From positions 1-64,000 of the IMG/VR virus record IMGVR_UViG_3300048922_000467: 64,000 nucleotides of DNA; one strand, given 5' to 3'. The position numbers were made by a program, and so were the translations under genes. The notes under the pieces were generated by a model. It was not told the origin of the DNA. It searched no databases and saw only the letters and a program-made list of their open reading frames with translations. Of this stretch, positions 1-64,000 are shown one piece after another. Source of the DNA: a virus. Numbering within the stretch: the first letter of the stretch is position 1; each line of letters opens with the position of its first letter.

Positions 1-795
1 ATGCCTACCATATTTTTGAGTCATAACTATCAAGACAAGCCGGTTGTAGAGCCAGTTGCTGCGGAGCTACGGAGAATCTACGGTCAGGATTCAGTTTTCT
101 ATGACGACTGGTCTATTCAGCCTGGCGACAGCATCATCGGTAAGATGAATGAAGGCCTTGCAGCGCCGGACTTCTTCTTTTTCTTTGTCACTGAAAACAG
201 CTTGAAAAGCGGCATGGTCGAGATGGAGTGGCAGAGCGCTCTATATCAAGCTGCCAAGGGAAAAATCACTTTTGTGCCGGTGCGTGTTGACGGGGCACCA
301 ATGCCAGCAATCGCAGTACATAGACTATTCATCGATATGTACACGAACGGCATTGAGTCAACCATTCAGCAGATCAAAGACCGGATCGCAGGCAAGACAG
401 ATTTCACACCGAAGCACTCGGATTTTTCAAATCTGACATACACGGTTGCGGGCGACCCGAGCAAAGAACTCAAGGTCACAGTAAAAGCGGCCCTGCTGCA
501 GGAGTCCAACCCTAAATTCATGTTCTTGGTCAAAAACGAGATGGATGACGTCTTCGTTTGGATTGAAGGTGCTGCCGGGATTCACTCTGGCCCACACCAG
601 AATGTGGATATTGAGGGCATCGGCAAAGCTGCAGGATTGATAGCCGCACCATTCACTGGGACTATTCGTCCAAATTTCCCTATCACATTCACCATCAAAC
701 CGAAGCCAGGATGCCCGCCTGTGGAGCTGCTGGATGTCCTTCACGAGACTAAGGCTGCTTTCTTCTCGCCGATCCCCCGCACCACCCTGCAGTAA
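1..795 (+). CDS. TIR-domain protein with unknown C-terminal domain
   Basis: Residues 1-130 read as a TIR domain: beta-strand start IFLSHNYQD, a YDDW box, a GDSI loop and an acidic helix SGMVEMEW that holds the likely catalytic glutamate of NADase-type TIRs. Residues 137-264 are a separate, probably beta-rich domain that I do not recognise. TIR enzymes in bacteria cleave NAD+ or make cyclic-ADPR-like signals in anti-phage defence (family knowledge); that role here is inference. The gene faces the prophage tail-tip gene and shares a hairpin terminator with it, a usual site for lysogenic cargo. The ATG is the first base of the window, so a partner gene or longer start upstream cannot be excluded. 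Confidence 0.75.
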   Translation: MPTIFLSHNYQDKPVVEPVAAELRRIYGQDSVFYDDWSIQPGDSIIGKMNEGLAAPDFFFFFVTENSLKSGMVEMEWQSALYQAAKGKITFVPVRVDGAPMPAIAVHRLFIDMYTNGIESTIQQIKDRIAGKTDFTPKHSDFSNLTYTVAGDPSKELKVTVKAALLQESNPKFMFLVKNEMDDVFVWIEGAAGIHSGPHQNVDIEGIGKAAGLIAAPFTGTIRPNFPITFTIKPKPGCPPVELLDVLHETKAAFFSPIPRTTLQ

Positions 796-800
796 ACAAA

Positions 801-821
801 AATCCCCGCGCTGCGGGGATT
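801..821. terminator. bidirectional rho-independent terminator
   Basis: Perfect 9-bp stem AATCCCCGC/GCGGGGATT around a 3-base loop, with an A-run on the left and a T-rich right side, between two convergent genes. Confidence 0.8.
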
Positions 822-845
822 CTAATTAATTTTCCTCAGCGCAAA

Positions 846-3218
846 TCAATCTGTCGCAGCCCTGGTTATGCGAACGATGATTGGGTCTGAGCCCACCCCG
901 GCGCTGTACGTGCTAACCCTAAACTCCAGCTCCCCCCGCAACACCCCACCATTGCTGCTCGCTTCCCCTTCAAAACTCCAGGCATTCCCGGTCAGGTTAT
1001 CCGACTGCTCAACCTTCACCCCTCCGGAATACACAGCAATCGACACGCTGCCAGCAAAGACTTGGTCACGATCGTCGGTATAGAAAGCCACCTCCTGCTC
1101 CCCCCCCGACCGGTACCGCCAGGTCACCTCTGCAAACCCAGAAATCTCCCCACCCGCAACCCCATTAACCAACACCCTCGCAGGCGGGAAAACCAGGTCA
1201 TTGACGGCTTTGACGACAAAGCTTCTTTCGACTGCTTCGGGCTCGGTCTGGCGACGGGTTTGAGTCTTGACCAGGGTTTTGAGGTACACCGCTGAGCCTG
1301 GTGCGAACTGGCCTTGAGTGATGCCATAGCCCTCGCTGACTGCCCAGACTTTCGTGCCTGGTAGGTGGGCTTTGGCGGTGCTACCGAAGAGAGCCCGTCT
1401 CACGTTCTTGAGCTGCGCGGTGCTGCTCGTGAGGATCGTGAAAGTCTCGTAGCTGAGCCATTCGCCGTTCACGTACAGGATGCCCAGGGCTTCACGGTTT
1501 TCGTTCTGGCTGTAGTTGTCCAGCATGCTGATGTCGCCGCTGATGATTGGGCCTGTGGCCAGGGTTGCAGGGCTTGCCGGCAGAGCTTCGGTGAGTTGGA
1601 AAACAGGCGTGAACGGGTAGTCGCCTTGCTCGCTCCAGGACTCGATTCCCTGCCGCGTTATGAGCTTGTAGTTCTGGCCGGCAGCGGGTTGCTCAGCGAG
1701 CACCATTAGCGTTCGAGTGAGGCCTGCAGTCTCGTTGAAAATTGATGGGGCTTCGACGACCAGGATGCTTGTTGGATCGACAGGCTCGAACACTGGCTTT
1801 GTCCAAGTTCGCTCGCCGCCGTCAGCGTAGACAGTATTTTGAACACCAAAAACGTCTTGGCTGAGCGTCAGTTTTATGGAACTGTCGTTCAGGCTCCCGA
1901 CGTCCACAGACATCACGCGCATGACCAAGCCTTGGACGTCTAATGGGGGCCAGTCGAGTGTTACCACGTCGAGCATTTCAATGTCGTACATGCTGCGATT
2001 GCACTCGACAATACAGCTGGCCAGTGGCACTGACAAAGGCCTAAGTTCTCGCTGCGCGACTTTGGCAGCAAGGGCCCCGGTCGAGATGCTCATGTAGTCG
2101 TAGCTGACGCCGTCGCTGTCGCCTTTGTGAATTCTGAGGCCGAGGTTTTGGGCCGTGGCCGTGCGCTCGGTGAAGCCATCCGCGATGGACATGTACTTTA
2201 TTTTGACTTCGTTCACGGCAGTGTCGAGGCTGCCCCGGTTGAAGTTGCTGACGCCCTTAATGTTCGAAGCGTCAAGGGCTGGCAGCTCGGCGATAACATA
2301 GTCCTCGCGAGCCAGTTTCAGCTTGAGCTTGCCAGTGGCCGCGTCAGTGACGAGAGATCCATTAATGACTTTGAGAATGTCGTCGATGACCGCTGACGCC
2401 TGTTTTGCAGAGTCGACCGCGCCGCTGACCCCATACCCTTCGTCTTTTAGGGTTTGGGCGCATGCTTCGATCGTTGCTAAGTCGACCAGGGTGGCTGATA
2501 TCGAGGCTCCAAAGCGTTTGTCAGTCAGGAGTTCATGGATGACGTAGGCCGGGTTTGCGTCATCACCGATGACTTCCAGGGTTGTGTTGCCGCCAGGTGA
2601 CTTGGGGAATCTGCTGCAGACGAAGGACACCTTTGCGGGCGTTTCAGTGTTGCCGATGTAAAACTGCTCAAGGACGGCATAGCAAACGCCGCGCAAGCCA
2701 GAAACGAGGTCGACACCAACCACCCGCTGCAGGTAAGCGTTCGCCTTCTGGAGTAGCCCACCGTTGTAGAAGCTGACGGTACCCTGAACTCCGCCGCCGC
2801 TCTCTTCGCCGCCGAACAAATCAGGCTTGTTGATAGTGAAAGAACCAGAGGTCACTTGACCAGACCAGGCTTTATCGTCGTCAAACCAAACTTCACGCAG
2901 GGTAACGTCCGGGCCGTGGCAGATCCCCAACTGGACACCCATGTAATACTTGTACCCAATGGTCATCTTCTTGGAAGAGAACCCTGACTTGACCTTTTTG
3001 GTGATCTCTTTTGAACGAAGATCCCCATACCAAAGAACGTTGGCACCGCCAAGCTTTCGAGTACCGTACAGAACCTGAATCGGTCTCTCTGCCGCAGTCG
3101 GGAAAGTGAAATCTTCTAATCCAGCAGGATTGCGGTCATCTTTTACTTTGCTGCCAATAAACATCATTGCGACGGCGATAACCATCATGATTATTTGGAA
3201 AATGGCTAAGGCGCCCAT
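846..3218 (-). CDS. phage tail tip / central fibre protein (gpJ-like)
   Basis: 790 aa, last structural gene of the leftward late operon. It starts with a hydrophobic stretch (residues 4-22) and continues with the layout typical of siphovirus tail-tip attachment proteins: an early beta-rich part, a middle part beginning near GDDANPAYVIHELLTDKRFG (a conserved block of lambda gpJ/GTA-type tail proteins), then fibronectin-like C-terminal strands. Such proteins form the tail tip and contact the host receptor. The ATG follows an AAGAAGAA ribosome site. Position right after the gpL-like gene supports the call. The exact host receptor cannot be inferred. Confidence 0.75.
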   Translation of the reverse strand: MGALAIFQIIMMVIAVAMMFIGSKVKDDRNPAGLEDFTFPTAAERPIQVLYGTRKLGGANVLWYGDLRSKEITKKVKSGFSSKKMTIGYKYYMGVQLGICHGPDVTLREVWFDDDKAWSGQVTSGSFTINKPDLFGGEESGGGVQGTVSFYNGGLLQKANAYLQRVVGVDLVSGLRGVCYAVLEQFYIGNTETPAKVSFVCSRFPKSPGGNTTLEVIGDDANPAYVIHELLTDKRFGASISATLVDLATIEACAQTLKDEGYGVSGAVDSAKQASAVIDDILKVINGSLVTDAATGKLKLKLAREDYVIAELPALDASNIKGVSNFNRGSLDTAVNEVKIKYMSIADGFTERTATAQNLGLRIHKGDSDGVSYDYMSISTGALAAKVAQRELRPLSVPLASCIVECNRSMYDIEMLDVVTLDWPPLDVQGLVMRVMSVDVGSLNDSSIKLTLSQDVFGVQNTVYADGGERTWTKPVFEPVDPTSILVVEAPSIFNETAGLTRTLMVLAEQPAAGQNYKLITRQGIESWSEQGDYPFTPVFQLTEALPASPATLATGPIISGDISMLDNYSQNENREALGILYVNGEWLSYETFTILTSSTAQLKNVRRALFGSTAKAHLPGTKVWAVSEGYGITQGQFAPGSAVYLKTLVKTQTRRQTEPEAVERSFVVKAVNDLVFPPARVLVNGVAGGEISGFAEVTWRYRSGGEQEVAFYTDDRDQVFAGSVSIAVYSGGVKVEQSDNLTGNAWSFEGEASSNGGVLRGELEFRVSTYSAGVGSDPIIVRITRAATD

Positions 3219-3235
3219 TGGGTTTCTTCTTATTT

Positions 3236-4036
3236 TTATAGGAATGGGTTTTCATCAGGAATGGTCAGGCATCCTGAGAAGTTGTCAAAGTTGTTGAACG
3301 ACTGGCAGGCCTTGGCTGATCTGTCACAGCCCTTAGCTAGTTTCACCTGGCTGCCGGCGCTTAGAGAGTCCATGCCGGAGATCATGGTGACGCTGTTCTC
3401 GGCTGGATTCACTTCCAAGATCATTCGATAGTCAGTTTCGTCAAACGAGACCAGGCCAGCTAAGTAGTAATCAGCTTCGTGATTGAGATCTGATAAGAAG
3501 ATTTTGGCGCCGCCGTCTTCGACTTTCAGGACTGTCTGGGTTTCTTGGTATTGCGTGATATCAAGGGTGCAGAGGTCGTCGTAAAGGTGGTGGTTGCACT
3601 GGCTCTGATACCCAAACCTCAGGATCTGACGACGGAGCAAGGCGCTTGCTGGGTTACAGGTCAGCGTAGCGATGCTGTTGTTCCATGCGACAGCACTGAC
3701 TTCGCCAGCAAAGACATTCACATACAGGCTCTTGTCGTCGCGTTGGGATCTGAAGATTTTGAGGTTTACGTGCTTGGCAGGCAGATGCGAGCGGAACAGC
3801 AAAGGGACTGGTGAATCGCCAGGCAAGTCTATTGTCAGCTGGTTTTTGTAGTCTTCTGCTGTCCGCTGGACTTTGCCACGCTTCATTGCCAAGGGTTCGT
3901 AAATAATGCCATCAGTGTGAAGATGAGCCTTGGAGCTGGAGGTGTAGGCGTAGAACTGTGAGCCGAACTCGAACAGATATAGCTCGACAGGCTTGTTAAG
4001 TGAGAGTGACCTCTCGATCGATTTCAGAGTCAACAT
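3236..4036 (-). CDS. gpL-like tail tip protein with four-cysteine cluster (BR0599 type)
   Basis: 266 aa. Looks like the phage BR0599/DUF2163 family that joins the distal tail to the tip. The C-terminal half has cysteines in C-x8-C (CNHHLYDDLC) and C-x6-C (CDRSAKAC) pairs plus one more cysteine near the end. Lambda gpL-type proteins hold an iron-sulfur cluster with four cysteines in a similar arrangement (family knowledge); cluster binding here is inference. The start overlaps the end of the upstream gene by 41 bp, which suggests translational coupling. Confidence 0.7.
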   Translation of the reverse strand: MLTLKSIERSLSLNKPVELYLFEFGSQFYAYTSSSKAHLHTDGIIYEPLAMKRGKVQRTAEDYKNQLTIDLPGDSPVPLLFRSHLPAKHVNLKIFRSQRDDKSLYVNVFAGEVSAVAWNNSIATLTCNPASALLRRQILRFGYQSQCNHHLYDDLCTLDITQYQETQTVLKVEDGGAKIFLSDLNHEADYYLAGLVSFDETDYRMILEVNPAENSVTMISGMDSLSAGSQVKLAKGCDRSAKACQSFNNFDNFSGCLTIPDENPFL

Positions 4037-5681
4037 AGATCAGCTGCTTTATTATTTTTGTTATGGAGCTGTCAGCAGGCGTATCGAAAGTGTGAGCAAA
4101 CTCATCAGACTCGAAACGACCTAGAAATAGAGGCGCTATGTATTCAATGTCATCGATTTTGATGTTTTCGACTGGCTCCTGAAGCGTAACTACTTCGGTG
4201 TTGTCCTGACCTTGGATCGCACTGTCGACGTTTCGATATAGCACAGTTCCATTATACAACTTGAGTGCAATCGCCGGGGCAAAGGTGTTGGACTTCAGGA
4301 AGTTTTTGTAGTTAGCCTCGCCAATGGTGATTTCCAGGGTCGCTGCTTCGATATCTTTAGCAAGTCTCATGGAAACTAGCGCGCTCTCGATATAGAACTC
4401 GCCCTGAGCACCTCGTTCAAGCTCTGCAAAGTCATCAAAGCGCTTTCGGGAACTCTGGTCAAAGAATCTCCAACTGTACTGGAGATATTTCACTGCGCCC
4501 TGCACGCGATCGTGGATGAAGCGCCTACCGATAGCTGGGTCTAGTGTTTCCCTCAAGCGTTTGTATTGAATAGTGCAGTCTTTTGAGCGGTCGGGCCTAA
4601 TGTCTAACACCCGTCGATTGTTAAACATGGTGAAGTTGTCAACTGGAGCAGGACGAAGCAGCTCGACTTCGTCGAAATCTAACGATACCCCCGTTATCTC
4701 TACATCCATGCCATGCGCAACTGATGAAACGTCTTCACCGATCCAGGCCTGGCTTACTGGAATCAGGCGAGAGCCGCTTCGATAGTTTTTCTTGACCAAA
4801 TCACCAAAGACCACTTCCCTGCCAGCAACTGACGCAACCTTGCACACTTCCCACGTATCAGCGTCAGACAACATCACTCGGCAGCCTGGCACGACCCATG
4901 CGCTCAGATCGGACACAATGGCTTTGCTTTCAAACCTCGAAACAGGCTCTGCGAGCTCGGACTGAAACGGCCAGAGAGGCACCAGGTACCGGCCTGAAAA
5001 ATTGCCTACAAGGTTGCTGAAGAGGTACTGATCCGCATCAGCCAGGCCAAACTGGTAAGTGGCCGACAGCCGAGGTTGGTCACGAAGGGAAATCCTCTGT
5101 TCAATGCCACTCCAGCTCTCGATCGTCTCCGTCAAGTAGGTGTGCCGAAGCTCCGGCTGCATGCTCCAGTCGATCTGAAAGTGCAGCACGATGGCTTGTG
5201 AGGCGCTCAGCTTGAAATCGTATGAGCCTGCAGATCCGAAATCGAAGGCCGCTCTGTATGACGTATCGCTGTTTGTTTGGTTAAGAGAAACCAGGTATTT
5301 CGTCGACTCAAAGGCGTTTACAGAGCCAGATTTAGTGCCAGTCAGCTCGACGCTATCCCCCCCAAACTCCGCGATGCCCTGGAGCTCAATGCTCGATCGA
5401 TAGGTGTGCCAGAACGAAAACTCAAAACTCTCGTCGCCGGTAACGAGGCCTGCATCAATCACTGCCGGCGATACGAAAACATTGTCGAAAAACACGTCTC
5501 CCCACCCGCCAGCTTCGAGCCCTTGCCAGGCCATGTTCAAACCCGAATAGCCGACGTAACCATACCCACCTCGCACCATTTTTCGGGTGGCGATAGGCCG
5601 AGATCCGAGCACGAAGTCATACCCGGCGTAGCCAGGATCTTTCGCAGAGATCGACAGAAACCGTGGTGAGATCTTAGACAT
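3996..5681 (-). CDS. minor tail / baseplate-like structural protein
   Basis: 561 aa, with repeated short beta-strand patterns and no membrane segment or signal peptide. It lies between the two paralogous virion genes and the gpL-like gene, which places it in the tail-tip assembly. It overlaps the next gene by 41 bp and the previous one by 8 bp. I do not recognise a named family; the structural role rests on position and composition. Confidence 0.6.
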   Translation of the reverse strand: MSKISPRFLSISAKDPGYAGYDFVLGSRPIATRKMVRGGYGYVGYSGLNMAWQGLEAGGWGDVFFDNVFVSPAVIDAGLVTGDESFEFSFWHTYRSSIELQGIAEFGGDSVELTGTKSGSVNAFESTKYLVSLNQTNSDTSYRAAFDFGSAGSYDFKLSASQAIVLHFQIDWSMQPELRHTYLTETIESWSGIEQRISLRDQPRLSATYQFGLADADQYLFSNLVGNFSGRYLVPLWPFQSELAEPVSRFESKAIVSDLSAWVVPGCRVMLSDADTWEVCKVASVAGREVVFGDLVKKNYRSGSRLIPVSQAWIGEDVSSVAHGMDVEITGVSLDFDEVELLRPAPVDNFTMFNNRRVLDIRPDRSKDCTIQYKRLRETLDPAIGRRFIHDRVQGAVKYLQYSWRFFDQSSRKRFDDFAELERGAQGEFYIESALVSMRLAKDIEAATLEITIGEANYKNFLKSNTFAPAIALKLYNGTVLYRNVDSAIQGQDNTEVVTLQEPVENIKIDDIEYIAPLFLGRFESDEFAHTFDTPADSSITKIIKQLIYVDSEIDREVTLT

Positions 5682-6618
5682 CGACCTTCACCGCAAAGCC
5701 CAACTGGTACAGAGGCCCAGTGCGAACAGCCGGGATCTGCTTGCCCAGGAACGGGAGAATTTTGAAGGTCTGGTCACCCACCACGTAGTCTTGCTCAGCG
5801 GCCATCAGATCGCAGCTCACGAAAAACAGATCGCTGAACTCCGAGTACGGGCACCAGGCGCCGCTGTGCCTCACATACATGTAAATCGGCATCAGTCCAG
5901 ACAGCCCATTCAACCTATTCGAGCTTCTCGCCGAGCTTCCGACGCTCCCAATCTGACTCGTCGATCCTGGGCTGAAATTTGGCACTCGAACAAGGTTGGA
6001 TGACGAGAACGATGGGCAGATGCCTTGGTTTGCGATGTAGCTATCGTTAGTCAGCCAGCCCGTGAAATCAGACTTCACGACTCGCACGGAGGTGGTGTCT
6101 GTCAACGTGTCAAAAGGCACAGACCACTCAGCAAATTTTGCCCCCTGCGTGCCCGCTAAGAACTGCCCACCAGTGCCACCGACATGGGTGTTGAGCAAGC
6201 CAAACAGGACGTGGGAGTACCTGCCAGTTTCGTACTCCGCAACCAGAACAACCTTGGAAGCGTCCGTGAACAAGTGATACACCCCAGAAGCCCCGGTTTG
6301 CACGTAGCGTCCGACTGACGAAAACCCTGGCTGTTCGTACCAGACGCTCGAAGCGCTGTAGCCAGTGCTGACGCGAATATCAATGCCAGTCTTCCCAAAT
6401 CCAGTGGCTTTAACATCACGCGCAGGATCGTAGTCATCGAAGTTCCGGAGGCTCACATACACATCACCACGGTGCAGGTGCAGACGCTTACCAAAGGTCG
6501 TGTCAGCAGCATCCACGTAGACATGAGAATCAGCGATCCAGCCCTCGGCAACGAGCTTGTCTTTAACGAGCTGCAGTAGGTTTTCGGACGATGAGTATGA
6601 GCCGGTCTGGTATTTCAT
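5674..6618 (-). CDS. virion protein, paralogue A of a tandem pair
   Basis: 314 aa. Shares its plan with the neighbouring 290-aa protein: an N-terminal helix ending in EGW, a strand with YV(S/A)L, an FDxxDPAR/FDPAR box, a Y..F(Y)LGLL/HVLFGLL segment in the middle and a C-terminal hydrophobic strand with QLGFAVK/QYYAFRLA. The pair probably arose by tandem duplication. A tail-surface or adhesion role is inferred from position behind the tape measure. Its ATG overlaps the stop of the paralogue (TAATG). Confidence 0.6.
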   Translation of the reverse strand: MKYQTGSYSSSENLLQLVKDKLVAEGWIADSHVYVDAADTTFGKRLHLHRGDVYVSLRNFDDYDPARDVKATGFGKTGIDIRVSTGYSASSVWYEQPGFSSVGRYVQTGASGVYHLFTDASKVVLVAEYETGRYSHVLFGLLNTHVGGTGGQFLAGTQGAKFAEWSVPFDTLTDTTSVRVVKSDFTGWLTNDSYIANQGICPSFSSSNLVRVPNFSPGSTSQIGSVGSSARSSNRLNGLSGLMPIYMYVRHSGAWCPYSEFSDLFFVSCDLMAAEQDYVVGDQTFKILPFLGKQIPAVRTGPLYQLGFAVKVDV

Positions 6619-7490
6619 TATGCGAGCCTGAAAGCGTAGTACTGCGACCCGCGAAACACGTTGGGCACGAGCAGATATTGAATGGAATCGATGGTGATGA
6701 CGGACTCAGCAGAAGCGCCCGCATTGCTGCATGCAAAGATGCCGTCGAGGTATCCCAGCCACAGACCATCATCAGTGCCTTCACCCGTCGCGGGAGAGCC
6801 TGATACAAGCATGGCGCTGTAGATTACGTGATCACCAGCAAGGGTCTTACCTAGCCCACCAACTCCGCCGTCAAAAGGCCAGGCGTACGCATAGTCCGTG
6901 CTGTAGGTTGGTTTGAAGTCCAGGGTGTCGCTCCCGCCGCTTTTTGCAACAGCTTGCCAACCGCCGCCAGGTAGGCAGACTTGACCAGGCCGAGATGTGC
7001 CTCCGTACCACGGGTACGCGCAAGCCTGTGTGGTAGTTGAAGACCAAAGCTCTGCATCACCACTTCCACCCGCAAAACACGGGAACGGATACGACTCAGT
7101 ATTCGCAAACGGCAGCAGCAAGCCCAGGTAAAAACTGTGATAGGAATTGGAGATCCGGCACACCCCCGCCAGGCGCCTTTCCGACACCGACAACCAGCAC
7201 TGGAAGCTTTGGTCATGCAGCGGCACCCTGGGTAGCTTGTACCCGCCGACAGGTGTCTTGATTGCACCAATCTGATCCGCAATAGCACGAGCCGGATCGA
7301 ACGAACGGAACGCCTGGAGCTCGACGTTAACCCCGTCGATAAGCAGCGCCACGTACCCACCAGATGGAATTCGAAGCACCTTAAAAGAAGCAGAATCCGA
7401 CTCAACAACCCACCCCTCAGCCTGTGCGTTGGCAAGGATTTTGGTCACAAAGTCGGTGTGGGATGCAGCAGTGAAAGTGTAGAGAGCCAT
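6618..7490 (-). CDS. virion protein, paralogue B of a tandem pair
   Basis: 290 aa, first of the two related virion genes after the tape measure in transcription order. Starts with ALYTF and an N-terminal helix ending AQAEGW, followed by the FDPAR box near residue 67 and YHSFYLGLLLPF near residue 120. Cysteine and aromatic residues are frequent. Function unknown; homologues of this kind are usually annotated only as phage virion proteins. Confidence 0.6.
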   Translation of the reverse strand: MALYTFTAASHTDFVTKILANAQAEGWVVESDSASFKVLRIPSGGYVALLIDGVNVELQAFRSFDPARAIADQIGAIKTPVGGYKLPRVPLHDQSFQCWLSVSERRLAGVCRISNSYHSFYLGLLLPFANTESYPFPCFAGGSGDAELWSSTTTQACAYPWYGGTSRPGQVCLPGGGWQAVAKSGGSDTLDFKPTYSTDYAYAWPFDGGVGGLGKTLAGDHVIYSAMLVSGSPATGEGTDDGLWLGYLDGIFACSNAGASAESVITIDSIQYLLVPNVFRGSQYYAFRLA

Positions 7491-7527
7491 GTTGTTTTTC
7501 TTGTTGGCTTTTTATTTATTATAGCAC

Positions 7528-10296
7528 TTACATGCTTTTGATTTCAGAGCGATTTGCGCGAATGTGATTCATGATTACGCGCTCGCCGTCGGGGCCTTCT
7601 AGAGCTGATGCGATACTTGGGGAGTCCAGGACGTTGTTGATCGTAACCCGCTGCTGGCTACCACCCGATCCACCTTGTGAAAGGAGCTGGTCATTCCTGC
7701 GTTGCTCGGCTTTTGTCATGACCTTTTCGCCATCCTGAAGTACTGCCAGTCCCTCATCAGCGTTGAGACCAGAGGAAGCTGTCAAAGTACGGAATCGACC
7801 ACCACCAGAGCCGAAGATGCCACCGTCATGGTGAACCGGCAGCTTAACCGAGCTCGCTGCGCTAGAGGCCGTCCCGACGGCTGTTGAGCCCCCACCGGTT
7901 ACCATTCCCAGCATTGACTGGATGGCATACTGAACCATCAGCTGAGCGATGACCTGAAGAATCGTGCTAATCATCGCAGAGCCCATATCAGCGAAAGCCT
8001 CTCTCGCACTTTTCGACCCATTGACGATGCTAGTGAATGCGTCACCCAGGCCAGTAGACATGCTCGACTGCACATCTTTCCAAGTTTTGCTAAAGCTGAA
8101 GACCTCGGACTTAGCGGCCTCCAACGAGTCTTTCGTTCGATCAACATCGGTTTCGTTGCCCGTTGTCTCTGCAGCCTTTTGTCCACGCTCGCCCAGAGCA
8201 TTCACTTGGGTCAGGTAGTCTTTCGACGAGATCTGGTTGTTTTCCAGCTTCCGTTTCAGTGCCGCGTATCGCCGGTCAATCTCATCCAACTCTGCTTTCG
8301 CTTTCTTTGCCGCGACCAGATCTGCAGCAGCCGTTGAGTCCTCACCCATGGCCTCCAAAATGCGTTTGGTGTCAGCGAAATCACGCTCGATCTCAAGCAA
8401 GTCAGCTTTGTAATCAGAGCCACGGATGCGCAGCAGATCGACCTGGAGCTGATCTTTGATCGCCTGCACCTGGGCCTGTGAATCGGCAAGCGCAGAAGCC
8501 CTGTCAGCCCTCAGCACAGCCTCCTGGTTCGCCAGCTGAGACGTCAGGTTTACCTGCTCTTGGCGCTTCAACGTGATCTGAGATTCGATGTCAGCGATCG
8601 CACCAAGCGCAGTGCCACGCTCCGAATCAATGGTCGACTGACCCAGGACTTTTCGCTGTGCCGCGAGCTGGGCCTGCAGCACCTTCAAGTCTTCACCGAT
8701 CGAGGCTTTGCGCTGATCGCTGATCTCGCGGTTTGCTTTCAAATCGATAGCCAGGCGCTGATCTGCAATCTCGCTGGCAGTGAGTTTTTCTGCAGTTGCG
8801 CGGACGTCCAGGGCTTTCTGATCGAGCTGCTGCTGCGTCTGAATTCGCTCGATGTTCTTATCGATGGCCATCTTCGCGAGATCGGCCTGGAGCTTGGCCT
8901 GAGTCGCTGCCAAGGTTGCTGCGGTCTGCGTATTTGTCAGTGCGTTTTTGGCATCGCCGCCCTTGCTCGTGCCAAGTTTTGCTCGCTCCTGGTCTTGCTT
9001 CACCAGGGCTTCGTTCGCTTTGTTCAGTTCGTCGCCGCGAGCCAGAATTTGCTGAGTGAACCCCTTGATCGCACCGACAGTTCCTCCCTCGCCAGTAGCA
9101 AAGGCTTTCGTGGCTTGCTGGCCAAGCTGATCGGCGACCTTACTCAACTTGTCGACTTCAGCAGCCGCGCCCGTCAGCATTCCGCCTAGGTTGATGGTTA
9201 CGGGCTTGTTGAGCTCTGTTGCATAGCTGCTTATCGACTTCTGGACGCCCTCCATGGCCGCCGCCATCGAGCTCGCCATGCTGCCTGGAATCTTATCGAG
9301 CAACGCTTTGATGCCAGGTACGAAGCTGTTGGCAACAAGATTGAGGACGTCTGCAAATGCCTGGCGATAGAACGTGACAAAGCTGCCAGCAAACTTACCC
9401 ACGTAGGTGAGGATGGTGTCGATGCCAAGCAGGAAGAATTTGACAAAATCCGACCCGTAAGTGACCAGGCCGAAGAACACCGCGTACAGACCATCGACAG
9501 CCTGGCCAAGCTTCGCCATACCGTTACCGGTCGCTTCGATAACAGATCTCCAGATTTCTCGACCGGAGCTCCCCATCTTGTCCATGTCCGAGGACGCTTG
9601 GGTCGTGCCCTGGGTGATCATCTCGAACAGGGCCTGAATTTCCGGAGCAGCGTCAGCAACGCCCCGTTTGAACCCAATTGAAATAGTGCTCGTGAGCTCG
9701 TTGAAGGAGCGATTCATCTGCTCGACGCTTTTGGCGTCCAGGCTGTTGAGGGTCAGGCCCGCTTGCTTAGCGCTCGCCATCAGCTCCTTCATTTTCCCGG
9801 AGCCGTCTTGTAGGAGCGGGAGCAAATTGCGTAGATTGTCTGAGCCAATCTGATCAAGGAACGTGAATTGAGCAGACGTTGACATGCCCTTCATCACGTC
9901 CGAGATTTTTTGAAGTTGCTCCAGTGGGTTGAGCTTCATGAACTCAGCGCTAGATGTCTTCATAATCTGGAAGAAGTCGATCGCACCACCTGATTGGATC
10001 GAATTCATTTCTTCGATTTTTATCCGGACTTCTTCAAGGGCATCAACCAGTTGTTCCGCACCAACCCCGGTAGTCTTGAATGCAGCATATTGAGCAGCGG
10101 TAAGATCCTCTACAGTTACCCCCAGGCGGCGAGCAGCAACATCCAGCTCGGTAAGCTGACTTACTGTTTCTTTAATTGCACTTGCGCCTGCAAAAGCAGC
10201 AATGAGCCCGGCAATCTTAGCAGTAGCACTACTAAGGCCTTTGGACATGTCGTCACGGGCTCGCAGAACGAGCTGAATAATTGTACTTCCAGCCAT
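7528..10296 (-). CDS. tail tape measure protein
   Basis: 922 aa, the longest gene of the operon. N-terminus resembles tape measures (LVLRARDDMSKGLSSATAKI), with a hydrophobic helix near residue 30, a hydrophobic segment near 275-325 and a long coiled-coil, Gln/Lys/Ala-rich part at about 440-700. The C-terminus has DGGIFGSGG and AVLQDGEKVMT blocks common to tape measures. It sets tail length and is ejected during infection. It follows the frameshifted chaperone gene, the standard siphovirus order. Confidence 0.9.
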   Translation of the reverse strand: MAGSTIIQLVLRARDDMSKGLSSATAKIAGLIAAFAGASAIKETVSQLTELDVAARRLGVTVEDLTAAQYAAFKTTGVGAEQLVDALEEVRIKIEEMNSIQSGGAIDFFQIMKTSSAEFMKLNPLEQLQKISDVMKGMSTSAQFTFLDQIGSDNLRNLLPLLQDGSGKMKELMASAKQAGLTLNSLDAKSVEQMNRSFNELTSTISIGFKRGVADAAPEIQALFEMITQGTTQASSDMDKMGSSGREIWRSVIEATGNGMAKLGQAVDGLYAVFFGLVTYGSDFVKFFLLGIDTILTYVGKFAGSFVTFYRQAFADVLNLVANSFVPGIKALLDKIPGSMASSMAAAMEGVQKSISSYATELNKPVTINLGGMLTGAAAEVDKLSKVADQLGQQATKAFATGEGGTVGAIKGFTQQILARGDELNKANEALVKQDQERAKLGTSKGGDAKNALTNTQTAATLAATQAKLQADLAKMAIDKNIERIQTQQQLDQKALDVRATAEKLTASEIADQRLAIDLKANREISDQRKASIGEDLKVLQAQLAAQRKVLGQSTIDSERGTALGAIADIESQITLKRQEQVNLTSQLANQEAVLRADRASALADSQAQVQAIKDQLQVDLLRIRGSDYKADLLEIERDFADTKRILEAMGEDSTAAADLVAAKKAKAELDEIDRRYAALKRKLENNQISSKDYLTQVNALGERGQKAAETTGNETDVDRTKDSLEAAKSEVFSFSKTWKDVQSSMSTGLGDAFTSIVNGSKSAREAFADMGSAMISTILQVIAQLMVQYAIQSMLGMVTGGGSTAVGTASSAASSVKLPVHHDGGIFGSGGGRFRTLTASSGLNADEGLAVLQDGEKVMTKAEQRRNDQLLSQGGSGGSQQRVTINNVLDSPSIASALEGPDGERVIMNHIRANRSEIKSM

Positions 10297-10299
10297 TTG

Positions 10300-10653
10300 T
10301 TATTCTTCTTTTTGGCTTAATTGGTCGATTAGATTCTTGAACTCTTTCCCGTCGCCTGTCGCAATTGCAATGCGAGACATATGGTCAGCGATGATCCGGG
10401 TCATTAGCTGGTCACGCAGACGCTCTTTATGAACGCCAACCAAATGCAACAGGCGCTTAATTGAGTACTGGTAGGGATTCAGCCCGGCATGACCATTTGC
10501 TATCAGCAGCTCGCAGCAATCGATCAAGACAAGCGCGAACTGCTCAGGGTCTTGTTCTTCAGTAGGCTTAGATTTTTTCCTTGCCGCTTCAAACTGAGCT
10601 ACTTTTTGAGCAGGTGTAAGATCGTCGGTAGCAGCTTTTCCAGGCTTTTTTTT
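10300..10653 (-). CDS. tail assembly chaperone, frameshift extension (gpT-like)
   Basis: The minus-strand reading frame is open from the slip site at 10647 to a stop at 10300 (about 115 codons) and has no good start of its own apart from a TTG at 10527. It lies in the -1 frame of the upstream chaperone gene. I infer it is made as a roughly 235-aa fusion by -1 frameshifting at A AAA AAA, as in lambda gpG-T. It ends 4 bp before the tape measure, where gpT homologues sit. Confidence 0.75.
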   Translation of the reverse strand, partial: KKKPGKAATDDLTPAQKVAQFEAARKKSKPTEEQDPEQFALVLIDCCELLIANGHAGLNPYQYSIKRLLHLVGVHKERLRDQLMTRIIADHMSRIAIATGDGKEFKNLIDQLSQKEE

Positions 10654-11006
10654 AGACCATCAGGAAATGTCAGAGCGAAGACTGTTGCCAGCAGCTCAAG
10701 CTGGATAGGGAAAGGGAGATTTCGAACATACTCTTCGGCACTACGCTGTTTGCAAGCACATGCAACACAAGCAGCCGCAAAGCCAGGAAAACTCAGCAAA
10801 ATCTCTTTCGACACATCAGGATCGGCCAGGGACTCTTTTACGTTGCGTAGAAAAATCGCAGCCAGGGCGTCTTTATAGCCGTCAACCAGGTAAATGAAAT
10901 CTTCAGTGTTCAGCCCGAACACATCGATGGTTACTTCCGGCTTGTCAGCGGATGCTTGGGTAATAGTGATGGGACGCGAGGGGATCACGAGATCTGAGAG
11001 TGCCAT
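10599..11006 (-). CDS. tail assembly chaperone (gpG-like)
   Basis: 135 aa, first gene behind an intergenic sigma70-like promoter. Small, helical and placed between tail tube and tape measure, as lambda gpG is. Codons 118-120 run CTA AAA AAA and give a canonical X XXY YYZ slippery site; most ribosomes would continue to the stop at 10599. The two products coat the tape measure before tube polymerisation (family knowledge). ATG start with an AAGAAGAAAGC leader. Confidence 0.8.
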   Translation of the reverse strand: MALSDLVIPSRPITITQASADKPEVTIDVFGLNTEDFIYLVDGYKDALAAIFLRNVKESLADPDVSKEILLSFPGFAAACVACACKQRSAEEYVRNLPFPIQLELLATVFALTFPDGLKKSLEKLLPTILHLLKK

Positions 11007-11115
11007 GCTTTCTTCTTATTATTATGTGGCTTTTATTCATTATACCGAACCCCGCAATCCCCGTGGGCCAAACCCAGTTTGACAACAAAGGAAATCGAGG
11101 TAGAACTATTTTCGC

Positions 11116-11143
11116 TGTATACCTCAATTGTCGACGCTGTCTA
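11116..11143 (-). promoter_or_regulatory. sigma70-like promoter of the TATAC family, tail operon
   Basis: Read on the minus strand: -35 TAGACA, 16-bp spacer ending GAGG, -10 TATACA. The same GAGGTATACA core and 16-bp spacing occurs at 41019-41046, and a close relative at 43297-43324. It would drive the chaperone, tape measure and tail-tip genes separately from the head genes. Confidence 0.55.
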
Positions 11144-11212
11144 CTGGTGCGGCATGGTAGGCGTCGGTAATATTGAAGATGTAAGCAATGCACAACAAGA
11201 GAGAGATTTGAA

Positions 11213-11446
11213 ATGAGCGATATCGAATATGACCCTGAGCTTATTGCAACGAAGGATGAGATCCGCGCAGCAGTCCGAGAAATTGCAATGAACACAGATG
11301 CAATTAATTTCATCGAATTCAGCTGGGAGGTAGAAGAATCGATTGGTTCTGACTTGATTATTCCTCCAGAAATGGACTGGATCGTCGAAGAGGCCATTCA
11401 GGATTATAGCTCACTGGCTCTGGACGAGGAGAACGGCAATGTTTGA
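11213..11446 (+). CDS. small acidic hypothetical protein
   Basis: 77 aa, strongly acidic (many Asp/Glu), no signal or membrane segment. Starts with a good ribosome site (AGAGAGAGATTTGAA then ATG). It is read against the surrounding leftward tail genes and overlaps the next gene by 8 bp, so the two form a small rightward operon inserted in the tail module. Not recognised. Small acidic phage proteins can be inhibitors of host proteins, but nothing here shows that. Confidence 0.6.
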   Translation: MSDIEYDPELIATKDEIRAAVREIAMNTDAINFIEFSWEVEESIGSDLIIPPEMDWIVEEAIQDYSSLALDEENGNV

Positions 11447-11762
11447 TGCTCGCACTGATATCCCGCCGATGCTTACTGATTCGCAAATGATGTCGATGTC
11501 TTTGCAGGAAGTCACAGAGTACATGTGCAAGCGCAAGGTCGCTCAGCGCAATGACCCGGCTTACGAGCGTAAAAGGATTGATGAACTGGCTGAGTTCATC
11601 GAATCCAATCTGCTGGATGAGCTGGCTGACCAGGGCTGCGTCGAAGGTTTTTGCTTGAACGCTAGGGCGGGCCTTGAGCGGGAGTTTCCGAAGCATGAAG
11701 CGCTTAAAGGATCGTGGTGTACTGCAGCAGCGAAGCAGATCTGGTACAAGTACAACCACTGA
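11439..11762 (+). CDS. hypothetical protein, partner of the small acidic gene
   Basis: 107 aa, helical, with a C-terminal WCTAAAKQIWYKY block and two cysteines in the centre. Start overlaps the end of the acidic gene, which suggests coupled translation. Ends 14 bp before the convergent end of the 362-aa gene. Not recognised. Confidence 0.6.
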   Translation: MFDARTDIPPMLTDSQMMSMSLQEVTEYMCKRKVAQRNDPAYERKRIDELAEFIESNLLDELADQGCVEGFCLNARAGLEREFPKHEALKGSWCTAAAKQIWYKYNH

Positions 11763-11775
11763 AATAAAGACCGGG

Positions 11776-12864
11776 CTACTCGCCCGGCTTAGAACTGTCT
11801 TGCGTTATTCTGAATATAGAGAAGGGAGACTCAATGTTTTCTGAGTCTCGGTCTATATCGGCTTCGGAAATCTCGCCGGCAACCTCCAACTCTGCAATGA
11901 TGTTCTTGATGTTGGCAATTTTATCAAGAACACTGGCCAAACCTAACGCCACTTCCAACCTAGTGTCTACAGAAGCCTTATTGGATGCATGCAGATAGGT
12001 TATATAATCGTCGTTAGGGTAGCTAGGCTTTTTCCTAATGCACTCATCGCGATAAGACTCGAAGAAGTCCAGTGCGGAACCACAGCGACCATCATGTTCC
12101 ACCAGTCTATCTATTAATTTAATATCTCTTTCTTTGTCCAGGTATAAGTGCGCATACAGCGAATCGCGCAAGTTCATCTCTGTCCCAGATCCGCTGATGA
12201 CCAACTGCTGATAAACTGAGCGTATTTGCCCCTCAAGCTTCGCAAGCAGCTGCCTGGAATTGTGATCATCATTGAACTTTGACCGGTACTTCAGATAGCC
12301 ACTAAATACTCGGATAAAAATCAGGTTGGCCAGCCTATCTAGAGTCGTCACGTTCCTTTCGGGAGACTTCAAAATAGCATCAGCTGAGTGCATGAAACCA
12401 TCAATCGTTATATCAAATTCAGTAGCCGCATCTAAACTCAAGCTCAGGACTTCAGTTAGGTTATCGCCGAGATCTCTGTAATGTATCAACTTCCGCATAA
12501 CCTTCGCATATCCTTTTGCGAGGTCTGCAAAGAGAACTGTTTCTCTCTCTTTAACCATCATATTGAAAAAATCATCTAGATTGTTTTCATAAACGACGTT
12601 GTTATTAACCTGGATTAACGTTTGTGGTATCACACCTGCGGGATGGCCGGTAATATGCTTCACGATTTGACCAGCACCATCTCGGACGAGGCCGACTGTG
12701 GCAACATTGAATTCGCCGCTGTCGATTCCTTCTTGCACGCGTCGATCGCTGTAATGAGAGTATTTCTTACCCACGTAATGCTCCGCACGGTACCAATGGG
12801 GCAACCCAAGCCTCCATTCTTGGGTGACAAAATACCGCGTGAGTGATCCGATGTCATCGCCCAT
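11776..12864 (-). CDS. hypothetical protein, cargo gene in the tail module
   Basis: 362 aa, mostly helical, no membrane segment, and compositionally unlike a structural protein. It lies 18 bp behind the major tail tube gene and before the chaperone, a place where tail genes are normally contiguous, so it is probably cargo expressed with the late genes or on its own. I do not recognise the family. A role in host take-over or superinfection control is only a guess. Confidence 0.6.
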   Translation of the reverse strand: MGDDIGSLTRYFVTQEWRLGLPHWYRAEHYVGKKYSHYSDRRVQEGIDSGEFNVATVGLVRDGAGQIVKHITGHPAGVIPQTLIQVNNNVVYENNLDDFFNMMVKERETVLFADLAKGYAKVMRKLIHYRDLGDNLTEVLSLSLDAATEFDITIDGFMHSADAILKSPERNVTTLDRLANLIFIRVFSGYLKYRSKFNDDHNSRQLLAKLEGQIRSVYQQLVISGSGTEMNLRDSLYAHLYLDKERDIKLIDRLVEHDGRCGSALDFFESYRDECIRKKPSYPNDDYITYLHASNKASVDTRLEVALGLASVLDKIANIKNIIAELEVAGEISEADIDRDSENIESPFSIFRITQDSSKPGE

Positions 12865-12882
12865 TCTTGAGCGGGCGCGGCG

Positions 12883-13635
12883 TTAAGCGTATTCCTCCTT
12901 AAACAGCTTTGACAAACCACTGCCGCTGACGGCTTTGGACGCAAGCAACGTGCCCTTTATCTCTTGATCCCCCCAGTCGGTGGTGATGAGCTGTCGCTGA
13001 GCAGCTGGACTCAAGGAGACCTTGTGGTAGGTCACTTTCACCGCCTGGTCTTCTTCGCCTAGGTTCACGCCTTCAAAAATAATCTGCACGTTGACGTTCG
13101 AGTTAATCAGGCCTTCCAGCCGCGTGGAGGCCTTGGTGGCATACACGACAGTGGCCTCGGCGCCGTCAATGAAGCCAGCTGCCAAATCAAATTCGATCGA
13201 GCCGCCGGAGACGCGGTAGGCGCTTTCATCCAGGACTTCCCCGCCGACGGTGATCGATGTGACAGATGCAATCATGCCGGGCACGACGATGCTACGGCCC
13301 AGATAAGCACTGCCAGTCCAAGTTTTTTCAGTAGCAGCTGCATCTTTGATAACGTCAGCGAACAGTGCAAGTTTCATGACTTCGACGTTGAAGTCCTTGG
13401 CATTGATCGTGAGTTCGCCAGTGTTCTTGATAACGCGAGACTTTGCGGTGGCCAGGGTGCCGTACGTAGTATCTTGCATCTCTACTTTGTCACTAGTGAG
13501 AGCCAGGACTGCAGACGAAGAATGGGCAACAGCGTAAAAGCCGCCAGTCGGTAGGTCGTTGGAATCCAGCTTGGCAATCAAGATAGCGCCATTGCCGATC
13601 CAGCCGATGGAGGTGTCGATTGTTTGAACAGGCAT
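12883..13635 (-). CDS. major tail tube protein
   Basis: 250 aa with an alternating beta pattern and a long loop insertion near residues 100-160 (SAYLGRSIVVPG... ITVGGEVLD). Size, beta-rich nature and position between the completion gene and the chaperone fit a siphovirus tail tube subunit. It polymerises around the tape measure. Confidence 0.8.
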   Translation of the reverse strand: MPVQTIDTSIGWIGNGAILIAKLDSNDLPTGGFYAVAHSSSAVLALTSDKVEMQDTTYGTLATAKSRVIKNTGELTINAKDFNVEVMKLALFADVIKDAAATEKTWTGSAYLGRSIVVPGMIASVTSITVGGEVLDESAYRVSGGSIEFDLAAGFIDGAEATVVYATKASTRLEGLINSNVNVQIIFEGVNLGEEDQAVKVTYHKVSLSPAAQRQLITTDWGDQEIKGTLLASKAVSGSGLSKLFKEEYA

Positions 13636-13673
13636 TTCATGTACCTTTTATTATTGTTATTGGTGGTGATAGA

Positions 13674-14111
13674 TCAGTCGAACGCTACCCAGTGCGTCCA
13701 TGACAGCTGCCAGGCGCTAAAATTATTGTTAGATGGCTTGCCTGCGAACAACTCCTCAAAAGATGCAATCTTTGGAAGATTGGGATTCCGGCGTGGGTTG
13801 CCGCGATAAGCTTTTAGAGCTTTAGACAGTTCTACCCCGAAGTCCATTGCCTTTCTCGAAACGCCTTTGGTGTCTTGGTCAGCCTTAGAAACAATGAAAG
13901 CCCCGAAAACCGCATCACACACCATCTTGGGTGCGTCAGATATTAGCGGGCCACCACCGCAAGCAAGCAGCACATAACACTGACTGCCCTCCAAAGTGAT
14001 ACTGCTCAGTTCCTTGCCATCCATCTCACCTGAAAATAGTGCAACTTTCGGCTTTGATGGCAAATTCTCAATGAGGGTTTTGTAGGCTTCGAGGGTTTCG
14101 GTGATCGCCAT
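13674..14111 (-). CDS. tail completion/terminator protein (Mu gp37-like)
   Basis: 145 aa, resembles the DUF1834/Mu gp37 group: N-terminal helix ETLEAYKTLIENL, central hydrophobic strands (CYVLLACGGG) and a C-terminal W-W pair. Such proteins cap the tail tube before joining to the head. Lies directly upstream of the tube gene and downstream of the virion morphogenesis gene. Confidence 0.65.
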   Translation of the reverse strand: MAITETLEAYKTLIENLPSKPKVALFSGEMDGKELSSITLEGSQCYVLLACGGGPLISDAPKMVCDAVFGAFIVSKADQDTKGVSRKAMDFGVELSKALKAYRGNPRRNPNLPKIASFEELFAGKPSNNNFSAWQLSWTHWVAFD

Positions 14112-14121
14112 GTTTTTCTTC

Positions 14122-14583
14122 TTATTTTATCACAGACGGAGTTGTGGTCAGGGCGTTTTCGAGGTTCTGCAAGAGGATATTTTGGTATTCCGCGAGCCAG
14201 GCTTTCGGGAGGCCTTGTTTGTCGGGAAGGAAACGTCTTTGTTTAACGGTGATGCCATACTGATGGTTATCTGCGTATATTAAGTTGCTGGCCAGTTCGA
14301 GATTCGTGCCTCGGACGTTGTGTTTGATGCTGTTTCGCAGCCTGCCCGTATCGAGGAGCGGCTGGCCCTGACGGTGATGGATCGGGGCCCAGGGGTTGCC
14401 GTATGGGTCTACTCCGCGCTGGAAACAGGTTTTGACCCTGGCAATCCAACGCACGCCGATCTGATTGAGGCCCTTTTTGACGTGCGGGTTTGCAGGGCCG
14501 AGTTGCCTGACTTTGCTCACCAGTTCCTGCAGGGCTGACGTGTCGACTTCGAGCGTTATTGGTTGGCTGGCTGCCGTGATCAT
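14122..14583 (-). CDS. phage virion morphogenesis protein (Mu gpG-like)
   Basis: 153 aa. Contains the family's core: GVRWIARVKTCFQRGVDPYGNPW followed by LLDTGRLRNSI and a YADNHQYG block. These proteins act at the head-tail joint. The ATG overlaps the TGA of the upstream DUF1320 gene by 4 bp (ATGA). Confidence 0.8.
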   Translation of the reverse strand: MITAASQPITLEVDTSALQELVSKVRQLGPANPHVKKGLNQIGVRWIARVKTCFQRGVDPYGNPWAPIHHRQGQPLLDTGRLRNSIKHNVRGTNLELASNLIYADNHQYGITVKQRRFLPDKQGLPKAWLAEYQNILLQNLENALTTTPSVIK

Positions 14584-14942
14584 GAGCGGATCAGCCTGAC
14601 ATTATGAAACCCCGATTTGCGGCTTTCCTGAGTTGCAGTGCGGATGCGGTTGCGGCCAGTGCCAAGACCTTCAAACCAGCGGCGTGCATCCTCGAACCTG
14701 ACGCGCTGCTCGTCCGTGGGGTTCTCGTCCCACCTGTAGTACCGAGCGATGTCCAGAACGAAACTTCTGATGTCTTCGATCGCTTCGACGTCAGTGAGTG
14801 GGGCATCCAGGCCTGCAGACCGAATGTAGCTATCTGCGAGCCGGGAGGCCTTCTCGATGACGCGGACGATTCGAACTTCGCCTTCGACGGGGAGCTGGTC
14901 ATTCGGGAATTCTGAGGTGTAGTCAAGGCAGGTTGCGTACAT
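14580..14942 (-). CDS. DUF1320 head-tail connector (Mu gp36-like)
   Basis: 120 aa. The motif ADSYIRSAGLDAPL followed by a helix with DIARYYRW and a C-terminal RRWFEGL is that of the Mu gp36/DUF1320 group of head-completion proteins. It is the last head-side gene before the tail genes, and its start lies next to the nested-palindrome element at 14943. Confidence 0.8.
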   Translation of the reverse strand: MYATCLDYTSEFPNDQLPVEGEVRIVRVIEKASRLADSYIRSAGLDAPLTDVEAIEDIRSFVLDIARYYRWDENPTDEQRVRFEDARRWFEGLGTGRNRIRTATQESRKSGFHNVRLIRS

Positions 14943-15077
14943 AGTTTTTCTTAACCAAAGAAACTGGGTTTATGGGCTCCCTCCCTTGGATCTTTACCCT
15001 CAACCCCTACATTCTCTTTTAAAAAGGAAAGAGACCGTTGAGGGTGACTTGAAGGATCTTTTGGTTAAGAGAAACGC
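14943..15077. repeat. nested-palindrome intergenic element, copy A
   Basis: Outer arms AGTTTTTCTTAACCAA (14943-14958) and TTGGTTAAGAGAAACGC (15061-15077) are inverted repeats of each other. Inside is a perfect 9-bp pair ACCCTCAAC (14996-15004) / GTTGAGGGT (15037-15045) enclosing a purine/pyrimidine-mirrored stem around CTCTTTTAAAAAGGAAAGAG. The same outer arms and inner core occur at 40854-41002. It fills the gap between two leftward head genes. It could act as DNA (recombination ends, protein sites) or as structured RNA in the late transcript. Confidence 0.75.
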
Positions 15078-15079
15078 TT

Positions 15080-16030
15080 TTATGACAAAGTCAGGTCTTT
15101 AAGCTCAGTGAGAGGGATCACGTGATACGAGTCCTGGTCGACGAAACCGTCCAGTGGCATTCCCTTTTTCCACATCCGATGCCTAGTCGCCCCGAGCACC
15201 TTTATCTGGTCGTCTTCATCCAGGCCTTTCAGAAAGTCGTCAAACGTATCAGGCACAGGCTCATCGTGATCGTCGAACAAAGCGATCATCGTTGTGCGAC
15301 AGCCTGGATGGAACGGCGGCATCTTCCTCCTCGGATCACTGACTTTGAATTTCTTACCGTTCAGGGCCGCGCATGTAAACGTTGTCCTGGTGTCTAGAAT
15401 CGCGCTCAGTTGGTACTGCTCAACGCCTGCTTCTTGGAACCCAATCATGTCCGCGTTCGCAGTTACATGAGCTGCCGCTGTCCGAACCAGGATCTCGACA
15501 TTACGCCTTGAAGCATTGAATGGGTTGACAGGATCACTCACTACCGCGTCGACGATCTTACTCACCGGCAACCCGTTCACAACGCCCAGCCTCACCGCAC
15601 GCTTCACGGCATTTTGCGTGGCCAGGTTCTGCTCTTTGACCCATTCCGGCAGCAACTTGCCATCGAATGGATCACTCTCGATGAAGCTGCGGATGAAGTC
15701 TTCACTCGTCTGTGCGCCGCCGATATCAACTTCCAGAGCATCCGAACTCCAGTCAACTTGGCTCTTGTAGAGCTCCGTAAGCTCATCAACCAAATCCCTT
15801 TCCATCGCGGAGTATTGGTCTGCAATGGCCCTGTCGATCCTCTTGAGCCGCGCTTTCGATTGAAAAATGGTCAACATGGAGCTGCGCTTAAGACCGTCCT
15901 GCAGTTCCTCCGCGACCTTCTCTTTTAGCTGCTGAAGCTGAGCGACAGCACCCCTGGCAATGCGCGTGTATTGACCTCGCAGCTGGATCTGTCGCCCAAC
16001 TACCTGTTTCGGACTCACTTTCCTAGCCAT
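15080..16030 (-). CDS. Mu F-like / SPP1 gp7-like head morphogenesis protein
   Basis: 316 aa, helical N-terminus and a C-terminal Mu F domain: ILVRTAAAHVTANADMIGFQEAGV, DTRTTFTCAALNGKKF, then PPFHPGCRTTMIAL. The Cys/His-Pro pattern is characteristic. A minor capsid protein, usually close to the portal; here it is 17 kb from the portal gene because of the accessory block and fibre/lysis genes in between. Overlaps the lysozyme gene by 16 bp. Confidence 0.85.
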   Translation of the reverse strand: MARKVSPKQVVGRQIQLRGQYTRIARGAVAQLQQLKEKVAEELQDGLKRSSMLTIFQSKARLKRIDRAIADQYSAMERDLVDELTELYKSQVDWSSDALEVDIGGAQTSEDFIRSFIESDPFDGKLLPEWVKEQNLATQNAVKRAVRLGVVNGLPVSKIVDAVVSDPVNPFNASRRNVEILVRTAAAHVTANADMIGFQEAGVEQYQLSAILDTRTTFTCAALNGKKFKVSDPRRKMPPFHPGCRTTMIALFDDHDEPVPDTFDDFLKGLDEDDQIKVLGATRHRMWKKGMPLDGFVDQDSYHVIPLTELKDLTLS

Positions 16031-16518
16031 GTTTCAATCCATAGCTGCGACTCAGCCCGACGTCTATAGACAAGGCCCGGCATCCGCTTACCCTGCGCAT
16101 GCACCCATCGCATGAACTGAGCGGGAGCCTTCTCAAACTCACCCCTGTTGATCACTCGCCGCAGGGTTGAGATCTCCAGGTTGCCGCCGCCACAGTTGAA
16201 CGCGAAATCGATCAGAGCTGAATACTGGTTGTCGTTCAGCGGAACCTTGATCAGATTGCACACCGACCTGGCAGCCCGGCCAAGATCCTGCTCCAGCAGC
16301 TTCAAAGCATCAGCCTTCGTGATAGCCGGATACTTGCTCAAGGGCTCCCATTTCACGCGGGACAGTAGGTGGCCATAACCGATCGTTGGGAAGCCCACGG
16401 GATCGTGATAAGGCTCGATAAGCGCAGTCCTGGGATTCGGATCATGCAAGCCATCGAACTGCGGTCTACTAGCCAGCTCGACAGCTTGTTGAGGCACGTA
16501 GATCGCACCCATGATCAC
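16015..16518 (-). CDS. endolysin, GH24 lysozyme type
   Basis: 167 aa. GH24 core with DPVGFPTIGYGHLL and C-terminal NDNQYSALIDFAFNCGGGNL plus WVHAQGKRMPGLVYRR(R)A. It cleaves the peptidoglycan glycan backbone. The usual catalytic FEG is FDG here and is separated from the YxDPVG box by extra residues holding another Glu (LIEPY), so the catalytic acid may be shifted. No signal peptide, so release depends on the holin encoded next. Confidence 0.8.
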   Translation of the reverse strand: MIMGAIYVPQQAVELASRPQFDGLHDPNPRTALIEPYHDPVGFPTIGYGHLLSRVKWEPLSKYPAITKADALKLLEQDLGRAARSVCNLIKVPLNDNQYSALIDFAFNCGGGNLEISTLRRVINRGEFEKAPAQFMRWVHAQGKRMPGLVYRRRAESQLWIETWLGK

Positions 16519-17033
16519 TTCTTCCAGCGATTCATCGTGCGGTTGCCGAACCAGAAGCTGATCACTGCAACCAACATTGCTTCGTCGAAATCAGTCCAGC
16601 TTCGAACGATCGCTTCCACCCCAGAAAGCCCCGACGCGGCCAGCAACTGGAAGGTCGCGATCTTGTAGAACATGTAGAAGCCGACCAGGCCGTAGGTGAT
16701 TACAGGCCTGCACATGCGGATGAAAAAGTCGACGTGAACACCGATTATAGCAACATACCCCTTGATCCAGCGTGGTAGGTCAGTCGCGGCAACGGACGAA
16801 ATCAGCTTGTCGCCGTAAGTCTCTTCGGGCTTGCGAACTGCAATGGCCTCGTCGATATCAGCACGGGCGTTGATCTCCTCCATTCGCCAGGTGTGCTCAG
16901 CATTTGCATTCTCAAGTCGGAGCTTCATCATCTCCAGTTCTTGTTTATGATCCTGGCTGCTTTGAAAGAGCTCAAATACCTTAGGAACGAATGGCGCCAG
17001 GAATCCAAACAAAGCACTAATCATGCTGATCAT
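16515..17033 (-). CDS. putative holin / membrane protein
   Basis: 172 aa with a hydrophobic N-terminus (residues 5-22), a charged helical middle (28-70) and three hydrophobic segments near 90-107, 112-137 and 150-165. Coupled to the lysozyme by a 4-bp overlap. Three-segment membrane proteins of this size next to an endolysin are usually holins. The lysis order holin-endolysin is kept. Confidence 0.65.
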   Translation of the reverse strand: MISMISALFGFLAPFVPKVFELFQSSQDHKQELEMMKLRLENANAEHTWRMEEINARADIDEAIAVRKPEETYGDKLISSVAATDLPRWIKGYVAIIGVHVDFFIRMCRPVITYGLVGFYMFYKIATFQLLAASGLSGVEAIVRSWTDFDEAMLVAVISFWFGNRTMNRWKK

Positions 17034-17305
17034 TTCGACACCCCCTTAACAATCAAGGCATCAATCCGAACACTGATCTTGTCAAGTTTGTCTTCAATGC
17101 GCTTGCTGTCTTCTTTGCGCTCAATTTGATAAGTCTGAATTTGAGCTGAGACGATATCGACGCGCTGATCAAGCAGTTCGATTTTCTTGTCGAGACCTGA
17201 ATAAGCCCAGACACCTGAAACCACCAGTGATAACAGGGGAATCAAGGCGTACAGGGAAATAACTAAGTTCGAGGCGTTTGTAGGCGCCGTGGGAGTGGCT
17301 GACAT
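17030..17305 (-). CDS. small membrane-anchored coiled-coil protein of the lysis module
   Basis: 91 aa: one N-terminal membrane helix (residues 14-36) and then a heptad-like coiled coil (DKKIELLDQRVDIVSAQIQ...). The topology matches XhlA/Rz-type lysis accessories. First of a three-gene overlapping lysis operon. No lipoprotein partner was found inside it. Confidence 0.6.
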   Translation of the reverse strand: MSATPTAPTNASNLVISLYALIPLLSLVVSGVWAYSGLDKKIELLDQRVDIVSAQIQTYQIERKEDSKRIEDKLDKISVRIDALIVKGVSK

Positions 17306-17363
17306 TTGTTATTCTTCTTTTTATTGTCAGAAAGGGCTCTATGGCCTATATCTGATTGTAGCA

Positions 17364-17386
17364 TGCGCCATTTAGCAAATGGCGCA
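17364..17386. repeat. perfect 10-bp inverted repeat
   Basis: TGCGCCATTT and its complement around a 3-base loop, in the 94-bp gap between two leftward genes. It lacks a T-run on either side, so it is not a clear rho-independent terminator. Confidence 0.6.
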
Positions 17387-17399
17387 ATGTGGCTCTCTA

Positions 17400-18305
17400 T
17401 TATGTTTTATTTTCCGACTTGGAAAATGTGCACCACAGCTTCTTGCCTTCTGGGTTACGACCTGGCTCCCAAAGCACCTCGCCGGTTATTTCCTCTGGTA
17501 TTCTATAGACGATTTTTGTTGGCATCGTAACCAGCGGATTCACAGACTTGAAGTAGATACCATAACCCTTCTGCATCACAGATTCTGTCGTGTCGTAACG
17601 AAGTTCCTTTTTCTCCGGAGTAATTATTACCAAGCTACCCTCCGAAGGCAGTCGACCTTCAGAATCTTCATTCTTGAATGTAGCGTCAATAACAACGAAT
17701 TTCGACCCAGCCCAGGAGTCAGGTTCGCTGAACCTATTGTTTGTGCCCACGCTAGATTTTATCTCGCAAGAATTCATTCCGACGGTGAAATGGCCGAATC
17801 TTCCTTTCCTAAATGAGCTTTTAGTGAGTGCGTCGTACTGGCCAGAATTAGTTTTACCAAAATAAATGGATTGGCTCGCGCATCTGGCGATCTTGGAAGA
17901 CAGGGGCTTATATTCTGATTTCGCCCCAAAAAACTTTTCCGTATTTCGCCGCACCAGGAACTCCTCGTACCGAGCTTTAGCAAGCCAGTACTTTTTCTGC
18001 TGGTCATCAAGCTTATCTCTGGCAGCATCTAGCTCGGTTACAAAGGGTGTAGGGCCAAAGCTTTTTTTCATGTCTGTGATGATTGAGTCAGCCCCTGACA
18101 CATAGCGAAATATCGAAGCTCCGGAAAGGGTCGTTAGCGTAGAAATTAGGGCAGAAGCCTCTGACGCTGGGTGCTGAGAACTCAGCTCGCTGAACGCGTT
18201 ATTGCAGAACTCTGAAGTAAGCTTCTCTTCAGCGTAAACAACGGTGCTAGCAACCAGCAAACCACCAAAAACCGAAACCCTCAAAATTCGCACGCGCACC
18301 TCCAT
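17400..18305 (-). CDS. secreted hypothetical protein, possible lysogenic conversion gene
   Basis: 301 aa from the ATG at 18305. N-terminal signal peptide: MEVRVRILR then a hydrophobic run and VVYA before the mature part. Residues about 190-300 look like a beta-sandwich of the DUF4352 kind (FVVIDATFKNED, then ITPEKKELRYDTT). The position between lysis and fibre genes, plus export, suggest a cargo gene acting in the envelope. A longer GTG/ATG start upstream would spoil the signal peptide. Confidence 0.6.
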   Translation of the reverse strand: MEVRVRILRVSVFGGLLVASTVVYAEEKLTSEFCNNAFSELSSQHPASEASALISTLTTLSGASIFRYVSGADSIITDMKKSFGPTPFVTELDAARDKLDDQQKKYWLAKARYEEFLVRRNTEKFFGAKSEYKPLSSKIARCASQSIYFGKTNSGQYDALTKSSFRKGRFGHFTVGMNSCEIKSSVGTNNRFSEPDSWAGSKFVVIDATFKNEDSEGRLPSEGSLVIITPEKKELRYDTTESVMQKGYGIYFKSVNPLVTMPTKIVYRIPEEITGEVLWEPGRNPEGKKLWCTFSKSENKT

Positions 18306-18352
18306 ATGAATCACCGAACCGCCTGATCGCATTCTGCCATTGCGCCTTGGCC

Positions 18353-18739
18353 TCACCAAGGCTTTTGCGGCCAAAACACCGCGACTGGGTCAGGGGCTTC
18401 CGGGATATCGCGAAGGCCTTGCCGGTATTCTGCCAGAGCCAAGCGTGTGTTTTGGTCGACCTCGGTGCCGGCGATGAGAGCTTGGTCGTGAAGCATGCAG
18501 ACCCTGGCGTCAGCTTCCTGCAGTAGCTCTGCGCGTTTCTCTCTAATAGCTTTCATCAGAGATGCACGATTGGGCTCGAACACGAGCTGGCCATCGCGAA
18601 CGACTGGCACAAGGCCCTGGTTGAGGCTAGCAGCGATAGCCGGGCTCTCTGGGATTTCGAGGTATGGGAGTCCTGGCATGTCGGCAGAAGTGAAGCGGAA
18701 GACGTAGCCTGAGTCGTTGTAGTAAGCGCGCATAGTCAT
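18353..18739 (-). CDS. tail fibre assembly chaperone-like protein
   Basis: 128 aa from the ATG at 18739, whose start overlaps the TGA of the fibre gene. The C-terminal half has IREKRAELLQEADARV and ALAEYRQGLRDIPEAPDPVAVFWPQKP, the signature of phage tail assembly chaperones (DUF4376/Phage_tail_APC type). These help fold or attach the adjacent fibre. The N-terminal strand is short and variable. Confidence 0.75.
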   Translation of the reverse strand: MTMRAYYNDSGYVFRFTSADMPGLPYLEIPESPAIAASLNQGLVPVVRDGQLVFEPNRASLMKAIREKRAELLQEADARVCMLHDQALIAGTEVDQNTRLALAEYRQGLRDIPEAPDPVAVFWPQKPW

Positions 18740-19956
18740 CACTTCTTGATGTAATAAGCCAAATTCTTTTCAGGGCGTTGAAGGTTCGGCAGGATGAGCG
18801 CGAAGCCAGGCCCGAAGTCTGCTGTATTCGTTTGCACGCTGCCGCTCTGACCCATAAGCGAGCCAGTTGCCCCCAGGCCACCAACAAAAGCGAACTCGTT
18901 GCTCAGGGGATCGAAATCAGCATCCGCATAGCCTGACATGACCGGAGCAGTGATCCAGGTGTTTCCACTGTCGAAGGAGATCATCGCAGGTGCGCTGGAC
19001 TCTGGGACTGCGATTAGCAAGCTATATCCAGTGCTGCTGTTGACTGCCACAAGTCGCTTTAGACTAAGTAGCGCTGGCAGAGTGATGGTATAGCTGTAGT
19101 CAAATTCAAGCGCTCGATACTCCAGTCTTGACCGGCTCTCGTAGATGAAGACCGCTCCGGCGCCGGCACTTTCAATGCACTCATGCTCGACGTCAGCAGC
19201 GATCTCAAGCATCAGAACAGTCGAAACCTGGCCATCCTCGAACATCAGCTTGTAGATGCCATGCTGACCGGCAATTGTGAGCTGAGCGTAAACATAGCCA
19301 GAACCAACCATCTTGATAGGCTTCGAAATGTCGGCAGGAATAGTGCCCGCTTTTATGAAGGAGGCTCCGTCATCTGCTTTGTAGATTGTCAGGACACCTG
19401 ACTCGACAACAGCCAGAAGCTCGTATCCATAGCTCGAATCAGCCGCACCGGCAATGCTTTCAAAGCTCGCGTTGAGTGCTACAACACCGATGTCTTGGAA
19501 AACCGTCCCTGCAGAACCGTAATAGATATGGCAGGCCGTTTTGAAGACAGACATGTTGTTCGGATAGCTGCTGGGCGTCGGGATACCCACCTGGAACACA
19601 TGCCAGTTACCTTCAGTTTTCGCCAATGTGGCTTGCCCAGAGCGGTACACCTGGGAGTAGAGATCAGTTCCAAACCTGGTCTCCGAGTTTTCATTCACCG
19701 AAACCCTGGCAGCCCCATACTCCTCGAAGTTCAGAGCAGTCTTGAGATCATCAAGGCCTTCGTCGTACAGATACGTTCCGTCGCACTCCAGTAGTCCTTC
19801 GTATGTTCCACGAGGTTTGAGCACGATGTCTCCGACCTTGACGGCTTTGGCCGCAACATCATAAACGCTCACTGACTCGGACGCGCCTGGCTTGTGAACG
19901 TGAAGCTTCATCGATACATCACCAGCCCAAGCTGGCAGTTCACTGATCGTTTTCAT
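18739..19956 (-). CDS. tail fibre-like virion protein
   Basis: 405 aa, rich in beta-strands and small residues, with repeated aromatic-glycine turns, no signal peptide. Pairing with the downstream assembly chaperone points to a host-binding fibre or a particle decoration. Overlaps the following chaperone start by 1 bp and the preceding small gene by 17 bp. Confidence 0.6.
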   Translation of the reverse strand: MKTISELPAWAGDVSMKLHVHKPGASESVSVYDVAAKAVKVGDIVLKPRGTYEGLLECDGTYLYDEGLDDLKTALNFEEYGAARVSVNENSETRFGTDLYSQVYRSGQATLAKTEGNWHVFQVGIPTPSSYPNNMSVFKTACHIYYGSAGTVFQDIGVVALNASFESIAGAADSSYGYELLAVVESGVLTIYKADDGASFIKAGTIPADISKPIKMVGSGYVYAQLTIAGQHGIYKLMFEDGQVSTVLMLEIAADVEHECIESAGAGAVFIYESRSRLEYRALEFDYSYTITLPALLSLKRLVAVNSSTGYSLLIAVPESSAPAMISFDSGNTWITAPVMSGYADADFDPLSNEFAFVGGLGATGSLMGQSGSVQTNTADFGPGFALILPNLQRPEKNLAYYIKK

Positions 19957-20119
19957 AAATGATTACTTCACCGCTATCTGTTCTCTCAGCCTCAAACACG
20001 CCCTTGCTGAGCTCGTAAACCATCGCATTTGCTGGGATTGAAGGCGCCGTGCCGGCGAAGCGCCGATACCCTTTGCTGAGCACTCCAAAGATCGCGGCAG
20101 CACCAACTCGCCTAATCAT
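19940..20119 (-). CDS. small hypothetical virion-operon protein
   Basis: 59 aa from the ATG at 20119, which overlaps the stop of the upstream gene (ATGA). Basic N-terminus MIRRVGAAAIFG and a short beta-hairpin-like tail with FEAERTDSGEVIIYE. Not recognised; probably structural or fibre-associated from its place. Confidence 0.5.
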   Translation of the reverse strand: MIRRVGAAAIFGVLSKGYRRFAGTAPSIPANAMVYELSKGVFEAERTDSGEVIIYENDQ

Positions 20120-20436
20120 TTGACTGCATGCACCCAGCATTCAGCTGCGTCGGCTCCATCCATCAACCGCACCTGGATTGCTGCCCCACGATCAACGGCG
20201 ATGAACGAGCCTCCGCGAGCGTCCACAGGCGGCGAATCGGTACTGACAACGCCTCCAGCAGCGAAATGAATCAGAGAGTTGCAGAACAGGTACACAGCCT
20301 CTGATTCGCACGGCTCAGTCACCAACACCTCAGACCCCGAAAGCTCTTTCCGCCCCAGCAGCTCTGCCGGAGCAACGATCGGCAGCGGCTCTCTCTCACG
20401 AGTTTGAGCAGTGAACAGCCCTGGGCGCTTACTCAT
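20116..20436 (-). CDS. hypothetical virion-operon protein
   Basis: 106 aa, beta-rich, one run with ARGGSFIAVDRGAAIQVRL. Coupled by overlaps on both sides. No family recognised; position between coat and fibre genes suggests a minor structural protein. Confidence 0.5.
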   Translation of the reverse strand: MSKRPGLFTAQTREREPLPIVAPAELLGRKELSGSEVLVTEPCESEAVYLFCNSLIHFAAGGVVSTDSPPVDARGGSFIAVDRGAAIQVRLMDGADAAECWVHAVK

Positions 20437-20641
20437 CCTCAGTAACCTCTACAGCAGGCTTGCGACCCCGACGCTTCGGCTTTTCAGCTGCAAGCTCAGG
20501 TTCATCAGGAGCAGATCCAGCAGTGCCGCCGACGAACAGATACCCCAGGCCAAGCCAATGAGTTTCGGCTCTCGACCCGGCATCCACGAACACCCTGTGA
20601 TCCCCCAGCTGCAGTGAATTTACCGATACTTCGCGCTTCAT
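20429..20641 (-). CDS. small hypothetical protein with basic tail
   Basis: 70 aa from the ATG at 20641 (TTGAGAAC ribosome site). A beta-rich N-terminal part ends in a KPKRRGRKPAVE stretch. A longer reading from 20680 would run through the parS-like palindrome, but lacks as good a ribosome site. Not recognised. Confidence 0.5.
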   Translation of the reverse strand: MKREVSVNSLQLGDHRVFVDAGSRAETHWLGLGYLFVGGTAGSAPDEPELAAEKPKRRGRKPAVEVTEDE

Positions 20642-20663
20642 TTTTGTTCTCAAAAAAGGGTCG

Positions 20664-20679
20664 TGTTCCACGTGGAACA
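20664..20679. promoter_or_regulatory. perfect parS-like palindrome
   Basis: TGTTCCACGTGGAACA, a perfect 16-bp palindrome matching the ParB-binding parS sequence of Pseudomonas chromosomes. It lies in the gap upstream of a small leftward gene and behind the coat-gene terminator. No parA or parB is seen in the window. Confidence 0.8.
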
Positions 20680-20710
20680 TATTATGGCGAATAGTGCCTA
20701 ACAAACTGAA

Positions 20711-20730
20711 GAAAGGGCCCCGGAGGGCCC
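20711..20730 (-). terminator. rho-independent terminator after the coat gene
   Basis: GGGCCC/GGGCCC stem with a 4-base loop followed on the minus strand by TTTC, just behind the stop of the major capsid gene. Confidence 0.6.
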
Positions 20731-20736
20731 AGTCTG

Positions 20737-21900
20737 TCAGTGGCCACCGAGCCTCAGCGCACGTTCAGGGCTCACGGTTTTCAAGCCGCAGAGGGTTTCA
20801 AATTTCCACTGAGTGGACTCGGTGCGAGGCTCGTACCAGCGAAGCATGCGGAGCGAGATTCCGGTGCGTGGGTCAGTCATCTGCGCAATGTTCACGCCAG
20901 CAGCGTCTTCTGGCACTTCGAGATTGCGGAAGGCGATCAGGAATGCGGACTTGGTGAAGGCCAGGTCGATCGGGTGATCGCCGAGGACGCTGACAGCAGA
21001 GCCAGAGGCGATGGCTTCCAGGACTGCCGGGTAGACTGGGACTGCAGAGCCTGCTGTGTCAGCAGTGACTACGAAAGTCTGATGGCTGCCAGCAACAGAG
21101 ATCACGTCGCCTTTCAGGAATGTCGCACCGTTCACTCCCGCCAGGGCAAGCGTAGTAGAGCCAGCTACTGCCTGTGCAGACAGGGTAATGCCGGCGTTTG
21201 CAGCTGCAGTGCCTGCGACGTGGTACGGAGCTTGAACGTCCGAGTACAGATCGAACCCATACTTGCGACCGATCAGGCCCTGGCTGACCACGTTCGCATC
21301 ACCGCTTTCGTTGATCTTCGAGAACTCAAGCAGCAGGTCAGCTTCAGTGTCCGAGGTCAGGACAATACTGCGACCGTTCAGGATTTTGCGGTTCTGCATT
21401 TCCTTCCGAGCGGCGATCAGATCGGACTTGTCGCGGCCAGCGGTCGAAGCCGGATTGCCCGAGATGTACGGGATGTCCTTGTACAAGCTGAACAGGTTTT
21501 TGTTGACGGTACGGCCAATGGCATCAACAGCAGCGGCAGCAGCAGACGGCAGAGTCAGCGAGTTCGCGTGCGCCAGGAACTCAGCGTCTTTCATCGCGAA
21601 CTGCTTGTACAAGTGCCGATCAAGCTTCACGTCGACTTTGCCGGCAGTGATGTCCTCAGACTGCGAGCCAGCCGAATCAGTTGGATGGTCTTCAGCATCC
21701 GAGAACTCGATCGGCTTTGCGATTCGGATCGTATCACCATGATTTTTTGCCTCATCGGCTGTATCGACGCTGACAAGATGGGGCATCGTCAGCTGGCCGT
21801 ATAGACGATCAATGGCCAGGGGCAGAATCACCTCTGTCATCAGGGCTTCAGTGTCATTGCCGTGGCGTACAAGAGCCAGGAGCGGGAGCATTGCAGTCAT
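20737..21900 (-). CDS. major capsid protein, P22 coat type
   Basis: 387 aa. P22-like HK97-fold coat: N-arm with ALIDRLYGQLT-type helix, GDTIRIAKP strand, a long spine-helix region, and an inserted beta domain near residues 230-285 (AGITLSAQAVAGSTTLALAG... GDVISVAG) like the P22 I-domain. C-terminus has DPRTGISLRMLRWYEP, conserved among these coats. Start ATG behind AGGTGAAGTA. Scaffold gene lies immediately upstream. Confidence 0.85.
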   Translation of the reverse strand: MTAMLPLLALVRHGNDTEALMTEVILPLAIDRLYGQLTMPHLVSVDTADEAKNHGDTIRIAKPIEFSDAEDHPTDSAGSQSEDITAGKVDVKLDRHLYKQFAMKDAEFLAHANSLTLPSAAAAAVDAIGRTVNKNLFSLYKDIPYISGNPASTAGRDKSDLIAARKEMQNRKILNGRSIVLTSDTEADLLLEFSKINESGDANVVSQGLIGRKYGFDLYSDVQAPYHVAGTAAANAGITLSAQAVAGSTTLALAGVNGATFLKGDVISVAGSHQTFVVTADTAGSAVPVYPAVLEAIASGSAVSVLGDHPIDLAFTKSAFLIAFRNLEVPEDAAGVNIAQMTDPRTGISLRMLRWYEPRTESTQWKFETLCGLKTVSPERALRLGGH

Positions 21901-21973
21901 TACTTCACCTGTTTTTGTTTTTTATTGGTGATTGATTTGGAGTTTGACGCGACATCAGCCCACGGGGCGTGAT

Positions 21974-22007
21974 GGTTCCGGCACAACCGGAGGGGCCCGG
22001 AAGCCCC
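21974..22007. repeat. two hairpins between scaffold and coat genes
   Basis: CCGG-CACAA-CCGG and GGGGC-CCGGAA-GCCCC lie next to each other in the 115-bp scaffold-coat gap. There is no T-run on the minus side. They could tune the scaffold:coat ratio by RNA processing or attenuation (inference). Confidence 0.5.
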
Positions 22008-22015
22008 GAAGTGAA

Positions 22016-22786
22016 TCAGTTGATGACGATCTCGCCTGATGCTCTTTTTGCGAGCAAGGCTTTCTTTTCTTCTGCGCTTGCCGCGATCAAGGTGCGTTGC
22101 CATTCTGCAGTGCTGATGGCTTTTCCCGCTCCTGTGACGCCCCTGGAGCCGGAACCTGGCATTTGCTTGAAGTAGTGCGGTTTCGTTGCTGTGAGCCCGG
22201 AAATCCACTCGTCAGGTGTCAGAGGCCTGCCGTTTTTACCGATGGCGATGTTCCCGCTTGAGTCACGTGCTACGAGCTCCCCGGCGTCATTGAGCTGCCA
22301 AGTGTTGCCGGCAACGGACATCAGATCATCGAGCGCCGAGGGGTGGAAGAATTCATTTTTGAGCGCCACCTGGCCGATGCTTTGCTTGATCTGGAACTGC
22401 TTGAGCTTAAGTCTTTCGCCATCAACAGCTTTGCGAAGATCTTCTTTTTCGGCTTGCTCCGCTGCCAACTTCTCTTGCCAGGTGGCACTGTTGGCGTTGA
22501 CGCGCTTATCGAGCAGTGTTTGCAGATCCAGCTTGCCAGCTTTCAGAGCATCAAGATCGTCCTTCTCCTGAATGCCTGCTTCAAACGCCTTCATCCGCTC
22601 TGCCAAGGTTTTCTTCTCGTTCAGAAGATCGGCGTTTTTACTCTTTAGCGGAGTGACTTCTTTCTCTACGTGAGCTTTTAAGAAGTCTAGGAAGGCAGGG
22701 TTTTCCTGCAGGGCATTGAAGTCCAGTGGCGGAACTTCATCTTCGCCGAAGCGAATAAGGCTTACCAGCTTGTGCATCTGAAACAT
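22016..22786 (-). CDS. capsid scaffolding protein
   Basis: 256 aa, highly charged and helical, with a long coiled coil (residues 35-140), then NEFFHPSALDDLMSVAG and a C-terminal helix-turn region. The composition and place directly before the coat gene are those of phage scaffold/GPO-like proteins. It guides procapsid assembly and is lost on maturation. Confidence 0.8.
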   Translation of the reverse strand: MFQMHKLVSLIRFGEDEVPPLDFNALQENPAFLDFLKAHVEKEVTPLKSKNADLLNEKKTLAERMKAFEAGIQEKDDLDALKAGKLDLQTLLDKRVNANSATWQEKLAAEQAEKEDLRKAVDGERLKLKQFQIKQSIGQVALKNEFFHPSALDDLMSVAGNTWQLNDAGELVARDSSGNIAIGKNGRPLTPDEWISGLTATKPHYFKQMPGSGSRGVTGAGKAISTAEWQRTLIAASAEEKKALLAKRASGEIVIN

Positions 22787-22827
22787 TTAGTCCCCCAAGG
22801 ACGTTGTTTTCTTATCGTTATGTCCTA

Positions 22828-22836
22828 ATTATATCA
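22828..22836 (-). promoter_or_regulatory. extended -10 promoter, scaffold-coat operon
   Basis: On the minus strand TGATATAAT forms an extended -10 (TGnTATAAT) about 40 bp before the scaffold start; no good -35. A GTCCCCC/GGGGGAC pair brackets this 70-bp region. Confidence 0.4.
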
Positions 22837-22874
22837 ATGCCAAACACACAAAGGGGGACAAATGCAAATATTTT

Positions 22875-23570
22875 TCAGGCTTTTTTCCGGGCATGGAATA
22901 GCTTGAGAAACTGCTGATCAGATGGCTTGAGCAAATTCAGTGCATTATAGAAAGACTGGCTCGGTACGAACTTGCCCGCCTGCGCTTTATATAGAATGTT
23001 GTGAACAAAGCCAGTGTCTAGCATCAGCCGCATAATCTCCATTGATGCCAGTTCTTCGTCTCCCTGACCGATAAACGGGACAACTTCATCCAACGACTCG
23101 AATGCTAGGTACAACTCCATCGCCGTGAGCTTTCGCTGCGGCTTCCGGCCAACTGACAGCTTGTGCAAATAGAACCTAACCAGGAGCATCCCCACATGAA
23201 ACTGGGAGTTCATCAGCGCAGCAGGGATCTGCTCGATCAACAGCTCATCTTGATGCTCCGCGAGTTGGTTCAACAAGCAACGCACAAGCTCGTAATCCCC
23301 TGAAATCGGAGCATTTCGCTGAGTTCCCAGCAGTACAGCCACGGGGCCAATCAGCGTCGCCAGCTCAAGCAGCATCTCCCGATAACCACCGTCCAGCGGC
23401 TTGCTTTTGCCATCAAACCCCAGGGCATGCAGGTGATCAGCGATGTCAGCGAGGAGCTGGACAGTGCCAGCTTGCAGCTCGTTTTTGTCCAGGTGATGGC
23501 GGATGCCCTGAAGGCCACGGAGGTTGCGAGCCTTGAAGTGTTGAAAGACCAGCTCAGCTGCTTCTGACAT
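22875..23570 (-). CDS. hypothetical helical protein
   Basis: 231 aa, nearly all helical, with many Leu-rich amphipathic segments, no membrane segment. Behind a 115-aa gene with a 3-bp gap, so the two are co-transcribed. Not recognised. It is the first gene of the accessory block beyond the scaffold. Confidence 0.55.
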   Translation of the reverse strand: MSEAAELVFQHFKARNLRGLQGIRHHLDKNELQAGTVQLLADIADHLHALGFDGKSKPLDGGYREMLLELATLIGPVAVLLGTQRNAPISGDYELVRCLLNQLAEHQDELLIEQIPAALMNSQFHVGMLLVRFYLHKLSVGRKPQRKLTAMELYLAFESLDEVVPFIGQGDEELASMEIMRLMLDTGFVHNILYKAQAGKFVPSQSFYNALNLLKPSDQQFLKLFHARKKA

Positions 23571-23573
23571 ATC

Positions 23574-23921
23574 TCACCATTCATTGATTTGCCCGAGCAC
23601 CTCCCATGTGAGGGCATCAAGCGTGATTTTGTCGAACTCAGTGACTCGGAATTCGTACGTTGTGTGCCTAAACTTAAAGACTCCAGCGCTTAGCACGTAC
23701 TGAATCATGCACCTGAAAACCTCCCAGCAGGCATGGTCGCCAAGCTCTGCTTCGATGCCCCATTCTTGCAGGGCCTTCTGACGTTTCCCGCGAAAACAAT
23801 GTGACGCTCCTGAGTAAAAGTTTTTTGCCTTATCGAATCCACCGCAAAGATAAATGGCGCAAAGGTGTCGGGTGGATTCGTCGCAAGCCAGCACTGGCAC
23901 TACCAATGGATTAGCTGTCAT
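23574..23921 (-). CDS. hypothetical cysteine-containing protein
   Basis: 115 aa with five cysteines and a C-terminal TLDALTWEVLGQINEW. Preceded on the minus strand by a promoter-like TTGATT-N17-TAATAA and an AAGAATGAGCACC ribosome region. Not recognised. Confidence 0.5.
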   Translation of the reverse strand: MTANPLVVPVLACDESTRHLCAIYLCGGFDKAKNFYSGASHCFRGKRQKALQEWGIEAELGDHACWEVFRCMIQYVLSAGVFKFRHTTYEFRVTEFDKITLDALTWEVLGQINEW

Positions 23922-24061
23922 TTCGGGTGCTCATTCTTATTATTTTTATGCTTCATTATTAGCATTGAGCGGGGCTAAAATCAATATCATGGCACTTACT
24001 AATTAGCTCGGACACCACCGTCCTGGCGGATTTGGCTTGACCAGTAAGCAAGCCTGCGACA

Positions 24062-24077
24062 CTGTATATATGTCCAG
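24062..24077. promoter_or_regulatory. LexA (SOS) box of umuDC
   Basis: CTG-TATATATGTC-CAG: CTG-N10-CAG spacing, 24 bp before the umuD start. It predicts induction by DNA damage when LexA is cleaved. Confidence 0.8.
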
Positions 24078-24100
24078 CAACCTGCCCGTAGTGCATCGCC

Positions 24101-24520
24101 ATGCTCACTCAACTCCCACATCTGTCGCTCAGTCAAATCCCGCTCCCCCTGCAGCTCTGCAAGCTCAAGGCCGGCTTTCCATCACCAGCCCTGGACTACG
24201 TCGAAGACAGACTGACGCTGAATGACGTGGTTAAGCTCGATCCCAGGTACTGCTATCTATGCCAAATTGATGGCGATTCCATGATCGACTACGGCATCCA
24301 GCCCGGAGATGTAGCAGTGATCAGCCGCAACGAGCCAGCCAGGCCTGGGAAGATTGTGGTCATCAGCATCGACGGTCAGAACACGCTTAAGCTGCTGTCT
24401 GAAGATGACCAGGGCCCGGTGCTCCTCGCCGGCAACAGCGCTTACAAGCCGATTCGGCCAGGTGACGGTGAGGAGTGGGTATTTCATGGGGTGCTGATCG
24501 CATGCACGCGCCTGTTCTGA
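24101..24520 (+). CDS. umuD: UmuD-like S24 peptidase / translesion polymerase accessory subunit
   Basis: 139 aa. Self-cleavage site AGFPSPA near residue 25, catalytic serine in GDSMIDYGIQPGD, catalytic lysine in NTLKLL, all as in UmuD/RumA. RecA-assisted cleavage yields UmuD', which joins UmuC to form the error-prone polymerase V. LexA box directly upstream, umuC directly downstream with overlap. Plasmids and phages often carry such pairs. Confidence 0.9.
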   Translation: MLTQLPHLSLSQIPLPLQLCKLKAGFPSPALDYVEDRLTLNDVVKLDPRYCYLCQIDGDSMIDYGIQPGDVAVISRNEPARPGKIVVISIDGQNTLKLLSEDDQGPVLLAGNSAYKPIRPGDGEEWVFHGVLIACTRLF

Positions 24521-25812
24521 AGCCAGAATGGCGTCTGAGCGCAAATCAAAAGCGTGTGTACGCCTTGGTCGACTGCAATTCATTCTACGCAAGCTGTGAG
24601 CGGCACCCCCTTTGGCGCCCTGATCTTGCTGGGCTGCCGATAGTGGTGCTGTCGAACAACGATGGTTGCGTGATTGCTCGCTCCAAGGAAGCTAAGACCT
24701 TGGGGTACAAGATGGGTGACCCGTACTTCAAGATCCGCGACCAACTCGCCAACCAGGGCGTCCACGTATTCAGTTCGAACTACACGCTGTATGACGATCT
24801 CAGTAGCCGCGTGATGCTCACCCTGGCCGACTTCGCGAGCGAGCTGGAGGTGTATTCGATTGACGAAATGTTCCTCGATCTGACGGGCATGCGGGGCTAT
24901 CAGGTGATGGCCGAAGAGATGAAGGAGCGCGTGTTTCGATGGACTGGAATTCCCGTTGGCGTTGGGATCTCTACGACCAAGACCCTGGCGAAGCTCTCAA
25001 ACTGGGCTGCGAAAAACTGGAGAGGCCTTCCTGGTGTTGCAGTAGTACTTGACGATCAGCGGCACGAGCTGTTGCTCAAGCGTGCACCAATTGGGGAGGT
25101 TTGGGGGATCGGGCGTCGCTGGGCTGAGAAGCTGGAAGCCAAGGGCATCGTCACAGCCTGGCACTTGGCATGCGCGGACAACGAGGCTGTCGGTAGAGAG
25201 TTCAACGTCGTACTACAGCGGACTGCTCTAGAGCTCCGAGGCATCCCTTGCAATGATCTGGAGCTCCAGGCTCCGAAGAAAAAGCAAATCATCAGCTCAC
25301 GTGCGTTTGGAAGCCGGCAACAGGGGTGGAAACCAATTGAGCAGTCGATTGCCAGCTACGTTGCCCGCGCAGCTGAGAAACTCAGAGCTCAGGGGTCGGT
25401 TTGTCGGAAGATTGATGTTGGTCTCATTGTGAGGAAAGCCACGTCGGAGAGCTTCAGTGATGCGTACTCTTCAGCGACAGCCAGACTTCAGCAGCACACC
25501 GACGACACTCTCACGCTTCAAGGGGCGGCTGTTTCTTTGGCTAAGATAATCTTCGACGACAATGCAGTTTATGCAAAGTCCTCCGTGGCATTGAGCGAGA
25601 TCTGCCAGCCAGAAGACCTCACTACGGACATGTTCGCTGCTGCCAGCTCACAAAGCCCCAGAGCTAAGGTTCTCGATCAGATCAATGCCAAATTTGGCAA
25701 AGGCGCTCTGCGCTCAGCTACGACCATTGGCGACATGCAGTGGAGCATGCAACGTGGGCACCTGAGCCCTTACTACACTACGCGCCTGTCCGACCTGCCG
25801 AAGCTTCGGTAA
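24502..25812 (+). CDS. umuC: UmuC-like Y-family DNA polymerase V subunit
   Basis: 436 aa from the ATG at 24502, which overlaps umuD by 19 bp. Y-family polymerase motifs: ALVDCNSFYASCER with the first metal aspartate, YSIDEMFLDL with the second acidic pair, GVGISTTKTLAKLSNWAAK, then GIGRRWAEKL (helix-hairpin-helix) and a little-finger domain. Full length for UmuC/RumB. Allows synthesis across lesions, and raises mutation rate in stressed lysogens. Confidence 0.93.
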   Translation: MHAPVLKPEWRLSANQKRVYALVDCNSFYASCERHPLWRPDLAGLPIVVLSNNDGCVIARSKEAKTLGYKMGDPYFKIRDQLANQGVHVFSSNYTLYDDLSSRVMLTLADFASELEVYSIDEMFLDLTGMRGYQVMAEEMKERVFRWTGIPVGVGISTTKTLAKLSNWAAKNWRGLPGVAVVLDDQRHELLLKRAPIGEVWGIGRRWAEKLEAKGIVTAWHLACADNEAVGREFNVVLQRTALELRGIPCNDLELQAPKKKQIISSRAFGSRQQGWKPIEQSIASYVARAAEKLRAQGSVCRKIDVGLIVRKATSESFSDAYSSATARLQQHTDDTLTLQGAAVSLAKIIFDDNAVYAKSSVALSEICQPEDLTTDMFAAASSQSPRAKVLDQINAKFGKGALRSATTIGDMQWSMQRGHLSPYYTTRLSDLPKLR

Positions 25813-25813
25813 A

Positions 25814-25830
25814 GCGTTTCTCTTAACCAA
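25814..25830 (+). repeat. solo TTAACCAA arm, copy 1
   Basis: GCGTTTCTCTTAACCAA, identical to the complement of the right arm of element A, starts 2 bp after the umuC stop. A same-orientation partner is at 30157-30172. Confidence 0.7.
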
Positions 25831-25831
25831 A

Positions 25832-26518
25832 TCACTTGCCCAGGTCAGCCCCGATTAGATAGTCAATCGACTCAAACTTCCCGGCATCCATTAGCCGTTG
25901 ACGAAGTACCTGCATAAACTCTTTGTCATTCTTCAAAAACTTGTCGCACTCAGAATCAGTTTGGCACTCATCCAGAATATCGGCACGTTCCGGATTAACA
26001 ACGCGATAGCGGCGAATGAATTCCTCACGCTTCTTATCATGAAAGCTCTGAATAAGTGACTTCATACTTCCTCCATAGATCATATCTTTAAACTTACCCA
26101 TGTACCTAAGGGAAAATTTCATCAGGGCTAAGTCATTTCTAGCGGACAGGCCCCAGTAGTACTCATCTGCCGCATTTTCTTTGACAATGAGAATCTTGTC
26201 TAGTCTAGAAACAAAGCCCTGCACCCAGGCAATGCCAGCAATCTCATTCCCGAGCTCATGAAACAGCAGGTCTTCGTCAGCAATCGATTCAACCAAAGCC
26301 CAGACCTTATAAAATCCTCGCTCGCGATAATAACTCTCCGGCAACGCCAGGAAGTTTGAGTACAAAACAACAATCAGATCGCGCTCAGACCTGTATTCAA
26401 GGCGCTCATAGATTACATAGCCATCTTCCGCTCTGAGCAACACTGGGAATACCCATTGCAGATATCTAACAAGCGACAGTCGCATTCTCGCTCCCAGTGG
26501 CTTTTTGAACATAGTCAT
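25832..26518 (-). CDS. unknown three-gene operon, third gene
   Basis: 228 aa, helical, charged, no signal or membrane segment beyond an aromatic stretch near residue 20 (YLQWVFPVLL). Its reading overlaps the end of the second gene by 53 bp, or about 20 bp if a later ATG is used. Contains DILDECQTDSECDKFL with two cysteines. Not recognised. Confidence 0.6.
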   Translation of the reverse strand: MTMFKKPLGARMRLSLVRYLQWVFPVLLRAEDGYVIYERLEYRSERDLIVVLYSNFLALPESYYRERGFYKVWALVESIADEDLLFHELGNEIAGIAWVQGFVSRLDKILIVKENAADEYYWGLSARNDLALMKFSLRYMGKFKDMIYGGSMKSLIQSFHDKKREEFIRRYRVVNPERADILDECQTDSECDKFLKNDKEFMQVLRQRLMDAGKFESIDYLIGADLGK

Positions 26519-26879
26519 TCAGGGCGCTGCAGGCTGCGTCGACATCGCTATTCTTAAGAGACCAGTAGGCTTTGGCCATAATTGCATCCAGGGCTTCATT
26601 GCGACCCAAGTCTTCAAAGAAAACTGTGTGTAGCAGATGCCAAAGAAACTCAACATCATCAATGTTTTTTTGCTCATCCGAAATACTGTGAGCGATGCTA
26701 CTGAGGCATTCAAATTCCCAATCCACATGAACTGTCGTCTCAGAGAACGAGTAAACCTGAGCGACATAATCAAAGAACTCAATGAAAGTGGCAAACTCGC
26801 ACTCATCGAAGTAGTATTTACTACCATCGAAACGGATCGTGGCTGGAGAACAGAATTTGATGATGTTTTGCAGGTACAT
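26466..26879 (-). CDS. unknown three-gene operon, second gene
   Basis: 137 aa, acidic. The start region overlaps the stop of the first gene (ATG at 26882 or 26879). N-terminal half has aromatic-rich strands (FIEFFDYVAQVYSF), C-terminal half resembles an alpha-helical repeat with AYWSLKNSDVDAACSALNDYV. Not recognised. Tight overlaps with both neighbours argue for a complex of three proteins. Confidence 0.6.
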   Translation of the reverse strand: MYLQNIIKFCSPATIRFDGSKYYFDECEFATFIEFFDYVAQVYSFSETTVHVDWEFECLSSIAHSISDEQKNIDDVEFLWHLLHTVFFEDLGRNEALDAIMAKAYWSLKNSDVDAACSALNDYVQKATGSENATVAC

Positions 26880-27694
26880 CATAAGCCCAGCTCCGAGCCA
26901 AACATATATTCCCGCTGCTCAGCGCTCATCATTGCCATTCTGCCACGAAGAAAACCCATGTCCCCACTTAATAGTCGACGTAGCTCATCCTCACTTTCAC
27001 AAATCGAATACAGGTGATAAGCGTGAGGCCTGTCCAACTGAAGCTCTTTTATGATTAAAGGATGCATCAAATCAAAGATATCGTCATAGGCCTTTTTCTT
27101 ATCGATACCCAGACTCAACAGATCAGCAGAAAATCTTTCCCCGACATCCGCACTAGCATGAGCCGACTCATAATTCCCCGAAAGAATGCCAGCGATACAT
27201 TTAACCTGAGAAGTCCTGGAGGAATCGCTATCTCGCTCAGTAGTTAGGTATGTGAGCCAAAGCCTTCGAAGATGATCAAGCCTCTCTTCCCTAAGCATCC
27301 CTAAAAACCTGGAAACAAAGTCATTGGGACTGGTGGCGTTGAGAGCCGCAGTTGCGAACATGGGAGTAAAACTAAGAACAGGGCCATTCCAGATCTTGAA
27401 TTTAAAGCTCACAATAACTGCGACTTCAAGAAGCGAAGAGCAGTAACGATCTACAACACCATCTACTGTTTTCAATTTCAGCAGGTAATGACCACCCTGA
27501 AAGCTAAAGCCCCCGGTCATCGAGAATCTATCGTAGTCCCCAATTTGCTCGTTCAAGACTCGCTCAAGGAATTCGTGGCTCTCAGCCGAAATCCCCATCA
27601 GCCCCCTGGCTTTGGTAAACCATCTCCACGCCGCGACTTTTGGCTTCAAAAGCTTGAGTAGTAGCCTGTCTTTCGGAGTGATGAAGGTAAGCAT
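26879..27694 (-). CDS. unknown three-gene operon, first gene
   Basis: 271 aa. Residues 60-140 alternate strand-like hydrophobic stretches (GGHYLLKLK, LLEVAVIVSFKF), followed by helices (DFVSRFLGMLREERLDHLRRLWLTYL). No recognisable catalytic motif. Upstream on the minus strand are TTGCCAAT-CTGTCAAT and a CCATGATAT motif shared with other prophage promoters, so the operon probably has its own regulated promoter. Function unknown; cargo location makes phage exclusion one possibility. Confidence 0.6.
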   Translation of the reverse strand: MLTFITPKDRLLLKLLKPKVAAWRWFTKARGLMGISAESHEFLERVLNEQIGDYDRFSMTGGFSFQGGHYLLKLKTVDGVVDRYCSSLLEVAVIVSFKFKIWNGPVLSFTPMFATAALNATSPNDFVSRFLGMLREERLDHLRRLWLTYLTTERDSDSSRTSQVKCIAGILSGNYESAHASADVGERFSADLLSLGIDKKKAYDDIFDLMHPLIIKELQLDRPHAYHLYSICESEDELRRLLSGDMGFLRGRMAMMSAEQREYMFGSELGL

Positions 27695-27699
27695 GACCA

Positions 27700-27736
27700 G
27701 CTCTCAATATCATGGCAGTTATTGACAGATTGGCAA
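27700..27736 (-). promoter_or_regulatory. promoter/operator region of the three-gene operon
   Basis: Minus strand: TTGCCAATCTGTCAAT (27721-27736) then AATAACTGCCATGATATTGA. The first block recurs at 43877 and 46266, the second at 23984, 46138 and 47779, all upstream of genes. A -35 TTGCCA with -10 TGATAT at 18 bp is possible. Confidence 0.5.
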
Positions 27737-27791
27737 TGGAGGGTAGGAATGTCAAGGGCCCAGCGGGGTGCCAGGCCATGGGGTGTGGGGG

Positions 27792-28067
27792 CTAGGCGGT
27801 TTTCAGGCGCTCCAGGCGTTCCTGGGCAATCCGGGCAAGGCAGGCATGAAACTCAGCCAGGCAAGCAGCGGCGCACTGCTGTTGCCATTTTGGGAGCTGC
27901 TTGAGATCAGGGCGATCAGCGGGTTTTCGAGTGTCTTGCTGAGCAAGTCTGAAGCACTCGTCTACACAAAAATCCTCGACCTTGGGAGCAACCTGAAAAA
28001 GGAAGTATGTGCCGGACGAATACTCAATTGCGGCCTTGGCGTCTGCGTAAATTTTGGTGATGTTCAT
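27792..28067 (-). CDS. small cysteine-rich hypothetical protein
   Basis: 91 aa from the ATG at 28067. Two Cys pairs, FCVDEC and QCAAAC, with a further Cys near residue 75, in a helical protein; a metal site or disulfides are possible. It has its own leader with the GTGTTGCG...TTTTGCTC motif shared with the replication genes. The longer reading upstream crosses that leader and is unlikely. Confidence 0.6.
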   Translation of the reverse strand: MNITKIYADAKAAIEYSSGTYFLFQVAPKVEDFCVDECFRLAQQDTRKPADRPDLKQLPKWQQQCAAACLAEFHACLARIAQERLERLKTA

Positions 28068-28099
28068 GAAGCGCTCTCTTATTGTTATGCCCTTGCATA

Positions 28100-28138
28100 C
28101 TGTCACTATGCAGGTGGAGCAAAAGAGAGCGCAACACT
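28100..28138 (-). promoter_or_regulatory. GTGTTGC/TTTTGCTC leader motif (copy 1)
   Basis: Minus strand: GTGTTGCG-N5-TTTTGCTC, upstream of the cysteine-rich gene. The same arrangement precedes the endonuclease I-like gene (38330-38365), the helicase (40690-40718) and the primase (41054-41078). Confidence 0.5.
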
Positions 28139-28836
28139 TAATATGAGCCTTCTGCGCGCCAATTGAGGAACCGACACACACCCTCTATATCTGGATAAAT
28201 AGACTTTGAGGTAACACCGCAGCGCTCCAGGGTCATCAGGAAATCGACCTTGTCCTTACCCGCAATCACATACTCCTTCAGATACTTTTTGACTTCAGGG
28301 TTTCGTTCCAGGGGGACGAACTTCCCAGACTTTTCAGAAAACCTGTGGGCAGTAAAGTAGCCAGACTGCGCGATAATCCTATCGTTGCTAAGATTTGGGT
28401 TAATCACCCTGGTCTTTCGTTGGCTGAAGGGACTACCTTTGAGTGATGGCAGCATTAGCGAATGAGCTTCTAGTGTGTAGACATAGCAGTCATCCGTTCC
28501 CCTGGAGCTACAAGCAAAGTAGATTGCAGCCAGGGCATTCGAAGTCCAGTCCAACAGCCTGGTTTTCATTCCAAAATGCTGAGCAAGAACGAGCATATCC
28601 CAATCATTGTCAATGTCGACATAGCTGGGAATCATCGTCAGCCCGTGCCGCCTCAGATCAGCCAACATCGTTTTTTCGACTGCGGTTGTGTTGTTGGTGG
28701 GATCTTTCCGTGCGATACCAGGAAGCAGGTTGCCGCGTTTTGACTGCCCGCGAAACAGCACAGTCCCGCCCACCAGGTCATAACCGCTTAGACGATTGAG
28801 GAAATCCGGAACGTCCTTGATCGGAATTGAAGTCAT
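28138..28836 (-). CDS. FRG-domain protein
   Basis: 232 aa. FRG motifs are clear: VLFRGQ near residue 27, then VLAQHFGMKTRLLDWTSN followed by ALAAIYFACS at residues 82-110. FRG proteins are widespread in phages and islands and are suspected toxins or nucleic-acid-acting enzymes; their chemistry is not established. It begins 2 bp after the MvaT-like gene stop, so both come from one transcript. Confidence 0.85.
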   Translation of the reverse strand: MTSIPIKDVPDFLNRLSGYDLVGGTVLFRGQSKRGNLLPGIARKDPTNNTTAVEKTMLADLRRHGLTMIPSYVDIDNDWDMLVLAQHFGMKTRLLDWTSNALAAIYFACSSRGTDDCYVYTLEAHSLMLPSLKGSPFSQRKTRVINPNLSNDRIIAQSGYFTAHRFSEKSGKFVPLERNPEVKKYLKEYVIAGKDKVDFLMTLERCGVTSKSIYPDIEGVCRFLNWRAEGSY

Positions 28837-28838
28837 GA

Positions 28839-29219
28839 TTACGCCTGCAGCCAGCTTTCGACTTCCTGAGCCCCATGCTCCAATTTCCAGGCCTTCAAGG
28901 TGCTGTGATTACCGCCTTTCGTTTCGACGACTTCGTTTGTGTGCGGGTTCACATAGCGTTTAACTGCACGAGGCGCACGCGGCCCCTTACGCCCATCAAC
29001 CTTGCCACCCGCTGCAACCACAGAAGCCCCAGCAGCCTTGGGATCGAGGATGGCAATAACGTTGCGCAGAGACATGCCGTACTCCGCCAGCAGCTTGCGC
29101 AGTTTGTCTTCAAATTCCAGCTCCCTCTGCAGGGCTTCGCTGCCTTTGAGAGCTTCCAGGGCCTGAAGCTGTTCGGCGATCTGGCGCTCTAGGGCTCTGT
29201 ATTCTGCGGCTTTTGACAT
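28839..29219 (-). CDS. MvaT/MvaU-family H-NS-like protein
   Basis: 126 aa. N-terminal coiled coil (residues 1-60) with LEFEDKLRKLLAEYGMSLRNVIAILDP as in MvaT, a basic linker GRKGPRAPRAVKRY and the C-terminal DNA-binding block NPHTNEVVETKGGNHSTLKAWK. Pseudomonas MvaT proteins bind AT-rich DNA and silence acquired genes. A prophage copy could silence the prophage or poison host MvaT by mixed oligomers (inference). Strong promoter directly upstream. Confidence 0.93.
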   Translation of the reverse strand: MSKAAEYRALERQIAEQLQALEALKGSEALQRELEFEDKLRKLLAEYGMSLRNVIAILDPKAAGASVVAAGGKVDGRKGPRAPRAVKRYVNPHTNEVVETKGGNHSTLKAWKLEHGAQEVESWLQA

Positions 29220-29250
29220 TAGTGGTGCTCCGTTTTAGTAAATGCCATGA

Positions 29251-29278
29251 AATATACATAGGTTGTAGCCGCTGTCAA
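29251..29278 (-). promoter_or_regulatory. strong sigma70 promoter of the mvaT-like gene
   Basis: Minus strand: consensus -35 TTGACA, 16-bp spacer, -10 TATATT, followed by a GGAG ribosome site before the ATG. Expression in the lysogen is likely. Confidence 0.7.
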
Positions 29279-29330
29279 ATTCAAGCCATGACTACATATT
29301 GGACGAGCCGAGAATAGATTCATTCGGGCA

Positions 29331-29360
29331 TTGCCTTACTGTATGGGCATACAGTATATT
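29331..29360 (+). promoter_or_regulatory. SOS promoter with near-consensus LexA box
   Basis: TACTGTATGGGCATACAGTA (29337-29356), a CTG-N10-CAG dyad with matching outer bases, sits between -35 TTGCCT and -10 TATATT. LexA would block RNA polymerase directly. It drives two small genes to the right. Confidence 0.85.
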
Positions 29361-29398
29361 TAAGTCAGTAGCCAATAAAAACAACAAGAGAAAAAGAC

Positions 29399-29593
29399 AT
29401 GCAAGGCACGATCATTATCAAGAATGGCTTATTCAACAACGCCTTCGAAATTCGAGACTGCGAGATAACCCTTAGCGATACAGCGAGCGTCAGCGAAGAT
29501 TGCGATTCGAACAAGAAATATGCTGAATTGACATACCGAGGCGACTCATTTCTGCATAAGTGTGTTGAGGATGTGAAAGCGCGCTTCCAGTAG
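29399..29593 (+). CDS. SOS-controlled small hypothetical protein
   Basis: 64 aa, starts behind AAGAGAAAAAGAC. Beta-hairpin-like N-terminus GTIIIKNGLF, then a polar centre with three cysteines. No membrane segment. Not recognised. LexA control suggests a role during prophage induction or damage response. Confidence 0.65.
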   Translation: MQGTIIIKNGLFNNAFEIRDCEITLSDTASVSEDCDSNKKYAELTYRGDSFLHKCVEDVKARFQ

Positions 29594-29606
29594 CCATCAG
29601 ATCACA

Positions 29607-29630
29607 GAGAGGCTCACCCGCGAGCCTTTT
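29607..29630 (+). terminator. rho-independent terminator
   Basis: AGGCTC-ACCC-GCGAGCC-type stem followed by TTTTGTTTT, between the two SOS-region genes. It may leave only partial read-through to the second gene. Confidence 0.65.
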
Positions 29631-29674
29631 GTTTTCAAATCCACCTGCAGCACATAATAATAAGAGAGAAGACA

Positions 29675-30121
29675 GTGATCTACAGCATTCACAAGAACGC
29701 CAGCCTATTTCATATAGTCGTTAAAGGCCGAACGATGCTTCTGATGGAGCTTTTTATGGGCTCAGACCACCAACACAAACTTGGCAATGGTTATCGATTC
29801 ATGGTTGCTGCTAAGCGACTTTTGGGAGATGGCTGCCTGAAAACGATAGCCAGCAAAAGGGCTGAGGGCGGTGCTCTAGTGCCCTACAAGGATACGTATA
29901 AGTACGTGGGCTCAGGAGTCTATGAGTTTTACAACGAAGTTAATGAAGAGCTCGTCAGGGCCTTTTTTGACGATAGGATTGGCATGGATGACCTGCGTTG
30001 CATCAAAGGGGACTACTTAGCCGCCCACATCGTTAAGCAAATTGACAGCCAAATGCCTGGCTACAGGGAAAAGTACGCCATGCGAATGTCGAGAGGAGCC
30101 TTGGGCTGGGTTTTCGAATGA
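29675..30121 (+). CDS. hypothetical protein after the SOS gene
   Basis: 148 aa, GTG start behind AGAGAGAAGACA, preceded by a CAGCACATAATAATAAGAGAG leader much like that of the endonuclease I-like gene. Helical with a YKYVGSGVYEFYNEV centre. Not recognised. Ends just before a strong terminator. Confidence 0.6.
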   Translation: MIYSIHKNASLFHIVVKGRTMLLMELFMGSDHQHKLGNGYRFMVAAKRLLGDGCLKTIASKRAEGGALVPYKDTYKYVGSGVYEFYNEVNEELVRAFFDDRIGMDDLRCIKGDYLAAHIVKQIDSQMPGYREKYAMRMSRGALGWVFE

Positions 30122-30123
30122 GC

Positions 30124-30148
30124 ATGCCCCCGCCAGGGGGCTTTTTGT
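30124..30148 (+). terminator. rho-independent terminator
   Basis: GCCCCC-GCCA-GGGGGC stem followed by TTTTTGTTT, at the end of the rightward SOS-region genes. Confidence 0.85.
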
Positions 30149-30156
30149 TTACAAAC

Positions 30157-30172
30157 AGTTTTTCTTAACCAA
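30157..30172 (+). repeat. solo TTAACCAA arm, copy 2
   Basis: AGTTTTTCTTAACCAA, identical to the left arm of elements A and B, directly behind the terminator. Same orientation as the solo arm at 25814, so the two form direct repeats bracketing 4.3 kb. Confidence 0.7.
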
Positions 30173-30217
30173 AACACATGCGCAACCCAACCCTGCCTCA
30201 GGGCCGCATTTGAGTAT

Positions 30218-31105
30218 CTACTCCTTTTCTGCGGATCTTTTCTTTGCATCCTCCAGAATGCCGGGGACGTGCAATGCTACGAAAAGGAGAAAGGAGAAGG
30301 CTTTCATACTGTTTATTTCGGTGCCGTAGTCTGAAACCTCCCCATGCATGACCTGATGACGATTTAGGGCGTCAAAAACCTTACCAGTTTCGCGAACCTT
30401 TGCGTTACGGGCTCCCTGGCTTTTCAGGATATCGAGCTCATGTAACTCCAGCGCTGGAAGCAGACTGCCCATAGTTTTTGCGTCAGCACCAATTTGAGTA
30501 CTCAGCCATTGACTTCCCTTGATGAGATTCTGCCCTTTCACCTTGTCCATCGCTGAAGGGATGCCTGTCACTTCAGAAAAGATGCCATCTGCCTGAGCCA
30601 AGAATACAGGAATGCTCAGCGAGTAGCCGGCTGGAGCGAGGCTTCTGTGAGCGTTAATTGCCGCATGAATGGCAGTTGTGCGAGACGGATATTTTTCTGC
30701 CAGCAGCTCCGAGTAGTAGTCCCAATAATCGTTGTAGTAGGCCATCAATATTGTATCGATGTCACTAGCGCTCTTGGCTTCCCGAATGCTCTCCGTAAGC
30801 TCCATCACATCCTGAAATCCGCCTTGCCAGTTAAAAAACCAACCCTCACGGGAAGCTACTTTCATGGCTTGGCTTGAGGCCTCAGGGAAGCTCTCCAGGC
30901 GCTCCTGCACATGCTTCCAATCAACGCTAGCAACCCATTGGATCACTGGCGCAATCTGGGTGCCTATATCAGACAACCATTTGCCAAAAGACAGCAGGGA
31001 CTCCTGGATGTGAGGGGCGTGCTTTTGGAGTGCCTGAGCCAATACCTCCGCAATCCGCTGATTTTGGAGGTTTATGGCTTCATCGATGACATTTTTCTCG
31101 GGCAT
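30218..31105 (-). CDS. HEPN-motif protein, possible abortive-infection RNase
   Basis: 295 aa from the ATG at 31105 (GGTGAG ribosome site). C-terminal LNRHQVMHGEVSDYGTEINS shows R-x4-H, the catalytic pattern of HEPN RNases, followed by a hydrophobic helix AFSFLLFVALHV. The N-terminal 200 residues are helical and not assigned. HEPN proteins commonly act in toxin-antitoxin and abortive infection systems; the partner, if any, is not obvious. Confidence 0.65.
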   Translation of the reverse strand: MPEKNVIDEAINLQNQRIAEVLAQALQKHAPHIQESLLSFGKWLSDIGTQIAPVIQWVASVDWKHVQERLESFPEASSQAMKVASREGWFFNWQGGFQDVMELTESIREAKSASDIDTILMAYYNDYWDYYSELLAEKYPSRTTAIHAAINAHRSLAPAGYSLSIPVFLAQADGIFSEVTGIPSAMDKVKGQNLIKGSQWLSTQIGADAKTMGSLLPALELHELDILKSQGARNAKVRETGKVFDALNRHQVMHGEVSDYGTEINSMKAFSFLLFVALHVPGILEDAKKRSAEKE

Positions 31106-31117
31106 GAGGGCGCTCAC

Positions 31118-31240
31118 CTACCTGGCGGGGCCTTTATTTAGCCACAACCAGTCGCCGCAGGCGATGAGCTCGCATTTCTCGCTACAGATACCCCAGGCCG
31201 CAGCTGGATCAACATGCAAAGCCTGGGGCCTGTGCTGCAC
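31118..31240 (-). CDS. small CxxxC protein, tentative
   Basis: 40 aa from a GTG at 31240 with ICSEKC and IACGDWLWLN. The stop abuts the GTG of the HEPN gene. Composition looks like a genuine small phage protein, but the start is weak and a stop lies shortly upstream in frame. Confidence 0.4.
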   Translation of the reverse strand: MQHRPQALHVDPAAAWGICSEKCELIACGDWLWLNKGPAR

Positions 31241-31340
31241 GATTTTGCAGTCAAAAAGCTTTTTGAAAGTCTACCGCGCTGACCAGGGCAAGGAGCACCT
31301 GGCCTGGGTTTCTGAGCTCGGGCTGGCGGGGGATCTGGGG

Positions 31341-32090
31341 CTATGATGCCTGGCGCTGCATCCAATAGATCGACGCCTCAACAACTTCCAGAACTCGAAG
31401 CTTGAGCGTCTGTTCCATCAAGTTCATGTCTCGTTTGTACTTTTCAAAAGTAGCTACGCATGCTGGATCAAGGCGCTGCTGCTCGCTCAGCTCGTTGCCG
31501 AGGTTTTCAGGGAATGGGTGCAAGGGCCATGAACCATACTGATCTGCCAGCAGCCGCACTTTGTCTGTGAGAACCAGCCAGTCGAGCGCATGGTCAGGTG
31601 ATATTGACGCTGCCAACGTAAGGCCGTGCTGGAAATCCGGATACCTGGAGTGAGCGGTTTCCATTGCAAATTTGAGCTTGAGAATTTGAGCCCCCGTAAC
31701 AATCGAGCTCTTGTGGGCCTTCAAGTTGTCCAGAGCCAGGATGGATGGGTCGATCGATGTGATCGGTGTTTCGTGACCGAAAACCCGAGTGCGCTCGTAG
31801 GCGTCAATGACGGAGGCTAGGATCAGATTCAAAGGCGTTAGCGTCAGCGTCTCCCTTCGGTAGCTGGGTATGAGCTCGATCACTACATAGAACACATACG
31901 CAGAAAACAGCCCGACAAGAAGGTCACTGCTGACACTACCGGTGGCCTCGGCAGAGAGAAAGGCAGCAATCTTGCCCCCTTTCAGCCAGGGCCAAACCTC
32001 CAGCTGGAGGTTGATCAGGATGATGAGACCCAGAACAGTGAGAGCAGCTGCTAGTAGCCACTTTTCCCTCGTTTCACGCCATACCCACAT
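31341..32090 (-). CDS. two-helix membrane protein of unknown function
   Basis: 249 aa from the ATG at 32090 (GGGAG ribosome site). Membrane helices near residues 12-29 and 56-75, then a helical cytoplasmic part with a histidine-rich loop and C-terminal coiled segment. Lies between two HEPN genes. Superinfection-exclusion proteins often have this layout, but there is no direct evidence. Confidence 0.6.
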   Translation of the reverse strand: MWVWRETREKWLLAAALTVLGLIILINLQLEVWPWLKGGKIAAFLSAEATGSVSSDLLVGLFSAYVFYVVIELIPSYRRETLTLTPLNLILASVIDAYERTRVFGHETPITSIDPSILALDNLKAHKSSIVTGAQILKLKFAMETAHSRYPDFQHGLTLAASISPDHALDWLVLTDKVRLLADQYGSWPLHPFPENLGNELSEQQRLDPACVATFEKYKRDMNLMEQTLKLRVLEVVEASIYWMQRQAS

Positions 32091-32132
32091 GACCCAACTC
32101 TCCCTGAAATCCGGCAAGGATACCGGCAGGGA

Positions 32133-32149
32133 GGCCGTTTGACATCAAA
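32133..32149 (-). repeat. TTTGACATCAAA repeat, copy 1
   Basis: GGCCGTTTGACATCAAA; 16 of 17 bases equal the copy at 33185-33201 in the same orientation. The two flank the Abi-like gene, and each lies upstream of a leftward gene. Confidence 0.6.
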
Positions 32150-32194
32150 ACATGGCGTGGCCCATCTCTCCTGCGAGCGACGGCTCACAGGACA

Positions 32195-33142
32195 TCATTC
32201 GCCAATTGCGGTTTGGGCGGTCTTTTTCTCTAGGCTGCACAACATAACGATTGCAGATGCGGTCATGTGCAAAACGTATGCAGCGATCTCAGGCTCAACT
32301 TCTGAGACCTCCGAGCCTTGACCGTGCCCACCCTCCTTATTACGGATGGTTGGAACACTGCTTTCCAACAAGGTTGAGAGAGCATTCAGGTGGTTCTGGT
32401 GATACGACGGCAGGAAGTTATTAGCCAGGAGTACAGCCAGAAGCCTTTTAGCTGGTGAGGTCTTATCGTACTCCCACCCTCGAAGCTCCAGCACCACCTT
32501 GATGGTACTTTCAAAGGCCTTTAGTGCATCATTCAAGGCTTCTTTGAGGTTGCTATGCCGATAGTGCTCATATGCGCCAAGAAACTCATCTCTCGGGCCT
32601 GCGTATTCCGCTTGATTCAGAAAGCTTATTGCTGGCTTGACTGCTTCAGCGTGAAGAAACTCGGAGTCTATTCTAAGAACTCTTCCATCATTTATCTCGT
32701 ACCCCTTGCCATGCTCTTTGAATCGCGTGTTTAACTCGGAAACACACTCGTCAATGTAAGCGCCCGTATCCTCTTTGGGATATCGATAGGTATACGATTT
32801 ATCTCGGTAAGATTCCGCGATTACGAAGCAGAGTTCAATAGCATCAAGAACTCGATCAATGTCCCGTTCGATTGAAATGAACTGACCCAGCTCATCCATC
32901 ACTGTTGACCGAGCATGGAGACCTGTCACCAGCTTGTAGACCCCATATTCCCGCCGAAGCACTTCGCAAATGCTTCCGTAATTACGCTCCTGCTCATTAC
33001 GATCTTGAATGCCAAGTACATCGTCGATCACATAGCATATCTGAGCACGAAGGTTGGCATTGAAGTCGTCGTACGTGTAGACATCGGGTTCCAGACCCAG
33101 CTCACGCTTCCTACGTTTTGAATACAAATCGATGACTGGCAT
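32195..33142 (-). CDS. STM4504/CBY_0614-type Abi protein (AbiJ-like, HEPN C-terminus)
   Basis: 315 aa. N-terminal IDLYSKRRKRELGLEPDVYTYDD and central EHYRHSNLKEALNDALKAFEST match the STM4504/CBY_0614 family. The C-terminal RNKEGGHGQG shows R-x5-H of HEPN RNases, followed by AAYVLHMTASAIV. Family members are linked with AbiJ-type abortive infection (family knowledge). GGGAGGG ribosome site. It sits between the portal gene and the rest of the accessory block. Confidence 0.8.
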   Translation of the reverse strand: MPVIDLYSKRRKRELGLEPDVYTYDDFNANLRAQICYVIDDVLGIQDRNEQERNYGSICEVLRREYGVYKLVTGLHARSTVMDELGQFISIERDIDRVLDAIELCFVIAESYRDKSYTYRYPKEDTGAYIDECVSELNTRFKEHGKGYEINDGRVLRIDSEFLHAEAVKPAISFLNQAEYAGPRDEFLGAYEHYRHSNLKEALNDALKAFESTIKVVLELRGWEYDKTSPAKRLLAVLLANNFLPSYHQNHLNALSTLLESSVPTIRNKEGGHGQGSEVSEVEPEIAAYVLHMTASAIVMLCSLEKKTAQTAIGE

Positions 33143-33184
33143 AGGCCCTCCCGGCGCTGTGAATGGGCATCATAGCGAGCCGTG

Positions 33185-33201
33185 GGCCATTTGACATCAA
33201 A
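33185..33201 (-). repeat. TTTGACATCAAA repeat, copy 2, with promoter
   Basis: GGCCATTTGACATCAAA. Minus strand TGTCAA (33193-33198) with a 16-bp spacer and TATGAT could be the promoter of the Abi-like gene. Confidence 0.55.
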
Positions 33202-33204
33202 CTG

Positions 33205-34533
33205 TCAGGCAGCGACGTACTCAGTGGCCAGCCTGTCCGCGTTGTCTTCGATACTGAAGTCGTTGCCCATGATCCCACGGCGCTTGAGCTCGCGAAGGTA
33301 CTCGTATTGGCTCAGGTCGCCGTTGGCCCTGGCGGTAGCAAGCGCGGTGAGCTCCTGGGCATTGGCGTTGATGCCGTAGTCAGTGTTGATGTCCACCTGG
33401 AAATCAGCGTTCGACACACGGCTGAAACGGGCGAGCATTCCGAACACAGTCTTGAGGGCAGACGCTGTGGCCGTGGCCATCGAAGCAATCTGGTTGTTGG
33501 TGTCCGAGGCGTTTAGAGAACGGCCAGTCGCTGTTTCGACCACACCAGTGTTTTGGAGCATCTCGTTGCCATGTGACGCCATCAGCACCTCCAAGTCTTG
33601 AAGGCTGTCCCTGCCGGCAGTGATCGCAGCGCCCGTGTGCTCAACAAACTTGAGATCTGCACCCTCGGCACTGCACATGATCGCGCTATCGACACCGATC
33701 TTGACGACTGTGCCCTCAGGAATTCCTTTGCCGAACAGGATTGGCACCCTGGCAACGTGCAGGATGTTGTCCTGGTCGGACTGGGACTGCCAGTGCTTGA
33801 TGTTCATGTGCGCCAGATCCTTGAGCGGAGGCTCGCAGAACAATGTGCCCCTGGTATCAGCTGGGTTTGAGTGAATCGCCACCACCGGAATCTCCGAGAG
33901 CCCGAAATCCCTCCAGGCCTCGATCTGCACGTAGTCGGCACCGTCAGACTCTTGCCAGATTGCCCACAGCACTTTGCCGTTGACCTTCCTGAACACGCGC
34001 ACCCGGCAGACCGTTTTCTCGCCCCACTCACCATCCTCGACGGTTGCCTTCTCCGAAATCCTGATCTCACGCAACTTATCATCCTCGTCGAGCTTGTAGC
34101 CCAGGATGTCATCACCGCTGAGCCAGTAGGCATAGGGCTGCCCGCCGCCGATAGGTGCATCAACACAGAGGAAGGACGACCCGTTCCACAGCGCATCCTG
34201 GAACGCCATCGCCGCCAGCGCACTCACCGAAGTCCCTTTACCGTCGATGTTGCTGCTGAACAGCTCTGCCAGCTCAGGGTGAGATTCCGAAACCACAGCT
34301 ACAGGTCTTGAGAAAGGCTTTGCAGACAAACTCTTTACGACCCTGGCCATGCGGTTGTTCAGGTACGTCCTGCATAGCCGTTTTTTGTACGACTCCGGGG
34401 TCTCGCCTGGCTCGTGCGGGAGAAATTCCTGGCCAGCAGCGCGCATTGCATCAGTGCCGCCCCGGAGTGCTCGGATGGCCCTGCGATCTGAGAAGTATTT
34501 GGAGCAGATTTCGGACTTGTCTTGTACTTTCAC
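33205..34533 (-). CDS. portal protein (DUF4055 type)
   Basis: 442 aa with a GTG start. Portal signatures: [59 protein letters not shown] and [18 protein letters not shown], as in DUF4055 phage portals. Forms the dodecameric DNA gate of the capsid. The large terminase gene lies 30 bp upstream in the transcript. Confidence 0.85.
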
Positions 34534-34563
34534 GGTCTTTTCGACTCTTATTATGGCGTTTAT

Positions 34564-36081
34564 TTAACCCATTATCCCATGAGAGACAGTGGTAACTGGG
34601 CGCTTCCAGGTCAGGCGATATGCCAGCGCATCCCATGCATGATCGTCAGGCCCTTTGGCCACGGCATCGAGTTGATCGTCGTCACGCTGCAGGAATGGCA
34701 GGGTCTTAATCAGGAATTTCGCAGCAGGGAAAAAGTATATGTGAGGGTTGGATGGATCTTGTACCTTGGTGGCCTGCAGCCGCCCAAACATGAGCTGCGC
34801 AGAGGTCACACGGGAGCCGGGAGACTTGTCAGAGTTCACAAAGTCGATGCCCTCAGCCTTCAAGTCCTTGGCCACTGTGGGTGCATTTCCCTGATCGACC
34901 TTTGAGCCGTTGTAGATCTGATTATCTGCTGGCCCTGGAGCGACTTTTTTGTGAGCACTCAACACCCCAGTCAGCAGCTTTTCCTCTTTCTGTTTGAGGC
35001 GTGCCCCGATCTGGCGAGCAGAGAGGAATAACCCAGCATCCGGGCGTGCCTGCTTGCCAGTTTTGGGATCGATTTCGGTGCCGTAATCCTCGCCAATCAC
35101 AACCAGGCTGCCCTTCGGAGGACAGAATTCACGATTCCCCACTCGCACAGATTCCCCGTTACTCTCGGCAACCCAGAGACAACAAAAGGGGGTGCTCTGC
35201 CCAAAGTCGAAGCACCGATCGACCTTCCAGTCAACAGGGATCTGGAACGGATCAAGCAGCAGGTTTTGAGACCAAACGGGGCCAAACATCGCTCCTGTAT
35301 CGACGGCTTCCCAGTCGCCCTCCAACCATGCAGCCCTTTTGGCCGGATCGGTGAGCTGGGCCAGGTAGTTTCGGATGTAGCCGTCGTCGATGTAGTGATT
35401 CTGAAAGATGGTGCCGAACAGTGCTGTGCGTTGCCTGGTGCCATCGGCGTTGTATGTGATCTCGCCGGGCTTGCGCCCCTCAATGAAGCGCTCATACACC
35501 CAGGTTCTGCCGGCGCCCCAGGGGTTTGTGGTGCTGCGGACTTGCAGAGGTGGCGGGAGTGGTTGTGATGGGGTCGGTTGATACGCAGTACGGAGCGTCG
35601 ACATCATTGCTTCGTAGACTTCGATCGTTGACCACGTTGCCAATTCGTCAAAGCCGATGAAGGCGTACTGGTGACCGTGGAATTTGCCGTCGTACTCCCG
35701 GACGTGTTTGATGTGATTGAAGATCAGCACCTCGCCCGTGGGGAAAGTCCATGAGTGCTTGGTCTCGTTCCATACGGCACCAGGGAAGATCCTGGGAATG
35801 AGCATGCCTGCAGTCTTCACCAGGTCAGCAAGGTGCTTGAACTCTTTCCGCAAGATGATCCCGCGCCAGTACGCACCCCAACCTTTTCCCACGTGCTGCA
35901 GGAACGCCATGATGAGTGCATCAGATTTGCCATTGCCCCTAGAGCCATGGAACAGCACTTCCCGAGTGAGGTACTGAGGCTGACCCAGCACAAGGAACAT
36001 CGACTGCGACCCAGGCAAGGGCTTCCATATGATGTTCTGCACAGCACGTGCAAGCGGACGGATCGCCTGGAAAGCACTCAT
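34564..36081 (-). CDS. terminase large subunit
   Basis: 505 aa from the ATG at 36081. ATPase Walker A-like LFHGSRGNGKSDALIM, Walker B-like YAFIGFDELATW, adenine region ILRKEFKHL, and nuclease acidic residues in CFDFGQSTPFCCLWV and HAWDALAYRLTW. It packages DNA through the portal. A longer ORF upstream is a shadow of the previous gene. Overlaps the cysteine-peptidase-like gene by 4 bp. Confidence 0.92.
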   Translation of the reverse strand: MSAFQAIRPLARAVQNIIWKPLPGSQSMFLVLGQPQYLTREVLFHGSRGNGKSDALIMAFLQHVGKGWGAYWRGIILRKEFKHLADLVKTAGMLIPRIFPGAVWNETKHSWTFPTGEVLIFNHIKHVREYDGKFHGHQYAFIGFDELATWSTIEVYEAMMSTLRTAYQPTPSQPLPPPLQVRSTTNPWGAGRTWVYERFIEGRKPGEITYNADGTRQRTALFGTIFQNHYIDDGYIRNYLAQLTDPAKRAAWLEGDWEAVDTGAMFGPVWSQNLLLDPFQIPVDWKVDRCFDFGQSTPFCCLWVAESNGESVRVGNREFCPPKGSLVVIGEDYGTEIDPKTGKQARPDAGLFLSARQIGARLKQKEEKLLTGVLSAHKKVAPGPADNQIYNGSKVDQGNAPTVAKDLKAEGIDFVNSDKSPGSRVTSAQLMFGRLQATKVQDPSNPHIYFFPAAKFLIKTLPFLQRDDDQLDAVAKGPDDHAWDALAYRLTWKRPVTTVSHGIMG

Positions 36082-36515
36082 GCCCTGAAGCCCGCTTCGC
36101 GGTTTGCGCACAAGCCGTTTTTGCTTACAAACACAGCTTCGAGAACCACCATTTCGTGAAGCTTGCGGGGCTGCTGGGATTTGGGGTCTGGGTCGTGTGC
36201 CTGGTGACCGTCCCAGTACACTGCATGCAGGTTGTAGCCGCTGCGGGAGAGGATCGTCAGGATTGCGGGACGGTCTCGGACAACGTCGATGCTGCAGGGG
36301 TTGCCGGTGGTTTGGAGGTGTTGGTAGAAATCTGGAAAGGTTGCGTAGACCGGGCTCAGGCCAAGGCTCAGCAGGGCGTTGCAGGTGTCCGCTGCTGTTG
36401 TGCCACGCAGGTCTGCCTGGGGCCCAAAGCACTGCTGGGCTTGTTCGTAGGTGAGACCGAGTGCATTCGCCAGGCTGGCAATTCCGCAGTCAGTCAGAGT
36501 CCGTTGGGTGATCAT
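36078..36515 (-). CDS. C39-like cysteine-peptidase-fold protein
   Basis: 145 aa from the ATG at 36515. DCGIASLANALGLTYEQA has the catalytic-Cys helix of papain-like/C39 proteins, and LHAVYWDGHQAHDPDPKS the His strand and Asp. It overlaps both terminase genes, an unusual companion for packaging genes. No signal or transporter domain is present. It may process a virion protein or be a cell-wall enzyme; both are inference. Confidence 0.65.
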   Translation of the reverse strand: MITQRTLTDCGIASLANALGLTYEQAQQCFGPQADLRGTTAADTCNALLSLGLSPVYATFPDFYQHLQTTGNPCSIDVVRDRPAILTILSRSGYNLHAVYWDGHQAHDPDPKSQQPRKLHEMVVLEAVFVSKNGLCANREAGFRA

Positions 36516-37014
36516 TTGAGAGCTCTTTTGTTTTTGTTTTTGCGAGCTGTAGGGCGTCTTGTTGTTGCTGTGCGAGCACCTGGGCAATGTCCGCGTCGAT
36601 CATGGTTGTGGGAATGAGTGCGATGCCTGTTCCTGTCTCACCTCCCTCCTGACGGATTACGATTTCACGGCGTGCAGGGGCGGCGAATTGGTCTGGGAAC
36701 ATGCGCTGGAGGATATCGATGGCAACCCTCGGATCTTGCATTGCTCCTTTGAGCGCGGCGTCGGAAAGCCTTTGCCCGACCTTTGCGCGGGAGGCCTCGA
36801 TCGTGTCCAGAAACTCCAGCAGGAGCTCGTCATTCGGACTGAGATTTTCGCGTCCAGGGTTGCCGTCAGCTATGTCCTGAGCCTGGGTTTTCCAGTAGTA
36901 AAATGTGGAGCGAGGCAGCCCAACACCACCGACCGCGACCTCGATTAATGGGGTCTTGGTGAGGGCTAAACCGAGGCGCTTGATGAGATCTCTGGTGAGT
37001 GATTTGGCAGCCAT
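36490..37014 (-). CDS. terminase small subunit
   Basis: 174 aa from the ATG at 37014. N-terminal helix-turn-helix (IEVAVGGVGLPRSTFYYWK) and a helical oligomerisation region with SDAALKGAMQDPRVAIDILQRMFPDQF, as in small terminases. It selects phage DNA for packaging. Confidence 0.8.
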   Translation of the reverse strand: MAAKSLTRDLIKRLGLALTKTPLIEVAVGGVGLPRSTFYYWKTQAQDIADGNPGRENLSPNDELLLEFLDTIEASRAKVGQRLSDAALKGAMQDPRVAIDILQRMFPDQFAAPARREIVIRQEGGETGTGIALIPTTMIDADIAQVLAQQQQDALQLAKTKTKELSNDHPTDSD

Positions 37015-37016
37015 GA

Positions 37017-37502
37017 TCACTCCAGGAGGCGGATGCCGTATTTGGCGATCATCAGCGAGTCAGAGATGCCATCTTTGACTGAGGGGGTGCCGTCTTTGCG
37101 CTTACGCCCGTAGATCCCAGGGGCCTTGAAAATCTCGAATGCAACCTCGGCGGTCTGCTCCTTTGAGAGCCCGATCAGGTACTGGTGGCCTTTCCATTCC
37201 TGGGGTGTTGCGAACACCAGTCTGGCTGCGTAGACCTCTGACAGGGCCCGCACAACGCCATAGGAATCGCCGAAGCTAAACATCGACACGACACCCTGGC
37301 CTGGGCGCGCACCGACTTTCTCGATGACAGCCAGGTCAATAGCATGGGATTCAAAGATCGCCTGAAGACCTTTCGGGCAAACCTTATCCTTGCCACCGAC
37401 TTTCACCGTGGGCATGGAATAAGTTGCAATGAGGTTCAAGTTCTCGTCAATGACTGACAGACCTCCGGACTTGCCGGGGTCGATACCAAGGATTAAGCGC
37501 AT
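37017..37502 (-). CDS. RuvC-like Holliday junction resolvase
   Basis: 161 aa. RNase H-fold motifs: LILGIDPGKSGGLSVID (first Asp), AVIEKV (Glu), and VKDGISDSLMIAKYG (last Asp pair). Phage RuvC-like enzymes resolve branched DNA before packaging. Immediately upstream of the small terminase. Confidence 0.85.
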   Translation of the reverse strand: MRLILGIDPGKSGGLSVIDENLNLIATYSMPTVKVGGKDKVCPKGLQAIFESHAIDLAVIEKVGARPGQGVVSMFSFGDSYGVVRALSEVYAARLVFATPQEWKGHQYLIGLSKEQTAEVAFEIFKAPGIYGRKRKDGTPSVKDGISDSLMIAKYGIRLLE

Positions 37503-37524
37503 GGCGGGACTGACTTTATTATTG

Positions 37525-38283
37525 TTATTGTACAGTCATTGTAGCACTTGCTGATTGTTGTTTGTGCGCAAAAAAGCCTGGATGGCTATTCATTCCGTCT
37601 GCGCTGAGTTGTTCTTTCAGAGACGGCAGGTTACGCCCGAAGTTTTGAACAAGCCATTTGTAACGATCGGACTTCCGGAAAGCGGCTTCTTGGCCCTCAT
37701 AGCAATAGTCGAAGCCTTGCTTTTTGGCCCAGTCCTCCATCGTCATTGAAGTGCCATCAACACGAGGCTTAACCCATGGGCATTTGATATTGCGATTTGA
37801 GAAGATGAAGACGATGTGAATGTGGTTCTGCTTCGCAGCACAGATGTATTTTCTAGCAGTCTCAAGATCCGCGATAACCCCTTTGCCCTCGTAGACGATT
37901 CGATCATTTAGGGGGTCGATCCAGTCTGGCTGGTAGCTATGCTCGACATAGTAAGGAATCTTGTAAGCGGAAGGCTCGTAATCGAAGCCCTTCATGCCGC
38001 CGAAGTGCCCCATTCTGAATTCACTCCAGCTCCGATATGGGCGCGGGTAGCGAGGCAGGTCTGGAGTCTTGATGATTGACTCACCATCCTCAAACTTGCG
38101 CTGGTATGCCTGACGATTGTAGTCATTCCAAGGGAAGGCTTGCTCGACTTCATAACAAGCATCAGCACATAGCTTGAGGAGCTCGTTGTCGACATTTAGA
38201 TAGCCATGTGGCTTCTGGAAGTGTTTGGCGTATGAATCTGATTTAAAGATGTCAGCAATCTTCTGCGGATCTAGACCTTTCAC
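37525..38283 (-). CDS. T7 endonuclease I-like resolvase
   Basis: 252 aa, GTG start with AGAGAG site. Central YQPDWIDPLNDRIVYEGKG gives the D...ExK catalytic set of the T7 gp3/endonuclease I fold, followed by HIVFIFSNRNIKCPW and MTMEDWAKKQGFDYC, which parallel the C-terminus of that family. It cuts branched DNA. Coexists with a RuvC-like gene next door, which is redundant at first sight. Confidence 0.85.
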   Translation of the reverse strand: MKGLDPQKIADIFKSDSYAKHFQKPHGYLNVDNELLKLCADACYEVEQAFPWNDYNRQAYQRKFEDGESIIKTPDLPRYPRPYRSWSEFRMGHFGGMKGFDYEPSAYKIPYYVEHSYQPDWIDPLNDRIVYEGKGVIADLETARKYICAAKQNHIHIVFIFSNRNIKCPWVKPRVDGTSMTMEDWAKKQGFDYCYEGQEAAFRKSDRYKWLVQNFGRNLPSLKEQLSADGMNSHPGFFAHKQQSASATMTVQ

Positions 38284-38329
38284 AATGCACTCTCTTATTC
38301 TTATTATGTGCTGCTATGATCTTATTATC

Positions 38330-38365
38330 GTCAATGAGCAAAACATGACGCAACACCTGGTCGCG
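38330..38365 (-). promoter_or_regulatory. GTGTTGC/TTTTGCTC leader motif (copy 2)
   Basis: Minus strand: GTGTTGCGTCATG then TTTTGCTCA, about 50-80 bp before the endonuclease I-like gene. Confidence 0.5.
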
Positions 38366-38445
38366 CCTTTTATTCAATTATCTTAATTCTTTCTTATGCC
38401 GGACAACTTGCTGTGAGTTAGGGGCATCCTTGCCTCCGCAATCCC

Positions 38446-40635
38446 TTAAAGCCCGGTATACCCCTGCATCTGCTCAAGCGACTTCGGATCGATCACATAG
38501 TAATAGCCAGACTTACCGCCGTCCTTCCGCTTTGTTTTCAAACCATGCAGTGACATGATTTCGGAGATTGCCCCTTGTTTGCTTCGGTCAGAGACTGAAC
38601 CTGTGTTCTTGGGCATTTTGAATCCAGCCAGGATTGCTTCGTGCCTGACCGCATTGATTCGATCGTAGAGAGCTACTGAGTCGGCTGGAGTCCAGTTGTC
38701 GTTGAGGAGGCCATTGTGCAACTCCTGGACGAGCTTTTCGAAGGTGGTTGATGGCTCGACGAATAGCTTGCGATAGTTGTCCAGCTTCACCTGCCCGACG
38801 CCTTCACCCCAAAACTGTGCGTCGTGGAAAGTCAGCTCCTTTCGCTTCAGGCCTTGCTGAGCCTGGTATCGGATTGCGGCAAAGTGTTCAGCTTCGCTGC
38901 TGGAGCCGATCTTCTGTGTGCGCTTGGCCTGGGCTTCAGTTGCAGCGGTAGCGTTCAGAAGGGTCAGCGCGGTGTCCTTCTTCACTGCTCTGCGACCGGC
39001 GCTGTTCGCTTTGAAGCCCTCAATGCCAAGGTCGTTATCGCTCGGGATCATTTCCAGCTTGAATCCCTGGCGTTTCAGCTCATACGGCAGGGTTAGCTGG
39101 ATGTTGTCCCGGAGCCAGCCGGTGCGCTTCATGTGATCCTTCCGAGCACCATCGAAGGCGGACTTGGCTGAGGCCTCGAACTCGACGTCAGCAATCTCCT
39201 CGCGCTTGTTTTGCGGGTTGCGAAGGCCGATCACGAACTCATTCGCAGTGCGGTCACGGCGCATCATCTGGATTGCGGAGCGGGGAGTCACAGAGCCCTC
39301 AAACAAGCCGTAATGCGCCTGGAAGTGACCGCTGGTGATGCTCAGGGCCGAGGTTATTGCAGGTGAGTAAATCACTACCTGGTGGGCCGTGGTATTGGGA
39401 TTGCTGATGAAGGCTGCTTGGGCTGGCCAACCTGCGGATTTGCTGGTGATGACCAATGGGGCGATGCCAGCCTTTTCCAGGACTTTGCCCAGGGCCTCGG
39501 CGTCCCTGGCGATGTCGATTGCGATCAGGGTGTTCTGGCCTGCATGGGCTGCAGAGAGGGCCATGGCACGCACCTGGTCGAGAGCGCCTACTTTGCAGTT
39601 GACGTCAGTGTGGGCCTGATCGATCTCGAAGCAGTGAATGAATTCCTTGCCTTTTTTGATCAAGGCGAGGCATTCGTCGTTGACGTCAGCGTCCGCGAAG
39701 ACAACTGATTTCGCGTTGTGTACGACCTGCTTGAGGGTGTTCCAGACGACTTCGCGCTGCTGGACAGACCCTTCAAACACGTGATCGAGCACCTGAGCGG
39801 CCTCATCAATCACCACCAGATCAACGGCTTTGATGAAGTCGTCAAATTTCGCGCTGATGAGTGAGTTGACAACCACCTTGAGTCCACGGGTTTTCTGCAT
39901 CTGGCCTGGCTGTACGTCTTCGTAGTCAACGAGACCTGGGATGTCGATGCCCTTGACGATCGAGCGGCGATGGGAAATCACGAGAACCTTCTTGCCGGCG
40001 TCCAGGAAGTCGGAGATGCAAGGGTTGATGACGAGGGAGCTTTTACCCCACCCAGTCGGGCATTTGATCAGTGCGCGACGGTCGCAACGAAGGAGAACCG
40101 AGCGGAGCCAGGACGTGGAAACTGGCTTATGGACTACAGGGAAGTCATGGCTATCGCTTTTTGAATCGAAGAACGCCTGAACGCGAAGTGTTTTATCGGC
40201 GATGGCCATTGCGCATTCAGTCTCACCTTTTCCAGACACCAAGGCCAGGCGCTGAGCGGCGACTGCTTTGTTTCCGGCAATATATGTATCCCTAGCCAAT
40301 TCGTAAGCTGCTTTACTGAAATTGCCTTCAGTCATCTCGTTTTTGAGCACGAGCAGCGCAACGTCAGACTTGTTCAGTTGATAGACGTTATCTGTGATTT
40401 TCCCAGAGAGGGGATCGTAAAGGCCTGACGCGGTTTTAAATGCTGCTTCAACTGCTTTGCTTGCAGAGTTGGAGATGCTCACCAGTCTTTTAAGGCTTGG
40501 ATATTCGCTCTTAATGTACTGCGTGGAATCTGTGAGGTCATCAGCTGCAACGGTTTGGAAGCCATTGACAGGAAAATCCATGCCGATAATGACCGTATTG
40601 CCAGCGCCAGTGATGTTTTGTTCGACCTGATGCAT
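38446..40635 (-). CDS. origin-binding-type SF2 replicative helicase
   Basis: 729 aa from the ATG at 40635 (AGAGAGAAATTGAA site). Walker A KCPTGWGKSSLV, VISHRRSIV (motif Ia), Walker B VVIDEAAQVLDH, VVFADADVND (motif III) and a C-terminal helicase part with AIQMMRRDRT (motif VI). The layout fits Herpes_ori_bp/CyRepA1-like replication helicases. Together with the AEP primase across the divergent promoter region it forms the replication module. The longer ORF upstream runs through the duplicated promoter. Confidence 0.8.
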   Translation of the reverse strand: MHQVEQNITGAGNTVIIGMDFPVNGFQTVAADDLTDSTQYIKSEYPSLKRLVSISNSASKAVEAAFKTASGLYDPLSGKITDNVYQLNKSDVALLVLKNEMTEGNFSKAAYELARDTYIAGNKAVAAQRLALVSGKGETECAMAIADKTLRVQAFFDSKSDSHDFPVVHKPVSTSWLRSVLLRCDRRALIKCPTGWGKSSLVINPCISDFLDAGKKVLVISHRRSIVKGIDIPGLVDYEDVQPGQMQKTRGLKVVVNSLISAKFDDFIKAVDLVVIDEAAQVLDHVFEGSVQQREVVWNTLKQVVHNAKSVVFADADVNDECLALIKKGKEFIHCFEIDQAHTDVNCKVGALDQVRAMALSAAHAGQNTLIAIDIARDAEALGKVLEKAGIAPLVITSKSAGWPAQAAFISNPNTTAHQVVIYSPAITSALSITSGHFQAHYGLFEGSVTPRSAIQMMRRDRTANEFVIGLRNPQNKREEIADVEFEASAKSAFDGARKDHMKRTGWLRDNIQLTLPYELKRQGFKLEMIPSDNDLGIEGFKANSAGRRAVKKDTALTLLNATAATEAQAKRTQKIGSSSEAEHFAAIRYQAQQGLKRKELTFHDAQFWGEGVGQVKLDNYRKLFVEPSTTFEKLVQELHNGLLNDNWTPADSVALYDRINAVRHEAILAGFKMPKNTGSVSDRSKQGAISEIMSLHGLKTKRKDGGKSGYYYVIDPKSLEQMQGYTGL

Positions 40636-40652
40636 TTCAATTTCTCTCTGTA

Positions 40653-40718
40653 TTGTTGTCGTGCTCTCTTGCACATTTATAGTGTTATCCATGAGCAAAA
40701 GACCATGCAACACCTTTT
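40653..40718 (-). promoter_or_regulatory. helicase promoter, arm 1 of an inverted duplicated promoter
   Basis: 34 bp (40653-40686) are identical, in inverted orientation, to 41083-41116 and carry CACTATAAATG as -10. A GTGTTGC/TTTTGCTC motif (40690-40718) lies upstream of it. So helicase and primase use the same promoter and leader in opposite directions. Confidence 0.75.
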
Positions 40719-40853
40719 GGGGTTGACACTTGGGTATGTTGAGGTATGCAAGTAACGCTGGGTTGATTGGGGGCTATTGAGGTAACGCCCGGTTGATTTC
40801 GGTTGCGCGAGAATGCTGTTCGAGAGCAGGGCGTAACGCAGCGTTGTGATTTT

Positions 40854-41002
40854 AGTTTTTCTTAACCAAGAGACTTGACCTGCCTACTGGCTCGGGTTTT
40901 CATAAACTCATCACAAAGCATCTGCACCCTCAACCGCCCCTTTCTTTTATAAAAGGAGAGACCCGTTGCAGGCGAGGTAGTTTTCTTTGGTTAAGAGAAA
41001 CG
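40854..41002. repeat. nested-palindrome intergenic element, copy B
   Basis: Arms AGTTTTTCTTAACCAA (40854-40869) and TTGGTTAAGAGAAACG (40987-41002) as in copy A; inner core ACCCTCAACC ... TTCTTTTATAAAAGGAGAGACCCGTTG similarly arranged, though the ACCCTCAAC stem is less perfect. Located between divergent replication genes, where an origin is likely. Confidence 0.75.
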
Positions 41003-41018
41003 GAAGTAGATTTCCTTT

Positions 41019-41046
41019 TGTATACCTCGACTCCAAAAATTGACAA
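41019..41046 (-). promoter_or_regulatory. sigma70-like promoter of the TATAC family, upstream of element B
   Basis: Minus strand: -35 TTGTCA, 16-bp spacer ending GAGG, -10 TATACA. A transcript would start near 41012 and run straight through element B toward the helicase. Confidence 0.55.
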
Positions 41047-41051
41047 GCGAA

Positions 41052-41116
41052 AAAGGTGTTGCGCAGGCTTTTACTCATATTCAACACTATAAATGTGCAA
41101 GAGAGCACGACAACAA
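41052..41116 (+). promoter_or_regulatory. primase promoter, arm 2 of the inverted duplicated promoter
   Basis: GTGTTGCGCAGGCTTTTACTCA, then CACTATAAATG (-10 TATAAA at 41088-41093). Mirrors 40653-40718. Confidence 0.75.
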
Positions 41117-41133
41117 GAAGAGAGAGCATCACA

Positions 41134-42414
41134 ATGAAATTCGGCATTCAGTACTCAGCAGCTACTCGACAAGTGAAGAACTGTCAGGCGGCAAGTTTCA
41201 GAGAGTTTTACGATAACGTCTTGCAAGCCGAGAGCGTTGTCGAAGAGAAAAGCGGTCGCACTTTTACGCCCGCGATCTTCAGACATCCTGAGCGATTGAT
41301 CGAACACACGATGGAGCTATCGATGATCGTGTTGGACGTAGATCAGAAGCCCCATGACGACATTATCACCCTGGAAGAGATGGAAGACGCCCTGATCGAC
41401 ATGAACTTCGAGCACTGCATTTATACATCACACAGCAACACTGTCGACTGCCCGCGCTTCCGCGTTGTAATGCCCCTAGACACCCCAATACAACCCGAGG
41501 CATTGCCGGCAGTAGCAGCTGCGGTTATCGAATGCCTAGACGGATTCTTCGATGGCCGACTGATCAAGGTTCTCGATCGCTGCTGGCAAGAAGTATCCCG
41601 CTGCTACTTCACTTTTATGTCACACCCCGATCGTCGAAGCGCAGCCATGAGCTTTTATAACCCCGGCAAGCCGCTGTGCTCCCTGGATCTAAAACTCGCT
41701 CAAAGCAGCTATGGCCTCGACGTCGAATCCTCTACCCCCGGCAAGCCCCGCAAGCCAGGCACCGCTGTAGGCGCAGCAGGCCGTAGCTTCGAGCTCAATC
41801 GCATCCTGGGTGGCCTGTTCCGCTCAGCCTGCGAAGATCAGATTGTCCAAAAAATCCTGGAGGTCGACCAGGAACAGAATCCAGGCAGTGAATACTTCCG
41901 GGATCAAAGCTACGCCCGTCACAAACCGCGCCCTGGCGAAACCAAAGACGCAGCAGCCCTGCGCGCCTGCAAAGCCTGGGTCAGATCCCACTTGAACTGG
42001 CTGCGCCGAAAAGCCAAGGGCATCGACACCACGGTCGTGAACCGAAAGGCTCAGTCCAAAGAGCCAATGCCTACCCACGAAGCCATGATCCGCTTGAAAG
42101 ACTTTAAGCCCGGCAAGACCAAGGCAGGCGGCGAAACAGCCCTGGCCGAATTCGAAATCGTGTCTGGTGAGCACGCTGGCCGTCACGTCTGGCACCGGTT
42201 TTACGGCCAGGGTAACCACCCAACAGCGATCAAGATCTCCAACGAAATGATCGAAAAATTCAAGACCGCCGCCAGTCTTCCAACAGCCAGCTTCGACGAT
42301 GCTTTGAAAGCAAAAGGCGTGATCGTCCACGCCCGGATCAAGCTAAAGGCAGGGACTGGGGGATTCCCTGATCAAAACGAAATCGGGACGTTCTTCACTC
42401 AACCTGTGTCGTGA
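41134..42414 (+). CDS. AEP-type primase with DUF669-like C-terminus
   Basis: 426 aa from the ATG at 41134 (AGAGAGAGC site). Primase-type motifs: SMIVLDVDQKP (DxD), HCIYTSHSN (sxH) and CPRFRVVMPL. C-terminal residues about 330-420, KDFKPGKTKAGGETALAEF then EHAGRHVWHRFYGQGN, resemble DUF669, an SSB-like domain of phage replication proteins. A fused primase and single-strand-binding module would suit priming next to the helicase. The middle part (residues 215-320) is a helical linker. Confidence 0.75.
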   Translation: MKFGIQYSAATRQVKNCQAASFREFYDNVLQAESVVEEKSGRTFTPAIFRHPERLIEHTMELSMIVLDVDQKPHDDIITLEEMEDALIDMNFEHCIYTSHSNTVDCPRFRVVMPLDTPIQPEALPAVAAAVIECLDGFFDGRLIKVLDRCWQEVSRCYFTFMSHPDRRSAAMSFYNPGKPLCSLDLKLAQSSYGLDVESSTPGKPRKPGTAVGAAGRSFELNRILGGLFRSACEDQIVQKILEVDQEQNPGSEYFRDQSYARHKPRPGETKDAAALRACKAWVRSHLNWLRRKAKGIDTTVVNRKAQSKEPMPTHEAMIRLKDFKPGKTKAGGETALAEFEIVSGEHAGRHVWHRFYGQGNHPTAIKISNEMIEKFKTAASLPTASFDDALKAKGVIVHARIKLKAGTGGFPDQNEIGTFFTQPVS

Positions 42415-42474
42415 TATGGTCGGCCAGCCTTTGGTGCCATCATGTGCTGGCCCCCATCTCACGAGACTTTGGAA

Positions 42475-43182
42475 ATGGATATTCGCTTTTTCTTTGAGCA
42501 GCGCCTGGAGTTCATCAAGCAGCTTTATATCAATGGCTCAGCGCCCTTCGAAGAGCGCATGAGCAAGATCGTGAATGGGGAAGAGCCATTCATTCCACCG
42601 TACAGTGAAGATGGAGAGCCACCATTTCAGCTCGAATGGGAGGAAGCTGATGCATCGATACAAGTGCTGGGCAGCTCTTGTCTTTCGATGATATCCGCAT
42701 CACTACACATCTACCTGGTGGCTTGGCAGAACCGTCTAGGGCCTGCTCCAGATTGCACAAAGTCTGCATTCAAGAATGGATGGCCAGCAGGGTATCAGGC
42801 TTTCTACGAGTCACACGGTTCAGCTAAATTCGACACTGGCCCATTCGATTACTCACTTGTTTCAGAAATTGTCTTGGCCCGAAACAGCATTCAGCATGAC
42901 GAATCCCTGACATCCAACACCTTCCGATACAGAGACAGCGACCTCCCGAAGCTACCGAGCCCTTTCTTCGTCAGTGACCAAGATAAAGAGCTAGCGAAGC
43001 AGATCGATGATGGTGAGAGAAGCTGGCTCTACCCGCCGCGCATTCACATCACCAAGGAAAAATTCCTACACATGATCTCTGAAATTTCGAATTTGGTTGA
43101 GTGGTTGGAAAAGCAAGGCGAGCAAATCCAATATCGGCAGTATCTAGAGCGTAAGAAACTGCGTGAGAGCAATCAGAGCTAG
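42475..43182 (+). CDS. hypothetical HEPN-like protein
   Basis: 235 aa from the ATG at 42475; an ATG at 42442 would add 11 residues but lacks a ribosome site. Helical; VLARNSIQHDESL near residue 135 gives R-x4-H, as in HEPN domains (also found in some inactive or unrelated proteins). Follows the primase by 60 bp. Function unknown. Confidence 0.55.
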   Translation: MDIRFFFEQRLEFIKQLYINGSAPFEERMSKIVNGEEPFIPPYSEDGEPPFQLEWEEADASIQVLGSSCLSMISASLHIYLVAWQNRLGPAPDCTKSAFKNGWPAGYQAFYESHGSAKFDTGPFDYSLVSEIVLARNSIQHDESLTSNTFRYRDSDLPKLPSPFFVSDQDKELAKQIDDGERSWLYPPRIHITKEKFLHMISEISNLVEWLEKQGEQIQYRQYLERKKLRESNQS

Positions 43183-43198
43183 ATCATCAAGAAACTCA

Positions 43199-43224
43199 AG
43201 AGCCTCTACCCAGGGGCTTTTTCA
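43199..43224 (+). terminator. hairpin with T-run after the HEPN-like gene
   Basis: AGCCTC-TACCCA-GGGGCT followed by TTTTTCAC. Stem is short with one mismatch. Confidence 0.5.
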
Positions 43225-43236
43225 CGCCCTCACGGA

Positions 43237-43324
43237 TTGACAGCCAACTACTTTAAGTTATACAGCAGATCACACTATTGCTTTCAAAATGTCGCTTTGA
43301 CAACCAACTAATCTTAGGTATACG
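43237..43324 (+). promoter_or_regulatory. two near-identical tandem sigma70 promoters
   Basis: TTGACA-N16-TATACA (43237-43264) and TTGACA-N16-TATACG (43297-43324). Both spacers begin with (G/A)CCAACTA. They are 60 bp apart and drive the 96-aa gene. A perfect palindrome TTGTGCGCACAA (43337-43348) follows as a possible operator. Confidence 0.7.
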
Positions 43325-43399
43325 CCTTGACAATCTGTTGTGCGCACAATGACTCAATGCCATAATCTAACCATAACAACAAGAAAAAGGAACTCGCCA

Positions 43400-43690
43400 A
43401 TGAATTATTTCACAGAACATCTTTCGAACATGTCTATAGAGCGGAAACTTGCACGGATTAAGAGCTATCTGAACTTCCTGCAGCTCCCAGGCATCGACCA
43501 GACATTCCTGGATTTGCTATTAATGTCCAGAGAGCTTCATCAGTCTTCGATGTGCCGTGGAGACACAAGTATCATTGACGTTGCGGACTCAATAGATGAG
43601 TTTGTACGCAAGACGCTAGATGAAGCTTGCGAACACATTGACCGACCATACCACGCAAAGACTTATGAGAACGAATCTACTGGCATGTAA
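43400..43690 (+). CDS. small early hypothetical protein
   Basis: 96 aa from the ATG at 43400 (AAGGAA site). Helical, basic-acidic mix, two cysteines. First gene behind the strong tandem promoters, so likely well expressed early or in the lysogen. Not recognised. Confidence 0.6.
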   Translation: MNYFTEHLSNMSIERKLARIKSYLNFLQLPGIDQTFLDLLLMSRELHQSSMCRGDTSIIDVADSIDEFVRKTLDEACEHIDRPYHAKTYENESTGM

Positions 43691-44098
43691 ACCCACCAAA
43701 CTTTGCACTCAAAAAACCCAGCAGCTTTTGATTTATCCCCACATACAGCACTGTGGCAGTGGTAATATATAGATGTAGGCAGTTCCTCTCTCTTACTGCC
43801 TATGCCTTTATTGTTGTGTGCTGCACCCAATCCCTGGCCGGGCCTCTCTCTCTCTCCTGGCCGGGGCTTTTTTATGTTGCCAATTTGTCAATTTCGTTAC
43901 CATTCGTCAGGAAAGCAATGTGAGAAAGTTGGGGCAGTGTCAGACAACAGCCGGAATTGCTGGGGTTGCTGGGAGTTGTTGTCTGATACTGGGTGTTAGT
44001 ACACTTAGTTGATTATTTCCCGACGGTTTACAGGGATATTGATTGCTCTTAGCCTTGTTCATGTCGGTTGACGACACAACAGAAAAGAGAGCGAAACG
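43691..44098 (+). promoter_or_regulatory. 408-bp control region of the HTH gene
   Basis: No convincing gene. It holds: a TAATATA-type -10 near 43768; a GC-rich hairpin region with direct repeats CTGGCCGGG and a T-run ending about 43873, which may terminate a short RNA; TTGCCAATTTGTCAATT (43877-43893); a 10-bp inverted repeat TCAGACAACA/TGTTGTCTGA (43940-43986); and TTAGTACACTTAGTT (43996-44010). The TTGCC and TTAGTACAC blocks recur before the excisionase-like gene. Confidence 0.5.
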
Positions 44099-44320
44099 AT
44101 GGGGATGTACGAGCGGATTCCGAATGACCTTATTACTTCAAGCCAGGCGGCTGAGGTGCTGGGGGTGAGCATCAACACATTGAAGGTCTGGCGCTCCAGA
44201 AACCCCAACTTGGGTTACTACAGGGGTCACAACCGCGAGATTCGTTACTCGCTGAAAGAATGCCAGCAGTACTACCGCCGTTCGTTCCAGCGCGTTGTGC
44301 CTGGGTCTGGCGCGCAATGA
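44099..44320 (+). CDS. small HTH DNA-binding protein (MerR/excisionase type)
   Basis: 73 aa. LITSSQAAEVLGVSINTLKVWRSRNPNLGYYRGHNREIRYSLKECQQY is a winged-helix excisionase/MerR N-terminal domain with no effector part. AAAGAGAGCG site. Likely a phage regulator; its control region shares operator-like blocks with the other HTH gene at 46.4 kb. Confidence 0.75.
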   Translation: MGMYERIPNDLITSSQAAEVLGVSINTLKVWRSRNPNLGYYRGHNREIRYSLKECQQYYRRSFQRVVPGSGAQ

Positions 44321-44389
44321 AGACGCCCTCGGCTCGACAATTTATTATCAAAAATGATAGTTTTCTGTGGAGTCAGTCGAGGGTGAGTT

Positions 44390-44923
44390 ATGAATCGAAA
44401 GCTGCTGCTGGAATCGTGCAGAACGCTGGCAGCTGCCGGGGTGTGGTGCATCCCTGAATCGACTCTGATCGGGTTTGCGGGGTATCCAGACAAAGCTTAC
44501 TTCCGCGTTGCCATGGCCAGGCATTTTAGAGCCGGCATCATCGAGAAAATCGCCCCCAAGCTTTACGCCAATCCCTTCCTGCGCCCACCTGCGGCTGGGC
44601 TGTTTCGCTTAACCAATTTTCTAAGGCCATTGGACAGCTTTTATCTGAGCTGTGAATCGGTGCTCAGTGAGCATGGTTGGATCAGCCAGCTGCCTTTCTG
44701 CCTGACCTTCGTTACTACTGGCCGAAGCTATCGATACAGCACGTTGCTGGGTGACATCGACTTCGTGCACACCGAAGAAGACCCCGCAACCTGGTTAGGC
44801 CATCTGCAGCGAAATGAAGACCGTCAGGTATGGGAGGCGTCCCCTGAGAGAGCCCTGGCCGACCTGCAGCGCTACAAGCGCAACCTTGATCTCGTCCTGC
44901 CCGAATCCGAGCGCCCGCAATAG
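44390..44923 (+). CDS. AbiEi-like protein without the AbiEii toxin
   Basis: 177 aa. N-terminal winged-helix-like region (LLLESCRTLAAAGVWCIPES), then a core with FRLTNFLRPLDSFYLSCESVLSEHGWISQLP and LTFVTTGRS, ending in DFVHTE and ALADLQRYKRNLDLV, as in AbiEi-family antitoxins of mobile elements. AbiEi normally represses and counteracts the AbiEii nucleotidyltransferase toxin. None follows; the next gene is a coiled-coil protein. GAGGGTGAG site. Confidence 0.65.
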   Translation: MNRKLLLESCRTLAAAGVWCIPESTLIGFAGYPDKAYFRVAMARHFRAGIIEKIAPKLYANPFLRPPAAGLFRLTNFLRPLDSFYLSCESVLSEHGWISQLPFCLTFVTTGRSYRYSTLLGDIDFVHTEEDPATWLGHLQRNEDRQVWEASPERALADLQRYKRNLDLVLPESERPQ

Positions 44924-44977
44924 CCTCTCGCGGCGCCATGGCTTATTATCCCCGATATTTAGATCCGGGGCCTCGAC

Positions 44978-45961
44978 ATGCCAAAGCCATCTGCCATTGA
45001 GCTCAAGCGCAACCAGCTTGCCCGACTCAAAGCCAATCTCGACGAGTGCGGCTTTCGCTTGGCCGAGCCATTGGCAGCAGAAGACCCGCACACAGCTATT
45101 TTGCGCGCAAACGCGCTGTCCCAGCGCCTTAGCCTGGGGATGCTCATCTCAAGGGGTGGTGAGACGAAAGCCTCTCTCTCTAAGCAGCTTGCGCAGCTTC
45201 CCGCAGTGCATGACGTGTTCGCGTTTCAGAAAGCCCCGGAAGTCCATCTGCGCGTTGGAAAGATCGCAAAGTCGGATGAACAAGCCTACGTCGAAATGGT
45301 TGCTGAATTCACTCGCGAGCTTGAGGAGCTGAATGGCTTTGAGGTCGAGCAGGGAGAGGAGATATCAACACCTGAGTCGATATCCCAAAGGATCGAGTCA
45401 GCGCCAAAAATTGGCAGGCCATCAAAGACCCCTCTCGAAAATCTAGATCGGGGCTTGGCAGAAAACTACGGCATAGCCCGCCTTGCTTTAGCGAAAGCCA
45501 TGATCAACGAAGAGAATCCGAGATCGATGGGCCGCCCTGCACGGACAGTGGCTCAGGTTGAGGCGGACTACGCCCAGCGCAAACAGGATCTGGACACCTC
45601 GATCACTGACCTAGAGTCCAAGCTCAAGGGTGTGGAAATCCATGATCGGGCCAGCAAGATATACCGAGACGTTCTGGCTCAATTCAAACGGCTAGTGAAG
45701 GAGCTGGGAGGCGTAGACCAGATCGAAGCCAGGTCAGAAGTCACGCGCCTGGAAGGCCATCTGAAATTCCTGAAGCAGGATCGAAAGCGCTACATCGAAC
45801 TCGGCGAGCCCGACTTGCCCTTGGAGCACCATAACTCCCCACGCCACCACCTGTTGTCAGCAAAAGCAGAGCTGGCAGCAGTTCGCGACGTATACGACCA
45901 GCTGACGCTTCCGAGAGAGATCAAGCGCCTGAAAGACATCGAGGCCAGGAAAGCCAAGTAG
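44978..45961 (+). CDS. coiled-coil protein of unknown function
   Basis: 327 aa. An N-terminal helical part (residues 1-90), then repeated GRPSKTP and GRPARTV basic patches near 150 and 190, and long coiled coils (205-325). The GRP patches look like AT-hook-type DNA contacts. Probably co-transcribed with the AbiEi-like gene 55 bp upstream. Not recognised; an unusual partner for an AbiEi protein. Confidence 0.55.
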   Translation: MPKPSAIELKRNQLARLKANLDECGFRLAEPLAAEDPHTAILRANALSQRLSLGMLISRGGETKASLSKQLAQLPAVHDVFAFQKAPEVHLRVGKIAKSDEQAYVEMVAEFTRELEELNGFEVEQGEEISTPESISQRIESAPKIGRPSKTPLENLDRGLAENYGIARLALAKAMINEENPRSMGRPARTVAQVEADYAQRKQDLDTSITDLESKLKGVEIHDRASKIYRDVLAQFKRLVKELGGVDQIEARSEVTRLEGHLKFLKQDRKRYIELGEPDLPLEHHNSPRHHLLSAKAELAAVRDVYDQLTLPREIKRLKDIEARKAK

Positions 45962-46043
45962 CCCCTCCAGCTCCAGCCCCCAGTCAGCTTTGTTCCCGAA
46001 CACCTCGCTGGACGGCTCAAGCCGGGGGCAGCGTTGGTCGCGG

Positions 46044-46121
46044 CTAGAGCCAGATCGACAGAATGTACAAGATGATCAGCAGGTTGAACCCGTTGCGACA
46101 CAGATTTTTAATCGTAGTCAT
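46044..46121 (-). CDS. 25-residue membrane peptide
   Basis: ATG at 46121 with a very good AGGGGCGAGAA ribosome site: MTTIKNLCRNG then a hydrophobic helix FNLLIILYILSIWL. Preceded by the AATAACTGCCATAATATG motif shared with the integrase promoter. The form is that of a type I toxin or small membrane regulator; function unknown. Confidence 0.5.
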   Translation of the reverse strand: MTTIKNLCRNGFNLLIILYILSIWL

Positions 46122-46237
46122 TTCTCGCCCCTGCCGACATATTATGGCAGTTATTAACTCACAGGTTCAGATCTAAATCAAGCTCAATGCCCCAGTTTTG
46201 CTGGGCATTTCACGTATGTCTCTCGTACCTACCTGCA

Positions 46238-46282
46238 TTAGTACACTAAGTTTACTTTCAGTATATTGCCAATTTGTCAATT
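46238..46282 (+). promoter_or_regulatory. operator-like pair before the excisionase-like gene
   Basis: TTAGTACACTAAGTT (46238-46252) and TTGCCAATTTGTCAATT (46266-46282); the latter is identical over 17 bp to 43877-43893. Confidence 0.65.
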
Positions 46283-46393
46283 GTTTTCTCTGATAATTCC
46301 GACGAACGGCATTGCCAAGATCTCGATTTGCCAACATATTGATGTCAGACGGGCTGCGCAGTGTCGCCCGATTTGAAGACTGGGCAGAGTGAG

Positions 46394-46684
46394 ATGAATG
46401 CGTGTGTGAGGGTCGAAGACATTGAGGTAGCCATTGACAGGGCAGCTGCAGAGCGCGAGCGTGCGAGGCTGGCTGAGTCGCTGGGCTATTGGACAGAGAG
46501 CCAGGTTGCGATGCTGGCGGGCGTTAAAAAGTCGACGCTAGAGTCCTGGAGGAAGCGAGCGAAAGGGCCCGACTCTATTCTCTTCGGAAACGAGCCCCTT
46601 TACTCGATTGCAGACGTTAAAGGCTATTTCGACAGCCTTGCTCAAGCCAAATCAGACCGTAGTCACATCCGAGCCGCGTTGTGA
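46394..46684 (+). CDS. excisionase-like HTH protein
   Basis: 96 aa from the ATG at 46394. GYWTESQVAMLAGVKKSTLESWRKRAKGPDSILFGNEPLYSIADVKGYFDSL is a MerR/AlpA-like winged helix. It converges with the integrase and overlaps its 3' end by 33 bp, a usual place for an excisionase. Confidence 0.75.
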   Translation: MNACVRVEDIEVAIDRAAAERERARLAESLGYWTESQVAMLAGVKKSTLESWRKRAKGPDSILFGNEPLYSIADVKGYFDSLAQAKSDRSHIRAAL

Positions 46685-47743
46685 ACGATCCTCGCTTGCA
46701 CGGCGAAGAGCTTTCCTCCGCTCCTGCAGGTGGACTGACTCGGGATTGATGTGTGTATATCGACGCAGAGTCTTCCAATCTTTATGGCCAGTGAAAAGCG
46801 CTACGGATTCGATATCAAGCTCGCGGGCAAACAGATCTGTCGTTGCTGTGTGCCTCAGGTCATGAAAACGCAGATCCTCGATACCAAGGGCTTGGCAAGC
46901 CCTGGTAAACGAAGCACTCACTGAACGATGGTTGTAAGGGAAGAGCTGACCTCGCCTCCTGCTTCCCATGGCTTTGAGAATCGGCTCCACAAAGTCATCA
47001 AGAATCGGAACAACGCTGTGGTTGCCCTTCTTGTCAGTGGGGTGCTTTCTATCTCTTACCACCATCACGCGACGTTCTAAGTCGACATCCTCAATACTCA
47101 GCGCACAGATTTCTTCCTGGCGCAGCGAAGTTAGAGTTGCGAACTCCATGACAGCAATCATATCAATCTGAGCGCGTTGCATTTTCCTGTAGTGTCCAGC
47201 CAGCTTCTCGATTTCCTCTGGTGAAGCGACTCTCGTTCGCTCTGTCGATCGAACCCTCAATCCCCTCTGTTTCAATGACCTTTTAACATCAACAGTGATA
47301 TCCGGGTTGACGTTCAACTTGCGAACATAGCGAGCCCAACTTAAGACCGTCCGGAGATAGGCTAGGTCGATGCTGATTGTCACTCCGCCAGCGCCATCCT
47401 TTACGCGTCTGTCGACGAAATCACGTACGATGGCCTCTGACAGAGATCTCAGCTTCACATGACCAATCTTGCGCTTGAATGACTTCAGCACAGCGGCCTT
47501 GTTCTTGCCGAAAGGCTTCACTCCACCAACATCTTCTTCGTACCGGACAATCAGATCCTCCAGATTTGCGTCCTTGTGTGGATCTATGTACTCGCCCGTG
47601 CTGGAGAGCTTGAGCTGCTGCTCGATCTCTTTCGCCCACTTCCTGGCGGTTTTTTCGAGATCGAAGGTCTGTGCCCTGTAGAATCCTCCAATCCTGACCT
47701 GAGCGCGGGTCTTGCCCGAAGGGAGTCGTGTAAATGTCGCCAT
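46652..47743 (-). CDS. int: tyrosine recombinase, phage integrase
   Basis: 363 aa from the ATG at 47743. Arm-binding N-terminus (TFTRLPSGKTRAQVRIGG), SAM-like core-binding domain (residues 55-140), catalytic set R in TSLRQEEI, H-x-x-R in HDLRHTA, H in TGHKDW, and Tyr in LRRYTHI. It integrates and excises the prophage together with the excisionase-like protein. The start chosen avoids reading through the repeat at 47747. Confidence 0.92.
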   Translation of the reverse strand: MATFTRLPSGKTRAQVRIGGFYRAQTFDLEKTARKWAKEIEQQLKLSSTGEYIDPHKDANLEDLIVRYEEDVGGVKPFGKNKAAVLKSFKRKIGHVKLRSLSEAIVRDFVDRRVKDGAGGVTISIDLAYLRTVLSWARYVRKLNVNPDITVDVKRSLKQRGLRVRSTERTRVASPEEIEKLAGHYRKMQRAQIDMIAVMEFATLTSLRQEEICALSIEDVDLERRVMVVRDRKHPTDKKGNHSVVPILDDFVEPILKAMGSRRRGQLFPYNHRSVSASFTRACQALGIEDLRFHDLRHTATTDLFARELDIESVALFTGHKDWKTLRRYTHINPESVHLQERRKALRRASEDRSQRGSDVTTV

Positions 47744-47746
47744 GCC

Positions 47747-47832
47747 CGTGTGCACCCCGTGTGCAAAATCGTCTAGACATATTATGGACACTATTTAGAC
47801 CGTTCAAGCCCTTCGTGTGCACCCCGTGTGCA
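47747..47832. repeat. 19-bp direct repeats upstream of int, probable arm sites
   Basis: CGTGTGCACCCCGTGTGCA at 47747-47765 and 47814-47832, each itself two GTGTGCA boxes. Between them is CATATTATGGACACTATTTA, the shared promoter motif. Placement next to int fits integrase arm-type sites, with the attachment core nearby. Confidence 0.65.
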
Positions 47833-48501
47833 CCAGCTGCACAAATCACGGTAAAATAACTCAATTTGAATTGCAAAATATCCTTATGAATCAACAAGTT
47901 ATGTCGCGCAAATTTTCCGTTGCGCCGATGATGGATCGGGTCGATCAAAAATGATGAACCATTAGATACTGGGTATTGGGGAGACCTGGTGTTTTGCTGT
48001 AGCAAAATCTCAGCAAATTTGAAAAGGTGATTTCGTAAATTATCAAGCAGAAGTGCTATCCCAGGCCGACATTGCGAGTACTCCTTCAGGCACAACTCGT
48101 CAGCTCGTTCTTAGTGATCCCGGATTGAATCCTTACTGTACACAAATACAGTATTAGCTGGGCCTCATCATGGACACCGACATACCCGGCTTCGAGCTTA
48201 GTAATGCCGATCCTCAATAAACTGCTTCAGTAGCAGAGCCACCTGCGCTGCATTTTTAGCTCTCAAGTTTCGACTTTTGAGAGATTCCTACACATGTAAA
48301 CGCGCGAACGGATGGCTAAACTTAATATTTAAAGTAAGCGATCACCAAGGCAAAATAAAAAATTTTTGTGTACTTGGCTAGCGCCGACTATACTATCTAG
48401 AGTATATCGCGCCAGAAGCAATAACTAAGAATTAACCCCAGAACCCACAGATTCTTTCTTATGATAATCCAGCATCGAACCTAAGAATTAGAGGCAGTGA
48501 A
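47833..48501. other. prophage right boundary region, no clear gene
   Basis: No convincing gene. It contains the consensus LexA box at 48134, an inverted repeat CTCTCAA...TTGAGAG (48261-48284), a TATACT/AGTATA dyad near 48390, and A/T-rich tracts. An attachment site is expected here, but the other end of the prophage is outside the window, so no att repeat can be shown. Confidence 0.5.
48134..48153. promoter_or_regulatory. consensus LexA box without clear target
   Basis: TACTGTACACAAATACAGTA, a CTG-N10-CAG dyad. A -35 TTGAAT precedes it on the plus strand. Only a 16-codon reading follows before a stop at 48222. Confidence 0.8.
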
Positions 48502-49302
48502 ATGTACCTTGTGAAAAGCTGCGAAAGACAACACAACATAAAAAATTGCAACACCATTATGCTTGGAAGCCTTTACTACTATAGAGCCATAGAAAACCCA
48601 GAAATAGCTGATAAAGATGAAGGAAAAGCCACCTACGAGATTGAAATTACCGGCCCTGCAATTATAAAGAAGAAGTGGCTGAATGTAATTTTGCAGGGGA
48701 TATTCTCGATAGATGAAGGCGCTGAAGAGACTCAGATTGCTCATGGGTTATTAAAACCCACCATCCACAAATATCAGTCCACCGGAGAAGGAAAAGACAA
48801 CGTACGAATCGAAAAGCTTCACGCAACAATTGAAAGAGATTCTTTCAATGAATTCATATATTGCATGTCCCTATTCGAAACACCGCCCCGAGACCCTAAA
48901 ATATTTTCAGGATACGATGACTATTGGACAGTGGAATTAAAACACGCCGATGCTATTGGCGGCATCATAGCGAGATTGATTGGCAAAGCCATAGTGGAAG
49001 GGCGCGACTCAGGAAAACACGTAATTGACCCTTTGATTGATCTCGAAACCGTCGACTGCTTATTCAGGTGTGATAGCGTTATGTACACATCGAGAAAGCT
49101 CGAAATAAATGAAGCAAATAATATCGAAGCAGAAGAATTCTTAAGCAAAATCGAAGACATTGCCTTTATTAAACCAAAAAAATTTGAATCCGAAAATGAA
49201 TTTCGCTTTAGCTTTATTATCTGCTCGGGCAACCGAATACTAGAGATTATGCCAGAACACTTAATACTTGACTCAACCGAGATCAGAAAACTAATCATCT
49301 GA
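48502..49302 (+). CDS. hypothetical AT-rich orphan gene
   Basis: 266 aa behind AGAGGCAGTGAA. N-terminal LGSLYYYRAIENPEIADKDEG is reminiscent of DUF2971-like proteins, but the rest is unassigned. AT-rich codon use differs strongly from the tailocin genes to the right, a sign of recent transfer. Function unknown. Confidence 0.6.
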   Translation: MYLVKSCERQHNIKNCNTIMLGSLYYYRAIENPEIADKDEGKATYEIEITGPAIIKKKWLNVILQGIFSIDEGAEETQIAHGLLKPTIHKYQSTGEGKDNVRIEKLHATIERDSFNEFIYCMSLFETPPRDPKIFSGYDDYWTVELKHADAIGGIIARLIGKAIVEGRDSGKHVIDPLIDLETVDCLFRCDSVMYTSRKLEINEANNIEAEEFLSKIEDIAFIKPKKFESENEFRFSFIICSGNRILEIMPEHLILDSTEIRKLII

Positions 49303-49494
49303 AACCTTAGCTTTTGACATTTAGGAACTTTTCGATACGTATTATGAGTATGAGCCATACCATAGGTATTTTCACTCATACAGCACAACAATATTACACA
49401 ATCATGCATTTAAATTAGCACGAGCCAAATGACCTAATTTCTCACCACAACGAGCCTATGATTAATTCATTAATCGACTACAGGAAATTAATAG

Positions 49495-50340
49495 ATGCCT
49501 GACTATGACCAGCCAACTAGCAGGAACATTCCATTACCTGTCCAGCGAGAAGTACGCCAAAGATGCGGATTTGGATGCGTAATTTGCGGACTGCCATTGT
49601 ACGAATACGAACACATGGAAGAATGGGCAATTGTTAAAAGGCATGTAGCGGATGAGATCACACTCCTATGCGACCAACACCATCGCGAAAAGACAGGTGG
49701 CTTGCTACCTAAAGAAGCAGTATTAGCTGCAAACTCTAAGCCTTACAATCTTCAGAAAAACACCCCAAAGCCTTACACTTTTCATTTTTTTGGAACCCAC
49801 GCGGAAATAATACTCGGCGGCAACAAGTTCACTTGTGAAGACAAAGGCTATGGCACGACTGTCGCAGCGCTAGTAATAGACAACCTGCCTCTTGTTGGAT
49901 TTGTCATCGCTGACGGCCACTTGCTTTTCAACCTGGTTGCTTTTGATGAGTTCAACCAAAAAATTCTACACATAAAAAACAATCATTTATTCTACGCTAC
50001 TATGCCTTGGGATATTCAGTTAGTAGGACGGACCCTAACTATAAGAGAAGCCCATCGAAAAATATTGATTGAAATTGAGTTCTGCCCTCCCAATAAGGTA
50101 ATAGTGAATCGAGGAAGATTCTTATTCAACGGCGTGGAAACGCTAATAAGCCCTGACAGACTCATGATAACAAATAACTCTATCAGCTTGATTCGAATGG
50201 CTGCAGTAGATTGCCCGATAGGCCTTCGCGTAGGAACTGGAAATAGCGGACCAGCAGCCTTCGCATTTGACCAGATACCAAGGTATAATTTCGATCGCAC
50301 TCAAGCAGAAGAATTTGAAAATAACCTCATGAATAATTAA
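49495..50340 (+). CDS. HNH-domain protein with unknown C-terminal domain
   Basis: 281 aa, AGGAA ribosome site. Residues 15-75 form an HNH nuclease: REVRQRCGFGCVICGLPLYEYEHM with a CxxC pair, then ITLLCDQHHREKTGG with the second metal Cys/His set. Residues 95-281 are beta-rich and not recognised. AT-rich like its upstream neighbour. HNH proteins next to prophages may be defence nucleases, toxins or homing enzymes. Confidence 0.75.
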   Translation: MPDYDQPTSRNIPLPVQREVRQRCGFGCVICGLPLYEYEHMEEWAIVKRHVADEITLLCDQHHREKTGGLLPKEAVLAANSKPYNLQKNTPKPYTFHFFGTHAEIILGGNKFTCEDKGYGTTVAALVIDNLPLVGFVIADGHLLFNLVAFDEFNQKILHIKNNHLFYATMPWDIQLVGRTLTIREAHRKILIEIEFCPPNKVIVNRGRFLFNGVETLISPDRLMITNNSISLIRMAAVDCPIGLRVGTGNSGPAAFAFDQIPRYNFDRTQAEEFENNLMNN

Positions 50341-50390
50341 ACGGATAATTCACACGAACAATAAACCCTTTAAAAATCATTAACACCTGT

Positions 50391-50936
50391 TCATTTTATT
50401 ATTTGACTTATAAAACTTTGACAAGCCTGTAGCGCCCTCAATCCATCGTCGCCATCACCGGTGATGCCGACAATTCGTTGAGCATGCGCTGGGTCAAGTT
50501 CGGCTCGCGTGGCTCCATGAACCACGCCGCCGGCGCCGGCGGCGGCTCGCAGCCCACCGTCACCACCTGCGGGGGGACGGGCGCCGGCGTTGAGTAGGAC
50601 TGACAGCCGCAGGTCAGCAGTAGCAAGCCTGTCACGCAGGCGATCGCGCTCATTTTGAGCATGGGTGAGTTCCTTGTGGTGAAGTTGGTCTTGCGCCTGC
50701 AGGCGCTGCTCGAGCGCCCCGCGCTTGGCTTGTTGCTGCTGTACCTGCTCCAGGACCATCGAGACAGCGCTGGCCTGCCGCTGGGCAGACTGGCGCTGCA
50801 TGTCGGCCACCTCGCGGCCCTTGCTGGCCAGCTGTCGCCCGTACTCATTGTCCTGCCAGAGCCAGGCGCCCCGACCACCGACGTACAGGCCCAGCAGCAG
50901 TACCAGGATCGCCAACCGCCAGTTCAGGCCCATCAC
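50391..50936 (-). CDS. Rz: i-spanin (Rz)
   Basis: 181 aa: one N-terminal membrane helix (residues 5-22) then a long periplasmic coiled coil (ASKGREVADMQRQSAQRQ...). With embedded Rz1 it links inner and outer membranes and breaks the outer membrane at lysis. The last codons (SFISQIIK) lie in AT-rich DNA, at the edge of the cluster. Confidence 0.85.
   Translation of the reverse strand: MMGLNWRLAILVLLLGLYVGGRGAWLWQDNEYGRQLASKGREVADMQRQSAQRQASAVSMVLEQVQQQQAKRGALEQRLQAQDQLHHKELTHAQNERDRLRDRLATADLRLSVLLNAGARPPAGGDGGLRAAAGAGGVVHGATRAELDPAHAQRIVGITGDGDDGLRALQACQSFISQIIK
50438..50662 (-). CDS. Rz1: o-spanin lipoprotein (Rz1), embedded in Rz
   Basis: 74 aa in another frame inside Rz: hydrophobic MSAIACVTGLLLLTCGC signal with a lipobox-like cysteine, then proline-rich STPAPVPPQ and EPPPAPAAW, typical of Rz1. 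Two cysteines compete as the lipidation site. Confidence 0.8.
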   Translation of the reverse strand: MLKMSAIACVTGLLLLTCGCQSYSTPAPVPPQVVTVGCEPPPAPAAWFMEPREPNLTQRMLNELSASPVMATMD

Positions 50937-51478
50937 TGCAGTACCTGCAGCGCGGCCTTGTAGAACGCTTCACGTTCCTCCAAGCCGTTGGTACCGCCGT
51001 TGATTCGCTTGGTGATAGTCACGAAAGCCCCCTTGTCGGCCAGGCTGTTTAGCCCCTCCTTGTGCCAGAACCAGGCCGCCGAGTTCGCCGCGTGCTCTGG
51101 CTGCTCGAGAAGTTCGGGGTGGTTGAGCAGGTCCAGGCCCAGGGCCTCACCGCAGCGCGCGTGATTGTCGCGCCCAGTGATCTGGATCAGGCCGTGGCCG
51201 CGATACTTCTGCCCGTCGCCGTCAGCCTCGGGCGTGTTGCCCAGCCGCGCGGCCAGGGGGCCGGTGTCGTACTTGGCCAGGTACTTGTCACTGCCCAGCT
51301 CGCGCACGTAGCGGAACTGCCCGGACTCGTGCCCGACCTGGGCCAGGAAGGCCGCGCGGCGCAGTCTGGTGACGATGCCCCATTTGCCCATGGCCGCATT
51401 GAGCGCAGGAACAAAAACGCCGGCGTTGCGGCCGGCGTTGGGGAAAATCTGCTGTAGCTGTCGAACGGTGATGGTCAT
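50933..51478 (-). CDS. endolysin, GH19 chitinase/lysozyme type
   Basis: 181 aa from the ATG at 51478. GH19 motifs: FLAQVGHESGQF (catalytic Glu), RELGSDKY, GQKYRGHGLIQITGRDNH, and a C-terminal RINGGTNGL. Cleaves peptidoglycan to release particles. Position directly behind gene D is that of R-pyocin clusters. Confidence 0.9.
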   Translation of the reverse strand: MTITVRQLQQIFPNAGRNAGVFVPALNAAMGKWGIVTRLRRAAFLAQVGHESGQFRYVRELGSDKYLAKYDTGPLAARLGNTPEADGDGQKYRGHGLIQITGRDNHARCGEALGLDLLNHPELLEQPEHAANSAAWFWHKEGLNSLADKGAFVTITKRINGGTNGLEEREAFYKAALQVLQ

Positions 51479-51511
51479 CTTGCTTCTCCAGATAGGGGGC
51501 ATGGCCCCGCG

Positions 51512-52558
51512 TTACACCTGCACCACACGAAGCGGTTTGTCGGTTTTCTTGGTCTTCTTGCCTTTGGCTTTTGCCTTGCCCTTCTTGCCGCCGTTGCACT
51601 CCACGGTCGTGGTCCACCCGGACTGGGTGAACACTTGATCGACTCCGTCCACCAGGTACTCGCCGTCCAAGCCAGGCTTGAACCCTTGGGCGTTGATCGA
51701 GCGTTCGGCGAACAGATCAGTGCGCCCAGGCATCTCGAGGCGCACGCCGGCGGTGCTGCGGTTGAACGCTGCCAAACGCGCCTTGGCGGCCTGCTGGGCA
51801 GCGGTCTTGTTGGGGTAGACGTGCCGATCGGTATGCACAGGCGGCAGGCTGTCCGGGGCGTCGTCGTTGCCCAGCTCGACCACCTGCAGCTTTCCAGTCT
51901 TCTGGTCTTGGTGCTGGGTCTTCACCGCCTTCTGCGTGCTGCGATCGCCAAGCCGAAATTGGTACCGGTTCACGTCGGTCTTGTTGATCGTCACCACCGA
52001 CATGGCCTTGCCGGTGGTGCTCTGCCCGCCTTGACGCGGCATGACCAGCAGCTTGCCTTCGGCCACCTTGGCGGTGCAGTCGTATTGCTTGGCCAGGCGG
52101 GTGATGAAGTTAAAATCGGACTCGTTGCGCTGGTCGACGCGCTCGACCTTGGTGGCCACCGAACACACCGGCTCCCAGCCGTTGCGCTTGGCGATGTCGC
52201 CGACGATCTGCGACAGGGGCACGTCCTCCCAGCTGCCACTGCGCACGGTCTTGCCGCTGCCGCGCATGTCGCTGGCCTTGCCGCGCACCACGATGGTGTC
52301 AGGCGGGCCGGTCAGCTCGACCTCGTCGACCGTGTAAGCGCCCAATCGGGTCAGGGCCTGGCCTTCGTAGCCCATCAGGACCGCGACCTGACTCCCGCGT
52401 GCGGGCAGCGCCACGGCCTGATCGCGGTCGTCAATGCGCAGCTCGAACTCGTCCGACTCCATGCCGGGCTTGTCCGAGGTGCGCAGCATCAGCAGCCGAT
52501 CGTTGATCAGCGCCGTGATGTCGTTGCCGTCGGCGATGATCTGATAGGTAGGTTTCAT
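51512..52558 (-). CDS. D: late control / tail protein D
   Basis: 348 aa from the ATG at 52558. P2 gpD family: IIADGNDITALINDRL start, DEFELRIDDRD, NESDFNFITRLAKQYDCTA centre, and a C-terminal HVYPNKTAAQQAAKARL. Forms the baseplate hub (gp27-like) that the tape measure meets. Confidence 0.88.
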   Translation of the reverse strand: MKPTYQIIADGNDITALINDRLLMLRTSDKPGMESDEFELRIDDRDQAVALPARGSQVAVLMGYEGQALTRLGAYTVDEVELTGPPDTIVVRGKASDMRGSGKTVRSGSWEDVPLSQIVGDIAKRNGWEPVCSVATKVERVDQRNESDFNFITRLAKQYDCTAKVAEGKLLVMPRQGGQSTTGKAMSVVTINKTDVNRYQFRLGDRSTQKAVKTQHQDQKTGKLQVVELGNDDAPDSLPPVHTDRHVYPNKTAAQQAAKARLAAFNRSTAGVRLEMPGRTDLFAERSINAQGFKPGLDGEYLVDGVDQVFTQSGWTTTVECNGGKKGKAKAKGKKTKKTDKPLRVVQV

Positions 52559-52574
52559 GTGAGACTCCAGAAAC

Positions 52575-52596
52575 AGCAAACCCCGCACCGGGCGGG
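52575..52596 (-). terminator. intercistronic hairpin before gene D
   Basis: AACCCCGC and GCGGGGTT form an 8-bp stem; minus-strand side continues TTGCTGTTT. Weak terminator or processing site inside the operon. Confidence 0.45.
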
Positions 52597-52618
52597 GTTC
52601 GTGACGCGTAACGCTGCT

Positions 52619-52825
52619 TTAGCCGAACAGCTGCAGCAGCTCGACGGCAGGTGCCGCCAGGTCAGGTAGGTGGATGAGCAGACCGGCGCGGTACGGCTGC
52701 GCCTGCCTGGCCAGGTCCGGGTTGGCCTCCAGCACCGCCTCGACGGTGCCATTGAGGTGCCCGTAATACTGCTGACAGAGCACGTCCAGCAGATCCCCGT
52801 TAGACGTTCTGCAGGTCGTTGCCAT
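52619..52825 (-). CDS. X: tail protein X (LysM-like)
   Basis: 68 aa. SNGDLLDVLCQQYYGHLNGTVEAVLEANPDLA is the P2 gpX/LysM-like fold, ending in LIHLPDL. Overlaps gene U by 26 bp. Confidence 0.85.
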   Translation of the reverse strand: MATTCRTSNGDLLDVLCQQYYGHLNGTVEAVLEANPDLARQAQPYRAGLLIHLPDLAAPAVELLQLFG

Positions 52826-53645
52826 AGCTCACAAACTCCAAGGTGAAGCCCTGCTTACGCGGGATGCCGCCGGCGAGCAGATTGCTCTGCTCTTCCTCGA
52901 CGCTGACCAGGCACCAGTCGCCCAGCACCTCGCCATAGCCGGTGACCAGATTCAGCGGCCGTAGGCCTCGCCCGATCGTGCGCAGGGTGTTGAGTTGTTT
53001 CAGCCCGCCCTTGTGATGCGGGAAGATCGCGCCCTTGAGGGTGATCTTCTCTTCGCCCAGGCCGACCGCCTGCTGGGCCACGCTCCGGCGCAGCCGCTCC
53101 TGACCCGCCCAGCGGAAGGACGCCTGCCGGCGCAGTTCGTCGAACGCGGCCGTGTCGAGGTTGAAGTAGTACGGTTGCACGTTGGGGTCGTGCGTCTGGA
53201 TGATCAGCAGATGCGGATACGGCGCCACGGCCTGGGGCTTCGGGGTTGCCGAGGCTGCCAGGCTGCTGGACGGCACGACGCTGGCCAGCGCAGGGCTGGT
53301 CTTGCCGGCGAACTGGATCACCTTCGCCGAGACCTTGCTGGCCATCTGCTTGAAGGCTCCCAGCCGCTCCTGCACCTGGGAGACCCCGGACACGACACGG
53401 TTGTACGTCGACGCTACCTGGCCGACCCGTGCCTGGGCCATGTTAATGGTACGCATCATCCGGCCCAGCTTTTCACTGGCACCTGACGGCAGAAACGGGA
53501 TGTTCTGCAGGTCCGTGGCCGCGCCGGTGATGTTGACCACGGCAGTATTGAGCGGGGCCAGCATGCCGTCTGCACTCTTGCGACCGGCCTCCCCCGCCGC
53601 CACCAGGCCCGACAGTGACGCCTCCAATTGCTGCATGTACGCCAT
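52800..53645 (-). CDS. U: tail protein U with long N-terminal extension
   Basis: 281 aa. Residues 145-281 are gpU (HLLIIQTHDPNVQPYYF, FRWAGQERL, AIFPHHKGGLKQLNTLR, GRGLRPLNLVTGYGEVLGDW). The first 140 residues are helical (LEASLSGLVAAGEAGRKSADGM...) and not part of P2 gpU; they may contact the tape measure encoded just upstream. Confidence 0.8.
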   Translation of the reverse strand: MAYMQQLEASLSGLVAAGEAGRKSADGMLAPLNTAVVNITGAATDLQNIPFLPSGASEKLGRMMRTINMAQARVGQVASTYNRVVSGVSQVQERLGAFKQMASKVSAKVIQFAGKTSPALASVVPSSSLAASATPKPQAVAPYPHLLIIQTHDPNVQPYYFNLDTAAFDELRRQASFRWAGQERLRRSVAQQAVGLGEEKITLKGAIFPHHKGGLKQLNTLRTIGRGLRPLNLVTGYGEVLGDWCLVSVEEEQSNLLAGGIPRKQGFTLEFVSYGNDLQNV

Positions 53646-53654
53646 AGCGGTTCC

Positions 53655-56600
53655 TTAGACATGGGGTTGATCGAACAGCTGGGCCGAGGCCATACGCGAG
53701 GCCGCCTCGCGGCTCCAGGACTCGAACAATTGCCTCAGTGGGCCTTCCATCTCACGCAGCAGCTGCGCCGGGTCTTTCACGTCGCCCTGCACGTCGAGCT
53801 TGATGCTCGGCGAGAAAGAGAACGCTTGGTCGACCTTCGGCGCCGGCGGCGTCGCTGCCTTAGCCGGAGCGGCGTCGGGCAGTTTCGCCGGCGGCGCTGC
53901 GCTCTTGCTCATGCCGCGCACCAGGTCGCCCAGTCCGGCAGGCGGTTGAGGTCTGACGGGATCTGCGCCGGGGAACCGCACCGCACTGGCTGCAGGTGCC
54001 GGCACCACGAAGGGGGCTTCGGCCGGTGTCGCCGGCGCAGGCTTGGCCCTGACCGCTGCGCCCAGCTTTGGCGCCGGACCATGCTGCACGCGTGTCGCCG
54101 CTTCGGCCTTGGCTCGCCCCGCCTGCTCGGCTTCGTACTTCTCCCGGTAGCCCGGGGGCACCAGGTCAGCCCCCGGGAAGCGCACCCGCCCGGCCGTCAG
54201 TGCCGGCACCACGAAGGGATCTTCGCCGCCTGGGCCGTACTGCACGCCCGACGCCGCCCCGGCCTTGGCTTGCGCCGCCTGGGCTTGCTCCGCTTCGTAC
54301 TTCTCCCGGTAACCCGGAGGCACCAGGTCAGCACTAGGGAAGCGCACCCGCCCGGCCGCGAGTGCCGGCACCAGAAGCGCGTCCTCAGAATCAGGGTCGC
54401 GCGGGTCATACGACACAGCCCGTGTCGGCGGCGCAGGCTGCGGCTTGATCTCCCGATCGGCGGGCGGCGTGACGGGTAATGTTGCTGCAGGTGCGGTGGA
54501 TGGCTTCGCCTTGGCGCCCTCTGCCTTGGCCTCTTCCGCGTCCTCGCCGAATAGGCGCTTGCCCAGCCAGCCGCCTGCCGACTCGCCACCAAGCCCACCG
54601 AGGAACGCGCCGACCAAACCGCCGACCGCTGTACCGATCACCGGAACCACGGACCCGATCGCCGCGCCTGCAGCAGCACCGGCAAGCGTGCCCGCCATGC
54701 CACCAGCAGCACCGCCGTAGCCTTCGGCCTTCTCGTCCTGGGTCTTGGCATTCATCGCCACGTCCAGGACCGTAGCGCCGCCATCGATCAGCTTGGCGCC
54801 TGGCACGAACTTGCCCAGGCGTGTGACGCCGCGTAGCGCACGGGCGGCCTTGCCCAGCTTCGACGCGCCGGTGAGGGCTGACGGCGCTGCAGGTGGCACG
54901 GCTGGAATCTGCGGCTTGGGCACAGGCACCTTGGTCGACAGCTTGGCCTTGGCAGCAGGCCCACCAGCACCGCCCTGTCGCGCGGCGCGGCGGCGCTCCC
55001 GGCGCCGTGTCCGCCGACTGCCCTTTGAACCGCCTGCAGGGCCGTTATTAGCGACCCGACTGCCAATCCCACCGATGGCATCGGCATTGACCACGAACAC
55101 GCGCTGCGGGTCGTTGGCGGCCTCTGCGGCCTCAGTCGAGGCGCCCGGTGCGAATACCTTGCCCAGCAGGCCCAGCCCGGTGTCCAGCACCTTGCTGCCG
55201 GTCTTGGGCAGGTTGATAGGCGGCCGCGCGGCCCGGTTGCCCCGATCGGCCATGCCTTCCAGGCTGCGGCCGAGCGCGATGTTGAGTACCCCGCGCCCGA
55301 TCTTCAACGCACTGCGCGCCGTCACGAAGGCCATCACGGCCGCCGTGACGCCGGCAATGCCCATGACCAGCGGCTGGAAGTCGTCGGCCAAGGCGGTGAC
55401 CTTGCGCGCGACCAGGGTCAGTCCCTTGGCCGCCAGGTCAGTGGCCGGGCGGATGGCATCGCCAATGCTGCGCATCGAGTCGTCGGCCGCCTGGCGCAGT
55501 TCGTCCCACTGCTGTTTCGAGGTCTCGCGGCGCTCGGTCAGGTTCTTGTCGAGGATGCCCGAGGCCTTGCGCGAGTCGGCCTTGAGTTCTTCGTAAAGTC
55601 CGCGATTCTGCCCGTAGGCCGTGAGCGCGGCCTTGACTTGCATGTCGGCGAAGATGTCGCCGGTACGCAAGGTGCGCTCCAGCGCCTCGAGCGCGGCCTT
55701 GGCCTTCTCCGGGTCGGCCTCCTTGTCGATGTTGGCCTTGGCCTCTTCGATCTTCTTGGCCTTGGCAGGATCGGTCGCCTGGACGTACTTCATGGCCAGG
55801 GCCATGGACGACTCGATGACGTTCATGCCCTTCTGCAGGCCAGTGTTCAGCGAACCCTGATAGTCGATGCCGGCGTCCTTGTACGCCTTGACTACGTCGC
55901 CGGCGCCGATCTTCTCCATCCAGTTCTTGAAGTTGTTCGCCGCCTCGTCCGAACTGCCGGCGGTCTTCATCTGCACCTGCAGCATCGAGCCGAGCGAGGT
56001 CACCGCGTCCAGTCCGGTGATGCCGTTCTTCTCCATGCCGGCGAGCAGCTGCGGGAACCACTTGGCCATATCGTTGGCCTCGAAGCTACCCGCCTGGCCT
56101 TGGTAGGCGATCGCCTCCAGGGCCTGCTGCATGACCTTGGGATCGCTGATCTTGGCGTTCTGCTCGAGCGCCTGAATCATCGACGCCGTGTCGACGCCCG
56201 AGGCGCCCTGGCCCACGGCGAACTTGGCTGCCACCGGGGCATAGGACATGGCCTTGTCCAGGTCCATGCCAGCGCCGACCAGCTGGTTGACCAGGTCGGC
56301 CACGTCGTTGCGCGACATGCCGGTGTCCTTGGCCGTGTCGATCACGGTACGGCTTAGCTGCTGTTCCTCGGGCTTGTTGGCGATGTCGGCCTTGATGGCG
56401 ATGTCGCGGATGATGGCCTGATAATTTGCGCTGATCGTCGTCGGTACCGCAGCCAGTCCTGTGGCGACCACGGCCTGGCCGATGTTGGACTTGAGCGCAC
56501 TCTTACCCGCCTGCAGCTGCTGGTGACCCTTGAGCTGCAGGTCGGCCGCCCTCGCCTCGCGGCCCAGTCGCTGGTACTCGCGGCCCAGTCGTCCGACTTC

Positions 56601-56861
56601 GATCCCCTGCTTGCGCAGCGCATCCAGATTGCCGTCCAGTTTCTTCTGCAGCTTGTCGGCATTGGCCGACCCGCTGTCGTGCGCGCGCTTCCACTCCTCG
56701 CGCAGCTTGATGGTCTCGCCGATAGTGCTCTTGAGCACCTTGGCCTTGTTGCCCTTGGCCTCGAGCTTCTGGATGCCGTTTTCGACGGTCCTGAACGCGG
56801 CGCCGACCGACGAGGCGACCGCGCCGCCGATCACCAGCGATAACGCTACCCTGCCCGCCAT
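53655..56861 (-). CDS. T: tail tape measure protein T
   Basis: 1068 aa from the ATG at 56861. Tape-measure plan: coiled coil in the first 100 residues, the conserved tape-measure domain with AKDTGMSRNDVADLVNQLVGAGMD and ITGLDAVTSLGSMLQVQMKTAG, a hydrophobic helix (LVMGIAGVTAAVMAF), a glycine-rich segment (GMAGTLAGAAAGAAIGSV) and a Pro/Ala-rich tail with 54-residue repeats. It sets sheath length. Confidence 0.9.
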   Translation of the reverse strand: MAGRVALSLVIGGAVASSVGAAFRTVENGIQKLEAKGNKAKVLKSTIGETIKLREEWKRAHDSGSANADKLQKKLDGNLDALRKQGIEVGRLGREYQRLGREARAADLQLKGHQQLQAGKSALKSNIGQAVVATGLAAVPTTISANYQAIIRDIAIKADIANKPEEQQLSRTVIDTAKDTGMSRNDVADLVNQLVGAGMDLDKAMSYAPVAAKFAVGQGASGVDTASMIQALEQNAKISDPKVMQQALEAIAYQGQAGSFEANDMAKWFPQLLAGMEKNGITGLDAVTSLGSMLQVQMKTAGSSDEAANNFKNWMEKIGAGDVVKAYKDAGIDYQGSLNTGLQKGMNVIESSMALAMKYVQATDPAKAKKIEEAKANIDKEADPEKAKAALEALERTLRTGDIFADMQVKAALTAYGQNRGLYEELKADSRKASGILDKNLTERRETSKQQWDELRQAADDSMRSIGDAIRPATDLAAKGLTLVARKVTALADDFQPLVMGIAGVTAAVMAFVTARSALKIGRGVLNIALGRSLEGMADRGNRAARPPINLPKTGSKVLDTGLGLLGKVFAPGASTEAAEAANDPQRVFVVNADAIGGIGSRVANNGPAGGSKGSRRTRRRERRRAARQGGAGGPAAKAKLSTKVPVPKPQIPAVPPAAPSALTGASKLGKAARALRGVTRLGKFVPGAKLIDGGATVLDVAMNAKTQDEKAEGYGGAAGGMAGTLAGAAAGAAIGSVVPVIGTAVGGLVGAFLGGLGGESAGGWLGKRLFGEDAEEAKAEGAKAKPSTAPAATLPVTPPADREIKPQPAPPTRAVSYDPRDPDSEDALLVPALAAGRVRFPSADLVPPGYREKYEAEQAQAAQAKAGAASGVQYGPGGEDPFVVPALTAGRVRFPGADLVPPGYREKYEAEQAGRAKAEAATRVQHGPAPKLGAAVRAKPAPATPAEAPFVVPAPAASAVRFPGADPVRPQPPAGLGDLVRGMSKSAAPPAKLPDAAPAKAATPPAPKVDQAFSFSPSIKLDVQGDVKDPAQLLREMEGPLRQLFESWSREAASRMASAQLFDQPHV
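53944..54372 (-). repeat. 54-codon tandem repeats in the tape measure tail
   Basis: Two near-identical units with period 162 bp (AAGRVRFPSADLVPPGYREK / TAGRVRFPGADLVPPGYREK) and a third, decayed unit (AASAVRFPGADPVRP). Confidence 0.8.
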
Positions 56862-56880
56862 GGATACCTCCCCTGCCCGC

Positions 56881-56996
56881 TCAGTCCGTGAGCCACCAAA
56901 CCATGTCGGCATACGACATGGTCATGATTTCTTGCGCGGAAAAATGCAGCTCGGACGCCAGGCGCCTGGCCGCATGCTTCAACGTCTGCGGGTTAC
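56881..56996 (-). CDS. tail chaperone extension E'
   Basis: Open minus-strand reading overlapping the end of gene E in another frame: ...LKHAARRLASELHFSAQEI then MTMSYADMVWWLTD and a stop at 56881. The FSxQEI...WW pattern fits the P2 E'-type extension. It has no usable start, so frameshifting from E is expected. The frame is +1 (or -2) relative to E, not the -1 of P2. Confidence 0.55.
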
Positions 56997-57289
56997 AGTT
57001 CGTCTTCTCGCACCAGAAAGTTGTACCCGGTGGCCAGGCGGTTGTAGTCCTTGTAGGTCAGCCCCTCCAGATCCTTCACCCCCACTTCGGACAGGGAGGC
57101 GAACAGGTTCAGCTCGCGCTGCTCATCGTCGTCACCGCCGGTCTGCGTGGAAACGCGCACGTCACGCACGGTAGGCGAGCGCATGGTGATGGTCTGCACG
57201 TTCACGCCGTTGACCTCGCTCGGCTTGGTCAGGGTGATGGTGACGCTCTCGGCGCTCAGGTTCAGGTACTTCGGTACTGGCTTGCTCAT
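56993..57289 (-). CDS. E: tail assembly chaperone E
   Basis: 98 aa from the ATG at 57289. P2 gpE-like: YLNLSAESVTITLTKPSEVNG start and MRSPTVRDVR, with a C-terminal LEGLTYKDYNRLATGYNFL. Lies between tube and tape measure. Confidence 0.8.
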   Translation of the reverse strand: MSKPVPKYLNLSAESVTITLTKPSEVNGVNVQTITMRSPTVRDVRVSTQTGGDDDEQRELNLFASLSEVGVKDLEGLTYKDYNRLATGYNFLVREDEL

Positions 57290-57382
57290 GGTGTGGTGTC
57301 CTTGGGAAATAGTCGAGAGGCGGCCCACGTGTCATGGGTCGCCAGGTAGTCGGGGGGATAGGGAAGCCGAGGGGTAGCGGGC

Positions 57383-57892
57383 TTACAGGCCGAGGTCGGA
57401 GCGCTGGCTGGCCAGCTGGTCAGTGCCGTTGATCACGCGCTTCATGCCGATCGGATCGATCTCGTAGATCAGCTCGCCGCCGACCTCGAGCTTGTAGTAG
57501 GTGACGGCGATGCCATGCTTGACCTCGGCCTTGTCGCCGGCCTTCCAGTCGCCCATGTCCAGCTCCTTGAGCAGGCCGCGCAGGGTGACGACGACTGCCT
57601 TGGTCGCGCCGCGCTGGCCCTTGAACGAGCCACGGAACGTGCCGTTGAAGGCGTTACCGTCGGCCAGACCGAAGAACTTCAGCGACTCCTTGCGCACGCC
57701 GGTGGTGGTGAAGTTGGATTCCATCTTCTCCATGCCCATGTCCAGCTCGATGCCGATGTCCATGCCACCGGCACGGTGCTCCTCGGTCTTGAGCGTGAGC
57801 TTGGGCAGGGTCAGGCTGGGCACGTCGCCCTGAAAGCTGACGCCGTCGACGAACAGGTTGGTGTTCGCCAGGGTTTCGGGAATCAATGCCAT
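57383..57892 (-). CDS. FII: tail tube protein FII
   Basis: 169 aa from the ATG at 57892. P2 FII family: ALIPETLANTNLFVDG start, LPKLTLKTEEHRAGGMD, and IDPIGMKRVINGTDQLA near the end. Polymerises inside the sheath. Confidence 0.93.
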   Translation of the reverse strand: MALIPETLANTNLFVDGVSFQGDVPSLTLPKLTLKTEEHRAGGMDIGIELDMGMEKMESNFTTTGVRKESLKFFGLADGNAFNGTFRGSFKGQRGATKAVVVTLRGLLKELDMGDWKAGDKAEVKHGIAVTYYKLEVGGELIYEIDPIGMKRVINGTDQLASQRSDLGL

Positions 57893-57904
57893 GCGGGGCA
57901 CTCC

Positions 57905-59083
57905 TTAAGCGGCTTTGTCCAGGACTTCGGTGAGCCACTGGTTGGTCACTTCGACTTGGAAAGTGGGGTTCTCAGCCGGTGGCACGTCGGTGAAACGGAT
58001 GTTCCAGTACACCTTGCCCTGCTCGAGCTGGGTCGCGGTGTTCAGCACGGGATCTGCGTACACCTCGAAGTTGATGATCGCGCCCTGATTCTTGAGGTCG
58101 CGCATGAACGCCTGCAGGCCCTCGGTCACGTCCTTGACGTAGGTCGCGGTAATGCCTCGGTCGACCGCCCAGCGGTGGCCGTACAGGATCGCGTCCATGA
58201 CCATGTCCATGGTTCGCACGCGAGTGACGAAGGCCCACTTGGGATCGCTCGACAAGGTGCGGTTGCCCCACAGGCGGTAGCCGTCCTCGCGGATGATGGT
58301 TGTAACATTGGCGTTATTCAGCAGGTTGGCCCGGCAGGTCTCGTCGCCGTCCAGGAACTCGACGGAACGAGTGGTACCGGTGATGCCGACGAACTCCTTG
58401 TTGGACGGCGAGGCCCAGAAGCCGTACTCGGCATCAGTCCAGGCGAACAGGCCAGCGGTATAGGCAGAACCCGGCGCGTCGATGGTGGCATTTTTGGTGG
58501 TGTCCCAGTACTGCACGCCAGGGTCGACCATGAATACGCGCCTGGAACCGAAGTTCTTGGCGTAAGCCATGGCCGCCTCGTCCGTGGTGCCCGGCCCGTC
58601 GATGATGGCGAGCGCGCGCAGCTTGCCGGCCAGTGCATCCATGGCCGTGGCCACCGCCAGGGTCGCGCTGTGCTTGGGCGCGATCAGCAGACGCGGCTGG
58701 GCGTTGAAGCGGCTCTTGCCGTCCAGCAACGCCTGCAGGCCGCTACGCTTGCCGCTGGCCAGCACCCCGCCAATGATGGCCGAGGTTTGCGCGGCCGCAT
58801 CGGCAACCTTGGCCACACCGCACCCAACGATCACCGCCTTGGCCCGGACGAAGATCGCCTGACAGGCCTTGGTGATGGCTGCATCAGCGCCCCAGGCGGC
58901 GATCGCCTCGCGCTCGTTGGTGATCAGCAGCAGATCGCCGGCGGCCGCAGTCGGTGTGCTCGAGGCGCCGGGGCCTGGGGTGAAGGTGTCGACCAGGCCG
59001 ATGATCGAGGAAGACGGCAGCGCAATGCTGCGCGCCCCGGTGTCGACGTTCGAGACCGTGACGCCGTGAAAGAATCTAGCCAT
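57905..59083 (-). CDS. FI: contractile tail sheath protein FI
   Basis: 392 aa from the ATG at 59083. P2 FI family: ARFFHGVTVSNVDTGARSI, SSSIIGLVDTFTPGPGA, TAGLFAWTDAEYGFWASPSNKEF, and C-terminal WNIRFTDVPPAENPTFQVEV. Contracts to drive the tube through the target envelope. Confidence 0.95.
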   Translation of the reverse strand: MARFFHGVTVSNVDTGARSIALPSSSIIGLVDTFTPGPGASSTPTAAAGDLLLITNEREAIAAWGADAAITKACQAIFVRAKAVIVGCGVAKVADAAAQTSAIIGGVLASGKRSGLQALLDGKSRFNAQPRLLIAPKHSATLAVATAMDALAGKLRALAIIDGPGTTDEAAMAYAKNFGSRRVFMVDPGVQYWDTTKNATIDAPGSAYTAGLFAWTDAEYGFWASPSNKEFVGITGTTRSVEFLDGDETCRANLLNNANVTTIIREDGYRLWGNRTLSSDPKWAFVTRVRTMDMVMDAILYGHRWAVDRGITATYVKDVTEGLQAFMRDLKNQGAIINFEVYADPVLNTATQLEQGKVYWNIRFTDVPPAENPTFQVEVTNQWLTEVLDKAA

Positions 59084-59133
59084 AGAAAGGCTCCAGAAAT
59101 CACAAGGCCGCGACAAAGGCGCGGCCGGGGTAC

Positions 59134-59156
59134 AAAAAAAGCCGCATAGCGGCTTG
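59134..59156 (-). terminator. rho-independent terminator before the sheath gene
   Basis: AGCCGC-ATA-GCGGCT stem; the minus strand continues with a run of seven T. It could lower fibre-side read-through into the sheath or mark a fibre cassette edge. Confidence 0.7.
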
Positions 59157-59177
59157 GGGGTGATCCGACAAAACGGG

Positions 59178-59642
59178 TCAGGCGGCGTTGCCTACTCCCT
59201 GTACGGCGGCCTTGATGGCAGCGATGGCCGCGTCGGTCACCGCCTCTACTGCTTCATGCGTGCCTGCCTTGAGCGCTTGCTGCTTGCCCTTGAGGCGCGC
59301 GGCGCGGATGGCATACAGCGCACCTTTCCAGGCTGCAGCCTCCGCCAAGATGCTGTCGGCGGCATCCTGGGGCGAAAGATCAGCGGCATCGATCCAGGCC
59401 TGGACTGTGGCTGGTACAGTACCCTTGTAGCCGGCTACGGCGAAGGCCTGGGCTTCCTCGGCGGCGATTCGGTACTCGAAGGCGCGCAGTGGGTCGCCCA
59501 GCACAGCCAGACGCGCCGCGTCAGCTGCCTGGTCGACCTGGCGGCAAGCCACCTGCAAGGCCGCACCAAAGGGCAAGGCCGTGAAGCCGAAGCCGATATA
59601 GGAATTGCCGGCGTAGTCAATGGTCAGGTTTTGCTTTTCCAT
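59178..59642 (-). CDS. tail fibre assembly-like protein
   Basis: 154 aa, Ala-rich, helical, with GYKGTVPATVQAWIDAADLSPQDAADSIL, a segment common in Pseudomonas fibre assembly proteins. Follows the fibre genes. It would help attach the matching fibre. Confidence 0.65.
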   Translation of the reverse strand: MEKQNLTIDYAGNSYIGFGFTALPFGAALQVACRQVDQAADAARLAVLGDPLRAFEYRIAAEEAQAFAVAGYKGTVPATVQAWIDAADLSPQDAADSILAEAAAWKGALYAIRAARLKGKQQALKAGTHEAVEAVTDAAIAAIKAAVQGVGNAA

Positions 59643-59654
59643 GGGTTTCCTCGC

Positions 59655-60410
59655 TTAGAGCGCGTTCAGGTTGGTCAGGACGTTGTTCAGCGATTTCGGG
59701 TCGGTACCCGAACTGACGCCAGCGATGTATTTACCCCCGAACCCGCTAGGGAACGTCGTGGAGTACACGTTCAGCGCGGTGGCACAGGTGCTTGGTCCCA
59801 CCAGAGCGCCGAAGAAAGAGGCATCCATGGTTACAGCCAGGGATTCCAGCGAAACGCCAATGATCGGCGGCAGGCTCGATCCGGAATTGGCCCGGATCAA
59901 CGAACACAGGCGCGTGTTGGTGGGAGCAGGCGAAACGCCGGCCGTGGAAGGGAACACCACGTCGACGTTACGGATCTCGATCGAGGACGATTGCGACAGC
60001 ATCAAGAAGCTGCTCAGGCTGGTGATGACACCATCGGCCTCGGTGCTCTGGCTGTATTTGGGCTTGAGCTTGGGCTGGGTCGCCGCAAAACCGCCGTAGA
60101 TGTACAGGTAAGCGCAGCTTGAGATGATGCGACTTTCCATGGTGTAGTCGGACAGCAGGTTGACCTGACAGGTACCGGCGGCAGGCGTCGACTTCAGTGC
60201 CTTCTCGATGGTCTTGAAGGGCGCTTCGCGGGTACCGGGGTTGGTGTCCAGGCCCACAGCCTGATCGACGTACCAGGAACGAGTCGTCTCTGGCACGGCG
60301 GCGATGGCTGCGGCCACTGCGCTATCGATCGAGTTCTTGCGCGCGTTGAAGTAGTCGATCAGCGAGGTCGCTTTGCTGGTCAAGGCTGCAATTTCGGTTT
60401 CGAGACTCAT
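59655..60410 (-). CDS. distal tail fibre, beta-helix-like
   Basis: 251 aa. A helical N-terminus (residues 1-40), then SWYVDQAVGLDTNPGTREAPFKTIEKAL, the entry motif of right-handed beta-helix fibres/spikes, and Ser/Thr-rich strands to the end. As the last fibre piece it probably determines host range. Separate from the fibre base gene, 5 bp away. Confidence 0.7.
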   Translation of the reverse strand: MSLETEIAALTSKATSLIDYFNARKNSIDSAVAAAIAAVPETTRSWYVDQAVGLDTNPGTREAPFKTIEKALKSTPAAGTCQVNLLSDYTMESRIISSCAYLYIYGGFAATQPKLKPKYSQSTEADGVITSLSSFLMLSQSSSIEIRNVDVVFPSTAGVSPAPTNTRLCSLIRANSGSSLPPIIGVSLESLAVTMDASFFGALVGPSTCATALNVYSTTFPSGFGGKYIAGVSSGTDPKSLNNVLTNLNAL

Positions 60411-60415
60411 GGGTC

Positions 60416-61294
60416 TTACGCTCCGTTGATGTGTTTGGTCAGTTGTGTTTGTGTGGAAAGGATCGCTTCGGCAGCGCTGATACCCATGCTGCGCACGCCT
60501 TCATGGTCGGTCGCATGCTGCTGTTCGGCTGCCGCCAACCGTTCCCCGTGTAGCGCCAGGCGATCACTGTTACTGGTCTGCCGTCGGCTCAATTCGGTCA
60601 GCTGGTCTTGTCGTTCAAGGCCGCGCTTCTGCTCGCTGATCAAGGCCTCGGCGGCGCTGATACCCATGCTCAAGAGGCCATCGTGGTCATCGACCTGACG
60701 TTGCTCGACTGCCCCCATTCGGTTGGTCAGATCCTCGATCAGGCGGGCAGCTCGCTCGCTGCTGACCTGCTGCCGCTTTGCCAGCGCCTCGAGATCGTCG
60801 CGCTGCAGCAAGCCGCGTAGTTGCTCACCCAGCAGGGCACTGGCTATGGCAGCCAGGGGAGCCGCGAGCGTCAGGTTAAGACCGGCCGCACCGCTGACGA
60901 TGGTCACGCTGTCCGCCGGCAGCGCCGACAGCGACAGGTCATAGGCCAGCAGTAGGTCGGTGCCGGCCGCTTTGTAGGTCAGGATCTCGGTCGGGTGCGA
61001 CCACACCGCGAGCAGCGTGCCGTCGGCCAGGACAAAGCCGATCTCCCGTACCCAAAACTCGGCATCACCGTCGGCCAAAGCGGTCAGGTGGATCAGCGTG
61101 TCGCTCAGCCGCTCGCCCCCTGCGATCGGGTACTTGGCCACCTGGGCGCGCAGGCTTTTCTGTGAGTTGCTGGGGGTGTAACCGGCAGTACCGAGCACGA
61201 CGTGGGTAATCTGCGCGGACAGCCCGGTGTTGGTCTCATTCCAGACCGCCCCCAAGCCGGCCTTGGTGATCACAGGTTGCAACGGGGTACTCAT
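60416..61294 (-). CDS. tail fibre base (DUF3751-type)
   Basis: 292 aa. N-terminal 150 residues form the collar/fibre attachment domain (ITKAGLGAVWNETNTGLSAQITHVVLG, FWVREIGFVLADGTLLAVWS). The rest is coiled coil with a repeated block SMGISAAEA (twice, about 57 residues apart). It lacks a receptor-binding tip, supplied by the next gene. Confidence 0.8.
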   Translation of the reverse strand: MSTPLQPVITKAGLGAVWNETNTGLSAQITHVVLGTAGYTPSNSQKSLRAQVAKYPIAGGERLSDTLIHLTALADGDAEFWVREIGFVLADGTLLAVWSHPTEILTYKAAGTDLLLAYDLSLSALPADSVTIVSGAAGLNLTLAAPLAAIASALLGEQLRGLLQRDDLEALAKRQQVSSERAARLIEDLTNRMGAVEQRQVDDHDGLLSMGISAAEALISEQKRGLERQDQLTELSRRQTSNSDRLALHGERLAAAEQQHATDHEGVRSMGISAAEAILSTQTQLTKHINGA

Positions 61295-62103
61295 AAAACA
61301 GCCTCCATCGTGCCGCGCACGACGATACGGGCGCGGGCCGCATTGGCGACCTGCACGCTTGCCTGAACATGGATCGGTACGCCCAGCGCCTCGGCAAAGC
61401 CTCGAGACACCGCGCGCGCTTGGGTTGCGTTGGCCCAGTGCAAGGCCTGGGCCGACAGCGGCAGCGGTACGGCCGTCGCTTCCAGGGTCGTGCGGTGCAG
61501 CGCCTGCCCTTGCGTGGCGTTGGCCAGCTGCAGGGTCTGCGCCGAGGGATCGAGCGGCACCGGCTGGGCTTGGGCCGTTTTTCGATGCAGCAGGTAGGCC
61601 TGCCCGGCGTTGGCCATGGCCAGGCCGCCATCGAATCGCGCACCGAGCCGAAAGGTATAGTGACTGCGCTCGTTCTTCGCCGCGTCGACCAGGGCGCGTA
61701 GCCGCTGCTCGAGCTGCGGCGAAATGATCGTGCCTTCACCGCCTCGGTTCTCGTTGGCCCAGGCCGTGACCTGGAAGGTGTACGGCACCCCGTTTGGGAT
61801 CTCCCGCCAGTCCTTGAGATCGGCGTTGACGTTCACCGCCCGCAGTACCCGGCGGATAGCACCGACCGTGCCCTTGGTCTTGTGGATCGGTATCGCCTGG
61901 CGGATCAGGGCGCGCTGCTGGTCTTCGGTGTTGGCCGCCTCCCAGCCTTCGACCTTCATCGCCCAGCCAAGCCAGGGCAGGAAGTTCGGCGGACAGCGCG
62001 CCGAGTCCGCCACCCCACGGATGATGTCGGGGTCGACGTTCTGGTCGCAGGCCACTTCCAGCGCGCGCTCGAGCTGGGTCGCGTTGGGCGGTAGCAGGCT
62101 CAC
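61291..62103 (-). CDS. I: baseplate protein I with C-terminal repeats
   Basis: 270 aa. Residues 1-155 are the P2 gpI domain (LLPPNATQLERALE, LPWLGWAMKVEGW, IPIHKTKGTVGAIRRVL). Residues 160-270 consist of about four imperfect 30-residue units (LANATQGQALHRTTLEATAV and relatives). Overlaps genes J and fibre by 4 bp. Confidence 0.85.
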   Translation of the reverse strand: MSLLPPNATQLERALEVACDQNVDPDIIRGVADSARCPPNFLPWLGWAMKVEGWEAANTEDQQRALIRQAIPIHKTKGTVGAIRRVLRAVNVNADLKDWREIPNGVPYTFQVTAWANENRGGEGTIISPQLEQRLRALVDAAKNERSHYTFRLGARFDGGLAMANAGQAYLLHRKTAQAQPVPLDPSAQTLQLANATQGQALHRTTLEATAVPLPLSAQALHWANATQARAVSRGFAEALGVPIHVQASVQVANAARARIVVRGTMEAVL

Positions 62104-63080
62104 GTCACCACCTTCGTATCCAGCGCGATGCCGGTGCAGTTGGGGTAGTGACGCTTATCGCTCAGCACGTCGCCCTTGGGCTGGACCAAGTCGACGCGCT
62201 GCACCCCGCTGACGTGCAGCGCGGCGTAGATGGCTGACAGCGACAGTTCGCCTTCCAGATCCCGCGCCTTGGCAATGGCCGCGTCCAGGCTGGCTTTTGC
62301 AGCCTTCTTGACCACGGCAGGCTCCGGGCCGCTGTCCAGCTCGAGCGTGGCCACCACCTTGAAGTCCACCGGCTGGCCCAGCTGGGCACGCGGTCGATCG
62401 GTGAGCGGTCGCACCGTCTCGGCAGACAGCGCAGCCTGCACCAGGTCCACCAGCGCTTGCGGCTTCTCCTGGCTGTCCAGCCGTGGCAGCACGGCCAGGG
62501 ACACGTCGCCGGGCAGCGGGTTGGCCAGGCCTGCGTCGTAATCGCAGACCAGAACGATGGCCCCGGCCGGCAACTGCGCGCGCACAGCCTCCGGTACCGC
62601 GACCCCGACAAAGGTCGGCGAGTCCACCGACACGCTGCCCACGCTCGCCGAGGCACTGAGGCCGTGATACTCGTAGGCACCGCGACTGCCGGCAACGGAC
62701 AGGGCCTCGAGCGACAGCCGCGTGCGGTAGCGCAGTGGCTCGTCCTTTTCCATGACGGCCTCGACCGGCGGTACCGCGTCAGGATCGGCCGGGATGAGGG
62801 TCAGCCGCTTGACCTCGTAGTCGGCCGCGCGGTTGTCCAGGTCAGCGCCCTTGGCATAGGCCAGCAAGCTCGACTTGGCCGCATCGTTGGTACGCGCCCG
62901 ACCGAGCATCTTCTGGTAGGCCGCGACCTCGAGCAGCTTCACGACCGGATCGGACTCGAGCAGCGCCGTCCATTGATCGCCCATCTGCGCGCGGAAGTTG
63001 TCGAGTACTTCCTGATAGAGCGCTTCGTACTCGAGCGTTTCCAACACGTCCGGCGGTGGCAGTAGAGAAAGATCGATCAT
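62100..63080 (-). CDS. J: baseplate protein J
   Basis: 326 aa. Baseplate J family: LESDPVVKLLEVAAYQKMLGRARTNDAAKSSLLAYAKGADLDNRAA, YRTRLSLEALSVAGSRGAYEYHGLS, and C-terminal LHVSGVQRVDLVQPKGD. Forms the wedge of the baseplate. Overlaps W by 4 bp. Confidence 0.92.
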   Translation of the reverse strand: MIDLSLLPPPDVLETLEYEALYQEVLDNFRAQMGDQWTALLESDPVVKLLEVAAYQKMLGRARTNDAAKSSLLAYAKGADLDNRAADYEVKRLTLIPADPDAVPPVEAVMEKDEPLRYRTRLSLEALSVAGSRGAYEYHGLSASASVGSVSVDSPTFVGVAVPEAVRAQLPAGAIVLVCDYDAGLANPLPGDVSLAVLPRLDSQEKPQALVDLVQAALSAETVRPLTDRPRAQLGQPVDFKVVATLELDSGPEPAVVKKAAKASLDAAIAKARDLEGELSLSAIYAALHVSGVQRVDLVQPKGDVLSDKRHYPNCTGIALDTKVVT

Positions 63081-63403
63081 GCACTAACCTCCACGACCAG
63101 GGCGTTGCCCAGGTATTCGCCGCTCAGGCGCAGGCCGATCTGTCCGTCGATCACCGAGACCACCTGGACCCGCTCGAGCTTGATGCGCGGTTCCCAGCGG
63201 CCCAGCGCGCGGGCAACCTCGGCCTGCACGGCACTTTTCCAACCGTCGTTGACCGGCATGTCGACGTAGCGGCGCAAGGTGCTGCCGTAAGCCGGACGCA
63301 TGCGCCGACTCCCTACAGGGGTCGTCAGGATGTCGCCGATGGACTGCTTGAGGTGGTCAACCCCGGACAGCGATAGGCCCGTGCTGCGGTCGACGCCGAT
63401 CAT
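63077..63403 (-). CDS. W: baseplate protein W (gp25-like)
   Basis: 108 aa from the ATG at 63403. GLSLSGVDHLKQSIGDILTTPVGSRRMRPAYGS is the gp25/IraD-like signature, with EPRIKLERVQV following. Initiates sheath assembly on the baseplate. Confidence 0.92.
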   Translation of the reverse strand: MIGVDRSTGLSLSGVDHLKQSIGDILTTPVGSRRMRPAYGSTLRRYVDMPVNDGWKSAVQAEVARALGRWEPRIKLERVQVVSVIDGQIGLRLSGEYLGNALVVEVSA

Positions 63404-63407
63404 GGGG

Positions 63408-63638
63408 TCAGCCCTCGCGCACCAGGTCCGAATGCGCCTGCAGGAAGGCCATGGCCTCAGCGTCGTCTTCGGCAACGCTCACCAACTGTGCACGCACGGG
63501 CAGTTCGCGCATGCTGTCCGGCAGGATCAGCACGCGGGAGGTGAAAACGGTGTCGCGGAACGTCACCTGCGCCGGCGCCGGTGCGGCCTCGGTGGTGGTG
63601 GTGTCTGGATCTGCTGCAGTGGTCTTTTTCGTGGCCAT
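63408..63638 (-). CDS. small hypothetical tailocin protein
   Basis: 76 aa from the ATG at 63638. Low-complexity Thr/Ala start, then VTFRDTVFTSRVLILPDSMRELPV. Lies directly before W with a 4-bp gap. Not recognised; conserved small genes occur at this place in pseudomonad clusters. Confidence 0.55.
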   Translation of the reverse strand: MATKKTTAADPDTTTTEAAPAPAQVTFRDTVFTSRVLILPDSMRELPVRAQLVSVAEDDAEAMAFLQAHSDLVREG

Positions 63639-63651
63639 GTGTGGCTCCAAT

Positions 63652-63676
63652 GAAAGGCCCGCACGCGGCGGGCCTT
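63652..63676 (-). terminator. intercistronic hairpin
   Basis: AAGGCCCGC/GCGGGCCTT stem in the gap between two small genes; minus strand continues TTCATT. Confidence 0.45.
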
Positions 63677-63694
63677 GGAAGGGTTGGTGAGGGG

Positions 63695-64000
63695 TTAGCC
63701 GTGCTTGGCGACGGCCTTTTCGACTTCTACAGCCAGCGCAGTGGCCAGGGCCTGGGGCTTGGCCGTGCTTTGGATGTTGAGGTTGATCGTCACACTGCGC
63801 GCCGGCCCTTCGATGTAGCGGCCGCCGCTCAATGCGCGGCACAGGCCCTCAGCGATAACCTCTGGCTCGTTGTCGCCGGCCAGCAGCCGACGCCAGTAGT
63901 CGCGCATGCGGTACTGATCAAATTCCCCGGTGATCTGCCGAGCCACCATGGTGGCCACCGTCTCGCTGTCGACCCCGTTGATGGGTCCGCGTGTCTTGCT
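63695..64000 (-). CDS. hypothetical phage protein, 5' end outside window
   Basis: The frame is open to the window edge; a GTG at 63958 is possible, but codons continue upstream (GPINGVDSETVATMVAR). Visible part: helical start, then YIEGPARSVTINLNIQSTAKPQ. Not recognised. Confidence 0.5.
   Translation of the reverse strand, partial: SKTRGPINGVDSETVATMVARQITGEFDQYRMRDYWRRLLAGDNEPEVIAEGLCRALSGGRYIEGPARSVTINLNIQSTAKPQALATALAVEVEKAVAKHG

Follow-up and report, generated by a model that had tools for sequence, protein, structure and literature searches.

Why does a prophage of Pseudomonas carry, between two of its own genes, a perfect copy of the site by which its host's partition protein ParB recognises the chromosome? 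The locus lies in the window, a 64,000-nucleotide stretch of DNA that forms the initial 64 kb of an 86,453-base IMG/VR virus record (IMGVR_UViG_3300048922_000467). The exact 16-bp palindrome TGTTCCACGTGGAACA occupies positions 20664–20679 (no strand assigned) and is identical, letter for letter, to parS2/parS3 of P. aeruginosa PAO1, the sites of highest ParB affinity in that strain, for which an intact CACGTG core is important (PMC4368675). The window site conforms to the chromosomal-type parS definition, the 16-bp palindrome TGTTYCACGTGRAACA, and is the sole match at up to three mismatches in the window and at up to one mismatch in the entire record. Markov models of orders 1–3 predict 0.6–1.3e-5 exact copies in 64 kb, i.e., about 1e-5, and the half-site GTTCCAC shows no enrichment in the window (5 observed vs. 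8 expected). The initial annotation had proposed a full host-type parS whose exact match was improbable by chance, and both points are confirmed.

The element, a tailed prophage, has genes for scaffold, portal, terminase, tape measure, and tail proteins. The head scaffolding protein of the head module (22016–22786), portal protein (33205–34533), terminase large subunit (34564–36432), and tyrosine integrase (46652–47791) are all encoded on the minus strand, and similarity to a related P. salomonii prophage stops at approximately 47936. The parS site is intergenic. In minus-strand order, the major head protein gene (PHROG 283, P22-coat-like; 20737–21900) is followed by an intrinsic terminator hairpin, GGGCCCTCCGGGGCCC and then TTTCTT (20715–20730), by parS, by GAGAAC (20646–20651), and by an ORF of 70 aa that belongs to no known family (20429–20641). 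The alignment identifies GAGAAC, kept in most relatives, as the likely ribosome binding site of this ORF, which is found directly downstream of parS in all close relatives.

Several other features of the record were observed. Candidate defence or accessory genes encode a TIR-domain protein at the prophage edge (1–795, plus strand) and an FRG-domain protein inside it (28138–28836, minus strand). An MvaT-type xenogeneic silencer (PF22055) is encoded at 28839–29219 (minus strand), and a UmuDC-like pair, S24 peptidase and Y-family polymerase, is located on the plus strand (24101–25812) amid minus-strand phage genes. The replication protein (38446–40713, minus strand) has distant similarity to RepA of the linear plasmid phages N15, phiHAP-1, and VP882, and occurs here in an integrase-bearing element. 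Its ORF and a divergent one (41056–42414, plus strand) have near-identical N-terminal peptides (NTINVQESTTT), and an apparent inverted repeat (40630–41130) surrounds their shared upstream region. Directly after the prophage, a second element with contractile-tail genes covers 48500–64000, and another integrase, 34% identical, is encoded near the record end (L141:11425–12402), which suggests tandem integration.

Conservation of the site was examined in 12 related loci having capsid proteins 66–98% identical to that of the window, including loci from P. fluorescens H24, P. salomonii, and P. fuscovaginae. All 12 have an exact or near-exact parS at the same spot: it is exact in L122, L123, L125, L130, and L133, takes the form TGTTTCACGTGGAACA or TGTTCCACGTGAAACA in five loci, and carries ...AACG in two. 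These variants all retain the CACGTG core, and TGTTTCACGTGGAACA and TGTTCCACGTGAAACA are also found as sites in Pseudomonas genomes. Since some relatives are apparently the same strain under two names, identities were calculated for 10 distinct sequences, window included. Pairwise identity is 94% over the site, with 13 of 16 columns invariant, but only 60 and 58% in the non-coding flanks, and the highest other non-coding block of 16 columns reaches 77%. The site is thus better conserved than its surroundings, and it is retained even in relatives in which the terminator hairpin has been swapped for other sequence. Absence from relatives, which the initial annotation had named as evidence against its reading, was not encountered, as all 12 carry parS there. 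More distant capsid homologues (30–39%) have no parS within 1.5 kb, and no DNA-level relatives of the window were found among GenBank phages.

The ParB_N domain (PF02195) was not found in the record itself, in nine relatives, or in 17 parS-bearing records of cultured phages, and the ParA-type AAA_31 domain, searched with the model PF13614, was not found in 20 records including the window's own and relatives. The prophage had been described from the outset as devoid of parA and parB, and this description is borne out by the record and the nine relatives. A phage-encoded ParABS module is rejected on the same grounds, neither PF02195 nor PF13614 having been found in the record or relatives.

In the hosts, TGTTYCACGTGRAACA was present in all 120 Pseudomonas genomes sampled, mostly as a single copy, and the reversed control pattern occurred in none. 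Chromosomal sites checked in gyrB/recF vary in the same manner as the phage sites. Two Pseudomonas genomes have TGTTTCACGTGGAACA (L234:4454 and L236:7526) without the gyrB/recF origin genes as neighbours, and one of these sites adjoins an HTH gene among small ORFs. The chromosomal neighbourhoods of two relatives differ, one being tal-rssB-queF, which the related P. salomonii prophage adjoins, and the other tRNA-Leu/Cys. We take tal-rssB-queF, by synteny with the PAO1 gene order, to lie approximately opposite oriC, and on that assumption the idea that the site is not oriC-proximal would be right in outline. P. aeruginosa parS is functional only within approximately 650 kb around oriC, while ParB binding is independent of chromosomal location (PMC5098823). 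Segregation of the lysogen chromosome is therefore an unlikely benefit of the site, given this limit, the presumed position of tal-rssB-queF, and the existence of virulent carriers.

Among 2.9 million viral contigs, the parS palindrome occurs in at least 120, and in the same 2.9 million the reversed palindrome was found 0 times and a core-swapped control (CAGCTG) 54 times. According to a crude ORF caller, 59 of 127 parS sites among the matches listed are non-coding or at gene edges, vs. 2 of 54 control sites. The form TGTTTCACGTGAAACA was found in at least 120 contigs vs. 33 control contigs, with 73 of 145 sites among the matches listed classed as non-coding by the same caller, vs. 1 of 33. 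Fisher tests of the non-coding excess give 1e-9 and 8e-8, values that overstate the significance because the contigs are partly related and not independent; one similarity cluster alone takes in 33 of 120 contigs among the matches listed. ParB_N was detected in 1 of 50 parS-bearing contigs vs. 4 of 50 control contigs, and a resident ParB gene is therefore rejected as the cause of parS in viral contigs. Three viral contigs (L105, L278, and L305) were seen to have five exact palindromes each.

The site also occurs in two marine families. In the PHROG 38 terminase family, parS with 0–1 mismatch is located at most 250 bp upstream of the gene in 32 of 77 members, and the nearest match in the other relatives has at least four mismatches. 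The palindrome arms in this family are always symmetric (39 T/A, 14 C/G, 0 mixed), where independence would give 20.6 mixed arms. Matched arms of this kind point to recognition by a symmetric dimer, with shared ancestry as a caveat. In the PHROG 371 capsid family, 17 of 79 members have a site immediately 3' of the capsid stop codon, and these sites (among loci L495–L574) mostly have CACATG or CATGTG cores instead of CACGTG, perhaps matched to ParB of their hosts. The PHROG 371 capsid gene is unrelated to that of the window, so the post-capsid position is common to unrelated phages; it is perhaps shared only because a non-coding gap exists there. Carriage of approximately 40% in the terminase family and 20% in the PHROG 371 family indicates that parS is dispensable.

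Cultured phages were represented by 50,697 GenBank phage records, searched with the palindrome plus one flanking A/T. Two parS palindromes were found in 41 and 198 records, and their core-swapped controls in 0 and 5. Pseudomonas phage carriers span several unrelated lineages, and orphan parS sites are present in virulent ones, namely in the KPP25 group and, at 1–3 per genome, in Otagovirus and XD2/KoPa-4 relatives. Kochitakasuvirus KPP25, phiR18, CRPAP1904, and R4900a have a terminator and parS immediately 5' of the capsid gene. XD2 and Ep020 have three sites apiece, the KoPa-4 group two plus one parS1-type site, psageK4 and Lana one each, and phiPsa267 and phiPsa374 have parS in both terminal repeats; some Pseudomonas phages also have the parS1/parS4 form TGTTCCACGTGGAACC. 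The 17 parS-bearing records without ParB_N (0/17) include KPP25/phiR18, XD2, Ep020, the KoPa-4 group, phiPsa267/374, Lana, and others. The largest named host groups in the second search were Microbacterium, Listeria, Gordonia, Arthrobacter, Bacillus, and Lactobacillus. parS is intergenic in each of the four carriers that were inspected (Butyrivibrio phage Arian, Gordonia phage Woes, DSS3P8, and vB_BcoS-136). Ten Klebsiella records belong mostly to one large-phage family and match in coding or unannotated sequence, and no parS was found in the cultured relatives HTVC023P/027P, CRP-901, GB2A, Pag-Yong1, and DSL-LC04. The initial annotation had treated the site as a property of the prophage. The part that stands is the presence of parS in a prophage without parA/parB; a peculiarity of prophage folding is too narrow a reading, because virulent phages and phages of other ParB-bearing hosts carry orphan parS as well.

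The palindrome is probably a working orphan parS, a putative loading site for host ParB in a phage without ParB and ParA. Host ParB is the obvious reader, since the sequence is the host's, its variation is host-like, no phage ParB is detectable, and the hosts use parS; on these sequence comparisons, binding of host ParB to the phage site is very likely. It is established that parS loads CTP-bound ParB clamps, which slide away from it, and clamp loading and spreading on phage DNA would, given binding, be likely in turn. Dimers of host ParB would bind parS, form closed CTP clamps, and move by sliding onto the adjacent phage DNA, and a phage genome loaded in this way would resemble a centromere to the host ParA and SMC machinery. 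The main benefit may be hitch-hiking, i.e., use of ParB, ParA, and SMC to position and organise phage DNA inside the cell, which would serve an excised, replicating temperate genome and also virulent phages with the same site. This proposal is tentative, ranked first and followed by a ParB sink and then by local silencing, and it is the weakest step of the mechanism, as partition brings little to a lytic infection, which is soon over. The chances are even that such centromere piracy is a general, convergent strategy, shared by temperate and virulent phages that are unrelated and whose hosts have ParB. Orphan parS sites would then be acquired and maintained for placing ParB-CTP clamps on viral DNA, and the payoff would be either host-powered positioning and organisation or the draining of the host centromere.

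The site could instead act as a ParB sink, in which replicating phage genomes, with 1–5 parS each, outnumber the few host sites and strip the centromere of ParB. During infection this would disturb the host's segregation, its loading of SMC, and the control of genes that depend on ParB. The presence of sites in virulent phages is consistent with this, as are multiple sites in some genomes (three in XD2/Ep020, several in the KoPa-4 group, five in some contigs) and a genome position that varies between late operon, terminal repeat, and the region before terL, since only copy number would matter to a sink. Most carriers, however, have a single site, although more sites would make a better sink, and placement is constant within the window family. 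P. aeruginosa is moreover viable without ParB (PMC5521831), which makes the benefit doubtful. Both the sink and its proposed effects on the host are rather unlikely.

Slightly less probable is a local silencer or insulator, by which ParB spreads from parS over the late genes (capsid, 70-aa ORF, and tail) and holds down their expression in the lysogen. In a variant of this explanation, ParB would limit read-through past the capsid terminator. Induction and the rise in copy number would relieve the effect. ParB at native level in P. aeruginosa represses promoters adjoining the intergenic parS3/parS4 (PMC5521831), which is a direct precedent, the prophage also encodes its MvaT-type silencer, and parS is 3' of a terminator in the window, the KPP25 group, and several marine phages. 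Terminator-like hairpins occur within 60 bp of 9 of 46 intergenic parS sites vs. 17 of 450 random intergenic positions, a weak association that would suit this explanation; the terminators may, however, merely mark larger gaps. It also accords poorly with the lack of a consensus sigma-70 promoter around the window site and of any excess of -10-like boxes next to intergenic parS (43/96 vs. 400/915), and virulent phages would not be served by silencing of late genes.

An operator for another phage or host regulator, only coincidentally similar to parS, is improbable. Any dimer-binding site may resemble this palindrome, and in some phages of the terL family the distance between a parS-like site and the gene downstream is similar. 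On the other hand, these 16 bp recur, varying only as parS does, in phages of Pseudomonas, Microbacterium, Gordonia, Listeria, Bacillus, Lactobacillus, and Ruegeria. We know of no regulator common to the parS-bearing phages of these hosts, while chromosomal ParB is common to the hosts themselves. The Klebsiella phage matches, being in coding or unannotated sequence, also argue against an operator, and promoters are not enriched at the sites; a promoter operator is rejected, there being no consensus promoter at 20500–20900 and no -10 enrichment over the 96 sites. Chance or reading-frame constraint is hardly credible and is already contradicted for the window family, for although about half of the viral-contig matches fall within predicted ORFs, possibly by accident, control palindromes are rare, about 1e-5 copies are expected in the window, the site is kept while its flanks drift, and the reading frame is not conserved, the supposed 'MFHVEH' leader being rejected as a coding origin with its frame closed or out of frame in 7 of 10 relatives.

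The closest known system is the Pseudomonas chromosomal ParABS, which has the same 16 bp in PAO1 parS2/parS3. Chromosomal parS sites cluster at oriC, whereas phage parS sites are intergenic in phage DNA, without adjoining parAB, and are carried by virulent phages too. The phage-plasmids P1 (parABS) and N15 (sopABC) similarly have a cis-acting centromere on phage DNA; they encode their own ParA and ParB and use their own centromeres, as known phage partition systems in general supply these proteins themselves. In contrast to P1 and N15, no ParA or ParB domain was found in the record and its relatives, and the centromere sequence is the host's. The silencing at parS3/parS4 resembles the present arrangement in having an intergenic parS next to potentially ParB-repressible genes, but it concerns host genes near oriC (PMC5521831), and in the window the genes are phage late genes and the repression is putative. 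In engineered lambda-parS phages imaged with CFP-ParB, phage DNA is loaded with ParB and still replicates (PMC13190303). These phages likewise have a parS and no parB of their own, but they are laboratory constructs with ParB deliberately supplied, whereas the window site is natural. No description of a natural host-type parS in phages was found in the open literature, preprints and subscription journals lying outside this scope. The site is of a known kind and its existence as an orphan in phages appears new, and its recurrence between genes in many unrelated phages suggests common exploitation of host ParB.

The finding has practical consequences, as a prophage parS can confound both oriC placement by parS consensus and ParB ChIP-seq in lysogens, and the CACGTG core offers a simple handle for tests in cultured phages, KPP25, Gordonia phage Woes, and DSS3P8 among them. 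If the proposal is true, it would represent a new point at which viruses meet the chromosome-segregation machinery of bacteria, and would predict visible ParB foci on infecting DNA and a possible cost to host segregation.
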